A stretch of 46,726 nt of DNA from an uncultured Oscillospiraceae bacterium (GTDB taxonomy: Bacteria > Bacillota > Clostridia > Oscillospirales > Oscillospiraceae): contig CANROC010000020.1 of NCBI GenBank assembly GCA_947632175.1, forward strand, positions 1 through 46,726, read 5' to 3'. The notes under the pieces were generated by a model. It saw nothing but the letters and a program-made list of their open reading frames with translations. It was not told where the DNA came from and made no database searches. This document shows, in pieces, positions 1-46,726 of this stretch. Position 1 is the stretch's first letter. The number at the start of each line of letters is the position of its first letter. The position numbers and the translations under genes were made by a program.

Positions 1-64
1 CTCGCTTACACTGTTTAATTCGCAAGGTGCATCCCCGCTTCGCCTCGCGGCTCAGCGGACTTTT

Positions 65-93
65 AGAATAACATAACCGGGTGCTCCTGTCAA
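65..93 (-). promoter_or_regulatory. Downstream promoter (P2) of a tandem pair reading out of the left edge
   Basis: On the minus strand TTGACA (93-88) is followed after exactly 17 bases by TATTCT (70-65). It lies about 94 bases downstream of a second consensus promoter. The transcript leaves the window at base 1. The leader (64-1) contains the minus-strand string GCGAATTAAACAGTGTAAGCG, which resembles leaders ahead of 16S rRNA genes. The rRNA assignment is an inference because no rRNA lies inside the window. Confidence 0.65.
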
Positions 94-158
94 GACCTTT
101 TTTAGATTTTTTCAGGATTTTTTCCGGTTGCTGCCCGCCGTCTCGCGACAGCTTGATT

Positions 159-187
159 AATATACTCCTCCCCGAGACGTTTGTCAA
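159..187 (-). promoter_or_regulatory. Upstream promoter (P1) of the tandem pair
   Basis: On the minus strand TTGACA (187-182), a 17-base spacer and TATATT (164-159). Two near-consensus promoters in tandem in front of an AT-rich, gene-free leader are typical of rRNA operons. It sits just beyond the thiT terminator, so the stretch 1-199 belongs to the transcript to the left and holds no gene. Confidence 0.65.
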
Positions 188-199
188 CACCTTTTTTCA

Positions 200-241
200 G
201 TTTTTTTAAAAAATTTTTCGCCGCCCCATAAAGGGGCGGCG
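200..241 (-). terminator. Rho-independent terminator of thiT
   Basis: On the minus strand a GC stem (CGCCGCCCC pairing with GGGGCGGCG, bases 219-241) is followed by a long run of T with few interruptions (218-200). It lies directly after the thiT stop codon. Confidence 0.9.
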
Positions 242-248
242 GGGCGGG

Positions 249-812
249 TCATTTCAGGTCCTCGCGGTTTAAAAGCTTTGCGGTGGGCTTGATGGCGTAG
301 AGGAGGGCGAAGACGACGCAGGCGAGAAGGATGCAGGGGCCGGCCCAGGTGATGTTATAGATCAAGGAGTAGATGTAGGGGGAGCTCTGGTGCATCCCCA
401 GGAAGGTCTCCGGCATGTACTTGCCCCAGACGTAGACGCCCACCAGATAGTTGGAGGCGAACATGCACAGGCCGCCCACCAGCGAGCCCCAGATGGCGGA
501 GAACTTCATCTTCTTCATGAGCCCCGCGCCGAAGCCCAGGAGGGCGAAGGCCAGGAAGTAGTCGCAGATCACGCTGGTCCAGTCGATGGCCTCGGGAAAG
601 CCCAGGAAGTAGTTGGCCAGGCCGAAGACGAACCCCACCAGCGTCCCCCAGCCCACGCCGTACCGGACGGCGAAGAAGACGATGGGCACCAGCTTCAGTG
701 TGACGGAGCCCCCGTCGGGGAGCTTGTAGAGCACCAGCAGGTCCAGGATGTAGGCCAGGGCCACCATCAGCGCCCCTTCCACCAGCATTTTTGTGTTTTT
801 GTTGAGCTTCAT
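249..812 (-). CDS. thiT: ThiT, substrate-binding subunit of an ECF thiamine transporter
   Basis: 187 residues, the usual length of ThiT/YuaJ. About six hydrophobic segments are visible, with a short cytoplasmic N-terminus (MKLNKNTKMLVEGALMVALA) and the family-typical aromatic and Asn-rich stretches (VRYGVGWG near 50-57, NYLVG near 120). In this family the S-component binds thiamine and works with a shared EcfT/EcfA/EcfA' module, which is not encoded here, so it must be elsewhere in the genome. The ATG is preceded by a GGAGG site. The gene stands alone behind a TPP riboswitch with its own attenuator, so it should be expressed when thiamine pyrophosphate is scarce. Confidence 0.93.
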   Translation of the reverse strand: MKLNKNTKMLVEGALMVALAYILDLLVLYKLPDGGSVTLKLVPIVFFAVRYGVGWGTLVGFVFGLANYFLGFPEAIDWTSVICDYFLAFALLGFGAGLMKKMKFSAIWGSLVGGLCMFASNYLVGVYVWGKYMPETFLGMHQSSPYIYSLIYNITWAGPCILLACVVFALLYAIKPTAKLLNREDLK

Positions 813-830
813 ACGATTTCCTCCAAACGT

Positions 831-863
831 AAAAATTTCCGCCCGGGCAAGGCCGGGCGGAAA
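831..863 (-). terminator. Attenuator hairpin of the TPP riboswitch
   Basis: On the minus strand TTTCCGCCCGG pairs with CCGGGCGGAAA and is followed by TTTTT. It lies between the aptamer and the thiT ribosome binding site. This is the expression platform: transcription termination when the ligand is bound. Confidence 0.85.
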
Positions 864-879
864 GGAAAGGCTTATGGCG

Positions 880-975
<96 letters not shown>

Positions 976-981
976 GAGGCT

Positions 982-1010
982 ATTATAGCAGTCGGAATAT
1001 GGTCTGTCAA
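982..1010 (-). promoter_or_regulatory. Promoter of the thiT transcript
   Basis: Perfect TTGACA (1010-1005), 17-base spacer and perfect TATAAT (987-982) on the minus strand. Transcription would start just before the riboswitch aptamer. Confidence 0.9.
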
Positions 1011-1017
1011 GAAAATT

Positions 1018-2973
1018 TTAGTCGTCCCGGTCCCGCTCGTGCTCCAAAATCGCGCCGGTGGCGGCGTCGATCTTGTACTCGTACTCCCAGCCGTTGGACT
1101 TAAACTCCACCTCGTAGACGGTCCTGCCGTCGTCCCGGTCCTTTTCGCACTGCAGGCGCGTGACCTGGCTCTCGGTAAGGCCGGCATGGGCGAGGGCGGC
1201 GTCCTTGGCGGCCTGGGCCCCGATGTCGCCGGACTGGGCGGCGCCGGAGCCGCTCCCGCCGTGGTCGTGGAGGCGGTTGTCGCAGGGCTCGGACTCGAAC
1301 TTCACCACGTCGCCGGTGGCGGCGTCCACGTCGCAGTCATAGACCGTGGCGTCAAACTCAAACTCCAGCTCGTAGTAGTGGCGGCCGTTGTCGTAGTCGT
1401 GCTCGCACTTGATCCAATCCACGCTGCCGGAGATACCGGCGCGCTTGAGGGCCGCCTCCTTGGCGGCGTCCTCGCCGATGTCGGTGGTGGAGGGGGTGCT
1501 GGGCGTGGTGCTGGGGCGCTTTTCCACCTCGCTCTTGAGGACCGCGCCGGTGGCGGCGTCGATCTCGTAGTCGTACTCGCTCGCGTCGGTGTAGAAGTCC
1601 ACGTCGTAGACGAGCCTGCCGTCGTCGTAGTCCTGCCGGGCCTTGATGAAGGTGACCTCCCCGGCGGTGAGGCCGGCATGCTTCAGCGCCGCGGCCTTGG
1701 CGGCCTCCACGCCGATGTCCGTGGTCGTGGGCTGGGTGGCGGGGGGCTCGGTGGCCGCGGGGCCGGTGGCGGGAGGCGTGTAGCGGTAGTCGGTCTCCTC
1801 CCGGAGGACCGCGCCGGTCTGGCCGTCCACGTCGTAGTCGAACTCCCAGCCCTGGCACCAGAACTCGATCTCAAACCAGCCGCCATCCACGACGTACCAG
1901 TTCTCGATGTTCAGGAAGTTGCCGATAAGCTCCGGGTGATGCGCCGTGAAGTATTCCGCGGCGGCATTGAAGGCCTCGTCGGCAGTGAGAACCTTTTCGG
2001 GCCAAGGCTCGCCGGGGTTATCCCCCACGATTCGGCTCATGCCCCGCAGGACCTCGCCGGTGAAGGCGTCGATCTCATAGTCGTACTCGCGGCCGAGGTA
2101 ATTGAGCTCCACGTCATAGTGGGGAGTGGGATCGTCAATCTCCGGGTCCACCTCGGTGTACTGGGGGAGGTAGGAGTTGACAACATTGACCCCGGCGTAG
2201 GCCTCGGCGGCCTGGGCGGCGGCGTCCTTCCCGATGGGCATGGCGGGCGCGCCGAGGCGGATGAGGTCCCGCAGCTCCTCCACGGTGAGCTCGGCAAGCT
2301 TGGCGTAGTCGAGATCGGCGTTCAGCGCTAAAATCTGCTCGATGTAGGCGGCCTTGCCGGTGGAGATGCCGTACTGCTGGGCCTTGCCGGCGGTCTCGGA
2401 ATCGGTGGTGACGTTCTGGCTCATGACGTTGGCCGAGCTCGCGGCGTTTTTCAGTACGCCGTCCACCGTGGCCACCAGCTTGGCCTGGAGGCGCGCGCCC
2501 CGGTCGGCGTCCTTGTCGTCCACGGAGATGAGGATGGCGGAGCCCAGGCTGTCCAGATACCCCTCCCGGACAATGGCGCCCACAATGGCGTTGACGGCCA
2601 CGTCGAGCTTGGCGCCCTCCAGGTCTCGTCCGTTATCCATGGAGGAGAGGACCTGACGGGCCTCCTCGTTCAGGGGGGAGCACTCCAGCACCTTTTCGGC
2701 GCGGTTGACGGACAGCTCGATGCTGGGGTTCACATCCAGGGATACCACGGTGACGGCGGTGTAGTTGCGGCCATACCAGAAGCCGCCCAAGCCCCCCAGG
2801 AGGGCGATGGCCAGGCACGCGGCGACGAGGCCCGCCCAGCGGAATTTCTTCTTTTTCTTTTCCATCTTGATAACTCCTTTCCCATTGAGCTCAGTGAGGA
2901 GCCTGGGAAGTCCGTCCGGGGCGGTGCGCTCCACGGCGGCCTTCAGCTTCATCTCCAGTTCCCTGTCGGTCAT
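1018..2973 (-). CDS. Membrane anti-sigma factor: RsgI-like domain plus five PepSY repeats
   Basis: 651 residues from the ATG at 2973, which has AAAGGAG at a workable distance. A GTG at 2982 is also in frame but sits only two bases after the same site. Layout: short cytoplasmic segment, a Lys-rich stop (about 38-44), one membrane helix (about 45-66), then an RsgI-type extracellular domain with SLDVNPSIEL (about 78-87) carrying an Asn-Pro pair at 82-83. A Pro/Thr-rich linker region follows with five PepSY-like repeats, each ending in a D(A/G)xTGxVL-type motif. In RsgI proteins the Asn-Pro bond is a self-cleavage site in signal transduction. The gene follows the sigma factor with translational coupling, which fits an anti-sigma role. 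The ligand is unknown; PepSY domains are often protease-inhibitory or ligand-binding. Confidence 0.85.
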   Translation of the reverse strand: MTDRELEMKLKAAVERTAPDGLPRLLTELNGKGVIKMEKKKKKFRWAGLVAACLAIALLGGLGGFWYGRNYTAVTVVSLDVNPSIELSVNRAEKVLECSPLNEEARQVLSSMDNGRDLEGAKLDVAVNAIVGAIVREGYLDSLGSAILISVDDKDADRGARLQAKLVATVDGVLKNAASSANVMSQNVTTDSETAGKAQQYGISTGKAAYIEQILALNADLDYAKLAELTVEELRDLIRLGAPAMPIGKDAAAQAAEAYAGVNVVNSYLPQYTEVDPEIDDPTPHYDVELNYLGREYDYEIDAFTGEVLRGMSRIVGDNPGEPWPEKVLTADEAFNAAAEYFTAHHPELIGNFLNIENWYVVDGGWFEIEFWCQGWEFDYDVDGQTGAVLREETDYRYTPPATGPAATEPPATQPTTTDIGVEAAKAAALKHAGLTAGEVTFIKARQDYDDGRLVYDVDFYTDASEYDYEIDAATGAVLKSEVEKRPSTTPSTPSTTDIGEDAAKEAALKRAGISGSVDWIKCEHDYDNGRHYYELEFEFDATVYDCDVDAATGDVVKFESEPCDNRLHDHGGSGSGAAQSGDIGAQAAKDAALAHAGLTESQVTRLQCEKDRDDGRTVYEVEFKSNGWEYEYKIDAATGAILEHERDRDD

Positions 2974-2978
2974 CAGGC

Positions 2979-3542
2979 TCACTCTCCTTTCAGGTTGGCG
3001 CGGATCTTGGCGATCGCGCGGTTGTACTTGGACAGGACGGTCCCCAGAGGCAGAGAAAGCGACTGGGCGATCTGGCGGTGGCGGAGGCCCGACACGGCGT
3101 GCAGGAGGACGATCTGCCGCTCATCCGGGGCGAGAGCCGCCAGGGCGTTTTGCAGAAGGTCCCGGTCCTCGACGCTGACGGTCCGGTCCTCGGCGGGGAT
3201 GGCGTTCCACGCTTCCTCGCTGAGGTCGGCGGTCTTCCCCCGGCGGCGAAGCTCCATGAGGCAGAGATTGCGGGTCACGGTGAGCATCCACGCCATGGGT
3301 GAGCCCTGGGCCTTATAGCGCGGGGCCGCCTCCCAGATGCGCAGATACGCGTCGTGGGTCAGCTCCTCGGCGTCGTGGCTGTTGGCCATCATGGCCAAGG
3401 CCGCGGCGTAGAGGCCGGCGTGGGTGGACCGGTAGAGGTCCGCGAGGGCGTCGGTGTCGCCCCGCCCCACGTCCCGCAGAAGCCGCTCGAGTTCAGCCCT
3501 GCGGGAGGCCGCTTCCGAAAGCTCTTCCTCCAGGTCTTCCAT
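2979..3542 (-). CDS. ECF-type RNA polymerase sigma factor
   Basis: 187 residues. Region 2 covers roughly 25-95 (DAEELTHDAYLRIWEAAPRY, then the WMLTVTRNLCLMELRRRG segment). Region 4 covers about 130-185 (LAPDERQIVLLHAVSGLRHRQIAQSLSLP followed by the GTVLSKYNRAIAKIR recognition helix). There is no sigma region 1 or 3, as expected for an extracytoplasmic-function sigma factor (SigK/SigW-like). Its stop lies a few bases before the start of the anti-sigma gene, so the two form an operon and the pair should respond to an envelope or extracellular signal. Target genes cannot be deduced from the window. Confidence 0.92.
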   Translation of the reverse strand: MEDLEEELSEAASRRAELERLLRDVGRGDTDALADLYRSTHAGLYAAALAMMANSHDAEELTHDAYLRIWEAAPRYKAQGSPMAWMLTVTRNLCLMELRRRGKTADLSEEAWNAIPAEDRTVSVEDRDLLQNALAALAPDERQIVLLHAVSGLRHRQIAQSLSLPLGTVLSKYNRAIAKIRANLKGE

Positions 3543-3596
3543 TGTCCTTCAACTCCTGTCAACCAAGTAATGCGCGGGAAAGGAATTTTATTGCGC

Positions 3597-3621
3597 GAAA
3601 AAGGAAATTTTTTTAATTTCC
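3597..3621 (-). terminator. Terminator overlapping the end of the dehydrogenase gene
   Basis: On the minus strand GGAAATT pairs with AATTTCC around an A-rich loop and TTTTT follows. The stem includes the dehydrogenase stop codon. It separates that gene from the sigma/anti-sigma operon. Confidence 0.6.
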
Positions 3622-4593
3622 TGGAATGACTCCGTTGACCACGTTCTCCGGGCGGCCATTGAGGAACGCTTTTGCGTTGGAAACGGCGATGTCCATGACG
3701 CGCTGGCGGCAGGTCTTGGGCGTCCAGGCGATGTGGGGGGTGATGAGGCAGTTGGGGCAATTTAGAAGCGGATTGTCCGGCAAAATGGGCTCCACGCTCA
3801 CCACGTCCACCCCGGCGGCGCTGAGCTTCCCGGACGTAAGCGCCGCCGCCAGCGCCTCCTCGTCCACAAGGCCGCCCCGGCCCGTGTTCAGCAAAATGGC
3901 CCCGGTCTTCATCTTTCCGATGGTATCGGCGTTGATGAGCTTCCGCGTCTCGTCCTTCAGGGGACAGTGGAGGGAGACGACGTCGGACTCCCGGAGAAGC
4001 GTATCCAGGTCCACATATTCCCCGATGGCCCGCCCCTCGTCGGTGGGGCGGCTACCCGCGGCGAGAACGCGCATCCCCAACGCCTTGGCGACACGTCCGG
4101 CGGCCTTTCCGATCTGCCCGAAGCCCACCACGCCGAAGGTCAGGCCCGCAAGCTCGATGAGCGGCGCCTCCCAGAAGCAGAAGTCCTCGCTCCTCTGCCA
4201 GTCCCCGGCGTGGACGGCGGCGGAGTGGACGCCCACCTTGGAGCAGATCTCCAAAAGGAGGGCGATAGCGTGCTGGGCCACGGCCATGGTGGAGTAGGCG
4301 GGGATGTTGCTCACGGGGATGCCGAGGGCGGCGGCGTGGGCGCAGTCGCACACGTCCGTGCCGGTGGAGAGAAGGCCCACGTAACGGATCGTGGGGCAGG
4401 CGTCCAGCGCCGAAGCGCGGACGGGGGTCTTGTTGGTGACGACGATATCCGCGTCGCCGATGCGGCGGATAATCTCGGCGTCGTCGAATTTCGGGGTCCG
4501 GTCGTAGACGGTGACCTCCCCCAGCGCCTCGAACCCCGCCCAGCTCAAATCGCCGGGGTTCTCCGTGTGGGCATCCAGAATGACGATCTTCAT
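3613..4593 (-). CDS. D-2-hydroxyacid dehydrogenase (glycerate dehydrogenase-like)
   Basis: 326 residues, full length for the family. The NAD-binding Rossmann motif is VVGFGQIG (155-162). Catalytic residues of the family are in place: Arg239 in NTGRGGLVDE, Glu268 in SVEP and His287 in TPHIAW. The enzyme would reduce a 2-keto acid to the D-2-hydroxy acid with NADH; the closest named relatives by motif are hydroxypyruvate/glycerate dehydrogenases (HprA), but the substrate cannot be fixed from sequence. The ATG has GGAGGAG upstream. It is transcribed away from the radical SAM gene from a promoter that shares its -10 box with that gene's promoter. Confidence 0.9.
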   Translation of the reverse strand: MKIVILDAHTENPGDLSWAGFEALGEVTVYDRTPKFDDAEIIRRIGDADIVVTNKTPVRASALDACPTIRYVGLLSTGTDVCDCAHAAALGIPVSNIPAYSTMAVAQHAIALLLEICSKVGVHSAAVHAGDWQRSEDFCFWEAPLIELAGLTFGVVGFGQIGKAAGRVAKALGMRVLAAGSRPTDEGRAIGEYVDLDTLLRESDVVSLHCPLKDETRKLINADTIGKMKTGAILLNTGRGGLVDEEALAAALTSGKLSAAGVDVVSVEPILPDNPLLNCPNCLITPHIAWTPKTCRQRVMDIAVSNAKAFLNGRPENVVNGVIPGN

Positions 4594-4603
4594 GGGCTCC
4601 TCC

Positions 4604-4632
4604 TTGACAATCCATTTTTCGGATCATATTAT
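4604..4632 (+). promoter_or_regulatory. Promoter of the radical SAM gene
   Basis: TTGACA (4604-4609), 17-base spacer, TATTAT (4627-4632). The start point would fall near 4639, ahead of the gene at 4674. Confidence 0.8.
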
Positions 4633-4656
4633 AGTACGGTAAAGAAGAAAAATCAA
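4628..4656 (-). promoter_or_regulatory. Promoter of the dehydrogenase gene, sharing its -10 with the opposite strand
   Basis: On the minus strand TTGATT (4656-4651), 17-base spacer and TATAAT (4633-4628). The -10 box overlaps that of the plus-strand promoter by five bases, giving a symmetric TATTATA core. Confidence 0.75.
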
Positions 4657-4673
4657 TGAGGGAGACGGGAATT

Positions 4674-5561
4674 ATGCCGTTTACTTGTCATTTGTGCCCA
4701 AGAAATTGCGGCGTCCCCCGGACGCAGGACGCGGGGGCGGGCATCTGCGGCCAGGGCCTTACCGCCCGCGTGGCCCGCGCTGCGCCGCATCTATGGGAGG
4801 AGCCGCCCATTTCCGGGGAGCGGGGCAGCGGGACGGTGTTCTTCGCCGGATGCGCTCTCCGGTGCGTCTACTGCCAGAATTACGCCCTCTCCCGGGGCGA
4901 GGCGGGCGTCCCGGTGAGCCCGGAAAAGCTCCGGGACATCTATTCCCGCCTCATCGCCCAGGGCGTCCACAACATAAGCCTCGTCACCGCCTCCCACTTC
5001 CTCCCGGCGGTGCTGGAGAGCCTCCGGGACCCCCTGCCCGTGCCGGTGGTGTGGAACAGCTCCGGCTATGAGTCCCTGTCGGCCCTCCGGGCGCTGGAGG
5101 GGAAGGTGCAGATCTATCTTCCCGACATGAAATACATGGACCCCGCCCTGGCCGGCCGGTATTCCGCCGCCCCCGACTACCCGGAGACGGCCAAGGCGGC
5201 GATCCTGGAGATGTTCCGCCAGACCGGCCCTTACGTCCTGACGGAGGACGGCCTTCTGCGCTCCGGCGTCCTCGTCCGGCACCTGGTCCTGCCGAACGCC
5301 TTGGAGAACACGAAAAAGGTCATCGACTGGGTCGCGGAGACCTTCCGCCCCGGCGACATCCTCTTCTCCCTCATGAGCCAATATACCCCCATGGGCCGCG
5401 CCGCCGACTTCCCGGAGATAAACCGCCGCCTCACCCCGGCGGAGTACGGCGAGGCCATGACCTACATGGACCGCTCCCCCATCGAGGACGGCTTTTATCA
5501 GGAGCTCAGCTCCGCCAAGGAGGAATACACCCCCGCCTTCGACCTGACGGGGGTTCTGTAA
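4674..5561 (+). CDS. Radical SAM protein, PflA-like (pyruvate formate-lyase activase family)
   Basis: 295 residues from ATG 4674, chosen because GAGGGAG (4658-4664) is well spaced from it and the protein then starts MPFTCHLCPRNCG, as in this family. An upstream ATG at 4656 would add only six residues. The N-terminal Cys cluster (CHLCPRNCG, later GICGQ) is followed by the radical SAM motif CALRCVYC, here CX3CX2C, near residue 62. The family holds a 4Fe-4S cluster and cleaves S-adenosylmethionine; many members are annotated as putative PFL activases although their substrates are unknown. No glycyl radical enzyme lies next to it, so its partner is unresolved. Confidence 0.85.
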   Translation: MPFTCHLCPRNCGVPRTQDAGAGICGQGLTARVARAAPHLWEEPPISGERGSGTVFFAGCALRCVYCQNYALSRGEAGVPVSPEKLRDIYSRLIAQGVHNISLVTASHFLPAVLESLRDPLPVPVVWNSSGYESLSALRALEGKVQIYLPDMKYMDPALAGRYSAAPDYPETAKAAILEMFRQTGPYVLTEDGLLRSGVLVRHLVLPNALENTKKVIDWVAETFRPGDILFSLMSQYTPMGRAADFPEINRRLTPAEYGEAMTYMDRSPIEDGFYQELSSAKEEYTPAFDLTGVL

Positions 5562-5568
5562 AAAAACA

Positions 5569-5600
5569 GGGCGGGGTCCGACCCCGCCCGCCTTTTTATT
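5569..5600 (+). terminator. Terminator between convergent genes
   Basis: GGGCGGGGT pairs with ACCCCGCCC around a 3-base loop (5569-5589) and is followed by CCTTTTTATTTTC. It can also act in the opposite direction because the minus-strand flank begins with a T run. It serves the radical SAM gene and probably the small membrane protein gene ending at 5596. Confidence 0.85.
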
Positions 5601-5784
5601 TTCTTTCGTTCCGCGCCCGCACGGCCAGGCTCGAGCAGAAGAGGGCGATGACGCAGGGGACGAAGACCCACATGGTGCTGACGTTCCCGGGCGACGCGAA
5701 AAAGTATACCCCGCCGGCCACGGTGAGGAGGACGAAGACGGCGGTGAGGATCCAGTAGATCGTGCTGAGCTTGAGCTTTTTCAT
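5596..5784 (-). CDS. Small two-helix membrane protein, unknown function
   Basis: 62 residues from the ATG at 5784, which has GGGAGGCG seven bases upstream; a longer frame to 5874 runs through the promoter and is not favoured. The protein starts MKKLKLSTIYW, has two hydrophobic segments (about 8-30 and 37-54) separated by a short loop, and ends RARNERK. No family is recognised. It has its own promoter at 5812-5840 and a terminator on the far side, so it is probably a monocistronic gene. Confidence 0.7.
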   Translation of the reverse strand: MKKLKLSTIYWILTAVFVLLTVAGGVYFFASPGNVSTMWVFVPCVIALFCSSLAVRARNERK

Positions 5785-5811
5785 AAGCGGCGCCTCCCTG
5801 TGTTTTTCCCC

Positions 5812-5840
5812 AGTATACCACACTCCGTTCCTGTCCGCAA
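5812..5840 (-). promoter_or_regulatory. Promoter of the small membrane protein gene
   Basis: On the minus strand TTGCGG (5840-5835), 17-base spacer, TATACT (5817-5812) with an extended TGG before the -10 box. Confidence 0.7.
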
Positions 5841-5864
5841 CCGAAAAAGCTTCAAAATATGTAT

Positions 5865-5884
5865 GCCCCGCCAAAAGACGGGGC
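5865..5884 (-). terminator. Hairpin after the four-helix protein gene
   Basis: On the minus strand GCCCCG pairs with CGGGGC (5884-5865) five bases past the stop codon. The T run after it is weak (ATACATATTTTG), so this is a modest terminator. Confidence 0.5.
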
Positions 5885-5889
5885 TTTCG

Positions 5890-6330
5890 TCATTTGAGAT
5901 ACGTCTTGAGCCGCTGGATGTTGTCGTGCTCGCAGGTGATGAGCTTCTGGGCCAGGCCCAGCGTCTCCGGGGAGGCGTTGGAGTGGCCGTTGACCACCTT
6001 GGTCATCTGGATGATGCCCATGTTGGAGCCCTTGATCATCAGCTCCGCCAGGTGCTCCGTCTCGTCGTTCATCATGGTGTTCATGGTCACGCCCATCTTC
6101 ATGCCCAGCTTCTGCATCTCGCTGACGCTCTCCGGCTGGCCGCCGAGACTCACGATCCGCGCCGCGGCCTCGCCGCCGATGGAGTCGTACTCCTTCTTCT
6201 GCGTCTCCAGGTCCGAGGCGAAGGCCGAGTCCGACGCCTTGGGCAAAAGGTCCGCGATGGACTGGGAGCCCGTCTTCGCGTTGCGGTACACGGAGTTGAG
6301 CACCGCGATGTCCACTTGATTTTCCGCCAT
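5890..6330 (-). CDS. Hypothetical helical protein, ferritin-like/DUF2383-type by appearance
   Basis: 146 residues from ATG 6330; an ATG at 6336 is only one base after the AAAGGAG site and so is less likely. The protein is mostly amphipathic helix and has repeated Met-rich stretches (MQKLGMKMGVTMNTMMNDETEHLAE near 87-111) and a conserved-looking HDNIQRLKTYL end. The arrangement suggests a four-helix bundle of the ferritin-like or spore-coat CotF/DUF2383 kind, but this rests on pattern only and no metal-binding set is complete by eye. It is divergent from prmA. Confidence 0.6.
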   Translation of the reverse strand: MAENQVDIAVLNSVYRNAKTGSQSIADLLPKASDSAFASDLETQKKEYDSIGGEAAARIVSLGGQPESVSEMQKLGMKMGVTMNTMMNDETEHLAELMIKGSNMGIIQMTKVVNGHSNASPETLGLAQKLITCEHDNIQRLKTYLK

Positions 6331-6346
6331 TTTCATGCTCCTTTCA

Positions 6347-6375
6347 TTGTAATCGGGATTAGTTTGTGATATGAT
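6347..6375 (+). promoter_or_regulatory. Promoter of prmA
   Basis: TTGTAA (6347-6352), 17-base spacer, TATGAT (6370-6375). GAGGAGAAAGAGG precedes the prmA ATG at 6409. Confidence 0.65.
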
Positions 6376-6408
6376 AGACCCAATTAAACCGAGGAGAAAG
6401 AGGTAATT

Positions 6409-7353
6409 ATGAACTGGCTTGAGATCACCGTCAATACCTCCCACGAGCGCCTGGAGCCGCTGACGGCGCGGCTGACCGCGCTGGGCGTGGAGGGCTTTAT
6501 CACCGAGGACGAGGCGGATGTAAGGGAGTTTTTGGAAAACAATCGAAAATATTGGGACTACGTGGACGAGGACTTCATGAGGCGCATGGCCGGCGTGTGC
6601 CGCCTCAAGTTCTACCTGGAGGACTCGGAGGCGGGGAGACTGGAGCTTGCCCGCCTGTCGTCCTCCCTGCCGGAGTTTGAGCTCCTCCCCCGCCCGGTCC
6701 GGGACGAGGACTGGGAGAATAACTGGCGGGCCTACTATAAGCCCATCGAGGTTGGGGAGAGGCTTGTCATCGTCCCCCAGTGGCTCCCCGCGCCGGAGGA
6801 CGGGCGCGTGGCCCTGCGGCTGGACCCGGGGCTCATCTTCGGCACCGGCGCCCACGCCACCACGCAGCTTTGCCTTGCGGAGCTTGAGAAGGCCGCCGCC
6901 GGGAAGACCGTCCTGGACCTGGGCTGCGGCAGCGGCATTTTAGCCATCGCCGCGCTTTTGCTGGGGGCGGACCGGGCCGTGGGCGTGGACATCGACGACA
7001 AGGCCCCGGCGGTGGTGATGGAGAACGCCGGCTTCAACAACATCGGCCCCGACCGCCTCACGGTCTTCGCCGGGGACGTCCTCTCCGACAAGGCCCTCTC
7101 AAGACGCCTCAGCGGCCAGCGGTTCGGCCTGGTGCTCATGAACATCGTGGCCGACGTGATCATCTCTCTCGCCCCCAAGGTGCCGGACTTCATGGCCGAG
7201 GACGGCCTTTTCATCTGTTCCGGCGTCATCGACGGCCGGGAGGGAGAGGTCGAGGCCGCGCTGACCGCCGCCGGCCTGCATGTCCTGGCGCACCGGCAAA
7301 AGGACAACTGGCACGCCTTTATTTGCGATAAATCAAAGGAGGAAACGCTATGA
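6409..7353 (+). CDS. prmA: Ribosomal protein L11 methyltransferase PrmA
   Basis: 314 residues, normal length. The N-terminal half (about 1-95) is the L11-binding region. The class I methyltransferase domain follows with FGTGAHATT (144-152) and the SAM-binding motif VLDLGCGSG (168-176), then an acidic VGVDID strand end and the NIVADVI segment near 247 in the position of the catalytic loop. PrmA trimethylates ribosomal protein L11. The stop overlaps the start of the next gene (ATGA), so the two are translationally coupled. In many Firmicutes prmA lies beside dnaJ or rsmE; here it does not. Confidence 0.95.
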   Translation: MNWLEITVNTSHERLEPLTARLTALGVEGFITEDEADVREFLENNRKYWDYVDEDFMRRMAGVCRLKFYLEDSEAGRLELARLSSSLPEFELLPRPVRDEDWENNWRAYYKPIEVGERLVIVPQWLPAPEDGRVALRLDPGLIFGTGAHATTQLCLAELEKAAAGKTVLDLGCGSGILAIAALLLGADRAVGVDIDDKAPAVVMENAGFNNIGPDRLTVFAGDVLSDKALSRRLSGQRFGLVLMNIVADVIISLAPKVPDFMAEDGLFICSGVIDGREGEVEAALTAAGLHVLAHRQKDNWHAFICDKSKEETL

Positions 7354-8072
7354 AATCCATCGTTCTCGCCGCCGGAAAGGGCACGCGCCTTGCCCAGGAG
7401 GGCATCGACCTGCCCAAGGCCATGCGTCTCGCCCTGGGCAAGCCCCTTTTGAGCTACGTCCTGGAGGCCCTGCCCACGGGTCCGGAGGACACCGTCATCG
7501 TAGTGGGCTACAAAAAGGACTACATCACCGCCGCTTTCCCCCAGTACGCCTTCGCCGAACAGACGGAGCAGCTGGGCACCGGCCACGCCGCGATGTGCGC
7601 CGTCCCGGCCCTGGGGGACTATACCGGCGACGTGCTCATCTGCTGCGGCGACATGCCCCTGGTCCAGGCGGAGACGTACGCCGCGCTGGCGGCGGAGCAC
7701 GAGCAAAGCGGCGCGGCCTGCACCGTCCTGTCCGGCGTCACCGACGAGCCCCTGCCCTTCGGCCGCGTCCTCCGGGACGCCTCCGGCGGCTTCGACCGCA
7801 TCGTGGAGGACCGGGACTGCACCCCGGAGCAGAAAAAGATCCGCGAGCTCAACTCCGGCATCCTCTGCGTAAGCTTCCCCAAAATGGCCTCCGCCCTCAC
7901 CGAGCTCAAAACCGACAACGCCCAGCACGAATACTACCTCACCGACCTCCCCGTCATCCTCAAATCCCGCGGCGAACAGGTCCGGGTCTGTTCCCTCCCC
8001 ATGGAGACCCAGCTCATCGGCGTCAACACCCCGGCGCAATTGGCCCAAGTGGAGGAGATTTTGAGGGGGTAA
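7350..8072 (+). CDS. GlmU-type nucleotidyltransferase lacking the acetyltransferase domain
   Basis: 240 residues. The pyrophosphorylase fold is marked by IVLAAGKGTRL at the N-terminus (family LAAGxGTRM), QLGTGHA near 71, GDMPL near 101, PFGRVLRD near 137 and NSGILCV near 171. This matches the uridyltransferase half of GlmU (GlcNAc-1-phosphate plus UTP to UDP-GlcNAc). The left-handed beta-helix acetyltransferase half, about 200 residues in standard GlmU, is absent and the frame ends in a normal stop. It may be a stand-alone sugar-phosphate nucleotidyltransferase with a different substrate. Overlap with prmA indicates one transcript. Confidence 0.85.
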   Translation: MKSIVLAAGKGTRLAQEGIDLPKAMRLALGKPLLSYVLEALPTGPEDTVIVVGYKKDYITAAFPQYAFAEQTEQLGTGHAAMCAVPALGDYTGDVLICCGDMPLVQAETYAALAAEHEQSGAACTVLSGVTDEPLPFGRVLRDASGGFDRIVEDRDCTPEQKKIRELNSGILCVSFPKMASALTELKTDNAQHEYYLTDLPVILKSRGEQVRVCSLPMETQLIGVNTPAQLAQVEEILRG

Positions 8073-8081
8073 GCATCTCGC

Positions 8082-8117
8082 GCGGCGGCGGGAAATGGCT
8101 TCGCCGCATTCTTTTGA
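8082..8117 (+). terminator. Possible terminator after the nucleotidyltransferase
   Basis: GCGGCG pairs with CGCCGC (8083-8107 region) and ATTCTTTT follows. It is the first hairpin after the stop at 8072 and lies at the edge of the repeat block, so it could also be part of that block. Confidence 0.4.
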
Positions 8118-8119
8118 TT

Positions 8120-9000
8120 TTCCCGCCCGCCCTAGCCTCCCCCTTGGGGGAGGCGGCGCAAAGCGCCGGAAGGGCCCGCCACGGCGTCACCACCCCTGCC
8201 GCCACGCGGCTGTCCCCGACCTGGGAGGGGCTAACGCGTCGGAGGCGGGTACCATTTGCCGAAACCGCTCTGTCATCCAACGCTCGCTTCCCCCCCTGCC
8301 CCCCTCCTACGAGGAGGGGGCCCTGAGACGGGGGCGGGCGCGGTTTGTCGGAACCTTTCCAATGTCGCAACCTCTTTTGCCCCTCCCTCCGGGAGGGGTG
8401 CCCGAGCGAAGCGATGGGCAGGGTGGGGGCGTCTATTTTACCGCTTGCGTTATCCGCCGTAGGGGTCGCCGTCCCCGGCGACCCGCCTATCGAAAATTGA
8501 CACGTCCCGAACACCGCCGTACGGGCCGCATCTCCGCGCCAAGAGCCGCCGCTGCGCGGCGGTTGCGCTCGTGATGCGCGTCTGCGGACGCAGCGCCCAC
8601 GGCGGCCCATGCCCCCGATAACCGGCATTTTCCGTTTTATCGGAACCGTTCCCGTCACGCAACGCGGGCTCGGGCGGACACATGGGTCCGCCCCTACGGG
8701 GGATGGGGAAAGTTGTCCCATTCAGCCAACACCGGAAATCATCGAAACGCGGGTCGCCGGGGACGGCGACCCCTACGGCGTAATTTGGGCGGATTCGCTT
8801 TACCGGAACCGCTCTGTCATCCTACGCTCGCTTCCCCCCTGCCCCCCTCCTACGAGGAGGGGGCTCCGGGACGGGGGCGGTGCGCGAATTTCCGGAACCG
8901 TTCCGACAACACACCCTGTAGGGGCCGCCACTCTTGGCGGCCCGCACGCAGTAAGTTCCGTTTACCGGAAGCGTCCGTTACGCTCCACGGGCTCGAATAC
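8120..9000. repeat. Block of GC-rich palindromic repeats in a gene-free stretch
   Basis: No gene is supported between 8073 and 9163. The stretch is built from modules that recur at 24.5-26.1 kb and 12.7 kb. Seen here: GGGTCGCC/GGCGACCC hairpins at about 8456-8486 and, reversed, 8748-8780; the GGGCGGAC/GTCCGCCC hairpin reversed at about 8670-8703; GGGCCGCC/GGCGGCCC at 8918-8944; two copies of a CTCCTACGAGGAGG palindrome module near 8275-8335 and 8825-8880; and a CCCACCCTGCCCATCGC module reversed at 8375-8432. The segment 8570-8780 is an inverted, diverged copy of the composite unit found three times downstream. Open frames across it are Arg/Pro/Gly-rich and have no ribosome binding sites. Confidence 0.85.
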
Positions 9001-9083
9001 CCCGCCGCCGCGGCGGCACGCCTTTTTCCGAAAAAGGGGTCAAGGGAAATAAGGTTGCGGCGCGTCGCGCCGCCTTTATAAAA

Positions 9084-9107
9084 AATTGCGCCGCAAAGCG
9101 GCGCAAC
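9084..9107 (-). terminator. Terminator of the XRE membrane regulator gene
   Basis: TTGCGCCGC pairs with GCGGCGCAA around AAA (9086-9106). On the minus strand it is followed by TTTTTTATAAAGG; on the plus strand by CATTTTTAAA, so it may work both ways. Confidence 0.75.
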
Positions 9108-9163
9108 ATTTTTAAAGCCCCGTCCTCGCAGGGCGGGGCAGGGGGGACAGCGAGGGTGGGGTA

Positions 9164-10039
9164 TCAGAGCGGTTTCCTCTTTTTCGCGACCAGCACCGTC
9201 ACGGTGACGGCGGCGGCGAGGAGGGGGAGGGAGGCGAGGCCGGTGAAGATGTTGAGGATGTTCATGATTTTCCCGATCTGGTAGGTGGGGGCGGCGGGCC
9301 GGATCGACAGCTTGCGGATGACAAGTCGCGAGACGGCGGGCAGGACAACGAGGCGCAAAGCCCACAGCCCCGCCGCCAGGGAGACGGTTTTGGCGTTCCG
9401 GGGCAGGACCGTCTGCCGGAAGGAGCGGACGGTCCAGAGGATCATCAACACATCCGCGACCAGCAGAGCGCCGGAGACCCAGGGCGCCGCCGGCGGGTCG
9501 GTTTTCAAAAGCTCCGGGTGCCAGAGGTAGGTAACAAGGTTGTTGGCGGCCAGGCCCATGGCCGCCGCCAGGAACGCCTCCGCCATCAGCACCACGCTCC
9601 ACACCGCCCACAGGGCCGGGCGCTTTTTGCACACGAGGCACAAGATCCCGGGCAGACACAGGGGCACGGTGAGGAACAAGATCCCAACCCCCGCCAGAAA
9701 CAGCCCCAGCAGGCTGGCCACGCCGGCGACGGTCAGGATGACGGTCCCCGCCAGCCTCGCCCCGGTCATGGGCCGGCTCCCGACGGCAACCGGCTCCGAC
9801 GGGACCGGCGCGGGCTCCGCCCTCTCCGGCGCTCTCTCCGGCGGCTTAGCCAGAATGAGCTCGTCCAGGCTCACCTCAAAAATCTCCGTGAGCCGCACCA
9901 GCTTCTCCAGCTCCGGCACCGAGGCGTCCGTTTCCCACTTGCTCACCGACTGGCGGGACACCTCCAGCCGTTCGGCCAGGGCGTCCTGGCTCATGCCCGC
10001 CCGCTGGCGCAGGCCGGCGATATTCGTTCCAAGGCTCAT
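9164..10039 (-). CDS. XRE-family helix-turn-helix regulator with a membrane domain
   Basis: 291 residues from the ATG at 10039, which has AGGAGG at good spacing; upstream in-frame starts lie inside the promoter. Residues 1-60 form an XRE HTH (LRQRAGMSQDALAERLEVSR then QSVSKWE). A Pro/Glu-rich linker (about 67-90) leads to at least five hydrophobic helices (about 93-280). This HTH-plus-membrane layout is common in Firmicutes and often senses membrane state or small molecules, though no specific role can be read here. It is monocistronic, just downstream of the pyrI terminator. Confidence 0.85.
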   Translation of the reverse strand: MSLGTNIAGLRQRAGMSQDALAERLEVSRQSVSKWETDASVPELEKLVRLTEIFEVSLDELILAKPPERAPERAEPAPVPSEPVAVGSRPMTGARLAGTVILTVAGVASLLGLFLAGVGILFLTVPLCLPGILCLVCKKRPALWAVWSVVLMAEAFLAAAMGLAANNLVTYLWHPELLKTDPPAAPWVSGALLVADVLMILWTVRSFRQTVLPRNAKTVSLAAGLWALRLVVLPAVSRLVIRKLSIRPAAPTYQIGKIMNILNIFTGLASLPLLAAAVTVTVLVAKKRKPL

Positions 10040-10061
10040 GAAAATGCCTCCTTTCGTTGAA

Positions 10062-10090
10062 ATCATACCAAAAAAGCGCCGGCTTGTCTG
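10062..10090 (-). promoter_or_regulatory. Promoter of the XRE membrane regulator
   Basis: Minus strand CAGACA (10090-10085), 17-base spacer, TATGAT (10067-10062) with TGG before the -10. The -35 and spacer overlap the pyrI terminator hairpin. Confidence 0.5.
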
Positions 10091-10104
10091 CAAACCGGCG
10101 CTTT
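10072..10104 (-). terminator. Terminator of the pyrE-B-I transcript
   Basis: On the minus strand AAAGCGCCGG pairs with CCGGCGCTTT around a 12-base loop, followed by further T. It lies about 40 bases after the pyrI stop. Confidence 0.85.
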
Positions 10105-10144
10105 GAACTTCCGCAACTGTCAGTTGCGGCGGGCATTTCTGGCC

Positions 10145-10561
10145 TTATTTCGCCTTCGTGTCGCAATAAATGCACCGATACACCCGGTTTTCCCGGTCGG
10201 TGAGCTTGAAGACGTGCTCGATCTCCTGCTCCACGGAGGTGATGCAGCGGGGGTTTCTGCACTTGATGACGCCGTGGATCTCCTCGGGAAGCTGGGGATG
10301 GCGTTTCTCCACACGCTGGCCGTTCTCAATGATATTGACGGTGATGTGGGGGTCGATGTAGCCCAGAAGGTCAAAGTTGAGGTCGATGACCTCGTTGACC
10401 TTCAAAATGTCCTTCTTCCCCAGCTTGCCGCTGGGGGCGTTTTTGATGAGCGCCACCTCGCACTCCAGCTTGTCGAGGCCCAGATAGCCGTAGAGCTCCA
10501 TGCCGCGCCCGGCGGGGATGTGGTCGATGACGATGCCGTCCACGATGGTACCGATGAGCAT
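10145..10561 (-). CDS. pyrI: Aspartate carbamoyltransferase regulatory subunit PyrI
   Basis: 138 residues, slightly shorter than the enterobacterial protein. The N-terminal allosteric domain carries VDGIVIDHIPAG (7-18). The C-terminal zinc site has all four cysteines: Cys101 and Cys106 (CX4C) and Cys130 and Cys133 (CX2C). PyrI binds ATP, CTP or UTP and joins catalytic PyrB trimers into the holoenzyme. Its ATG abuts the pyrB stop, so the subunits are co-expressed. Presence of PyrI means this aspartate transcarbamoylase is allosterically regulated, unlike the Bacillus enzyme. Confidence 0.96.
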   Translation of the reverse strand: MLIGTIVDGIVIDHIPAGRGMELYGYLGLDKLECEVALIKNAPSGKLGKKDILKVNEVIDLNFDLLGYIDPHITVNIIENGQRVEKRHPQLPEEIHGVIKCRNPRCITSVEQEIEHVFKLTDRENRVYRCIYCDTKAK

Positions 10562-11476
10562 TCACTCCACCTCCAAAAGCATCAAAATAAGGGCCATGCG
10601 GATGAATTTCCCGTTGAGGACCTGCCGGAAGTAGCACGCCCGGGGGTCAGAGTCAATGGCGACGGAAATCTCGTTGACCCGGGGCAGGGGGTGGAGGATG
10701 GACAGGTCCGGCTTTGCCGTGGTGAGCTTGTCCGGCGTCAAAATGTAGGTGTCCTTGAGCCGCACGTAGTCGGCCTCGGAGATGAACCGCTCGCGCTGGA
10801 CGCGGGTCATGTAGAGCACGTCCAGCTCAGGCATGGCCTCCTGCAGGGACTCCGTCTCCCGGTAGGTCACGTTTCGGGCCTTCAGGATATCGGTGCGGAC
10901 GTGCTCGGGGACGCGCAGCTCCTCCGGGGAGATGAGCACAAAGTCCACGCCCTCATACCGGCTCATGGCCCCGAGAAGACTGTGGACGGTGCGCCCGAAC
11001 TTGAGGTCCCCGCAGCATCCCACGGTCATGCGGTCGAGCCGCCCTTTCTCCCGCTTGATGGTCAGGAGGTCCGTCAGCGTCTGGGTGGGGTGGTTGTGGC
11101 CGCCGTCGCCAGCGTTGATGACCGGGATGGAGGCGTTCATGGCCGCCACCAGCGGCGCGCCCTCCTTGGGGTGGCGCATGGCGATGATGTCGGCGAAACA
11201 GCTGATGACCCGGGCGGTGTCCGCCACGCTCTCGCCCTTGGCGGCGGAGCTGGACTGCGCCTCGGAAAAGCCGATGACGGACCCGCCCAGCTCCAGCATG
11301 GCGCTTTCAAAGCTCAGGCGCGTGCGGGTGGAGGGCTCGTAGAAAAGCGTGGCGAGCTTTTTCCGGCGGCACTTCTCGGCGTATTTGTCGGGATCGGCGA
11401 TGATGTCCTCGGCCTTGGCGATGAGGGCGTCTATTTCCTCGACGCTGAGGTCCGCGATGTCGATCAAACTTCTCAT
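10562..11476 (-). CDS. pyrB: Aspartate carbamoyltransferase catalytic subunit PyrB
   Basis: 304 residues, full length. The carbamoyl phosphate-binding motif STRTRLSFE is at 49-57, followed by a KGES loop ([12 protein letters not shown], about 77-88), the HP(T/x)Q motif in [16 protein letters not shown], and the PLPRVNEI loop near the C-terminus. It condenses carbamoyl phosphate with aspartate, the first committed step of pyrimidine synthesis. Start ATG overlaps the pyrE stop by four bases and the stop abuts pyrI, giving pyrE-pyrB-pyrI. Confidence 0.97.
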
Positions 11477-12129
11477 TTCTTCGCTCCGTTCACGGCAAGG
11501 TAATTTTTGATGCGCCGGACGTTCTCCGCGTTCTCCGGCTTCTCCTCCAGGTACTCGATGATGTCCCAGACGTCCACCACGGAATAGACCGGGAAGCCGA
11601 ACTCCTCCTCGATCTCCTCCATGGCGCCCTTGTCGGTCTTGCCGCGCTCGCCCCGGTTGACCATGATGAGGCAGGCGGCGACCTTGGCGCCCTCCAATTG
11701 AGACAAGATCTCCATGCTCTCCCGGATGGCCGTCCCGGCGGTGATCACGTCCTCGGTGATGACGATCTCCTCCCCCGCTTGCGGCTTCCAGCCCACGATG
11801 GTGCCGCCCTCGCCGTGGTCCTTGGCCTCCTTGCGGTTAAAGCAGAAGGGCAGGTCGAGCCCGGCCCTTGCCAGCGCGGCGGCGGCGGACACGGCGATGG
11901 GGATGCCCTTGTAGGCCGGCCCGAAGAGGACGGTCCTTTTCATGCCCAGGTGCTCTAAATACGCCCGGGCGTAAAACTCCCCCAGTCTCATGATCTGCTC
12001 CCCGGTCTTGATGTCCCCGGCGTTGATGAAATAGGGGATCTTCCGCCCCGATTTGGCGGTGAAGTCCCCGAATTTCAGGACGCCCGCGGACTCCAGAAAT
12101 TCGATAAATTCGTGCTTGTAGGTTTCCAT
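11473..12129 (-). CDS. pyrE: Orotate phosphoribosyltransferase PyrE
   Basis: 218 residues. The PRPP-binding motif [14 protein letters not shown] is at 121-134, and [11 protein letters not shown] near 70-80 and the flexible [13 protein letters not shown] loop at 97-109 are also typical. It converts orotate and PRPP to orotidine 5'-phosphate. AGGAGG precedes the ATG. It is 30 bases after the HIT gene, so HIT, pyrE, pyrB and pyrI may share a transcript. Confidence 0.96.
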
Positions 12130-12159
12130 ATGTTCATTCCTCCTGTGGATCGTTTTTAT

Positions 12160-12624
12160 CTAAATGAGCTTGTCCAATTCATCGCGGAGCCTTTGCTTCA
12201 TGTTCTCCAACTCCTCCGGCGCCGGGCGGTTGTCGTCGGCGTACATCTTCTCCATGGGGTACCACCAGACGGGCCCACGGCCGTTGTTGCCGCAGCTTTC
12301 GATGTCCCCGGACCTGCGCGGGAACAGGTGCCAGTGCAGGTGCGCGTCGCCCATCCCCAAAAGCTCGTAGTTCATCTTCTCCGCCCCAAATGCCCGGCTG
12401 ACCGCCTGGGCCACCAGGGTCATCTCCTCCAAGAATTTGGCCCGCTCATCCGGCTCTAAATGGAAGAGCTCCGTTTTCCCCTCGTGGTGCTTGTAGAGGA
12501 AGAGCGTGTACCCCCGGAAGTGCTGGTTGTCCCCAAGAACCACATACCCAGTCTCCAGCTCCCTCACAAAATAGGGGTTGGCGCCGTTTTTGATCTGCTC
12601 GATCCTGTCACAAATGAAGCACAT
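12160..12624 (-). CDS. HIT family nucleotide hydrolase/transferase
   Basis: 154 residues from ATG 12624, set by GGAGGG seven bases upstream; a longer frame to 12855 runs through the repeat pair and is rejected. The histidine triad is HLHWHLFPR (His95, His97, His99). Two N-terminal cysteines (MCFICDRI) are of the kind seen in zinc-binding HIT proteins. HIT enzymes hydrolyse or transfer nucleotides (AMP-lysine, Ap4A, GalT-like). The substrate is not evident. It is the first gene of the group ending with pyrI. Confidence 0.88.
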   Translation of the reverse strand: MCFICDRIEQIKNGANPYFVRELETGYVVLGDNQHFRGYTLFLYKHHEGKTELFHLEPDERAKFLEEMTLVAQAVSRAFGAEKMNYELLGMGDAHLHWHLFPRRSGDIESCGNNGRGPVWWYPMEKMYADDNRPAPEELENMKQRLRDELDKLI

Positions 12625-12701
12625 ATTTTTCCCTCCGGGTAGATATTTGCTGTCAAGACACATCCCTATACGGTTTCCAGTCACCAGACGTTTTGAATCT
12701 C

Positions 12702-12813
12702 GCCGTAGGGGCCGCCACTCTTGGCGGCCCGAAGGTAGGACGACAGAGCGGTCACCTTGAAACGGAAACACTCTCTCAACGGGGTCCGGGCCGCCAAGAG
12801 AGGCGGCCCCTAC
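12702..12813. repeat. Inverted pair of the GGGCCGCC palindrome module
   Basis: Two copies of the module, forward at 12702-12731 (GCCGTAGGGGCCGCCACTC then TTGGCGGCCCG) and reversed at 12786-12813 (loop AAGAGA instead of AAGAGT). They face each other about 55 bases apart in the gap between the HAD and HIT genes. The remainder of 12625-12851 holds no gene. Each copy is also internally self-complementary, so the pair could form either two small hairpins or one long stem. Confidence 0.85.
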
Positions 12814-12851
12814 AAAAATATGGTAGGATTTCCGCTTTTTTGAACACCCTG

Positions 12852-13496
12852 TCATTGCAAAAGGATTTCCTCCAGCTCCCCCAAATTTTCTGCCAGGTAT
12901 TTCGCCCCCGCTGTCTCCAGCTCCTCTCTCGTGCCGTAGCCCCAGAGGACGCCGACGGTATCGAGGCCGTTGGCTCCCGCGCCCTCCACGTCGTGGCGAC
13001 GGTCGCCCACCATGAGGGCGCGGGACGGGTCGGCGACGCCGGATTCCCGGAGGGCGCGGGCGACGACGGCGGATTTGGCGGCGCGGCGCTCGTCCATGGG
13101 CGCGCCGCAGAGGAGAGTGAAATATTTTGCCAGGTCAAAGCGCTCCATGATGCGTTTGGCGAACGCCTCCGGCTTGGAGGTGGCGAGAATCAGGGTCATC
13201 CCGGCCCCTCGCAGCCGCTCCAGCGTCCCCTCGATACCCGGATAGGGCACGTTCTCCATCCACCCCCGGGGCTCGAAGTATTCCCGGAACGCGGCGACGG
13301 CCTCCTCCATCCGGTCCTCCGGGATCGGGAAGCGCTCAAAGGACTCGTAGAGCGGCGGGCCGATGAAGAAGGTGAGCTCCTCCGGGTCCGCCTCGATGCC
13401 GAAGTGCTTGAGGGCGTGGGCGGCAGAGCGTGTGATGCCCTCCCTGGGGTCCGTGAGCGTCCCGTCCAGGTCGAAAAGGGCGAATTTTGCGCCCAT
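12852..13496 (-). CDS. HAD-family phosphatase, phosphoglycolate phosphatase-like
   Basis: 214 residues from ATG 13496, whose A overlaps the last base of the pyrF stop (TGATG). HAD motif I is FDLDGTLTD with Asp9 and Asp11; motif II is the ATSKPE segment (about 106-111); motif IV is MVGDRRHDV near 172-180. A helical cap between 15 and 80 is as in the Gph/PpaX group. Such enzymes remove phosphate from small metabolites. Tight coupling to pyrF suggests a nucleotide or sugar-phosphate clean-up role, but that is inference. Confidence 0.85.
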   Translation of the reverse strand: MGAKFALFDLDGTLTDPREGITRSAAHALKHFGIEADPEELTFFIGPPLYESFERFPIPEDRMEEAVAAFREYFEPRGWMENVPYPGIEGTLERLRGAGMTLILATSKPEAFAKRIMERFDLAKYFTLLCGAPMDERRAAKSAVVARALRESGVADPSRALMVGDRRHDVEGAGANGLDTVGVLWGYGTREELETAGAKYLAENLGELEEILLQ

Positions 13497-14194
13497 CAGC
13501 CCACAAACTCCCGGACGCACCGCATGTACGCCGCCTCCGGGTCGGGCGCGGCGGTGATGGGCCGGCCCACCACGATGTAGTCCGAGCCGATCTTGTTGGC
13601 CTCGGCGGGGGTCATGACCCGCTTCTGGTCACCCACATCCCCGTCGGCAAAGCGCACGCCGGGGGTGACGGTGACAAAGCCCGCGCCGCAGTTTTGATGG
13701 ACGACCTGCGCCTCCAGAGGCGAGCAGACCACGCCGTCCAGCCCCGCCGAGGCGGCGTTTTTGGCGTAGCGGATGACCGTGTCGGGCAGCTGTCCCCCGA
13801 TGCCCAGCTCCCCGCTCATCACGTCCTGGGAAATGCTGGTGAGCATGGTGACGGCGATGAGGATGGGCCGCGTGCCGTCCGGGCGCGTCAGGCCCTCCAC
13901 GGCGGCCTTCATCATCTCCACGCCCCCGCCGGCGTGGAGGTTCGTCATGTCCACGTCCAGGCGCGAGAGCACCGCCATGGCCTTTTTCACGGTGTTGGGG
14001 ATGTCGTGGAGCTTGAGGTCCAGGAAAATCTTGTGCCCCCGCTCCTTGATTTTCCGCACGATGTCCGGCCCCTCGGCGTAGTAAAGCTCCATGCCGATCT
14101 TCACAAAGGGCCGCGCGGTGCCGAATTTGTCCAGAAATTCCATTGTCTGCCTGGCGCTGGCAAAATCGCAGGCCACGATGACGTCCTTACCCAT
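13496..14194 (-). CDS. pyrF: Orotidine 5'-phosphate decarboxylase PyrF
   Basis: 232 residues from ATG 14194, which has GGAGGAG at good spacing. An ATG at 14209 lies inside that ribosome binding site and is less likely. The catalytic Asp-Lys-x-x-Asp array is [12 protein letters not shown] (Asp59, Lys61, Asp64) and the C-terminal phosphate loop is YIVVGRPIT. It makes UMP. The start overlaps the pyrD end by eight bases. Confidence 0.96.
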
Positions 14195-15104
14195 GATGCG
14201 CTCCTCCAATGATGTCCGTTAAATTTTCTATGTGAAGCCGCTCCATCACTTCGGGCAGCTCCTCCACGATCTTCTTGGAGGCCAAGGGGTCCACCAGGTT
14301 CGCGGCCCCCACCTCCACGGCTGCGGCGCCGGCCAGCATCATCTCAATGACGTCCTCGGCGGTGCTGACGCCGCCCATGCCGATGATGGGGACCTTCACG
14401 GCCTCATAGACCTGCCACACCATCCGCAGGGCCACCGGGAACACCGCGGGGCCCGAGAGGCCGCCGGTGACGTTGCGGATGACCGGCGCGCGGCGCTTGA
14501 GGTCGATGCGCATCCCCATCAGCGTATTGATGAGGCTGATGCCGTCCGCCCCGGCGTCCTCGCAGGCGCGGGCGATGGCGGCGATGTCGGTGACGTTGGG
14601 GGAGAGCTTCATGTAGACGGGCTTTGTGGTGACGGCCTTGACGGCACGCGTCACCTCGGCGGCGGACTTCGGATCCGTCCCGAAGCTCATGCCGCCGTTG
14701 TGGACGTTGGGGCAGGAGATGTTGACCTCGATGAGGCCCACGCCCTCCTCCCTGTCGATCCTCTCACAGCACTCGGCGTACTCGTCGATGGAGAAGCCGG
14801 AGATGTTGGCCACCACCGGCTTGTGGAAAATCTTCCGCAATTTGGGCAGCTCCTCGGAGATGACCTTGTCGATGCCGGGATTTTGAAGCCCCACGGCGTT
14901 GAGCATCCCGGAGGCCGTCTCCGCGATGCGGGGCGGCTCGTTGCCGAAGCGCGGCTCCCTCGTCGTGCCCTTGAAGGAGAAGGACCCGAGGCAGTTGATG
15001 TCATAATTTTCCGCGAACTCGACCCCGTACCCGAAGGTCCCGCTGGCGGGGATCACCGGGTTTGTGAGGGTAAGGCCGGAGAGCGTGACGGACGTGTTCA
15101 CCAT
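14187..15104 (-). CDS. pyrD: Dihydroorotate dehydrogenase B, catalytic subunit (PyrDB)
   Basis: 305 residues. FMN-binding TIM barrel with [11 protein letters not shown] near 128-138, where the catalytic base is Cys, the class 1B signature. Also [10 protein letters not shown] at 18-27 and the [10 protein letters not shown] phosphate loop near 247. Class 1B enzymes pair with PyrK, whose gene overlaps just upstream, and pass electrons to NAD+. The order pyrK-pyrD-pyrF is typical of Firmicutes. Confidence 0.96.
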
Positions 15105-15823
15105 GGCAGCTCCTCCTTCATAAACACCGGCCCGTCCTTACAGACGCGCTTGTGGCCGGTTTTCGTTTTGCAGGTACAGCCCATGCACGCCCCGAAACCG
15201 CAGCCCATGCGCTCCTCCAGGCTGAACTGGCCGGAGGTGACGGTTTTGGCGTAGACGGCCCTCAGCATGGGCTCCGGGCCGCAGGCGTAGAAGTAGGTAT
15301 AGGGCCTGTCCATGGCGTCGGTGACGAAGCCCTTTATCCCGTAAGACCCGTCGGCGGTGGTGACATAGACCTCCATACCGAGAGACTTGAACTCCTCCTC
15401 GTAGAAGACCTCATCCCTGGCGTTGAAGCCCAAAATCACGGCGGGCTTTTTCCCCTCCGCCAGGAGCGCTTTCGCCAGGGCGTAAAGCGGCGGGACCCCC
15501 GCTCCCCCGCCGATGAGTAAGGGTTTGTCCCCGGACGGGGCGGTGTCGTACCCGTTGCCAAGGCCTGTCAGGGTGTCGATGACAGCGCCGGGCGCAAGCT
15601 CCGCCATACACGCGGTGCCGTGGCCCACCACCTTATAGACAAGCGTGAGCCGCCCCGGCGCGAAGTCGCATACGGAGATGGGCCGGCGGAGATAGAATCC
15701 CTCCAGCTTCAGATTCACAAACTGCCCCGGCCGGATGCCCTCCGTGTCCCCGGAGAGGACCATTTCAAAGGTATTTTTGGCAATTTTCCGGTTGGAAACG
15801 ATCTCAAATCTCCCGTCAAACAT
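15098..15823 (-). CDS. pyrK: Dihydroorotate dehydrogenase B, electron transfer subunit PyrK
   Basis: 241 residues. FAD domain with RRPISVCDF (50-58), NAD domain with GGGAGVPPLYALAK near 107-120, and a C-terminal [2Fe-2S] site with Cys208, Cys213, Cys216 and Cys228 (CGFGACMGCTCK then VCKDGPVF). It relays electrons from PyrD's FMN to NAD+. It overlaps pyrC by eight bases and pyrD by seven, so translation is probably coupled. Confidence 0.96.
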   Translation of the reverse strand: MFDGRFEIVSNRKIAKNTFEMVLSGDTEGIRPGQFVNLKLEGFYLRRPISVCDFAPGRLTLVYKVVGHGTACMAELAPGAVIDTLTGLGNGYDTAPSGDKPLLIGGGAGVPPLYALAKALLAEGKKPAVILGFNARDEVFYEEEFKSLGMEVYVTTADGSYGIKGFVTDAMDRPYTYFYACGPEPMLRAVYAKTVTSGQFSLEERMGCGFGACMGCTCKTKTGHKRVCKDGPVFMKEELPW

Positions 15824-17093
15824 GCGCGTCCCTCCATACGATCCTCCCGTCCGCCACGGTCAGGAGGCATTTTCCGAAGACCCGCCAGCCGTCAAAGGGC
15901 GTGGCGCGGCCCAGAGAGAGGAATTTCGAGGAATCTATCGAAAATTCGTGCTCTAGGTCGAAAATCGCCAGGTTCGCCGCCTCCCCCGGCTCGATCCTCC
16001 CGCCGGGAAGCCCGAACCGGCGGGCCGGCGCGGCGCTCATGAGCTCCACAAGCCGCTCTAAGCTGGTGATACGGCCCCGGACCAGCTTTGTATACAGCAC
16101 CGGGAAGGCGCACTCCAGGCCCACGATGCCGTTGAGGCTGTGGGCTAATCCGCCGGATTTCTCCTGCGCTGAGTGGGGGGCGTGGTCCGTGGCGATCATG
16201 TCCACGGTCCCGTCGCAGAGGCCCTCGATGAGGGCGTCCCGGTCCTCGGCTGAGCGGATGGGCGGGTTCATGCGGAACCGCCCGTCGTCCATAAGCTCCC
16301 CGTCCGTCAGCGTCAGGTAGTGGGGCCCCGTCTCGCAGGTGACGTCCAGCCCCTCGAACTTGGCAAGGCGCACAAGGCCCACCGTCTCCTTGGTGGAGAC
16401 GTGGCAGACGTGGTAAGCGCAGCCCGTCTCCCGCACCAGCTCCAGGTCCCGCTCCACCTGCCGCCATTCGCTCTCCGGGTCGTTGCCCACAAGGCCGTGG
16501 GCCCGGGCGTAAGCGCCGGCGTGGACGGCCCAGCCCTTTTGAAAGAGGCTCTCGTCCTCCGCGTGGGCCACGATGGGTTTGCCCAGCTCCCGCGCCGTCT
16601 CCATGGCGCGGCGCATCAGCGTCTCCGACTGCACGCCCCGCCCGTCGTCGGAAAACCCGGCCACAAAGGGGGCCATAGCCGCCATGTCGGAAAGCTCCGC
16701 GCCCTGCTCGCCCCGGGTTATAGCCCCGTAGGGGGCCACGGCCACGGCGGCGTCCCGGTCGATGATGTCGAGCTGGACCTTCAAATTCTCCAGCGAATCC
16801 GGCACGGGTTTCAGGTTCGGCATGGCGCACACCGCCGTGTACCCGCCGTGCGCCGCCGCCAGCGTGCCGGTGCGGACGGTCTCCTTATAGGCGAATCCCG
16901 GCTCCCGCAGATGGACGTGGGGGTCCACAAGCCCCGGCAGGGCGGTGGCGCCCTGAAAATCAAAAACGGCAGCGTCACCGCCAACAAAAAGGGCTTGCCC
17001 CATGGCGGCAACGGTGCCATCAACGATCAATATATCCGCCTTTTGAAAGGCGTTTTGGGTATAGACGTTCAGATTCTTGAAAAGGAATTTCAT
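15816..17093 (-). CDS. pyrC: Dihydroorotase PyrC (class I type)
   Basis: 425 residues. The metal-binding DPHVHLREPG (His59, His61) lies after the N-terminal beta-sandwich, followed by later His/Asp ligands (HAEDESL, HVCHVSTKE, ATDHAPHS). It closes carbamoyl aspartate to dihydroorotate. GGGGAGG precedes the ATG. It is the first pyr gene of the cluster, 58 bases after the aminotransferase stop. Confidence 0.95.
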   Translation of the reverse strand: MKFLFKNLNVYTQNAFQKADILIVDGTVAAMGQALFVGGDAAVFDFQGATALPGLVDPHVHLREPGFAYKETVRTGTLAAAHGGYTAVCAMPNLKPVPDSLENLKVQLDIIDRDAAVAVAPYGAITRGEQGAELSDMAAMAPFVAGFSDDGRGVQSETLMRRAMETARELGKPIVAHAEDESLFQKGWAVHAGAYARAHGLVGNDPESEWRQVERDLELVRETGCAYHVCHVSTKETVGLVRLAKFEGLDVTCETGPHYLTLTDGELMDDGRFRMNPPIRSAEDRDALIEGLCDGTVDMIATDHAPHSAQEKSGGLAHSLNGIVGLECAFPVLYTKLVRGRITSLERLVELMSAAPARRFGLPGGRIEPGEAANLAIFDLEHEFSIDSSKFLSLGRATPFDGWRVFGKCLLTVADGRIVWRDAHV

Positions 17094-17111
17094 AAAACCT
17101 CCCCAGGGGGG

Positions 17112-17147
17112 TCACAGGGAGGGCCGCTTAACGGCGGTCCTCCCCCG
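17112..17147 (+). terminator. Hairpin with a T-run on the plus strand, between two minus-strand genes
   Basis: GGGAGGGCCGC pairs imperfectly with GCGGTCCTCCC and CCGTTTTTT follows in the plus direction. Both flanking genes (the aminotransferase and pyrC) run on the minus strand, where the T-run would precede the stem. It may stop antisense transcripts or act as a structured leader of pyrC. Confidence 0.45.
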
Positions 17148-17151
17148 TTTT

Positions 17152-18402
17152 TTAAGAGTGCCGGTCCTTCACCACGGCGAAGGCCTCGTCGGCGATCTCC
17201 AGCGTCTCCTGGATATCCGCGTCGGTGAGGCTGGCGTTGATGAAGTGGTTGTGGTGGTTGGTGAAGAAGACGCCGCGCTTGACGCACTCGGCGATCCACT
17301 CCTGGTGGAGCATCAGCGTGGGGTCGTCGGCGATGCGCAGATAGAAGAGGCTGGGCACGCCGGAGACGTGCAGGTCGTAGCCGTACTTCAAAGCCGTGGT
17401 CACGAGGCCGTTTTTGAGCTTCGTGCCCTGGTCGATGAGGAGCTGCGGGCAGTTCAGGCGCTTCATCTTCTGGATGCAGGCGATCCCGGCGGCGAAGGGC
17501 ACGGCGCTCATCCAGTAAGAGCCGGTGAAGCTTAAAGACGACACCGCGATTTTCAAAAACTCCCGCCCGCACAGGGCCGAGACGTTGTACCCGTTGGCCA
17601 GCGCCTTGCAGAAGCAGATGAGATCGGCCTTGAACCCGAAGTAGTGGTCGCTCCCGGCGATGTCCAGCCGGAACCCGGCGCGCACGTCGTCGATGATGAG
17701 CACCGTTCCCGTGTCGTCACAGAGCTTCCGGACCTTCTTCCAGAAGCCCTTGGCGGGAAGCTCGTTGTCCGCGAAGTTCCCGTGCATGTAGGGCTGGGCG
17801 ATGACCGCCGCGATCTCGCCCTTGTTTTGCTCGAAAACCTCGGAAAGCTCGTCAAAGTCGTTCCAGGTGACGTAGAGGTTATTCTGGACGTCCTCCTCCA
17901 GCACGCCGGCGTAGTCGATCTTCTGGGTCCAGGGGGAGACGCCGTGATAGTAGCCCTTGAAGAAGACGATCTTCTTCCGGTGGGTGTAGGCTCTCGCGGT
18001 CATGACCGCGCCGGTGGTGACGTCGTTGCCGTTCTTGGCGAAGAAAGCCCAGTCGGCGCAATTCACCGTCTCCACCAGGAGGTCGGCAAAGTCGATCATC
18101 ACGGGGTTGGGGAGCGTGGTGCAGTCGGAGATGGCCCGCTGGCGTGCCGCCGCCTCGTCCACGTCCGGGTCGTTGTAGCCCAGGACGTTGGGGCCGTAGG
18201 CGGCCATGTAGTCGATGAACCTGTTCCCGTCCAGATCCCAGAGGTAGCTGCCCTGGGCCTTGGAGGAGTAGAGGGGGAAAGCCTCGATGGGCACATAGCA
18301 GCCCTCCGCCGGGCCCTGGTGGCCGTAGATGCCGGAGGGGATGACCTTGCAGGCCCGCTCAAAGGCGGCGCGGGACCTGGGATATTCGTAAACCTTTCTC
18401 AT
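17152..18402 (-). CDS. Class III aminotransferase, HemL-like
   Basis: 416 residues. PLP fold type I: Asp-rich IIDDVRAGFRLD (236-247) and Lys266 in ICFCKALANGYNVSALCG as the probable PLP lysine; SYLWDLDGNRFIDYMAAYGP near 52-71 is typical of the class. It resembles glutamate-1-semialdehyde aminomutase and the aspartate aminotransferase family of class III proteins, but there are no tetrapyrrole genes nearby, so it probably acts on another amino donor. It follows the SCP2-like gene at a spacing of nine bases, with GGTGAG as ribosome binding site. Confidence 0.85.
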   Translation of the reverse strand: MRKVYEYPRSRAAFERACKVIPSGIYGHQGPAEGCYVPIEAFPLYSSKAQGSYLWDLDGNRFIDYMAAYGPNVLGYNDPDVDEAAARQRAISDCTTLPNPVMIDFADLLVETVNCADWAFFAKNGNDVTTGAVMTARAYTHRKKIVFFKGYYHGVSPWTQKIDYAGVLEEDVQNNLYVTWNDFDELSEVFEQNKGEIAAVIAQPYMHGNFADNELPAKGFWKKVRKLCDDTGTVLIIDDVRAGFRLDIAGSDHYFGFKADLICFCKALANGYNVSALCGREFLKIAVSSLSFTGSYWMSAVPFAAGIACIQKMKRLNCPQLLIDQGTKLKNGLVTTALKYGYDLHVSGVPSLFYLRIADDPTLMLHQEWIAECVKRGVFFTNHHNHFINASLTDADIQETLEIADEAFAVVKDRHS

Positions 18403-18411
18403 ACGCTCACC

Positions 18412-19164
18412 TCACGCTAAATACATGGACACCCGGTCCAGGATGCGGTTGACGTTGTCCACCATGGAGATCATGCCGCCCACGCGGACCTGGCCGGTCC
18501 CCACCGCCGCCACGCCGTTGATCTTCCCGTCGAAGAGGTCCCGGGCGTCCTTCATGGTGGAGAACACCATGTAGCTGGTGGGATGCTCGCAGGGGGTATG
18601 CACGGCGGTGAGCGCGTGGCCGTGGGCGTGGAGGTGCCCCTCGGGCCCGCCGTCGATGGCCAGCCTCACGTCGCCGTCCACGATGTAGGAGGCGGAAGCC
18701 TTGCCCACCTTGTCCACATTGCCGATCTGCGCCACGGCGTCCAGGATGAGGTGGAACATAATGGTGGTGCTGATCGTGAAAAACTCTGGGTCGTCCAGCG
18801 CGCCCTCCGCCGGCCGCAGATAGGCCGTGAGCTTGTCCGTGAGCTTCGTGAACTGGTTCAAAAGGAACCCGATCTTCGTAAAGCCCTTGGAGGGAATGGG
18901 CGTCACCGTGCCGTCGATGAGGCCGTTGAACTTCTTGCAGGAGCCAAAGGGGAGCTTGATGTCGCACTTGCCCACGCCGGGGATGAGGTCGCACCGGTCG
19001 TCATGGAACCAGATGGTCCCCTCCGGTCCGTCCTTCACCGCGATGCCGATGGAGATGTTTTTTCCCTCGATCATCTTTTTGCAGTCCCCGTCCAGCTCGC
19101 AAAGCCTGGTCAGGGACCCCAGCACGGCGAACAGATTGATGTATGCCAGCGTTTTTTCGTCCAT
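18412..19164 (-). CDS. SCP2-like sterol-carrier-fold protein, unknown substrate
   Basis: 250 residues from ATG 19164, which has AGGAGG upstream. The C-terminal third (about 190-248: FDGKINGVAAVGTGQVRVGGMISMVDNVNRILD) matches the SCP2 pattern of a short strand, Gly-rich turn and final helix. The middle contains a His-rich GHLHAHGHALTAVH stretch. SCP2 folds bind hydrophobic small molecules. Co-transcription with the aminotransferase suggests that they handle one compound, but nothing identifies it. Confidence 0.65.
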   Translation of the reverse strand: MDEKTLAYINLFAVLGSLTRLCELDGDCKKMIEGKNISIGIAVKDGPEGTIWFHDDRCDLIPGVGKCDIKLPFGSCKKFNGLIDGTVTPIPSKGFTKIGFLLNQFTKLTDKLTAYLRPAEGALDDPEFFTISTTIMFHLILDAVAQIGNVDKVGKASASYIVDGDVRLAIDGGPEGHLHAHGHALTAVHTPCEHPTSYMVFSTMKDARDLFDGKINGVAAVGTGQVRVGGMISMVDNVNRILDRVSMYLA

Positions 19165-19195
19165 AAAACCGCCTCCTGTCTGCACATTAAAGATT

Positions 19196-19224
19196 ATTAT
19201 ACCTTCTCCCCCCGCCATTTGCAA
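19196..19224 (-). promoter_or_regulatory. Promoter of the SCP2-like/aminotransferase genes
   Basis: Minus strand TTGCAA (19224-19219), 17-base spacer, perfect TATAAT (19201-19196). With no convincing terminator before pyrC, it may also drive the pyr genes. Confidence 0.8.
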
Positions 19225-19249
19225 CCCCCAACCAGAAATTTCGGCGGGC

Positions 19250-19278
19250 AAAAAGCCCTCCCCGCAAGGCGGGGAGGG
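19250..19278 (-). terminator. Terminator of lepA
   Basis: CCCTCCCCGC pairs with GCGGGGAGGG (19256-19278) around a 3-base loop; on the minus strand CTTTTT follows. Confidence 0.85.
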
Positions 19279-19284
19279 GCGGGG

Positions 19285-21090
19285 TCATTCGTCGAGCTTG
19301 AGGACGGCCATGAAGGCCTCGGTGGGAATCTGGACGGTGCCCAGCTGGCGCATCTTCTTTTTGCCTTCTTTTTGCTTCTCCAAAAGCTTCTTCTTGCGGG
19401 TGATGTCGCCGCCGTAGCATTTGGCGAGAACGTCCTTCCGGAGGGCCTTCACCGTCTCGCGGGCGATGATCTTGCCGCCGATGGCGGCCTGGATGGGGAC
19501 CTCGAAGAGCTGGCGGGGGATGTTGTCCTTCAGCTTTTCGCAGAGCTTCCGCGCCCTCGGGTACGCCTTCTCCCGGTGGGCGATGAAGCTCAGGGCGTCC
19601 ACCTGGTCGCCGTTTAAGAGCATGTCCACCTTCACAAGGTCGGAGGGGCGGTACTCGGCGAACTCATAGTCTAAGGACGCGTAGCCCCGGGTCTTGGCTT
19701 TCAGAGTGTCGAAAAAGTCGTAGATGATCTCCCCCAGGGGCATGAAGTAGCGCAGCTCGGCCAGGTTTGTGTCCAGGTACGTCATGTCCCGGTACTCGCC
19801 CCGGCGCTCCTGGCACATGGGCATGATGTTGCCCACAAATTCCGGGGGCGTGATGATGGAGGCGGCCACGTAGGGCTCCGCCGTCTCCAGAATGGCGGCG
19901 GGGTCCGGGTAGTTGTGGGGGTTGTCCACCATGACCACCGTGCCGTCGGATTTCTTCACCTCGTAGATGACGGAGGGGAGGGTCGTGATGAGGTCCAGGT
20001 TGAACTCCCGCTCCAGGCGCTCCTGGATGATCTCCATGTGGAGCATTCCCAGAAAGCCGCACCGGAACCCGAAGCCCAGGGCCGCCGACGTCTCCGGCTC
20101 GAAGCTGAGACTGGCGTCGTTGAGCTGGAGCTTCTCCAGGGCGTCCCGGAGGTCCGGGAACTTGCTGCCGTCCTCGGTGTAGATGCCGCAGTAGACCATC
20201 TGCCGTGCCGGGCGGTAGCCGGGGAGGGGCTCCGAGGCGGGGTTGGCGGCCAATGTCACCGTGTCGCCCACCTGCGTGTCCCGGACATTTTTGATGGAGG
20301 CGGTGAGATAGCCCACCTCCCCGGCGTAGAGGCCCTCCTCGGGCCGGTAGCTCTTGGGCAGGAGGTGGCCGCACTCGATGATGTCGTACTCCGCGCCGGA
20401 GGCCATCATGCGGATCTTATCCCCCACGTGGAGCTGTCCGTCCATGAGCCGCACATACACCACCACGCCCCGGTAGGCGTCGTACTGGGAGTCGAAGATG
20501 AGGGCCCGGAGGGGCGCGGACCGGTCGCCCTTCGGGGCGGGGATGCGCTCCACAATGGCGTCCAGGACGCTCTCTACGTTGAGGCCCGTCTTGGCGGAGA
20601 TCTCCGGGGCGTCCATGGCCTCGATGCCGATGACGTTCTCGATCTCCTCCTTCACCTTTTTGGGGTCGGCGGCGGGCAGGTCGATCTTGTTGATGACGGG
20701 CACGATCTCCAGGTCGTGCTCCGCGGCCATGTAGGTGTTGGCCAGGGTCTGGGCCTCCACTCCCTGGGCCGCGTCCACCACCAGGACCGCCCCCTCGCAG
20801 GCGGCCAGGGACCTGCTCACCTCATAGCCGAAGTCCACATGGCCCGGGGTATCGATGAGGTTGAGGACGTAGCTCTTGCCGTCGGCGGCGTTGTAGTCTA
20901 AGCGGATGGCGCGGGCCTTGATGGTGATGCCGCGCTCGCGCTCTAAGTCCATGTTGTCGAGAAGCTGGTCCTCCATCTCCCGGCTGGGCACCGCGCCGGT
21001 GAGCTCGATGAGCCTGTCGGAGAGAGTGGACTTGCCGTGGTCCACATGGGCGATGATGGAAAAATTGCGAATCAAAGCTTGGTCGGTCAT
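19285..21090 (-). CDS. lepA: Elongation factor 4 (LepA)
   Basis: 601 residues, full length. GTPase motifs are AHVDHGKST near 13, DTPGHVDF near 80 and NKIDLP near 134. A LepA-type C-terminal domain ends at [18 protein letters not shown]. LepA is a ribosome-associated translational GTPase. The gene comes ten bases after the small XRE gene and has AGGTGA as ribosome binding site. Confidence 0.97.
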
Positions 21091-21100
21091 AAGTCACCTG

Positions 21101-21400
21101 TTATCGTACTTCTTTGATGAGCCGGTCGGCCTCCGCCGACAGCTCCCTCAGGCGTCCCACCAGGTCCTTGAAGGCCCGGTGGCCGTCGTAGCTCCTGCCC
21201 AGCATGTAGTCGGCGGAGACGCCGTAATAGTCGCAGGCCCGCACCACGAAGTCCAGCTTCGGCTCCCGGAGGCCGTTTTCGTAGTGGCTCAAAAGCGCCT
21301 GGGAGATGCCCAGGTCCGCCGCCGCCGCCCGCTGGGACAGGCCCCGCTCCGTCCGCAGGGACATGAGGATCGCCGGAAATTGCTGACTCAACCCGGTCAC
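21101..21400 (-). CDS. Small XRE-type HTH protein
   Basis: 99 residues from a GTG at 21400, one base after the dCMP deaminase stop. HTH region about 10-65 (LSQRAAAADLGISQALLSHYENG). The start is uncertain: no strong ribosome binding site, and an ATG at 21364 would give 87 residues. The C-terminus is a short coiled-coil-like helix (DLVGRLRELSAEADRLIKEV). Probably a DNA-binding regulator, with coupled translation between dCMP deaminase and lepA. Confidence 0.8.
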   Translation of the reverse strand: MTGLSQQFPAILMSLRTERGLSQRAAAADLGISQALLSHYENGLREPKLDFVVRACDYYGVSADYMLGRSYDGHRAFKDLVGRLRELSAEADRLIKEVR

Positions 21401-21401
21401 C

Positions 21402-21893
21402 TCAGCTCAGCTTCATGTCCACGGAGTCGTCGTTGAAGATCCAATCCCGCACGTCCGTGACGGTGTACTCCGTCTCGCTCACCCGGCAGACAACCCGGCG
21501 GATGCCGGCGTTGATGATGAACCGGCGGCACATGGAGCAGGGCGTGGTGTCGGTGAGAAGCTCCCCGGTCTTGCCGTTGCGCCCCGCCAGATACAAGGTG
21601 GAGCCCAGGCAGTCCCGGCGGGAGGCGGAGATGATGGCGTTCTGCTCGGCGTGGACGGCCCGGCACAGCTCATAGCGCTCCCCGGAGGGGATCTGCAAGG
21701 TGTCCCGGAGGCAGTGTCCCAGGTCGGCGCAGTTCTTGCGTCCCCGGGGCGCGCCGTTGTAGCCGGTGGAGATGATCTCGTCCTCATGGACGATGATGGC
21801 CCCGTAGTGCCGCCGCATACAGGTGGACCGCTCCGCCACCGTCTCGGCGATGTCCAGGTAGTAGTTGACCTTGTCCGTGCGATCAGAAGTCAT
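21402..21893 (-). CDS. Deoxycytidylate (dCMP) deaminase family protein
   Basis: 163 residues. Zinc site: His81-Ala-Glu83 (VHAEQNAI) and Pro-Cys119-x-x-Cys122 (PCSMC). A second Cys/His set (Cys25, Cys55, His60, Cys61) resembles the extra zinc site of ComEB-type dCMP deaminases. The reaction is dCMP to dUMP, supplying thymidylate synthesis. GCGGGAGGCGG precedes the ATG. First gene of the dCMP deaminase-XRE-lepA unit. Confidence 0.92.
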   Translation of the reverse strand: MTSDRTDKVNYYLDIAETVAERSTCMRRHYGAIIVHEDEIISTGYNGAPRGRKNCADLGHCLRDTLQIPSGERYELCRAVHAEQNAIISASRRDCLGSTLYLAGRNGKTGELLTDTTPCSMCRRFIINAGIRRVVCRVSETEYTVTDVRDWIFNDDSVDMKLS

Positions 21894-21931
21894 GTTTAGC
21901 CGCCTCCCGCGTAAAATTTCTTTCCGGGAAC

Positions 21932-21960
21932 ATTATAACAAATCGTATAGGGGGACGCAA
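21932..21960 (-). promoter_or_regulatory. Promoter of the dCMP deaminase-lepA operon
   Basis: Minus strand TTGCGT (21960-21955), 17-base spacer, TATAAT (21937-21932). Confidence 0.8.
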
Positions 21961-21968
21961 GTGTTATT

Positions 21969-22140
21969 TGATGCGGACGTATACGCAAGCATACGGACGT
22001 ATACGGACGTAATGCGGACGCATACGCAAGCATACGGACGTAATGCTTGGAATACCAACTACAACTTCAACTTCAACTTCAACTTCAACCTCAACCTCAA
22101 TTCAACTACAACTACAAAATCAACCTCATCCTCAGATTTA
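21969..22140. repeat. Short-unit repeat tracts upstream of the dCMP deaminase promoter
   Basis: Two adjacent low-complexity tracts. 21969-22041 repeats ACGTATACG/CATACGGACG words, including two copies of CGCAAGCATACGGACGTA. 22056-22130 repeats CAACTT, CAACCT and CAACTAC hexamer-like units. Open frames through it read Asn-Phe or Thr-Ser repeats and have no start signals, so no gene is called. The rest of 21894-22266 contains the two promoters and an AT-rich stretch. Confidence 0.85.
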
Positions 22141-22216
22141 TTTTCAAATACGCGCAAGCGCGGGAAGAAAAATCGAGCGAGATGCTTTTATTTATTTTTT
22201 TATTAGTGAAAAATGC

Positions 22217-22245
22217 TTGACAAATAGCGTAATTTGTGGTATAAT
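22217..22245 (+). promoter_or_regulatory. Perfect consensus promoter pointing into the 3' end of the sensor kinase gene (antisense)
   Basis: TTGACA (22217-22222), 17-base spacer ending TGTGG, TATAAT (22240-22245). Every consensus position is met. The only gene downstream in this direction is the sensor kinase on the other strand, whose stop codon is at 22267. No terminator or supported plus-strand gene follows. Confidence 0.8.
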
Positions 22246-22266
22246 AAGCATACTGAGAGACGGGCC

Positions 22267-24372
22267 TCACGGCAGGGAGGACAGGATGGCGAGGAGAGTG
22301 GGGACGTCTACGGGCTTGGGGATGAAGTCGTCCATGCCGGAGGCGTGGGCGCGGGCGCGGTCCTCCTGGAAGTTGTTGGCGGTGCAGGCGACGATGCGCA
22401 CGGTCTTGGCGTCGGGGCGGTCCAGCTCCCGGATGGCCTTCGACGCCTGACAGCCGTCCATCCGAGGCATCATAAGGTCCATGAGGATGAGGCCGTAGGC
22501 GCCCACGTCGGAGGCGGCGAAGAGCTCCAGCGCCTCCCGGCCGTCGTGGGCTAAATCGGCGTCAAAGCCCTCCCCGGCCAGGAGCTCCAGCATGATCTCG
22601 CCGTTGAGCTCGTTGTCCTCCGCCACCAGCACGCGGGTCCTGGCCTTTCCCTCCCGGCCTGAACCGGCCAGCGGGTCGGCGGGGGCCGTCTCCGCCACCT
22701 CCGAGGGGAAGGTGAAGGTGAAAGTACTGCCCTCCCCCACCGCGCTTTTCACCGTAAGGCTCCCGCCCATGGCCTCCGCAAGGCCGTAACAGATGGCCAG
22801 GCCCAGGCCCGTGCCCTGGTTGCCCTTGGAGACGGTGTCCAGCTCCCGGGAGAAAGGGGTAAAGAGGGTCTTCTGGAACTCCTCGCTCATGCCCCGGCCT
22901 GTATCCGACACGGTGAAGACGGTGATCACCCGGCTGCCCTCCCGTCTCTGGGAGGCGTCCAGAACAACCCGGCCGCCGGCGGGGGTAAATTTGCCGGCGT
23001 TGTCCAAAAGGTTCAGGAGGATCTGCCTCAGGCGCACGCCGTCCCCCAGCACGCAGGGGTCGGGGAGGGCGAAGCGGACCTGGAAGTCGATGCCCTTGTC
23101 CTCCATGGCGCGCCGCGCCGAGAGGGCGCAGGACTCCACCAGCAGCGCCAGGTCCAGCGGCTCCGGCTTCAGCTCCAGGCTCCTGTCCCGGAGGCTGGAC
23201 ATGTCCAGGATGTCGTCCACCAGCGTCAGCAGGTACCCGGCGGTGGCGGTGGACTGGCTGAGATACTCATGAAGGCGCTGGGGGTCGTCCAGCTTCTGGC
23301 CCATGAGGTAGTTGAGGCCCATGAGGCCGTTGAGGGGCGTGCGGATCTCGTGGCTCATGGTGGACAAAAACTGGCTCTTGGCCCGGGCATCGGCCCGCGC
23401 CTCCAGGGACCGCACGTGGGCCCAGAGGAGAAGCCCCGCCAGCGTTAAGATCACCACCGCCGCCACGGCTAAAATCACCGCCGCGTGGCGGTAGCGGTAG
23501 AGGAAGTCGGAAAAGGTGGGCTCGTATTGGTAGTCCATCACCGCCTGGACGGTGTAGCTGCCCAGCTCGTCCTCGGAGACGGCGGCGATGCCCCGGTCGA
23601 GGATGCCGATGATGGCCTCCCCCCGGGCGGTCAGCGCCTCGTCCCCCTCGATGGGCACCACGGCGGAGAAGCACAGGCTCTCGTCCATGCCCTGGACGGG
23701 GATGACCTTCAGGTCCTCGTAGGCGGGCTTGGCGTACCAGTATTCCACCACGTACTGGTTGAGGATGGTGAGGTCCGCCTCGCCGTCGGACACCGCGTCA
23801 AAGCAGGAGGTGAGGTCGGGGTAGTCCGTCACGGTGAAGCTGGGGTAGACCCGGGCCAGCACCTTTTTGATGGTCTGGGAGCCGCTGGACACCGCCACGG
23901 TGAGGGGCGCGGTGGGGTCGAAGTCCAGGTCCTGAGGCGCCACCACCACCTTCCGGGCGGAGAAGTAGGGCTTGCTCATCAGGATCCCCCGGGCGTTCAT
24001 GTTCTCCGGGTTATATTCCACGCTGGTCACCAGGTCGAAGCCCTGAGAGAGGAGGTAGTCGTAGGTCACGGACTCCAGGGGCAGAGGGACGTATTCGAAG
24101 GTAAGGCCCGTAAGCTCCGCGAGCCGGTCGAAGATGAGGCGGGAGATGCCGCGCAGCTCACCGTCCCCGTCGGCGAAGGACACCGGCGGCCGGTCCTGCA
24201 CAAAGCCCACCTTCAGCGGCCCCAGGGAGGCGACGAAGGCGCGCTCCTCCTCCGTAAACACCGGCGCGGTGCTCACCTCCCCCTCCGCCAGCGCCGGCAC
24301 GGCCAGAACGCACGCCAAAAGCAGCGCCGCCAGCCACAGCGCCATTCTTCGAACCCTTTTCCCGCTCTTCAC
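22267..24372 (-). CDS. Hybrid sensor histidine kinase with an extracellular solute-binding domain
   Basis: 701 residues from a GTG with GGGGAGG upstream. Layout: signal peptide (about 1-29, cleavage after ALA), a bacterial solute-binding family 3 sensor domain (about 45-275), a membrane helix (about 296-317), HisKA with His341 in STMSHEIRTPLNG, HATPase (NLLDNAGKFTP near 455, DTGRGMS, GTGLGLAI), and a receiver domain with Asp632 in LILMDLMMPRMDG. Binding of an amino acid-like ligand outside the cell would change phosphorylation. No output regulator is encoded beside it. It is monocistronic. Confidence 0.93.
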   Translation of the reverse strand: MKSGKRVRRMALWLAALLLACVLAVPALAEGEVSTAPVFTEEERAFVASLGPLKVGFVQDRPPVSFADGDGELRGISRLIFDRLAELTGLTFEYVPLPLESVTYDYLLSQGFDLVTSVEYNPENMNARGILMSKPYFSARKVVVAPQDLDFDPTAPLTVAVSSGSQTIKKVLARVYPSFTVTDYPDLTSCFDAVSDGEADLTILNQYVVEYWYAKPAYEDLKVIPVQGMDESLCFSAVVPIEGDEALTARGEAIIGILDRGIAAVSEDELGSYTVQAVMDYQYEPTFSDFLYRYRHAAVILAVAAVVILTLAGLLLWAHVRSLEARADARAKSQFLSTMSHEIRTPLNGLMGLNYLMGQKLDDPQRLHEYLSQSTATAGYLLTLVDDILDMSSLRDRSLELKPEPLDLALLVESCALSARRAMEDKGIDFQVRFALPDPCVLGDGVRLRQILLNLLDNAGKFTPAGGRVVLDASQRREGSRVITVFTVSDTGRGMSEEFQKTLFTPFSRELDTVSKGNQGTGLGLAICYGLAEAMGGSLTVKSAVGEGSTFTFTFPSEVAETAPADPLAGSGREGKARTRVLVAEDNELNGEIMLELLAGEGFDADLAHDGREALELFAASDVGAYGLILMDLMMPRMDGCQASKAIRELDRPDAKTVRIVACTANNFQEDRARAHASGMDDFIPKPVDVPTLLAILSSLP

Positions 24373-24409
24373 AGCCGCCCCTCCCCGAAAAAACAGTTTT
24401 ACAGGATAA

Positions 24410-24438
24410 ATTATATGACATAAAAGGGAAAATGTAAA
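24410..24438 (-). promoter_or_regulatory. Promoter of the hybrid sensor kinase
   Basis: Minus strand TTTACA (24438-24433), 17-base spacer, TATAAT (24415-24410). Confidence 0.8.
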
Positions 24439-24470
24439 GAGAAAATGGGAAAAGAGCGCCGGAGAAACAA

Positions 24471-24495
24471 AAATCCCCCGTGAGGGACGGGGGAC
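24471..24495 (-). terminator. Hairpin at the edge of the repeat array
   Basis: On the minus strand CCCCCGT pairs with ACGGGGG and ATTTTTG follows. It could end transcripts entering from the repeat array or from the MATE gene. Confidence 0.5.
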
Positions 24496-24542
24496 GGGCG
24501 GGTTTGGAACCCGGCCATACAGTTTAAATTGCGTTCAATCAC

Positions 24543-25838
24543 CGCCGTACGGGCCGCCGCCCAGGTTGGCCCCCCGTTGCAGGGTTCGGATTGCCCCCGA
24601 TAGACGCCGTAGGGGTCGCCGTCCCCGGCGACCCGCGTTGCGATGATTTCCAATGTTGGTTGAATGGGATAACTTTCCATATCCCCCGTAGGGGCGGACC
24701 CATGTGTCCGCCCGTGACCACGTTGCGGGACGGGAACGGGTCCGATAAAACGGTACACGTCGGTCAACGAAAAAGGGCCGCCGTGGGCGGCGGCCCGTAC
24801 GGCGGTGTTCGGGACGGGTCAATAGACGCAACGCGGGCCGCCAAGAGTGGCGGCCCCTACAGGCGGGAAAAATAGACGCCCCCACCCTGCCCATCGCTGC
24901 GCTCGGGCACCCCTCCCGGAGGGAGGGGCAAAAAGGTGCGTTATCGGAACTAGTCCGAAAAATCGCAACCGCCCCCGTCCCGGAGCCCCCTCCTCGTAGG
25001 AGGGAGGCAGGGGGGCAGCGAACGTGGGAGGACAGAGCGGTTCCGGTAAAATGAAACAGCTCTATTTACGCCGTAGGGGCCGCCACTCTTGGCGGCCCGC
25101 ATTGTTGTTTCGGACCGGCCCCGTTCACCGCCGTAGGGGTCGCCGTCCCCGGCGGCCCGCGTTTCGATGACCACCAATATTGGTTGAATGGGATAACATT
25201 CCCTATTCCCCGTAGGGGCGGACCCATGTGTCCGCCCGTGGCACGTGGTGGGACGGGGGCGGGTCCGATTAAACGGTACACGTTGGTCAACGGAAAAGGG
25301 CCGCCGTGGGCGGCGGCCCGTACGGCGTTGTTCGGGACGTGTCAATAGACGATGGGCGGGTCGCCGGGGACGGCGACCCCTACGGCGGATAACGCAAGCC
25401 GGTCAAATAGACGCCCCCACCCTGCCCATCGCTGCGCTCGGGCACCCCTCCCGGAGGGAGGGGCAAAAGAGGTTGCGATATCGGAGCGGTTCCGGCAAAT
25501 CGAACCAGTTCCATTTACGCCGTACGGGCCGCCGCCCACGGCGGCCCACGTTGCAGGTTTCTGATTGCCCCCAATAAACGCCGTAGGGGTCGCCGTCCCC
25601 GGCGACCCGCGTTTCGATGACCACCAATATTGGTTGAATGGGATAACATTCCCTATCCCCCGTAGGGGCGGACCCATGTGTCCGCCCGTGGCACGTGGTG
25701 GGACGGGGGCGGGTCCGATAAAACGGTACATGTCGGTCAACGGAAGCATGGGCCGCCGTGGGCGGCGGCCCGTACGGCGGTGATTGGGACGGGTCGATAG
25801 ACGCAACGCGGGCCGCCAAGAGTGGCGGCCCCTACAGG
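24543..25838. repeat. Array of composite palindromic repeats, three direct copies
   Basis: The gap 24440-26078 contains no supported gene. Three direct copies of a composite begin at 24606, 25130 and 25580. Each runs: GGGTCGCC hairpin, a shared linker with TTGAATGGGATAAC, GGGCGGAC hairpin, a shared linker with GGGTCCGAT and ACGGTACA, GGGCCGCC hairpin. Copies two and three are nearly identical over about 200 bases. Accessory modules lie between: GGGCCGCC/AAGAGT hairpins at 24835-24862, 25070-25100 and 25807-25836, the GCCCCCACCCTGCCCATCGC module at 24877-24931 and 25411-25467, and a reversed CCTCGTAGGAGG module near 24977-25025. Hairpin stems are 8 bp with 6-base loops. Confidence 0.9.
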
Positions 25839-26007
25839 GTGCGTTGTCGCAACGGTTCCGGCAAATCGCGCCCGCCCTCGACGCGTTAGCCCCTCCAGCG
25901 GAGGGGACAGCCGCGAAGCGGCAGGGGTGGTGGCGCGGCGGCGGGGGCGGGCGGGTGGGGATATAAAAAATGCGGCGTCAGCCGCAAACCTTTTCCCGCC
26001 GAGGTGG

Positions 26008-26067
26008 GATGAACGCCCCCACCCTGCCCGTCGCTTCGCGCGGCCACCCCTCCCGGAGGGAGGGGCT
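26008..26067. repeat. Single diverged module after the MATE gene
   Basis: GCCCCCACCCTGCCCGTCGCTTCGCGCGGCC and CCTCCCGGAGGGAGGGGC, a variant of the module at 24877 and 25411. CTCCCGGAGGGAG is a short palindrome. It lies just downstream of the MATE stop codon and could serve as its transcript end. Confidence 0.75.
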
Positions 26068-26078
26068 TTGGGCGGGGG

Positions 26079-27464
26079 TTATGTTGGGGTTTTGGTTGTT
26101 TTCATGGCGCGGGTGGCGGGGTGGGCGAGGAGGGTGGCGGCGGACATGACGAGGGCGGTGACGCTGAGGCTCACGGGGTAGACGGCCATGAGGTTGTTGA
26201 AGGTGTGGTGGCGCTCGAAAATCACGAAGACCCAGAAAAAGCGGATGCCGCACACGAAGATGAGGGCGCACAGCGCCGGGACCAGGCTCCGGCCGAAGCC
26301 GCGCATGTAGCCGGAGAGGACCTCCACCGCCAGGGAGAAGGCGTGGCCCAGGAACATCCAGCGGATGCGGATGAGGCCGTTTTCGATGACGTTGGGGTCG
26401 GGGTTGAAGACGCGCAGGAGGGGCGTGGCGAAGAGGAGCATCAGCGCCACCGCCGCGCCGAAGAAGGAGTAGCCCACGAGGAAGGTGACGCCCAGGGAGC
26501 GCTTGCACCGCTTAAAATCCCCCGCGCCGGAGTTGAGGCCCACGAAGGTCGTCTCCGCCTGGCCGAAAGCGCTGAGGACGGAATAGGTGAAGCTCTCCAC
26601 GTAGTTGGCCGCCGCGGAGCCGGCCATGACGATGGTGTCCAGGGAGTTGATGGCCCGCTGGATGGCGATGTTGGCCAGGGAGAAGACCATGCCCTGCACC
26701 CCGGCGGGGATGCCCACGGTGAGGATGCGCTTTAAGGTGAAGAGGTCCAGCTTCAGCGCCCGGAGCTCCACCTTCAGCGCGTCCTTGCTGCGGCACAGGA
26801 GGATGAGGAGGATGGCGGAGCTGACGAGGTTGGACACCACCGTGGCGATGGCCACGCCGTCCACGGTCATCTTGAAGCCCGCCACGAAGAGGATGTTCAA
26901 AATGACGTTGATGACGCCGGAGATCGTGAGGACGATGAGGGGCGTTTTCGTGTCGCCCCGGGAGCGGAAGATGGCGGAGGTGAAGTTATAAAGGAGGATC
27001 ACCGGCATCCCCATGAGGTAGATGCGCAGGTAGAGGGACGCCATCTCCCTGGCCGATTCCGGCACGTCCATGAGCTCCACCACGGGGTCGGAGATGAACT
27101 GCCCCAGCACCGCCAGGAAGAGCCCGCCCAGGAGGGAGACGAGGATGGAGGTGTGGACCGCCTTTTTGACGCCCTCCCGGTTCCCGGCCCCCAGGTACTG
27201 GGAGATGATCACGTTGGCCCCCAGGGAGAGGCCCACGAAGAGGTTGATGAGCAGGTTCACGATGGGTCCGTTGCTGCCCACGGCGGCCTGGGCGGCGGAG
27301 GCCAGGTCCGAGTCTCCGATAAAGCGGCCCACCACCGCCACGTCGGCGGCGTTGAAGATCTGCTGGAGGATGCTGGTGGCGGCCAGGGGCAGTGCGAAGA
27401 GGATGATCTTGTCCCAGATGGAGCCGGTGAGCATATCTGATTTTATCTTGTGGCCCAGGCGCAT
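26079..27464 (-). CDS. MATE family multidrug/cation exporter
   Basis: 461 residues with about twelve hydrophobic helices in two halves. The N-terminal IWDKIILFALPLAATSILQ and FNAADVAVVGRFIG, and the later GMVFSLANIAIQRAIN, are typical of the MATE/DinF group. It would export organic cations or toxic compounds using a sodium or proton gradient. Ribosome binding is weak (GGTGG at a distance). Single gene between a repeat array and the phosphatase terminator. Confidence 0.92.
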   Translation of the reverse strand: MRLGHKIKSDMLTGSIWDKIILFALPLAATSILQQIFNAADVAVVGRFIGDSDLASAAQAAVGSNGPIVNLLINLFVGLSLGANVIISQYLGAGNREGVKKAVHTSILVSLLGGLFLAVLGQFISDPVVELMDVPESAREMASLYLRIYLMGMPVILLYNFTSAIFRSRGDTKTPLIVLTISGVINVILNILFVAGFKMTVDGVAIATVVSNLVSSAILLILLCRSKDALKVELRALKLDLFTLKRILTVGIPAGVQGMVFSLANIAIQRAINSLDTIVMAGSAAANYVESFTYSVLSAFGQAETTFVGLNSGAGDFKRCKRSLGVTFLVGYSFFGAAVALMLLFATPLLRVFNPDPNVIENGLIRIRWMFLGHAFSLAVEVLSGYMRGFGRSLVPALCALIFVCGIRFFWVFVIFERHHTFNNLMAVYPVSLSVTALVMSAATLLAHPATRAMKTTKTPT

Positions 27465-27496
27465 GATAGGAAGTCCACCTTTGGAGTTTTTTTATG

Positions 27497-27524
27497 ATTG
27501 TACCACGCGCAAAGAGAAATGCAA
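27497..27524 (-). promoter_or_regulatory. Promoter of the MATE gene
   Basis: Minus strand TTGCAT (27524-27519), 16-base spacer, TACAAT (27502-27497) with TGG before the -10. Confidence 0.6.
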
Positions 27525-27537
27525 GTGGCCGGTTGAC

Positions 27538-27562
27538 CAAAGAAAGCCGCGTGCGCGGTGGT
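27538..27562 (-). terminator. Terminator of the histidine phosphatase gene
   Basis: Minus strand ACCGCG-CA-CGCGG stem followed by CTTTCTTT, a few bases past the stop. Confidence 0.55.
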
Positions 27563-27569
27563 TTTTCCG

Positions 27570-28298
27570 TCAGTCGTGGCGGGTGTCGTCGGTGAAGCAC
27601 TCGCAGAAGCGGGCGGAGAAGGAGGGGGTTTGGCCGGCGGCCAGGATATGGCTCACGTCCCCGTAGCTCCAGACCCGGAAGGAGGCCGTGCCCTCCCGGC
27701 GCTCCTCGGTGAGGACGGTGGTGACGGAGGACGGGGCGGCGCACAGGCCGTGCCAGAGGACCATGGGCGAGACGCGCAGGAGATGGCCGAGCAGGACGCA
27801 TCCCACGCCGAAGTGGCAGAAGAGCGCCAGCGTGTCGTGGTTGGGCCGCGCCGCCCGGTAGAGGTGCCCCTCCCGGACGTAGCCGTGGGCGGCGAGGAGG
27901 CCGTCCAGGCCGGCGCAGACGCGGTCGTACTCGGCCTTCACGTTCCCCTCGACCATCACCGGGTGCTCAAACCAGCGGCCGGCGTCGTATAAAAGCGGAT
28001 CGTTCAGCCAATCCGCCGGGAGCCAGTCCCAGCAGATGTGCCGCTGCTCCTTGTCGTCGGGCCGCCGGATGGGGGCCTGGAACTCCCGCAGCCAGTCCAG
28101 CGTCTCCGCCTCCCGGCCCAGCGCCTTCAGCGTCAGGGACGCGGTGTCCCGGGCCCGGCCCAGCGGGGAGGTGTAGATATCGTCCAGCGTCTCCCGCTCC
28201 AGCCGCCGCGCCAGCAGCTCCGCCTCCCGCCAGCCGGTCTCGGTGAGGCTGTCGCGCTCGTAGTCGGGGTCCGCGTGGCGGATGAGTAGTATCCTCAT
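27570..28298 (-). CDS. Histidine phosphatase family protein (phosphoglycerate mutase-like)
   Basis: 242 residues. The phosphohistidine motif is ILLIRHADPDYE (4-15), with RHA in place of the usual RHG. Later family residues include SPLGRARDTA (about 44-53) and the second His in CHFGVGC. Such proteins remove phosphate from metabolites or proteins; the substrate is unknown. GGAGGT precedes the ATG. Own promoter and terminator. Confidence 0.88.
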   Translation of the reverse strand: MRILLIRHADPDYERDSLTETGWREAELLARRLERETLDDIYTSPLGRARDTASLTLKALGREAETLDWLREFQAPIRRPDDKEQRHICWDWLPADWLNDPLLYDAGRWFEHPVMVEGNVKAEYDRVCAGLDGLLAAHGYVREGHLYRAARPNHDTLALFCHFGVGCVLLGHLLRVSPMVLWHGLCAAPSSVTTVLTEERREGTASFRVWSYGDVSHILAAGQTPSFSARFCECFTDDTRHD

Positions 28299-28326
28299 AG
28301 CTTACCTCCGTCAGTGGTTTTGCCCC

Positions 28327-28355
28327 ATTCTACCCCTCCGCTCCGGGAAATGCAA
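28327..28355 (-). promoter_or_regulatory. Promoter of the histidine phosphatase gene
   Basis: Minus strand TTGCAT (28355-28350), 17-base spacer, TAGAAT (28332-28327). Confidence 0.65.
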
Positions 28356-28383
28356 GACCGGCGTGGGGGGAAAGGCGGGATTT

Positions 28384-30267
28384 TTACGCGGTGGGCTGCT
28401 GCGTATAATACTGGGCCTGGGCGGTCCAGAACTCGTGGTATTTGCCGGACTCGTCGGCGACCAGGGCGTCGTGGGAGCCCTGCTGGACGATGCGCCCCTG
28501 GTGGAAGACGGCGATCTCGTCGCAGAACTTGCAGGAAGATAGGCGGTGGGAGATGTAGACGGCGGTCTTGTCGCCGGCGATCTCGTCGAATTTGCCGTAG
28601 ATCTCCGCCTCGGCGATGGGGTCCAGCGCCGCCGTGGGCTCGTCCAGGATGATGAAGGGCGCGTCCTTGTAAAGCGCCCGGGCGATGGCGATCTTCTGGG
28701 CCTCGCCGCCGGAGACCTCCACGCCGTCCTCGGCAAGGTCCTTGTAGAGCATGGTGTCCAACCCCCGCTCCAGCGTTTTGAGGCGCTCGCCGAAGCCCGC
28801 GTCCGCCAGCGCCCTGTACGCCCGGTCCCGGTCATATTGTATGCTGCCCGCCACGTTGGCGCCCAGGGGCTGGGCGATGAGCCGGAAGTCCTGGAACACC
28901 ACGGAGAAGAGGGCCATGTAGTCGTCGTACCGGTATTTGCGGATGTCGATGCCGTTCAAGAGGATCTGGCCCTCCTGGGGGTCGTAGAGGCGGCACAGGA
29001 GCTTGATGAAGGTGGTCTTGCCGCTGCCGTTCTCCCCCACGATGGCCAGCCTCCGGCCCACCTTGAACTTCAGATTCACATGGCGCAGCGCCCAGGCGTC
29101 GGCGCCGGGGTATTTGAAGGACACGTCCCGGAACTCCACGTCGTACTGCCGGTCGGAGCGCTTTTCCGTGGTGAGGCTCCCCTCGTACATGGCGTTGGGG
29201 ATGTCCAGAAATTCAAAGGTCTTATCGAGAAAGCCGGCGTTCGTCTCCAGCGTCCCCGCAAGCCCGGTGAGGGAAAAGATGTTGGCGATCATGGCCGTGG
29301 CCGCGCCCACGTACTGGGTGACACTGCCCACGTCGAAGGCGCCGCCCCAGGCCTTGAGGCAGGTGAACACATAGACGAAGCCCGTGATCAGGGTGGTGAC
29401 GCACACGCCCAGGCCCGCGTAGACGCCCATCTTCCCTCGGGCCAGCCGTCCGATGGGGCCGTCGGCGCCGAAGGTGGTGTCGGTTTTCCAATAGGCGCTG
29501 ACAAGGTTCTGCTGTTCGTACATGCGGATGTCCACGGCGCGCTCCTGATCGAGGCCCACAAACCCGAAATGGCTGAAGAGCCGGTTGCCCAGGGTCGCCT
29601 CCTGCGCCGTGTCGCCCCAGCACTTCTCCGACGCGGCCAGGAGCTTCCCCGCCAGGGCGCTGACCGTGACCATCAGGGCCGCCAGGAGCAGGATGAAGAC
29701 CGGATGATTGAGAAGCGCGAGCCGCCCCGCCGTCTCCGGGACGGGGGAGGTGAAGAGGCTCACAGTCAGGGCGGCGCCGCTGAGAAGGCCGGTGACGCCG
29801 CCCACCAGGTTTTCGAAGATATACGGCACCTTCATGAGCCCCCAGCCGGACCAGTTCTCGTTTTCCCGGATCTGCTCCCGGAGGTCGTGAGTCTCCTGCC
29901 TGTCCAGCTCTGAAAAGTCGAGGGAGAACATCTTGCGGATGAAGAGGATCTCTTTCCGGCCCCAGAGGTCGCTGAGCAGCGTCCCATACCGGCGCTTGAG
30001 GACGGCTCCCAGGAGGGAGACGAGGCCCACGCACAGGACCCCCGCGATCACCCATTTCCAGAGGACGTCCGTCCGGCGAAGCGTGGCCAGCTCCCGCAAA
30101 ATCCGCGCGGAGAAGAAGACCGTGACATAGGGGGCTATGGCGTTCAGGAGGCCGGAGGCCGTCTCCAGCGGGAAAAACCGGGGCGAAACCTGATGGAGCG
30201 TGCGGACAGCCCGGAGATGGACGGCCGCGGCGCGGCGGAGCTTGCCTTTTTCTCTTTTTTCTCTCAT
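28384..30267 (-). CDS. ABC exporter half-transporter, permease plus ATPase (second of a pair)
   Basis: 627 residues from ATG 30267, which has AAAGGAG at eight bases; a TTG at 30273 overlaps the previous stop. Six-helix membrane domain about 25-340, then an ATPase with Walker A GENGSGKTT, signature VSGGEAQK (VSGGE instead of LSGGQ), Walker B FIILDEPTAALD and the switch His in YISHRL. It probably forms a heterodimer with the overlapping upstream gene. Similar by eye to the exporter at 44271-46094, including the C-terminal WTAQAQYYT. Substrate unknown; neighbouring LytTR/GHKL genes suggest a peptide or an antimicrobial. Confidence 0.93.
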   Translation of the reverse strand: MREKREKGKLRRAAAVHLRAVRTLHQVSPRFFPLETASGLLNAIAPYVTVFFSARILRELATLRRTDVLWKWVIAGVLCVGLVSLLGAVLKRRYGTLLSDLWGRKEILFIRKMFSLDFSELDRQETHDLREQIRENENWSGWGLMKVPYIFENLVGGVTGLLSGAALTVSLFTSPVPETAGRLALLNHPVFILLLAALMVTVSALAGKLLAASEKCWGDTAQEATLGNRLFSHFGFVGLDQERAVDIRMYEQQNLVSAYWKTDTTFGADGPIGRLARGKMGVYAGLGVCVTTLITGFVYVFTCLKAWGGAFDVGSVTQYVGAATAMIANIFSLTGLAGTLETNAGFLDKTFEFLDIPNAMYEGSLTTEKRSDRQYDVEFRDVSFKYPGADAWALRHVNLKFKVGRRLAIVGENGSGKTTFIKLLCRLYDPQEGQILLNGIDIRKYRYDDYMALFSVVFQDFRLIAQPLGANVAGSIQYDRDRAYRALADAGFGERLKTLERGLDTMLYKDLAEDGVEVSGGEAQKIAIARALYKDAPFIILDEPTAALDPIAEAEIYGKFDEIAGDKTAVYISHRLSSCKFCDEIAVFHQGRIVQQGSHDALVADESGKYHEFWTAQAQYYTQQPTA

Positions 30268-30269
30268 CT

Positions 30270-32078
30270 TCAAAACTCCTTTCCCTCCTGATAATAGCGG
30301 CTTTGGACCTCAAAGAGCCTGGCGTACTCCCCGCCCAGCGCCAGGAGGCTCTCGTGGGTCCCCTCCTCCCGGATGCCGCCGCCCGATAAGAGGACGATCC
30401 GGTCGCAGAACCTGGTGGAGGCGAGGCGGTGGGAGATGAAGAGGGACGTGCGCCCGCGGGTCATGTCGTTATATTTCCTGTAAATGTCGTTTTCGGCGAT
30501 GGGGTCCAGGGCCGCCGTGGGCTCGTCCAAGAGGAGGATGGGGCCGTCCTTGTAGAGGGCCCGCGCCAGCATGAGCCGCTGGGTCTCGCCCCCGGAAAAG
30601 AGGGTGCCGTCCAAATAGACCTCCCGGCCCACGTGGGTGTCCAGGCCGCGTGGCAGCTTCTCCACGGCGGCGGTCAGGCCCGCCTTCTCAACGCAGTCCG
30701 CGACGCGGCCTAAGTCGATGCCCTCCGCCCGCTGGGCGATCTCCTCCGCCACGGTCACGTCCAGAAGGGAGAACTCCTGGAAGACCGCGCTGAAGAGGGC
30801 ATAGTAGCGCCGCCGGTCAAAGGCCCGGATGTCCTTCCCGTTCAACAATACGGCGCCCTCCGTGGGGTCCAGAAGGCCGCAGAGGAGCTTGACAAGCGTG
30901 GTCTTTCCCGCCCCGTTGAGGCCCACGACGGCCAGCTTCTCCCCCGGATGAACGGTCAGGCTGAGATGGTGGAGCGTGTCCGACTGCGCGCCGGGGTAAC
31001 GGTAGGAGACGTTCTCCAATCTCAGCTCATAGCGCTCCGCCTCGGGGATGTCCTCGCCGCCCTCGAAGCGGAAGGGCTCCGGGTAGTCCAAAAACTCCCT
31101 GACCAGGGAGATGTCCAGGCTCTCCTTGTGAAGCGCGCTCAGCTCCCGCAAAATGCCCATGACCCAGGTGGTGAAGGTCGTCACCGCCGTGAAATAGAGG
31201 AGGAATTCGGAGACGCTCAGCCCCTCCCGGAGGGTCATACGGATGAGGACCACGTAGGCGATGCCGTTGCGGGCCGCGGTCAGCACTGTAGAGGCCAGGT
31301 CCGAAAGCACCTCCACCCGCTCACAGCGCAGGCTGAAATCCAGATAGAGATCGTGGATATTATCCAAAAGCTCGTTCAGCCAGTTTTGCAGGCCGAACAC
31401 GCGGATGTCCTTGGCCAGCTCCACCGATTCCGATTTCCGGCGCAGATACGTTTTCTTCCGGTAGTATGCCTCTTCCTCCTCCCGGCGCTCGTACCGCCAG
31501 TTGACGGCGTACCGGGAGGCGAAGAACCCGGCCACGCAGGTGGCGGCGGTGACGAGGAGGAGCCAGACGCTCACGCGGGAGAGGATGCCCAGATAGACGA
31601 TAAGGCCGCCCACGTTGGCCAGGAGCTTCGTCAGCGTCTCCCAGATATGCTCCGTGGCCTCGGAATTGCCCTCGCAGGCATTGTGCGCCTTGTCCCTCAG
31701 CTTGATAAAGTCCTCGTTCAGGGTATTGGAATAGGACGTGGTGTTGCACTTTTCGGAGAGCTTGCCGATGATGACGCCGCGCACGTCCACCCGGGGGAAC
31801 ACGGTGTTTTCGGCGATGTATTGGGCAAGCCCCTGCGTCAGGAAAAGCGCGGCGGTGAAGACGCCGATGGTCCCCAGAAGCGCCCCGATGGGGGCCCTCT
31901 CCTGCACGCGGGCAAGCACCTCCGGCGCGATGTAGAGCTCGAGCAGGTTCAAAAGGACATCCAGGGACGCGGCCAGGACGCAAAAGAGCAGCACGCGCTT
32001 TCGGTTTTCCCACGCAAGCTGACACATCCACCGGACGTTTTGGAGGACGTTGTATTTTGGTTTATCCTTTTTCTTCAT
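30270..32078 (-). CDS. ABC exporter half-transporter, permease plus ATPase (first of a pair)
   Basis: 602 residues. N-terminal membrane domain (about 25-330) and an ATPase with Walker A GLNGAGKTT, signature FSGGETQRL, Walker B ILLLDEPTAALD and switch His in FISHRLAST. GAGGTGAG precedes the ATG. It overlaps the next half-transporter by a few bases. The two ATPase signatures differ (FSGGE and VSGGE), as is common for heterodimers. Direct repeats with a 21-base period lie just upstream of its promoter. Confidence 0.93.
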   Translation of the reverse strand: MKKKDKPKYNVLQNVRWMCQLAWENRKRVLLFCVLAASLDVLLNLLELYIAPEVLARVQERAPIGALLGTIGVFTAALFLTQGLAQYIAENTVFPRVDVRGVIIGKLSEKCNTTSYSNTLNEDFIKLRDKAHNACEGNSEATEHIWETLTKLLANVGGLIVYLGILSRVSVWLLLVTAATCVAGFFASRYAVNWRYERREEEEAYYRKKTYLRRKSESVELAKDIRVFGLQNWLNELLDNIHDLYLDFSLRCERVEVLSDLASTVLTAARNGIAYVVLIRMTLREGLSVSEFLLYFTAVTTFTTWVMGILRELSALHKESLDISLVREFLDYPEPFRFEGGEDIPEAERYELRLENVSYRYPGAQSDTLHHLSLTVHPGEKLAVVGLNGAGKTTLVKLLCGLLDPTEGAVLLNGKDIRAFDRRRYYALFSAVFQEFSLLDVTVAEEIAQRAEGIDLGRVADCVEKAGLTAAVEKLPRGLDTHVGREVYLDGTLFSGGETQRLMLARALYKDGPILLLDEPTAALDPIAENDIYRKYNDMTRGRTSLFISHRLASTRFCDRIVLLSGGGIREEGTHESLLALGGEYARLFEVQSRYYQEGKEF

Positions 32079-32098
32079 GTTGTCTCACCTCGCGGGGT

Positions 32099-32127
32099 AT
32101 CGTATCACAAAAATTCGCCCCCGGAGC
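32099..32127 (-). promoter_or_regulatory. Weak, probably activator-dependent promoter of the ABC exporter operon
   Basis: Minus strand TACGAT (32104-32099) is an acceptable -10, but the -35 position (32127-32122, CTCCGG) does not match consensus. Repeated elements lie immediately upstream, as for promoters that need an activator. Confidence 0.45.
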
Positions 32128-32132
32128 GTTCT

Positions 32133-32167
32133 GGGGACGAATCGCGTTTTTCGGGGGACGAATCGCG
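32133..32167 (-). promoter_or_regulatory. Direct repeat with 21-base period, candidate LytTR operator
   Basis: Two exact copies of GGGGACGAATCGCG at 32133-32146 and 32154-32167 (plus-strand reading), start-to-start 21 bases, two helical turns. A partial inverted copy, ATTCGCCCCC, is at 32113-32122. The LytTR-family regulator gene is about 700 bases away, and LytTR proteins bind paired direct repeats of about this spacing. Assignment is inference. Confidence 0.55.
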
Positions 32168-32172
32168 GGATT

Positions 32173-32835
32173 TTACGTCTGCGGGAGCAAAATTTCCGTG
32201 GTGAACGCCCCGTCCTCGCTGTTGCGGCTCAGGTACCCGCCCAGGCGCTCCACAATGGCGTCGATGCGCACGAGGCCGAAGCCGTGGCCCTCGCCCTTGG
32301 TGGTGCGGAAAAGCCCTCCCTCCTTTTTCATCTTCTTCCCGGCGGTGAAGTTGGTAAAGGAGATGTAGAGCTGGGTGTTTTTCATGTCCATGTAGACCCG
32401 GATGAGGCGTTGATCCTCCGGCAGAGCCGCGCTGGCCTCGATGGCGTTGTCGAAGAGGTTGCCGATGATACAGCAAAGGTCGATCTCCGAGGATTTGAGC
32501 CGGACGGGGATCTGCGCGTCCGCCGCCACGGTGATGCCCTTGGATTTGGCCAGGGAGATCTTGGAGTTGAGGATGGCGTCGGCCATGGGGTTGCCGGTCT
32601 TGATCACCGTGTCCACGGTGGTCAGGTCCTGGTCGAGAAGGTCCAGATACCGCCGGATGGCGTCCCAGTCCTCCGCGGCGGCGTAGGCCTTCATGGTCTG
32701 GATGTGGTTGCGGTAATCGTGCCGCCAGCCCCGGATCTGGCGGTACATGTTGTCCACCTCCCGGTAGTGCGTCTCGATGAGCTCCCGCTGATAGGCGGCG
32801 AGGCGCGCGTCGATCCTTTTTGACAGAAGTCCCAT
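32173..32835 (-). CDS. GHKL sensor kinase core (AgrC-like) without a membrane domain
   Basis: 220 residues. Phosphoacceptor region WRHDYRNHIQ with His39, N-box NLFDNAIEA (127-135) and G-box GEGHGFGLVRI (about 187-197). Unlike AgrC, which has about six helices ahead of this core, the protein starts directly with a coiled-coil-like segment (LAAYQRELIETHYREVDNMY). The ATG with GAGGTGAAC upstream follows the regulator stop by four bases, so the short form seems real. The signal must come through another protein, perhaps the exporter. Confidence 0.88.
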   Translation of the reverse strand: MGLLSKRIDARLAAYQRELIETHYREVDNMYRQIRGWRHDYRNHIQTMKAYAAAEDWDAIRRYLDLLDQDLTTVDTVIKTGNPMADAILNSKISLAKSKGITVAADAQIPVRLKSSEIDLCCIIGNLFDNAIEASAALPEDQRLIRVYMDMKNTQLYISFTNFTAGKKMKKEGGLFRTTKGEGHGFGLVRIDAIVERLGGYLSRNSEDGAFTTEILLPQT

Positions 32836-32839
32836 ATGT

Positions 32840-33538
32840 TCACCTCATCCGGATGATGGCCCGGTTCACGCCGTCATAGGCGCCCCGCGGCAGGGGGAGG
32901 ACGGTCCCGTCGGCAAGCCGTATCTCCGTCCTGGAAACGCGGCTCACCTGCGTCAGATTGACGAGCACGGACCGCCCCACCCGGTAAAACCGCTCGTCCA
33001 GCTGCTCCTCAAGCCGGCCCAGCGTCATCTTGACGGTGTAGTCCTGAAGGGCGTGGACGGTCACGTAGTTGCCGAACACCTCGGCGTACCGGATCCGGTG
33101 GACCGGCACCCGGACCGTCTCGCCGCCCGGCTCCAGCGTGAGGACCTTTTCGTTTTTCGCAAGCCTCTCCGCCGCCCAATCCAGCACGGCGTGGAGCTTT
33201 TCCTCCCGCACCGGCTTCATGAGATAGTGGAGCGCCGCCACGTCGTAGCCCTCGGCGATGTAGTCGGAATAGCCGGTGACGAAGACGATCTGGACGGTGT
33301 CGTTTTCCCGGCGCAGGCGCTTGGCCATGGTCACGCCGTCCATGCCGCCCATTTCGATGTCCAGGAGCACGATGTCGTAGTCCTTTTTTTCGGCGTAGGC
33401 AAACAGGAAGCTCTCCGCGGAGGCGAACTCCTCGAGCCGCACGCCACATCCCGCCGCCTGCGCCCACCGCCGCGCCATGCCGCCGATGCTCCGCCGGTCC
33501 ACGTCCGAATCGTCGCAGACCGCTATGGTGTACTCCAT
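32840..33538 (-). CDS. LytTR-family response regulator
   Basis: 232 residues from ATG 33538. Receiver domain about 1-120 with acidic pair CDDSD and phospho-Asp60 in YDIVLLDIEMGGMDG; LytTR DNA-binding domain about 130-230, with VGRSVLVNLTQVSRVSR. Ribosome binding is weak (GAGAGG). Paired with the downstream kinase. It may control the exporter through the 21-base repeats. Confidence 0.92.
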   Translation of the reverse strand: MEYTIAVCDDSDVDRRSIGGMARRWAQAAGCGVRLEEFASAESFLFAYAEKKDYDIVLLDIEMGGMDGVTMAKRLRRENDTVQIVFVTGYSDYIAEGYDVAALHYLMKPVREEKLHAVLDWAAERLAKNEKVLTLEPGGETVRVPVHRIRYAEVFGNYVTVHALQDYTVKMTLGRLEEQLDERFYRVGRSVLVNLTQVSRVSRTEIRLADGTVLPLPRGAYDGVNRAIIRMR

Positions 33539-33577
33539 CCTCTCACCGCCGTTCCTTGAGTTTTTGGGCCTGTCAGG

Positions 33578-33606
33578 ATTATACCACACCGCCGCAAAGT
33601 TTTCCA
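33578..33606 (-). promoter_or_regulatory. Promoter of the regulator-kinase genes
   Basis: Minus strand TATAAT (33583-33578) with an extended TGTGG; the -35 at 17 bases is weak (TGGAAA). It is back-to-back with the tRNA promoter. Confidence 0.55.
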
Positions 33607-33651
33607 CAACCATTTTGGGACGGGTTTTTTGAGAAAATCAAAAAATAGTTG

Positions 33652-33680
33652 TTGACAAACCGGGTCAGTTTTGTTATCAT
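33652..33680 (+). promoter_or_regulatory. Promoter of the tRNA-Thr/tRNA-Tyr transcript
   Basis: TTGACA (33652-33657), 17-base spacer, TATCAT (33675-33680). Confidence 0.85.
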
Positions 33681-33703
33681 ATCTCTTGCTGATGTGCCGG
33701 AAC

Positions 33704-33779
33704 GCTGGTGTAGCTCAGCTGGTAGAGCAGCTGATTTGTAATCAGCAGGTCGGGGGTTCGAATCCGTCCACCAGCTCCA
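33704..33779 (+). tRNA. tRNA-Thr (anticodon TGT)
   Basis: 76 bases. Acceptor GCTGGTG pairs with CACCAGC; D-arm GTAGCTCAGCTGGTAGAGC; anticodon stem CTGA/TCAG around TTTGTAA; T-arm GGTTCGAATCC; encoded CCA end. Decodes ACA. Confidence 0.97.
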
Positions 33780-33791
33780 AAAACTGAATAT

Positions 33792-33876
33792 GGAGGAGTT
33801 CCCGAGTGGCCAAAGGGGACAGACTGTAAATCTGCTGGCGATGCCTTCGGTGGTTCGAATCCACCCTCCTCCACCA
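33792..33876 (+). tRNA. tRNA-Tyr (anticodon GTA)
   Basis: 85 bases, class II with a long variable arm as expected for bacterial tRNA-Tyr. Acceptor GGAGGAG pairs with CTCCTCC; anticodon stem CAGA/TCTG around CTGTAAA; T-arm GGTTCGAATCC; CCA encoded. It is the tRNA nearest to the integrase gene. Confidence 0.97.
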
Positions 33877-33877
33877 C

Positions 33878-33913
33878 AAAAGCCTCGATTTTGAGAACAA
33901 AATCGAGGCTTTT
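33878..33913 (+). terminator. Terminator of the tRNA transcript
   Basis: AAAAGCCTCGATTTT pairs with AAAATCGAGGCTTTT around GAGAAC, and TGTTATTTC follows. The stem has flanking A and T runs, so it can act on either strand. Confidence 0.9.
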
Positions 33914-34043
33914 GTTATTTCTGGTAATCGCGGGATGGGGGCTGTACCCATCCGAATCGTCTATGTCCGGTTTTCACCGTTTCCCCGCTCTGACCCACTT
34001 CTGACCCCAACGGGATTTCGGAGCGGAAAAGACGGGATAGCAC

Positions 34044-34078
34044 AAGGCCGTGGGATTTGGCGTCCCACGGCCTTTTTT
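34044..34078 (-). terminator. Terminator of the integrase gene (possibly bidirectional)
   Basis: AAGGCCGTGGGA pairs with TCCCACGGCCTT around a 7-base loop; TTTT follows on the plus strand and a shorter flank on the minus strand. It lies 24 bases beyond the integrase stop. Confidence 0.75.
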
Positions 34079-34101
34079 AGTTATGGCTGTGTAGTTTTTG
34101 C

Positions 34102-35250
34102 TCATACGTTTGCCCCAATCAGCTTGCCCATGGTGGCGGCAGCTTCCTCCTGCATCTTTGTGGTGACGTGGGTGTAGGTGCGGAGGGTGAAACCAGCGTC
34201 ATAGTGGCCCAGGATGGAGGACACCGTTTTAACGTCCACACCGTTTTGGAGAGCCAGAGTGGCGAAGGTGTGGCGGAGATCGTGCAGACGGATGTGCGGG
34301 AGGCCGGCGGACTTGAGGATTTTGTTGTGAATGGCGGTTACGGAGTCGGGGTAGTACATGCCGAGGGTGACTGGAGAGGGGAACATATATTCGATTTCCG
34401 GGTGCTTGGCGTGTTCCTTTTTGAGAATGTCCACCGTTTCCTGCGATAGAGATATTCTGCGGATGGAGGTTTCGGTTTTCGGTCGGGTAACTTTAACCCC
34501 TCCGCCCTTGACCCTGACGGCCTGTTTGCAGACGTTCAGGGTCATTGACTGTTCATCGAGGTCGCTCCACAGTAGGGCAACAAGTTCACCTTTGCGGAGT
34601 CCGGTGGTCAACTCCAGAAAGAACATCGCCAGCACACCTCGCCGGTCTGCTTCTCTGAGGTAGGCGCTGATGTCCTCCGGGTGGAGAATGTGCATCTCCT
34701 TCTTCTCTAATTTGGGGACTATGCAGTCCTCCGTAGGATTCCGCAGGATCAATCGCTCCTTCACAGCTCGTCCAAGGCAGTTGTGTAGCATCATGTGGAG
34801 GCCCCGGACGTAGCTTGCGCTCATGCCGGTGTCGCCGTCTGCCTTTTTCCTGATCCGACCCTTCGCCTTAACGTCGTTATACATCTTCTGTATGTCCCGT
34901 CCTGTTAGCTTCGCAAGTTTGATGCCGCCGATACGAGGCACTACGTGATGTTCGATGTAGTCCTCGTAAAATTCCTGCGTGCTTTCTCTGATGTGCGGTT
35001 TGGAATATGCCTCGTACCACGTCCGTACCCAACCGCCAACCGTGTATTCCTCAGCCTTCTCGATGTCAATCTCGGCGCATTCCCGGATCGCTTTCTTCAG
35101 CTTCTCCTTAACCTCCGCCTGGGTCCTGCCGAGGACGTTCTTCCGGATAGCCTTCCCGTTCTCGTCGCGGCCAGCGACATACCGACCTTCCCACCTCCCA
35201 TCCGGCCTTTTTCGTATATTCCCCTCGCCGTTGGCTCTGCGTTTGCTCAT
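34102..35250 (-). CDS. int: Tyrosine recombinase/integrase of an integrative element
   Basis: 382 residues from ATG 35250, with AAAGGAG nine bases upstream. An arm-binding/AP2-like N-terminus (about 10-55), a SAM-like core-binding domain (about 70-165), then the catalytic domain with Arg219 (TTGLRKGEL), Lys258 (PKTE), His323-x-x-Arg326 (LHDLRHTFAT), His349 (LGH) and Tyr359 (RTYTHV). All six catalytic positions are present, so it should be active. It resembles Tn916/phage-type integrases. No excisionase, replication or conjugation gene is seen in the window. It sits beside tRNA-Tyr, a common attachment site. Confidence 0.93.
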   Translation of the reverse strand: MSKRRANGEGNIRKRPDGRWEGRYVAGRDENGKAIRKNVLGRTQAEVKEKLKKAIRECAEIDIEKAEEYTVGGWVRTWYEAYSKPHIRESTQEFYEDYIEHHVVPRIGGIKLAKLTGRDIQKMYNDVKAKGRIRKKADGDTGMSASYVRGLHMMLHNCLGRAVKERLILRNPTEDCIVPKLEKKEMHILHPEDISAYLREADRRGVLAMFFLELTTGLRKGELVALLWSDLDEQSMTLNVCKQAVRVKGGGVKVTRPKTETSIRRISLSQETVDILKKEHAKHPEIEYMFPSPVTLGMYYPDSVTAIHNKILKSAGLPHIRLHDLRHTFATLALQNGVDVKTVSSILGHYDAGFTLRTYTHVTTKMQEEAAATMGKLIGANV

Positions 35251-35494
35251 GCTGCATGTCTCCTTTCCACCGTTTTTCGGCAAACACACAACATACCAGC
35301 TTTGCGGCGAAATAGCCAGAGCAAAAATGTGTACAAACGGATAACTTTTTACGGGTCCACTTCACGACGGCGGAAAACGCCTTGGAAACACGGGCGTTTC
35401 CGCCACTTCCGACTGCGGGAATAGCATAGCCCGGTCAAAACCGACTGCGCTTCTCGACCCCGGAAAAGCCCCGCACTGCGGGGCTTTGTGGCCG

Positions 35495-35524
35495 AGCCGC
35501 CGTCGCGCACGACGGCGGCTCTTT
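35495..35524 (+). terminator. Terminator-like hairpin upstream of the foreign segment
   Basis: An 11-bp perfect GC stem with CGCA loop followed by CTTTATCTT. A second GC hairpin lies just before it. No plus-strand gene precedes it within the window except the tRNAs. Confidence 0.5.
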
Positions 35525-35638
35525 ATCTTGTTCAATAATCGAACAGCCTTTTTTCCTCGAAAAAGGGCTGGAAATAAGCTTCGGCGTTGCCCTCCCGAAG
35601 CTGGAGATTATGTGCAGAGAGGAAAATTCTTTTTGCCC

Positions 35639-35723
35639 ACAAACGCGCAACACAGCCTTTTACTGCACGGAGGTGTATGTTTATTACCCTCTGCCATAAA
35701 AGCGCACACGGGGGCGACAACGG
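35639..35723 (+). repeat. Left copy of an imperfect direct repeat flanking the foreign segment
   Basis: It begins ACAAACGCGCAACA and ends with a 39-base core (35685-35723) containing CGCACACGGGGG and ACAACGG. The core matches 44215-44254 at 33 of 39 positions by eye, with one gap, in the same orientation. Confidence 0.55.
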
Positions 35724-35817
35724 CTTTACGGTCGCCTTGCTGGATCGTGTCCTGTCCATCCTTTGATGGGTCATTATATTTTCCACGGGACAGGGAAGGC
35801 GCGGTGCTGCGGGGTCG

Positions 35818-36081
35818 ATGTTTGAGGCAGAAGATGATATAATTAGATTTACTATAGATTTGCCGAAATACGTAAAAAGGGACGGGAAATTTATTGTGGC
35901 TACACTGAGCGATTCCGTTACGGTAAGGTCCTTTGGCGTGGTGTCATGCAATTCCCGCGGGAACAGAAGGACACCATATGAGCACCAGAAAAAGGCCATG
36001 GAATATCTGGACAAGATAGACCGTGAGCCGGATTACAGCACATTGGTGGTCCTCCCTACAGGCGGCGGATTCGTTCATTAA
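35818..36081 (+). pseudogene. N-terminal fragment of a superfamily II (DEAD/DEAH) helicase
   Basis: 87 residues. TPYEHQKKAMEYLDKI (about 52-67) matches the region ahead of motif I in SF2 helicases and type III restriction-type ATPases, and STLVVLPTGGG leads into Walker A. The next residues should be GKT but read FVH and then a stop, so the protein breaks off within motif I and cannot bind ATP. No helicase motifs follow in other frames. It looks like the remnant of a gene removed when the downstream operon was inserted or rearranged. Confidence 0.7.
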
Positions 36082-36755
36082 ATATTGTATGATTTTTCTC
36101 CCCGGGTCTTTCTTCAAGGGGGCATATGGATAGAACTGATCTGCGGCGGCAATCAGAACTATATGAAGATGAAGTATTGCACTCTACTGAATACAGTATG
36201 GCTCCCAAACGCGTTCTCTGCGTCTTATGGATAATAATATTTACTGTCTGCCCTTCTACTATCTACAGTCTTATTTTAAGGGAGAGAAAAATGCAGTCTT
36301 TGCGATCTTGACATTGATACCATGATTATATCTATGGAAGCGTAACTGCGGTCTCGCGACACTGCTCACAGAGGAGGTCTATACTTGTCGTTCTTCGTCT
36401 TATTTATAAAATCCCCGCAATTATTGGGAATCTCCCACCAGTTTCTCTGACATCAATATTGTTTGTTTTCGCTAAAAACTTTTCTCATTAGTACATTAGT
36501 AGTCATCATGGCTCCATCTTGCTTTGGGCGCGGTCTTTTCCTTTTTCAAGATCGGCCAAAGTGAAAAACGTCAAAAAATTTTGAAAATATGTAACAAATC
36601 CAAGAGTATAACACATATAAAAGTAGAGGTTATATAAAATGCTCTAAAATTGATCGACCGACGAATGCTTTGACAGGCAACTTGTTCAATTGGTCCCTGT
36701 TAAAACCGCGCCAAAGCCACGGCGCTTTAAAAAGAGAGAAAGGGTGCAAAATTAA
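36082..36755. other. AT-rich intergenic stretch with decayed coding traces
   Basis: No intact gene. Plus-strand frames give protein-like pieces without starts (for example ELICGGNQNYMKMKYCTLL near 36135-36190, then YYLQSYFKGEKNAVFAI in another frame near 36260-36310), which suggests frameshifted remains. Possible promoter pieces for the downstream operon include TTGACA at 36670-36675 and several TATAAA/TATAAC boxes at 36606-36645, but no pair has standard spacing. A GCGCC/GGCGC stem (36708-36725) precedes the ribosome binding site. Confidence 0.5.
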
Positions 36756-38630
36756 ATGAGCTTTTATAATTTCTTAGCAAAAGCAGATCGGAACGATTCA
36801 AAAGAAGTTTTCTCGGCATATGGTATTAAGAATTGGGATAATTGGAATTATTCAAAGAACAATCTGATCGTAGGAGAAAACGGTGCGGGGAAATCACGCA
36901 TTTTAAAAGCCGTGAGAGAAATATGCCGTAAAAGTGAAATCCCCTGCATATACATGGACTTTACGCAGATATCGGGGGATTACTCAAAAAAGGATTCTGC
37001 CAGTAGAAACGCGAGCATTTTATCGTCACCTCTTTTGTTTCACGGAGCTGTTGAACAGGATATATACTTTGACTTTATTCCGCGCATAGAGGAAGACACG
37101 GAAATTTTTTCGTCAAAACTCATGGAAATGAAGAAAAACTTTTCAACATATCCGGTAGCAAAAAAGCGGTTTGAAAAAGTCAATGATATATTAAATCATT
37201 ACCTGAGTCGTTCATTCGACCTTGATACCGACCCGGAGAAATGTCTTTTGACCTGCAGAGAAGCGGATCGGCCGCCGATTTGCGTAGAAGAATGCCTTGC
37301 TGAAATGTCGCCCGGTGAAAGATGTATCCTTTATTTCTCTCTGGGGATGATGTGTTTTAGATCCGATGAGGAAATGAACGGCGAATATGTGCTTTTGCTG
37401 GATGAGCCGGAAAACCATGTTCACCCCAGGATACTGCGAGCATTCATCAGGGACATCAAAAAAGCGCTGCCCGATGTGTGTAAGATGATGATCGCGACAC
37501 ACTCCGTTTTTCTTGTGCCCGCGTTTAAATTCGAGGAGATCATCCATGTCCAGAACGGTGCGATATCCCGGGCGACCGGGTCACTCTATCCGAAGCTTTA
37601 CGGTGAACTTGTCGGTGAAGATTCATCTGATGATCAGGAAAATCTCCACACCTTCTTTGCTTCCCTGGACTCCTGGGGGTACGCCGAATATCTGGCTGAA
37701 TGCCTGGCGGAAGAACCCACCGTCCGCGACGACCCGAATGACAAAGATCTACAATTTCAAAAGATGAACGCGGTATTCTGGCCGTCGGTAGAAAAATGGC
37801 GCGAAAACAACACCCCATTACATATTTTGGACTATGGCGGCGGGAGAGGGCGAATCGCCAAATGTCTTGAGTTGTATTTGAAGAATAACAATATTTCTTT
37901 GGACAACAAGTTAATATATGATGTGTATGACCCAACCCCCCACCCGGAAGAAATGCCGAAAGCGGCTTGGATGGGGCAATATTATAAAGAAATCGGTAAT
38001 CTATCCGAAAGTAAATATGACTTCATTCTTCTCATGAACGTACTCCATGAAATTGACGTAACGGAATGGGCCGACTCGTTAAATGGGATCCTATGCCTCG
38101 CAAAAGAAACCGGAACCATTATTTTCGGTGAACGGGCCGTTCTGAGCCGGGGTGAACGTCCGTTTGGTAAAAGCGGATATCTTGTTTTAGATGAAAATGA
38201 GCTGAAATGTCTATTTGGTAACGACGCCGTAACGGAAATAACGGTTTTTCGTGAGGGAAAGGATCCGACTATCAGTTATTCCATAACGGTAAGCAAAGCC
38301 CATAAGGTCGAGCAGTCCCATGTTAAAAAAGCTGTAGCGGCTCTTTATGGGCGTATGTCATTCCAGGTGAACAAGTATATCAATCGTGCCGTTAAAACGC
38401 CGAATGGCAGAAATTACGCTTTTTTCTGTCAGGGCAAAATAAATGCTGAGCACGCGCTAAGGCTCCTGAACAGCGCGCTGTCACTCGCGAAATATCCAAA
38501 AGAGACTCTGAACGGCCTCATAAACGAATACTCCGGCGAAGAATTGGTAAAAAGAATCACCGAGCGCGCAAAATATGATGATGAAGAGGGCAAGAAGTGC
38601 GCGAACTGGCTTGCCAATCTTAAAGGATGA
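36756..38630 (+). CDS. AAA/ABC-type ATPase fused to a class I methyltransferase fold
   Basis: 624 residues; AGAGAGAAAGGG precedes the ATG. Residues 1-290 form an SMC/ABC-like ATPase: Walker A GENGAGKS (40-47), signature MSPGER (184-189), Walker B YVLLLDEPE (211-219), switch His249 in ATHS. It resembles AAA15/AAA21 and OLD-type ATPases but no TOPRIM nuclease follows. Residues 350-515 look like a Rossmann methyltransferase: ILDYGGGRGR (357-366) as SAM motif I, acidic YDVYDP (388-393), NVLHEI (428-433), and a GTIIFGER strand. The last 110 residues are unrecognised helices. First gene of the four-gene operon; 19 bases before the next. By analogy with other defence ATPases it may sense infection, with the methyltransferase-like half acting on an unknown target. 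Confidence 0.8.
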   Translation: MSFYNFLAKADRNDSKEVFSAYGIKNWDNWNYSKNNLIVGENGAGKSRILKAVREICRKSEIPCIYMDFTQISGDYSKKDSASRNASILSSPLLFHGAVEQDIYFDFIPRIEEDTEIFSSKLMEMKKNFSTYPVAKKRFEKVNDILNHYLSRSFDLDTDPEKCLLTCREADRPPICVEECLAEMSPGERCILYFSLGMMCFRSDEEMNGEYVLLLDEPENHVHPRILRAFIRDIKKALPDVCKMMIATHSVFLVPAFKFEEIIHVQNGAISRATGSLYPKLYGELVGEDSSDDQENLHTFFASLDSWGYAEYLAECLAEEPTVRDDPNDKDLQFQKMNAVFWPSVEKWRENNTPLHILDYGGGRGRIAKCLELYLKNNNISLDNKLIYDVYDPTPHPEEMPKAAWMGQYYKEIGNLSESKYDFILLMNVLHEIDVTEWADSLNGILCLAKETGTIIFGERAVLSRGERPFGKSGYLVLDENELKCLFGNDAVTEITVFREGKDPTISYSITVSKAHKVEQSHVKKAVAALYGRMSFQVNKYINRAVKTPNGRNYAFFCQGKINAEHALRLLNSALSLAKYPKETLNGLINEYSGEELVKRITERAKYDDEEGKKCANWLANLKG

Positions 38631-38649
38631 AGTCTGGAGTGAATGAACT

Positions 38650-41442
38650 ATGCAGCGTTTTAAATTTGACCCGGCAGTAAAGAACAGGGAGATTACCCTG
38701 GAAACAGGCCATGCGGCGCTGGATAAGCTTTCTGAATACATATGCCTCGAGCACACGAAGGGAAAGATACCGCTTATCATAGCCGGCGCCGGCATTTCCG
38801 CCGCAAACCTGAGAAAGACCGAGAGGACATCAGACGGGCCTCAAGAGATCCTTTTTGAAGGCGGGCTACCCTGCTTGGGCAGAATGATAAAAAAAATATC
38901 AGAGCTCGTTTTAACGGCGGCGGAAGAGGCGGGCCCCCCTGACAAAGAGCTGAAAAAGCTGGAGGACCTTTTTCAAAGCGCCAATTCAAGCGGCGGGAAG
39001 CTCTTGGATCACATGGATCGGGAATGGTTGGGAAAGGTCTTCTCCGCCCTCTCTGACAGTCCGAGCAAAGCCGTCGCGGGGATATGGGAAAATTTTTGCA
39101 ATTGGTTCTTCTTTGATTGCTGCCAAAGCGGGGAGCATAAAGGCGGCGCCCTTGACATCAGCACCTCTGACAGCGCCAAGGAGATCGCGAAGCTTTACAG
39201 CAAGCTCGACGCCATTTGCCTTTCTGCCAATTTTGACGATTTTATTGAATTTTCCCTGGCCGGAGAAGCTTGCATGGGGCGCGGTATATCCCTGTTTAAT
39301 AAAAAATACATCGATCAATACTTCAGACGTGTGCGGCGTAACCGCGACCGCTTTGATGAGCCGGCGCAGAATCGGTGCGTGCTTCATGCCAACGGCGACG
39401 TTCTTTGGCTGCATTGCAGCGGAGACAAGGATGAGGGGTATTGTCCACAGCGGGGAAAGTATATGCCCGCGTTCGCGAATCGGAAGAAGCTGAGCCGGGA
39501 TGACATCCTGAAATGCCAGATTTGCGGCAGCCGGATGCTCCCTACGATGACCATGCCCGGCACCTATGAAAAGGATCACAATACCAGGCAGATCCTATCG
39601 AGTATCTGGGAGCATATCGCGTCTAAAATATCCTGCGTCATAACGGTAGGATTAAGCTGCAATTGGGATGAAGTGCTTCTAAAATTTATTTTGGAGCTCC
39701 TCATAGAGCGTGATATCCCTCATTTGGATATCAACAATTTTTCAGATCCTGACTTCACCGGTAAGACCGCGCTGTATAAAAGGGTCGTCAGCGAACCTCG
39801 ATTCCAGTCATGTTGCATTTGTGCCGACGCTCAGGAAGGACTTTCCGCGTTAAACGAGGCAATAGACACCAGTCTGCGATCGGCGGCAAACGTGTATGAA
39901 GCGGATTCTGTCGAGGAGCATGGGCTTCCGCCATTCGCGAAAGAGGCACACGAGCTTCTTGAAAATGAAGATGTCATAAAAAGGCTTATGCACGTCTCTC
40001 AGCTGGGGCTCAAAGCCTTAATCGTCAAAGACGCGCAAAAAAATAACCGTTGGACGCACTCAAAGGAGGTGGCAAGTAACGCCTACCGGCTTTATCACCG
40101 GCTTTGTGAGAACAGCGGCAAAAAGGAGACGCAATTCGAGCAGGTCCTTCTTTATATGGCGGGGCTTCTCCACGACTGCGGGCATTTGCCCTTCTCCCAT
40201 CTGTTGGAGGATGTTTTCGAAGAGCTTTCATGGGGATTTTCAAATGGGGAAAAGCCATTCAAGCATGACCAATTCAGCAAATTACTTATCCAAAAAATGT
40301 GTGCCCAAAAGAACAGCGGTCTCAGGTCATTTCTTGAGCGTTATGGGGTCTCTCCGGAAGAAGTCATGCTTCTTATAGAAGGAAATTACGGGGTAGGGTA
40401 TCTTGACGCGCTCATTAACAGCGCGGTCGACGCCGATAAAATCGCGTATATTTTTGTCGATGCCGTACAGATGCAACGAGCGCTTATGCTGGATAAAAAT
40501 GATTTTATTGAGAAGCTTGCCGAGCACGCGTATATTTCGCAGGAGGGAATGATCGCCTTTGACGGTTCGTCCGCCTGGTATTCTCTAAGATTACTTGACG
40601 AGAGGAAACGGATGTACGACGAGCTTTATTTGGACCCGCGCATCAGGTGTATAGAAGCCGCAGCAAAATATATTATCACAACATATTTTGTGCAGAAATT
40701 CAACTCTGTTGATTTTGACACAACGATCGTGCGTTCCTACGGAGAAATGACGCTTTCCGACCTGTGCGCCTACCGGATCCTTATGGCGGTAGACGATATG
40801 ATCAAGATGTCAAAGGAAGACTATTTGCCCACCGATTTATCCTCATCGGTCGGAGAAGTCACCAAGCGTGGGCTGGCGCGCTGCAGGAATATTATTGACA
40901 GCCTGGACGGAGGCGCTGAGGAAACTCTTGAGGAAAAGAAGCTCCTGTTCAGAATGTATTCACAGCTTGTCGGCGACTGGACAGGCGAGGATGAATACGG
41001 CAACGGGGAGTTGACGTCATATCAGGATCCCCAGATCCAGGAAATGGCTTCTCAGTTGACCTATAAGCAGCTTTCGGATGCGCGGAAGAGAATCATACTG
41101 AATTATCCGGGCGTATTGCTTATCGATCTATATATGCCCACTAGGTACTTTGCCACGCCGCTTTCGCGTTATAAGCGTTCCAGGCTGGATGGCACAAACT
41201 GCGCGGAGGATACGATCATGCTTCCCAACAGCCACAGGGAACAGTGGATGAACGAGGACAGTTTAGCGACGATCACGCTTTCCGAGTACGAAAGAACTTA
41301 CGGAATGAAAACTAACAGCGCCCCTGTCTTTCAGGTCTTTCGGATCGGGCAGGATAAAGCGGACTGTGAACACGCGATCAATATGTTAAAAAAGGAACTT
41401 CAAAAAAAGATAGAGACCCGGAATCGGGGTGTAAAAAAGTGA
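38650..41442 (+). CDS. SIR2 domain fused to a SAMHD1/dGTPase-like HD phosphohydrolase
   Basis: 930 residues; GGAGTGA precedes the ATG. SIR2 part, about 36-410: PLIIAGAGIS (41-50), SANFDDFIE (192-200) with Asn194 in the family's TxNxD position, His246 in VLHANGD, four cysteines fit for zinc (256, 265, 289, 292), and TVGLSCNWDE (332-341). HD part, about 440-720: RWTHS (Arg467, His470), AGLLHDCGHLPFSH (His508, Asp509, His512, His517), and DADKIAYIFVD (Asp596, Lys597, Tyr600, Asp604). These match the SAMHD1 set R164, H167, H206, D207, D311, K312, Y315 and D319. Predicted to hydrolyse NAD+ and dNTPs. The stop overlaps the next start. The C-terminal 200 residues are unassigned. Confidence 0.85.
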   Translation: MQRFKFDPAVKNREITLETGHAALDKLSEYICLEHTKGKIPLIIAGAGISAANLRKTERTSDGPQEILFEGGLPCLGRMIKKISELVLTAAEEAGPPDKELKKLEDLFQSANSSGGKLLDHMDREWLGKVFSALSDSPSKAVAGIWENFCNWFFFDCCQSGEHKGGALDISTSDSAKEIAKLYSKLDAICLSANFDDFIEFSLAGEACMGRGISLFNKKYIDQYFRRVRRNRDRFDEPAQNRCVLHANGDVLWLHCSGDKDEGYCPQRGKYMPAFANRKKLSRDDILKCQICGSRMLPTMTMPGTYEKDHNTRQILSSIWEHIASKISCVITVGLSCNWDEVLLKFILELLIERDIPHLDINNFSDPDFTGKTALYKRVVSEPRFQSCCICADAQEGLSALNEAIDTSLRSAANVYEADSVEEHGLPPFAKEAHELLENEDVIKRLMHVSQLGLKALIVKDAQKNNRWTHSKEVASNAYRLYHRLCENSGKKETQFEQVLLYMAGLLHDCGHLPFSHLLEDVFEELSWGFSNGEKPFKHDQFSKLLIQKMCAQKNSGLRSFLERYGVSPEEVMLLIEGNYGVGYLDALINSAVDADKIAYIFVDAVQMQRALMLDKNDFIEKLAEHAYISQEGMIAFDGSSAWYSLRLLDERKRMYDELYLDPRIRCIEAAAKYIITTYFVQKFNSVDFDTTIVRSYGEMTLSDLCAYRILMAVDDMIKMSKEDYLPTDLSSSVGEVTKRGLARCRNIIDSLDGGAEETLEEKKLLFRMYSQLVGDWTGEDEYGNGELTSYQDPQIQEMASQLTYKQLSDARKRIILNYPGVLLIDLYMPTRYFATPLSRYKRSRLDGTNCAEDTIMLPNSHREQWMNEDSLATITLSEYERTYGMKTNSAPVFQVFRIGQDKADCEHAINMLKKELQKKIETRNRGVKK

Positions 41443-42233
41443 CTGAACGACTTTTTGGGATTTCCTATGCTTTTTCTGAAATGCCGGAAACGAAAGATAT
41501 TTCAGAAAAAGGATACGTTGAGTATTCTCCAATTGTAGTTTGCTATGAGCAAGAAACCGATTCCCTGATTAAACTGCAATATCCGAAACCTTTTCGCGCT
41601 TATTCAAAAAACATGGAGCTGTATCCCGGCCACCAAGGGTATTATCGTAATCTTCATTCTACAGCCAGAGAGAATCAGGAGCGGCTTGTGGCCGATTATA
41701 TCTGCGCGCTGATCCTGAATAAGCTCAGAAGCAATCCAGATGATCACTGCGTCTTTATTATAAAAGACGCTTTTGAATCCGAGAAATTCGTGGGCCGTTT
41801 AGGATATTTGGGGCTGCCGTTGGAGAGAGTGACGCTTTACTTTGTATCACGGGATTTAAAAGATATGCTCACAAATTATATGTCCCCCTACTCGCTGGAC
41901 GGGCGCAACGATTTGACTGTGTTGCAAAAATATGGTCAAATGATCCATGGTCCGTTTTCGGAAGACGAAGAAATCACGATGCTCTACACATTTTATTGCA
42001 CCTTTGAGCACCGCGATCTATATCCGCTGAGAGTTAATCTCTTTGCCCAGTATATGGGAAGGACGGCACTCGACCACTGCAAAAAAGAAATGGAAAAATA
42101 TTTTTTTATGCCTGGCATGACCGCGGTGTGCAATATCGAGGGCGGAAGAGATTCCGAAAAAACCCGGATACCGATCGTTCTTATGCGATGCGAGGAATAT
42201 GTGGACCAGTTAAAGAAAAAGGCGGTAAAATAA
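41439..42233 (+). CDS. Unrecognised 264-residue protein of the defence operon
   Basis: The start is a GTG overlapping the upstream stop (GTGA). No family is recognised. The sequence alternates predicted strands and helices: DHCVFIIKD (about 102-110) and VTLYFVSRD (about 130-138) look like core strands of an alpha/beta fold. There is no signal peptide or membrane segment. In many archaea HerA is paired with the NurA nuclease, and this gene holds the equivalent position, but NurA catalytic motifs were not found by eye. It may be an adaptor for the HerA protein, a sensor or a nuclease. Confidence 0.7.
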   Translation: MTERLFGISYAFSEMPETKDISEKGYVEYSPIVVCYEQETDSLIKLQYPKPFRAYSKNMELYPGHQGYYRNLHSTARENQERLVADYICALILNKLRSNPDDHCVFIIKDAFESEKFVGRLGYLGLPLERVTLYFVSRDLKDMLTNYMSPYSLDGRNDLTVLQKYGQMIHGPFSEDEEITMLYTFYCTFEHRDLYPLRVNLFAQYMGRTALDHCKKEMEKYFFMPGMTAVCNIEGGRDSEKTRIPIVLMRCEEYVDQLKKKAVK

Positions 42234-43640
42234 ATGGATAACTATAAAAAAGTGGGAATCGCCGCGTCAGGAAACACACGAGGCGGAATGACGTTTTTTT
42301 CAAAAAGCAGTCCGAGAACTGATTATGTCTTTGTGGACGCCGAAGAAGAGAAAAAAATCGTCTTTGAGGTCATTAACGAGGTCGCCCAGAACAGAAGCCT
42401 TACGGATCCTGACGCAGTCCGTTTCATTGAGGACGGGGACGATTTGACGCGGCAGAACGTATATGTTTCCACCGCGATACCGGTTTCAACGTTAGGCCCC
42501 GGTAATAAGCCATATTACGATCCCTATATGATCGCCGCTCCGGGGTCAACGGTCTATGCCGCGACATCCGAAATGCTGTCTGCGGTTTATTCCATCGCTC
42601 CCGAAGAAGGCCGGGAGAAGATAGGATATATCCTGCATCGGGACGATGTCCCGATCTATCTGGATCTTGACGATATGATCATTTCGCAGTCGCACATGGC
42701 CATCGTAGGGCGCACAGGCTGCGGAAAGAGCTGGTTCACGACCAGGTGGCTTGATAAGCTGAAAATGAAGTATATCGTTTTTTCTCCTACGGACGAATAT
42801 GATAGTCTTTCCGCTCCGCAAGACATATTATCCAGGCAGGATTTTTCTATTCCGTTGTCCCCCAGCGTTATAAACCATGTCGTTGGTTTGACCACAACGG
42901 AATTGAATTGCCTTAAAGAGTTTATTAAAAGAAGCGGTCTAAAAAGCGGAAGCTATTCAGGCGAGAAGCTCAGCCTGCTGATTGAGGATTATTACAGGGC
43001 AACAACCAAAGCGAAAACTCCTCAACTTTCCATGTTGGGAAACTGGTCAGATGAGTTTTATTCCCTGCCCCAGTATGTAATCAGCTTAAGTCGAAAGATT
43101 GCTGACCTTGGCCTGAAAGTATCTGTATCGCCGGAGCAAGATCCTATTATCAGGCAATCAACTGTATTCAATATGCAAGGGTGTAAGAGGGTGGAGGAAG
43201 AGCAACTGATATATAGCGTGCTCCTCCCGATTTTTGAGAGGCGCAAGGCAATATATAAAAGCGAAGAGCGTGATATCCCCATTGACGATCGTATTATTAT
43301 CGTTCTTGAAGAGGCACAGAATTATGCCCCAAGTAACCGCTCCACGCTTTGCAAGGATCTGCTGGTAGACATTGCCCGTGTCGGGCGAAAATATGGCATG
43401 CACATTGTTATGATTAGTCAACGCCCAAGATATATAGATCAAACGATGCTCGCGCAGTGTGGTTGCAGCCTATTTTTTCATCTGCCAAATCCGGAAGATG
43501 TAGAATATGTGATGAGCGCTGCAGCATTAAACAGATCCTCTACTTTCAAGGCCATGATACAAAATTTTGATACCGGCCAGTGTATCCTTGTCAGAGCGGC
43601 AAAATCCGCGTTGGATTTATTATGCAAAATTGACTTCTAA
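42234..43640 (+). CDS. HerA-type hexameric ATPase
   Basis: 468 residues; the ATG abuts the previous stop. An N-terminal beta-rich region (about 1-150, HAS-barrel-like by position), then the RecA-type ATPase: Walker A GRTGCGKS (159-166), Walker B IIIVLEEAQNYAPS (353-366) with catalytic Glu360, an Arg-rich RVGRKYG (382-388) as probable trans-acting finger, and ISQRP (394-398) as sensor. In HerA/FtsK-like enzymes the ring translocates DNA; in antiviral SIR2-HerA pairs it assembles with and controls the effector. Last gene of the operon; no strong terminator follows. Confidence 0.88.
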   Translation: MDNYKKVGIAASGNTRGGMTFFSKSSPRTDYVFVDAEEEKKIVFEVINEVAQNRSLTDPDAVRFIEDGDDLTRQNVYVSTAIPVSTLGPGNKPYYDPYMIAAPGSTVYAATSEMLSAVYSIAPEEGREKIGYILHRDDVPIYLDLDDMIISQSHMAIVGRTGCGKSWFTTRWLDKLKMKYIVFSPTDEYDSLSAPQDILSRQDFSIPLSPSVINHVVGLTTTELNCLKEFIKRSGLKSGSYSGEKLSLLIEDYYRATTKAKTPQLSMLGNWSDEFYSLPQYVISLSRKIADLGLKVSVSPEQDPIIRQSTVFNMQGCKRVEEEQLIYSVLLPIFERRKAIYKSEERDIPIDDRIIIVLEEAQNYAPSNRSTLCKDLLVDIARVGRKYGMHIVMISQRPRYIDQTMLAQCGCSLFFHLPNPEDVEYVMSAAALNRSSTFKAMIQNFDTGQCILVRAAKSALDLLCKIDF

Positions 43641-44270
43641 TTTTTTAGAGTAAATCAACTCACACATAGATAAGGTGATGCAAAACCGCTATACTTTCAG
43701 CAGGCTTCCAGAAAACAATTACGGAAAAATGACGCACATGCGGCGTATTTCTGCGCCTATCCATTCCACATCCGGGCTGGTGTTGGTAAATGGCAAGCCC
43801 CATAAGCATAAGAGAGAATTGCTTTTCAGAGAGCGTGTGGTTACTCATTGAAAACACGGCATTTCTGATTGATATGTCAATAAATATTGCCACATTAACA
43901 ATTTGAATTAATGCTGTTATGCTCGCCGCTTTGCGGTAACCGCAAAACATGGCTACTATTACTCCGTCAGCTTTTTAACTGCCGGAGTAATTAATGCTAT
44001 GCGGGCAAAAAATGAGATATTCGTATCAATATGCGCAAGAATTGATGCTACAGGTATGCAAAAAGCTCTGGAGCAAGTAGGCCTTGTTAGAGAATGCGGG
44101 CAAAAGAGGCAACAAGTCTAATTTTTCTTATTCCATTATGGCTTATGTGAAAAACGGGTTTTTTTGCAAATCAAGGTTACAAATGCGCAACAAGGGCCGT
44201 TTTTTAAAATGTCCTACCCCTTGCCCTAAACCCGCACACGGGGGGCAACAACGGGGCGACAGGGACGGTA
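43641..44270. other. AT-rich end of the foreign segment, no intact gene
   Basis: Contents: a short open frame with AAGGTG site at 43679-43852 (57 residues, ATG CAA AAC start, no family), an inverted repeat TTTGCGGTAACCGCAAA near 43930-43946, an ACTCCG/CGGAGT stem near 43961-43988, a further open frame ending at 44121 whose 3' part could be the end of a lost gene (ATG at 43999, 40 residues), and the right copy of the direct repeat. None of the frames is convincing as a working gene. Confidence 0.5.
44179..44254 (+). repeat. Right copy of the imperfect direct repeat
   Basis: Begins ACAAATGCGCAACA and ends with CGCACACGGGGGGCAACAACGG. Same orientation as 35639-35723 and about 8.5 kb away. GC-rich host sequence resumes right after it. 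Confidence 0.55.
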
Positions 44271-46094
44271 TCATTGAGGGGGATTGCTTGTATAATACTG
44301 CGCCTGGGCGGTCCAGAGGGCGTGGTATTGGCCGGCGGCGTCGGCGAGCAGGTCCTTGTGGCGGCCGGTCTGGACGATTTGGCCGGCGTTAAAGACGGCT
44401 ATCTTGTCGCAAAACCGGCAGGAGGCCAGGCGGTGGGAGATGTAGACGGCGGTCTTGTCGCCGGCGATGGCGTTGAAGCGGCTATAGACCTCATACTCCG
44501 ACACCGGGTCAAGGGCGGCGGTGGGCTCGTCCAGGATGATGAAGGGCGCGCCCTTGTAGAGAGCCCGGGCCAGGGCGATCTTCTGCGCCTCGCCGCCGGA
44601 GATCTCCACGCCGTCCTTGTCGAAGTCCTTGTAAAGCGGCGTGTCCAGGCCCTTCGGCATGGCGCTCTCCCGCCCGTCGAACCCCGCGCGCTTCAGGCAT
44701 TCGTCCGCGCGCCCCCGGTCAAACTCCGTGCTGGCCGCCACGTTCTGCCCGAGAGACACGGCGAAGAGCCGGAAGTCCTGGAACACCACGGAGAAGAGGG
44801 ACATGTACTCGTCATAGTCGTATTTGCGGATGTCCACGCCGTTTAATAAAATCTCTCCCTCCGTGGGGTCGTAGAGGCGGGTGAGGAGCTTGATAAACGT
44901 GGTCTTCCCCGACCCGTTCATGCCCACGATGGCCAGCTTCTCCCCGACCTTGAACTTGAAGTTGACATGCCGCAACGCCCAGGCGTCCGCGTGGGGATAT
45001 TTGAAGGACACGTCCCGGAACTCCACGTAGTACTCGTTATCGTCCCGCTTCTCCACGGTGAGGGTGCCCTTGTACATGTCGTTGGGGATGTCGAACCAGG
45101 AGAAGTAGCGCTTTAGATACGTGTCGTTGAGAAGCGTCATCTGCACGAAGCTCACAAGCTCGGTGACGGCGGAGATGAGCAGGGTGACGCAGGACACGTA
45201 CTGGGCGATGGAGCCCACGGACACTCCGCCCCGGAGGGAGGCAAAGATCAGGATCATATAAACGCCGAACCGGAGGCCGTAATCGAATACCTTCCCCACG
45301 GAATTGAGGAGGCTTGCGGGGATGTCCGTCCGGGCGAGCGCCCGGCTAAACTCGTCTCCGAACCGGAGAGACCGCGCCGCCAAGTCCTCCGCCATGCCAT
45401 AGAGCCGGATGTCCTTGCCGTTGGTATACCCGCTTATAAAGAACCCCAGCTTTTCGCTGCGGATATTGGTATCCACCAGCCGGTCGAAAAAGACCTTCAT
45501 GATCCGCTCGCTCCGCGACTTCAGGAGCATACCGGCCAGCAGGGTCAGAAGAACGCCGCCCACCAGGGCCAGCTTCATCCACAGGGGGATGGTTTTCACG
45601 CCGAAAAAGGACGCGGTGAGGGTGATGCTGGCGGCGATTTGCGCGGTAAGGAGGATGAGCGCAGCCGTGCCGTCTTTCAGATACCAGTAGTTGTAGCCCG
45701 TCTGGGTCTCCTTTCGGATCCGCTCCCGCAAAAGGGCCGTGTCCCGGTCCTCCACGCTTTTGTAGGCCATGTCCATGGTCTTCTCCGCGTAGCGCCACTC
45801 CAGATTTTGGCTGAGCTCCTTGTCACCCACCGATTCCCTCTCCCGGAACCAGGCGACCAGAAGGCCCAGCAAAAATGTGAGCCCCACCGTGAGGGCGGCG
45901 TACAGCGCCAAAGCTCCCACGGGCCGTCCCGCGGCGATGGCGTCGATGAGCCGCGCCGAAAACCAGATGGGCACGTAGGGCGTCACGGCGGAGACAAGGG
46001 CCTCCAGCATGAAAAGCACGGTGTACGCGGGGCTCATCTCATACAGCAGTCGAATGCCGCGTCCAAAAACGCGGATATGTTCCGAAAGCTTCAT
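44271..46094 (-). CDS. ABC exporter half-transporter, permease plus ATPase
   Basis: 607 residues. Six-helix domain about 20-330; ATPase with Walker A GMNGSGKTT, signature ISGGEAQK, Walker B FIILDEPTAALD and switch His in YISHRLASC. The C-terminus TAQAQYYTSNPPQ and the ATPase half are close by eye to the exporter ending at 28384, so the pairs are paralogues. The start overlaps the preceding gene's stop by four bases, making a heterodimeric exporter with the partial gene to the right. Substrate unknown. Confidence 0.92.
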   Translation of the reverse strand: MKLSEHIRVFGRGIRLLYEMSPAYTVLFMLEALVSAVTPYVPIWFSARLIDAIAAGRPVGALALYAALTVGLTFLLGLLVAWFRERESVGDKELSQNLEWRYAEKTMDMAYKSVEDRDTALLRERIRKETQTGYNYWYLKDGTAALILLTAQIAASITLTASFFGVKTIPLWMKLALVGGVLLTLLAGMLLKSRSERIMKVFFDRLVDTNIRSEKLGFFISGYTNGKDIRLYGMAEDLAARSLRFGDEFSRALARTDIPASLLNSVGKVFDYGLRFGVYMILIFASLRGGVSVGSIAQYVSCVTLLISAVTELVSFVQMTLLNDTYLKRYFSWFDIPNDMYKGTLTVEKRDDNEYYVEFRDVSFKYPHADAWALRHVNFKFKVGEKLAIVGMNGSGKTTFIKLLTRLYDPTEGEILLNGVDIRKYDYDEYMSLFSVVFQDFRLFAVSLGQNVAASTEFDRGRADECLKRAGFDGRESAMPKGLDTPLYKDFDKDGVEISGGEAQKIALARALYKGAPFIILDEPTAALDPVSEYEVYSRFNAIAGDKTAVYISHRLASCRFCDKIAVFNAGQIVQTGRHKDLLADAAGQYHALWTAQAQYYTSNPPQ

Positions 46095-46726
46095 TCCTCC
46101 GCACCTCCCTTGTAGTCGTCCCTGTACCAGCAGCTTTGGATCTCAAAGAGTTTGCTGTACGCGCCGCCCAGGGCCATCAGCTCGTCGTGGGTGCCTTGCT
46201 CGGCGATTTCCCCGTCCTTTAAGAAGAGTATCCTGTCACAGAATCTGGTGGATGCCAGACGGTGGGAGATGAAGAGGGAGGTCTTGCCCCGCGTCATAGC
46301 GTTGTATTGGAGGTAAATCTGGTTTTCCGCGATGGGGTCCAGGGCCGCCGTGGGCTCGTCCAGCACCAAAATGGGCGCGTCCTTGTAAATGGCCCGTGCC
46401 AGCATGAGCTTCTGCTTCTCCCCGCCGGACAGGTCCGTGCCGTCCTTATCCAGCTGCTTGTCCAGAACCGTATCCATACCCTTTGGCAGGGAGTCGATCT
46501 TATCCCCCAATCCGGCGTCCCGGAGGCACGCCTCCGCCCTCTCCCTGTCGCCGCCGCCGTCCGTCCGGCTGGTGACGGTCTCAAGGATGGTGAAGGGGCC
46601 GGTCCCGGCGTCCTGGAAGACAGGGGCGAAGAGCTTATAATATTCCTCCCGCCGAAAATCCCCCGTGGGTACGCCGTCCAGGCGTATCTCCCCGGAGGCC
46701 GGAGCGTAAAGGCCGCACAGGAGCTT
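46091..46726 (-). CDS. ABC exporter half-transporter, C-terminal part (cut by window edge)
   Basis: The last 211 residues of an ATPase domain; the 5' part lies outside the window. It begins in the residues just after Walker A (KLLCGLYAPASGEIRLDG), then a Q-loop (APVFQDAG), signature LSGGEKQKL, Walker B ILVLDEPTAALD and switch His in FISHRLAST. The pattern pairs with 30270-32078, as the gene at 44271 pairs with 28384. The frame is open to the window end. Confidence 0.9.
   Translation of the reverse strand, partial: KLLCGLYAPASGEIRLDGVPTGDFRREEYYKLFAPVFQDAGTGPFTILETVTSRTDGGGDRERAEACLRDAGLGDKIDSLPKGMDTVLDKQLDKDGTDLSGGEKQKLMLARAIYKDAPILVLDEPTAALDPIAENQIYLQYNAMTRGKTSLFISHRLASTRFCDRILFLKDGEIAEQGTHDELMALGGAYSKLFEIQSCWYRDDYKGGAEE

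Follow-up and report, generated by a model that had tools for sequence, protein, structure and literature searches.

A candidate four-gene HerA operon encoding a SIR2-like/HD protein, within an insertion in an uncultured Oscillospiraceae bacterium

Among the described anti-phage systems that resemble the locus studied here, Nezha (SIR2-HerA) encodes a HerA ATPase and a SIR2-like protein in one two-gene operon, and its Vibrio representative loses immunity upon the substitution N168A or H227A (excerpt of PMC11559045). HerA also shares an operon with other genes in HerA-NurA and in DUF4297-HerA, the latter of which cuts double-stranded DNA (excerpt of PMC11291478). Clover, comprising the dGTPase CloA with CloB, is a regulated dGTPase system that restricts phage (excerpt of PMC12265719), and in Kongming (KomBC) a SIR2 protein is coupled to the deoxynucleotide signal dITP (excerpt of a review; PDB titles). 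Gabija, Septu and PARIS encode the ATPases GajA, PtuA and AriA, respectively. The usual partners of these ATPases are GajB, PtuB and AriB, and the nucleotide-handling protein of Kongming is of the HAM1 type.

In this report, we analyzed a window of 46,726 bp, a single contig from the draft assembly of an uncultured Oscillospiraceae bacterium. It contains four long open reading frames, P1 to P4 (Table 1), all on the plus strand and separated by 19, -4 and 0 bases; coordinates and spacing reproduce those of a first-pass annotation, which had described four tightly packed genes. That annotation knew of no described system with this composition, and our searches of the open-license literature likewise found none. 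Our main proposal is that P1 to P4 may form an orphan multi-gene HerA anti-phage operon, horizontally acquired, with an HD hydrolase as effector; we hold it tentatively, at somewhat less than an even chance.

Table 1. Features of the locus (nucleotide positions in the window, unless residues are indicated)
Feature	Position	Strand	Remarks
Tyrosine integrase	34102-35289	-	Phage_integrase, E 8.5e-22; outside the insertion and outside the operon
Left imperfect direct repeat	35638..35731		insertion edge; 35638-35723 aligns to the single copy in G1189
P1	36756..38630	+	624 aa ORF
P2	38650..41442	+	930 aa ORF
P2, putative SIR2-like part	residues ~40-370
P2, SAMHD1/dGTPase-type HD part	residues ~439-680
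P2, C-terminal part			without match
P3	41439..42233	+	264 aa ORF, GTG start
P4	42234..43640	+	468 aa ORF
Right imperfect direct repeat	44174..44250		other insertion edge; limits set by eye from the alignment

The sequence of P4 solidly indicates a short HerA/FtsK-type ATPase, as annotated initially: it matches DUF87 (E 1.3e-11), the PADLOC HerA model (E 9.9e-30) and the PDB helicase 9x1l (E 2.5e-21), with a Walker A motif at residue 159 and a Walker B motif at 356. It is shorter than all five HerA proteins in its alignment, and its scores with the NCBIfam anti-phage HerA models lie far under cut-off, at 72.5 bits against 850 and 48.8 bits against 800. SIR2-HerA pairs are frequent among P4 relatives; there, SIR2 lies directly upstream of HerA, whereas in this operon P3 intervenes. 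Compared with the Nezha unit, the locus has four genes instead of two, P3 separates P2 from P4, the SIR2-like part is fused to an HD domain, and HerA is shorter. A four-gene operon with HerA in another genome (locus L281 of G726) was rejected as a counterpart, HerA being the sole gene that it has in common with P1 to P4.

The claim of a dNTPase-type HD domain in P2 also stood, and a SAMHD1-type assignment appears solid: Pfam HD matches at E 1.3e-6, and the best PDB match is to SAMHD1 chains (E 8.7e-11). Residues R467, H470, H508, D509, H512, H517, H539, D594, D596 and D604 are identical in all six aligned HD relatives, and the metal-binding motif H...HD...D is present (H470, H508/D509, D594, D596). 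The catalytic dyad is His539-Asp540, with Glu at the second position in 6/6 relatives, and the His-Glu dyad of SAMHD1/dGTPase HD hydrolases is without match in P2; the dGTPase model TIGR01353 reaches 32.2 bits against a cut-off of 152.35, its best stretch being residues 462-526. Hydrolysis of dNTPs by P2 is a plausible prediction. Like CloA and other dGTPase defense proteins, P2 is a SAMHD1/dGTPase-type HD hydrolase encoded in a multi-gene locus; it differs from Clover in having HD instead of HE as dyad, in the SIR2-like fusion and in the HerA gene of the operon. A nucleotidyltransferase partner, a Clover trait, was not found for P1, P3 or P4 among the Pfam, PADLOC and NCBIfam matches listed (for P1, the best 25 in PADLOC and NCBIfam). 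Kongming resembles P2 in linking a SIR2 or SIR2-like part to nucleotide handling, but P2 carries an HD rather than a HAM1-type domain, and HerA is absent from Kongming.

The first-pass annotation had further called P2 a SIR2 protein and suggested that the operon could deprive phage of NAD+ as well as dNTPs. On this model, which we judge unlikely, P2 is a bifunctional effector combining NAD+ cleavage by SIR2 with dNTP hydrolysis by HD, and HerA is an activating scaffold as in Nezha. The motifs GAGIS, NFDD and GLS occur in the SIR2 order, an arrangement seen in 0 of 300,000 shuffles for a pattern that was picked after inspection; a sirtuin profile ranks P2 above 100 of 100 shuffles with hhalign and above all but 4 of 5000 with HMMER; and G46, A47, G48, N194, D196, E200, G334, S336 and D340 align with Nezha-type SIR2 proteins, bringing the GAG, NxD and GxS motifs into correspondence. 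Motif order and sirtuin profile hint, weakly, at a SIR2 domain. Against them, SIR2 Pfam models do not match P2 even at E up to 10, NCBIfam Sir2 gives a non-significant E of 0.16 (residues 221-257), and the Nezha SIR2 profile does no better than shuffles (hhalign probability 0.2%, with 40 of 100 equally high; in HMMER 135 of 5000 were as good, not significant). A search with PF02146 of the genome from which the window comes found one sirtuin, on contig C10, and did not match P2. A combined SIR2 and HD alignment was discarded, its SIR2 rows being 10-14% identical to P2 and its consensus blocks misplaced.

The position of the catalytic His, which depends on the alignment, also weighs against a bifunctional P2. 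The catalytic Asn has a counterpart in N194. In three alignments (Nezha-type, CobB and sirtuin profile) the position of the catalytic His is taken by Asn248, which faces a His in 13/13 aligned Nezha-type proteins; in a fourth alignment the position falls on S257. Cysteines 256, 265, 289 and 292, an addition relative to Nezha, fit a sirtuin zinc ribbon in the register that places Asn248 opposite the His, while H255, in LHCS, may be an alternative catalytic His and would favor two activities. Because Asn248 faces the catalytic His in three alignments, NAD+ cleavage by P2 is doubtful, and in Vibrio Nezha either N168A or H227A abolishes immunity (excerpt of PMC11559045).

P3, directly upstream of HerA, has no recognizable relative, in agreement with its initial description: Pfam, PADLOC, NCBIfam and PHROGs all gave no match at E up to 1. 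Its AlphaFold2 single-sequence model is uninformative (pLDDT 42.4), and we took the APOBEC-like and other structure matches of the model (best E 0.041) as meaningless. In several related loci the slot just before HerA is held by SIR2 or NurA, and DUF4297-HerA offers a precedent for cleavage of double-stranded DNA (excerpt of PMC11291478); P3 could by analogy be a nuclease or adaptor that destroys DNA together with HerA, P2 and P1 having regulatory roles. This we find improbable, since P3 matches neither NurA nor any other family and the fold model is too poor. An identity as NurA was not supported, the hhalign probability being 0.3% and equalled or exceeded by 9 of 100 shuffles; P3 entered this test as a single sequence against four NurA sequences (three Pfam-confirmed, one by record), and an alignment containing one diphthamide-synthesis protein was excluded. 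Halorussus and Natrinema proteins encoded upstream of HerA have no BLASTP similarity to P3, and a weak P3 match in genome G1084 (E 0.0017) was set aside as the protein reads as an ABC substrate-binding protein. The locus differs from DUF4297-HerA and HerA-NurA in that P3 fits neither partner family and in its two additional large genes.

P1 is an ABC/OLD-type ATPase, to which a class I SAM methyltransferase domain (residues ~350-475) is likely joined. The ATPase half of this earlier claim was confirmed by Pfam AAA_15 (E 5.4e-12), with Walker A at residue 40, a signature-like SPGE near 185, Walker B at 213 and an H-loop at 246; the methyltransferase half is likely only, as Methyltransf_23 matches at E 9.9e-5 with the whole protein and at 3.6e-5 with the C-terminal part, whose 24.0 bits lie below the cut-off of 27. 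The best stretches of the PADLOC GajA, PtuA and AriA models fall in the ATPase part; unlike Gabija, Septu and PARIS, P1 has a methyltransferase-like domain after the ATPase, and PADLOC gave no match to GajB, PtuB or AriB among P1 to P4 (for P1, among the best 25 listed).

The operon lies within an insertion of ~8.5 kb bounded by imperfect direct repeats, with 46% G+C versus 62% in its neighborhood (45.8% in 35731-44200, 62.7% in 20000-35730 and 61.4% from 44270 to the end), which bears out the AT-richer DNA reported before. A genome of the same genus, G1189, has a single repeat copy without the insert, that is, an empty site, and its backbone similarity starts again at 44211; for three further backbone copies, similarity to the left repeat stops at 35700, 35729 and 35731. 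Congener backbone flanks the insertion on both sides, in the same contig. Foreign composition and the empty site uphold the proposed horizontal-transfer context. The integrase noted nearby was recovered, is also found at the empty site, and has an 84% identical stretch in locus L252. In G1189, genes resembling bSEFIR (E 1.2e-10) and PDC-M50A (E 1.9e-30) lie on the opposite side of the integrase, and this was the one congener in which we found defense-type cargo at the corresponding locus. A tRNA-derived att repeat was rejected, 33690-34120 and 35290-46726 sharing no 12-mer. A 'broken helicase' had also been proposed; the ORF at 35818-36081 (87 aa) ends in a Walker-A-like string, but Pfam at E up to 1 and plasmid tblastn gave no match, and the claim was not confirmed. 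A promoter scan of the insertion found no excess (15 promoter-like sites versus 13.7 expected, sd 3.5); terminator-like sites numbered 14 against an expectation of 9.0 (sd 3.3) and were left out of the argument.

HerA/FtsK ATPases and integrases occur in mobile elements too, and P1 to P4 might serve the maintenance or DNA processing of such an element instead of defense. We see this as distinctly unlikely: scans with Pfam, PADLOC, NCBIfam and PHROGs, which among the small ORFs of the insertion took in the one at 35818-36081, connected P1 to P4 with neither relaxases nor replication families, the domains of P1 to P4 are typical of defense proteins, and G1189 has defense-type cargo at the corresponding locus.

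No second copy of the four-gene set was found in genome samples that were small and overlapped between searches, the scans being insensitive. Outside this genome, P2 matches (three samples, of 245, 295 and 398 genomes) covered the HD region only, P1 matches (sample of 398) the ATPase only, and a P3 search of 300 genomes gave one match, which was rejected. HerA matched in 40 other genomes of 254 searched, and in the 10 neighborhoods inspected no ORF within 6.5 kb of HerA was related to P1, P2 or P3 at E up to 1. Genome contig scans yielded 20 pattern matches and no relative with P2 alone, and at least 596 stretches with at least 115 relatives, 80 of them retained, with the HerA alignment. Among 203 loci (the window's own three excluded), P3 matched only L123, already rejected, and neither the SIR2 part nor the methyltransferase part matched at E up to 10. 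By tblastn, P2 hit 7 records among plasmids and 9 among phages, every match falling inside residues 436-693; P1 hit 5 plasmid records inside residues 38-290 and 0 phage records; P3 hit 0 plasmid records; and P4 hit 56 plasmid records (5 neighborhoods read) and 0 phage records. Viral scans gave none with P1, P2 or P3, 44 loci with the HerA alignment and 15 with the HD alignment. As the gene set was not met elsewhere, the statement that the additional genes are 'fixed in the operon' is unsupported, and with a single copy the conservation of the operon or of catalytic residues cannot be demonstrated. That the locus is a decayed, non-functional operon or a chimaeric assembler join, as two altered catalytic positions in P2 (one alignment-dependent), the single copy, the draft assembly and the short unrecognized ORF upstream could suggest, is very unlikely given four long frames that abut or overlap and congener backbone on both sides in one contig.

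The reading as an acquired anti-phage operon with an HD effector draws on the packed genes, the HD residues identical in all aligned relatives, SAMHD1 as best PDB match, the clear HerA, the frequency of SIR2-HerA pairs among the relatives of P4, the empty-site insertion, the congener's defense cargo and the Clover precedent. Weighing against it are the single copy, the His-Asp dyad, a TIGR01353 score far under cut-off, the short P4, the lack of promoter excess, defense-type cargo in one congener only and the single draft contig. Protection, a complex, the substrate and the roles of P1 and P3 are what we infer. P4 would form a ring-shaped DNA translocase, with the adjoining P3 as adaptor or partner; P2 would be the effector, with an HD domain that hydrolyzes dNTPs or a different nucleotide upon engagement of the complex; the divergent SIR2-like half of P2, probably without catalytic His, may serve in assembly, or may bind a ligand of NAD or nucleotide type, instead of draining NAD+; and P1 could be a sensor or regulator.

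A more specific version, rather unlikely as a whole, is a pseudosirtuin-gated dNTPase: the SIR2-like domain of P2, lacking the catalytic His, would bind a ligand and control the fused SAMHD1-type hydrolase, while the HerA ring, the adaptor and the ATPase-methyltransferase would read a change in NAD/ADP-ribose or in phage DNA and trigger nucleotide destruction. If true, this would be a defense architecture for which we found no description in the open-license literature. The HerA defense systems in the literature cited here, Nezha and DUF4297-HerA, are pairs. A four-gene version, with a SIR2-like/HD fusion replacing the plain SIR2 partner, would show re-use of the HerA scaffold and would bring together in one polypeptide two distinct antiviral strategies, one that senses or depletes NAD+ and one that starves phage of dNTPs. 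With its empty-site counterpart and the defense-type cargo of one congener, the locus marks a place worth scanning for more such systems.

The limits of the four open reading frames P1 to P4 and the gaps of 19, -4 and 0 bases between them are as the first-pass annotation had them, and the DNA around them is AT-richer, as it had claimed: G+C content is 45.8% in 35731-44200, versus 62.7% in 20000-35730 and 61.4% from 44270 to the end of the window (G000:C20:1-46726, from a draft genome of 82 contigs). Third-position G+C is 0.48-0.59 in P1-P4 versus 0.85-0.87 in the flanking ABC-transporter and response-regulator genes; P1-P4 are therefore real, foreign-looking genes.

At locus L252 of G1189, a genome of the same genus, the integrase stretch adjoins the ABC transporter with no operon sequence between them; where the window has two imperfect copies of a sequence, this empty site has one. 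Left-side similarity to the window stops at 35700, 35729 and 35731 in three other backbone copies within the genus (L259, L262 and L256, the last a second locus of G1189). Together, these alignments place the operon within roughly 8.5 kb of inserted DNA flanked by direct repeats. The integrase is not part of the operon, because it lies outside this insertion and is retained at the empty site. Similar ABC-transporter DNA flanks the tRNA/integrase region on both sides, and further, weaker copies exist in the same genome. The supposed broken helicase, an 87-aa ORF with a Walker-A-like LPTGGG at its end, is without Pfam or plasmid match.

Coordinates of the features discussed
Feature	Location	Remarks
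P1	window 36756-38630 (+)	
P2	window 38650-41442 (+)	
P3	window 41439-42233 (+)	264 aa
P4	window 42234-43640 (+)	
Integrase stretch	window 33874-35349	84% identical at L252
ABC transporter	window 44211-46726	86% identical at L252
Direct repeats	window 35638-35723 and ~44174-44250	right limits by eye
Similar ABC-transporter DNA	window 28403-29205 and 44271-46090	78% identity over 0.8 kb
87-aa ORF	window 35818-36081	
bSEFIR-like / PDC-M50A-like genes	L252 9883-12957 and 12954-13391 (G1189:C23)	PADLOC matches
HD-domain protein	L036 7806-10226 (Desulfosarcina plasmid Do28_1)	806 aa
SIR2-HerA pair and neighbouring ORFs	L276 657-10735 (G687:C11)	
Multi-gene HerA operon	L281 3748-11466 (G726:C41)	

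P4 belongs to the HerA-type ATPases, with matches to DUF87 (E 1.3e-11), PADLOC HerA (E 9.9e-30) and, in the PDB, helicase 9x1l (E 2.5e-21) and HerA 4d2i (E 6.5e-16). It is shorter than all five HerA proteins of alignment A1, with mostly inner and C-terminal stretches missing. SIR2 proteins are often encoded directly upstream of its relatives, on E. coli, Rhizobium and Pseudoalteromonas plasmids, at many viral and genome loci, and in five of ten phylum loci examined (L276, L277, L280, L283, L284); near archaeal relatives, the place of SIR2 is taken by NurA or a hypothetical protein. At L276, where the SIR2 protein has a SIR2_2 domain, the pair lies between ORFs of 1146 and 987 aa, possibly as a larger SIR2-HerA system. 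At L281, proteins of 1355, 266 and 386 aa, none with a Pfam match, precede a 495-aa HerA, and after it come an ORF of 228 aa and a gene for a protein kinase-TPR protein; HerA is the sole part shared with our operon.

The P1 ATPase is a complete ABC type by its motifs, with no variation across an alignment of four ATPases at G40, G43, K46, S185, G187, D216, E217 and H249, and P1 likely carries a methyltransferase domain. No search or model applied to P3 identified a family or relatives. In overlapping genome samples, P2 was matched in 13 of 245 genomes at class level, in 29 of 295 at order level and in 89 of 398 at phylum level, and P4 in 41 of 254 at E <= 1e-8, own genome counted in each; P1 in 32 of 398, all except the own genome by short stretches of the ATPase part; and P3, among 300, in its own genome, besides one rejected match. 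Among the P2 matches listed, those outside the own genome all map to the HD domain and its surroundings, between residues 419 and 734. An HD part related to that of P2 occurs in the L036 protein, which has a long C-terminal extension and integrase and transposase genes nearby. In ten neighbourhoods from P4-matching genomes, no P1-P3 relative lay near HerA. The set was found once, in its own genome, across overlapping samples of 245-398 genomes. Titles and abstracts of open-licence literature gave no description of the set or of a SIR2-HD fusion in defence, which is not proof of absence.

The operon is closest to HerA-based defence, although by the features tested it is not a member of Nezha. 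According to PMC11559045 and PMC11291478, Nezha and DUF4297-HerA each combine a HerA hexamer with 12 partner subunits, and activity requires assembly of the complex. By analogy, P4 may assemble with P3 and P2 in the same manner, the effector perhaps being the HD hydrolase of P2. Starvation of phage for both NAD+ and dNTPs, proposed initially from the SIR2-like region and HD domain of P2, is possible but not favoured because three alignments place Asn248 opposite the catalytic His of SIR2, making NADase activity doubtful. In the HD dyad (His539-Asp540), the Glu of relatives is replaced by Asp, a conservative change, yet one that leaves room for altered or lost activity.

In G1189, two proteins encoded on the far side of the integrase have PADLOC matches, one of 1024 aa to bSEFIR (E 1.2e-10) and one of 145 aa to PDC-M50A (E 1.9e-30). 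This cargo, in one congener, supports a defence role of the operon indirectly, and the integrase locus may be a defence cargo hotspot. Transposase-like genes accompany the pair; in another congener (L257), relaxase-like genes, judged by eye, lie past the integrase.

With the set found once, the NADase claim doubtful and P3 unreadable, the operon is less compelling than initially held. It is nonetheless real and unusual, and a worthwhile candidate for phage defence.
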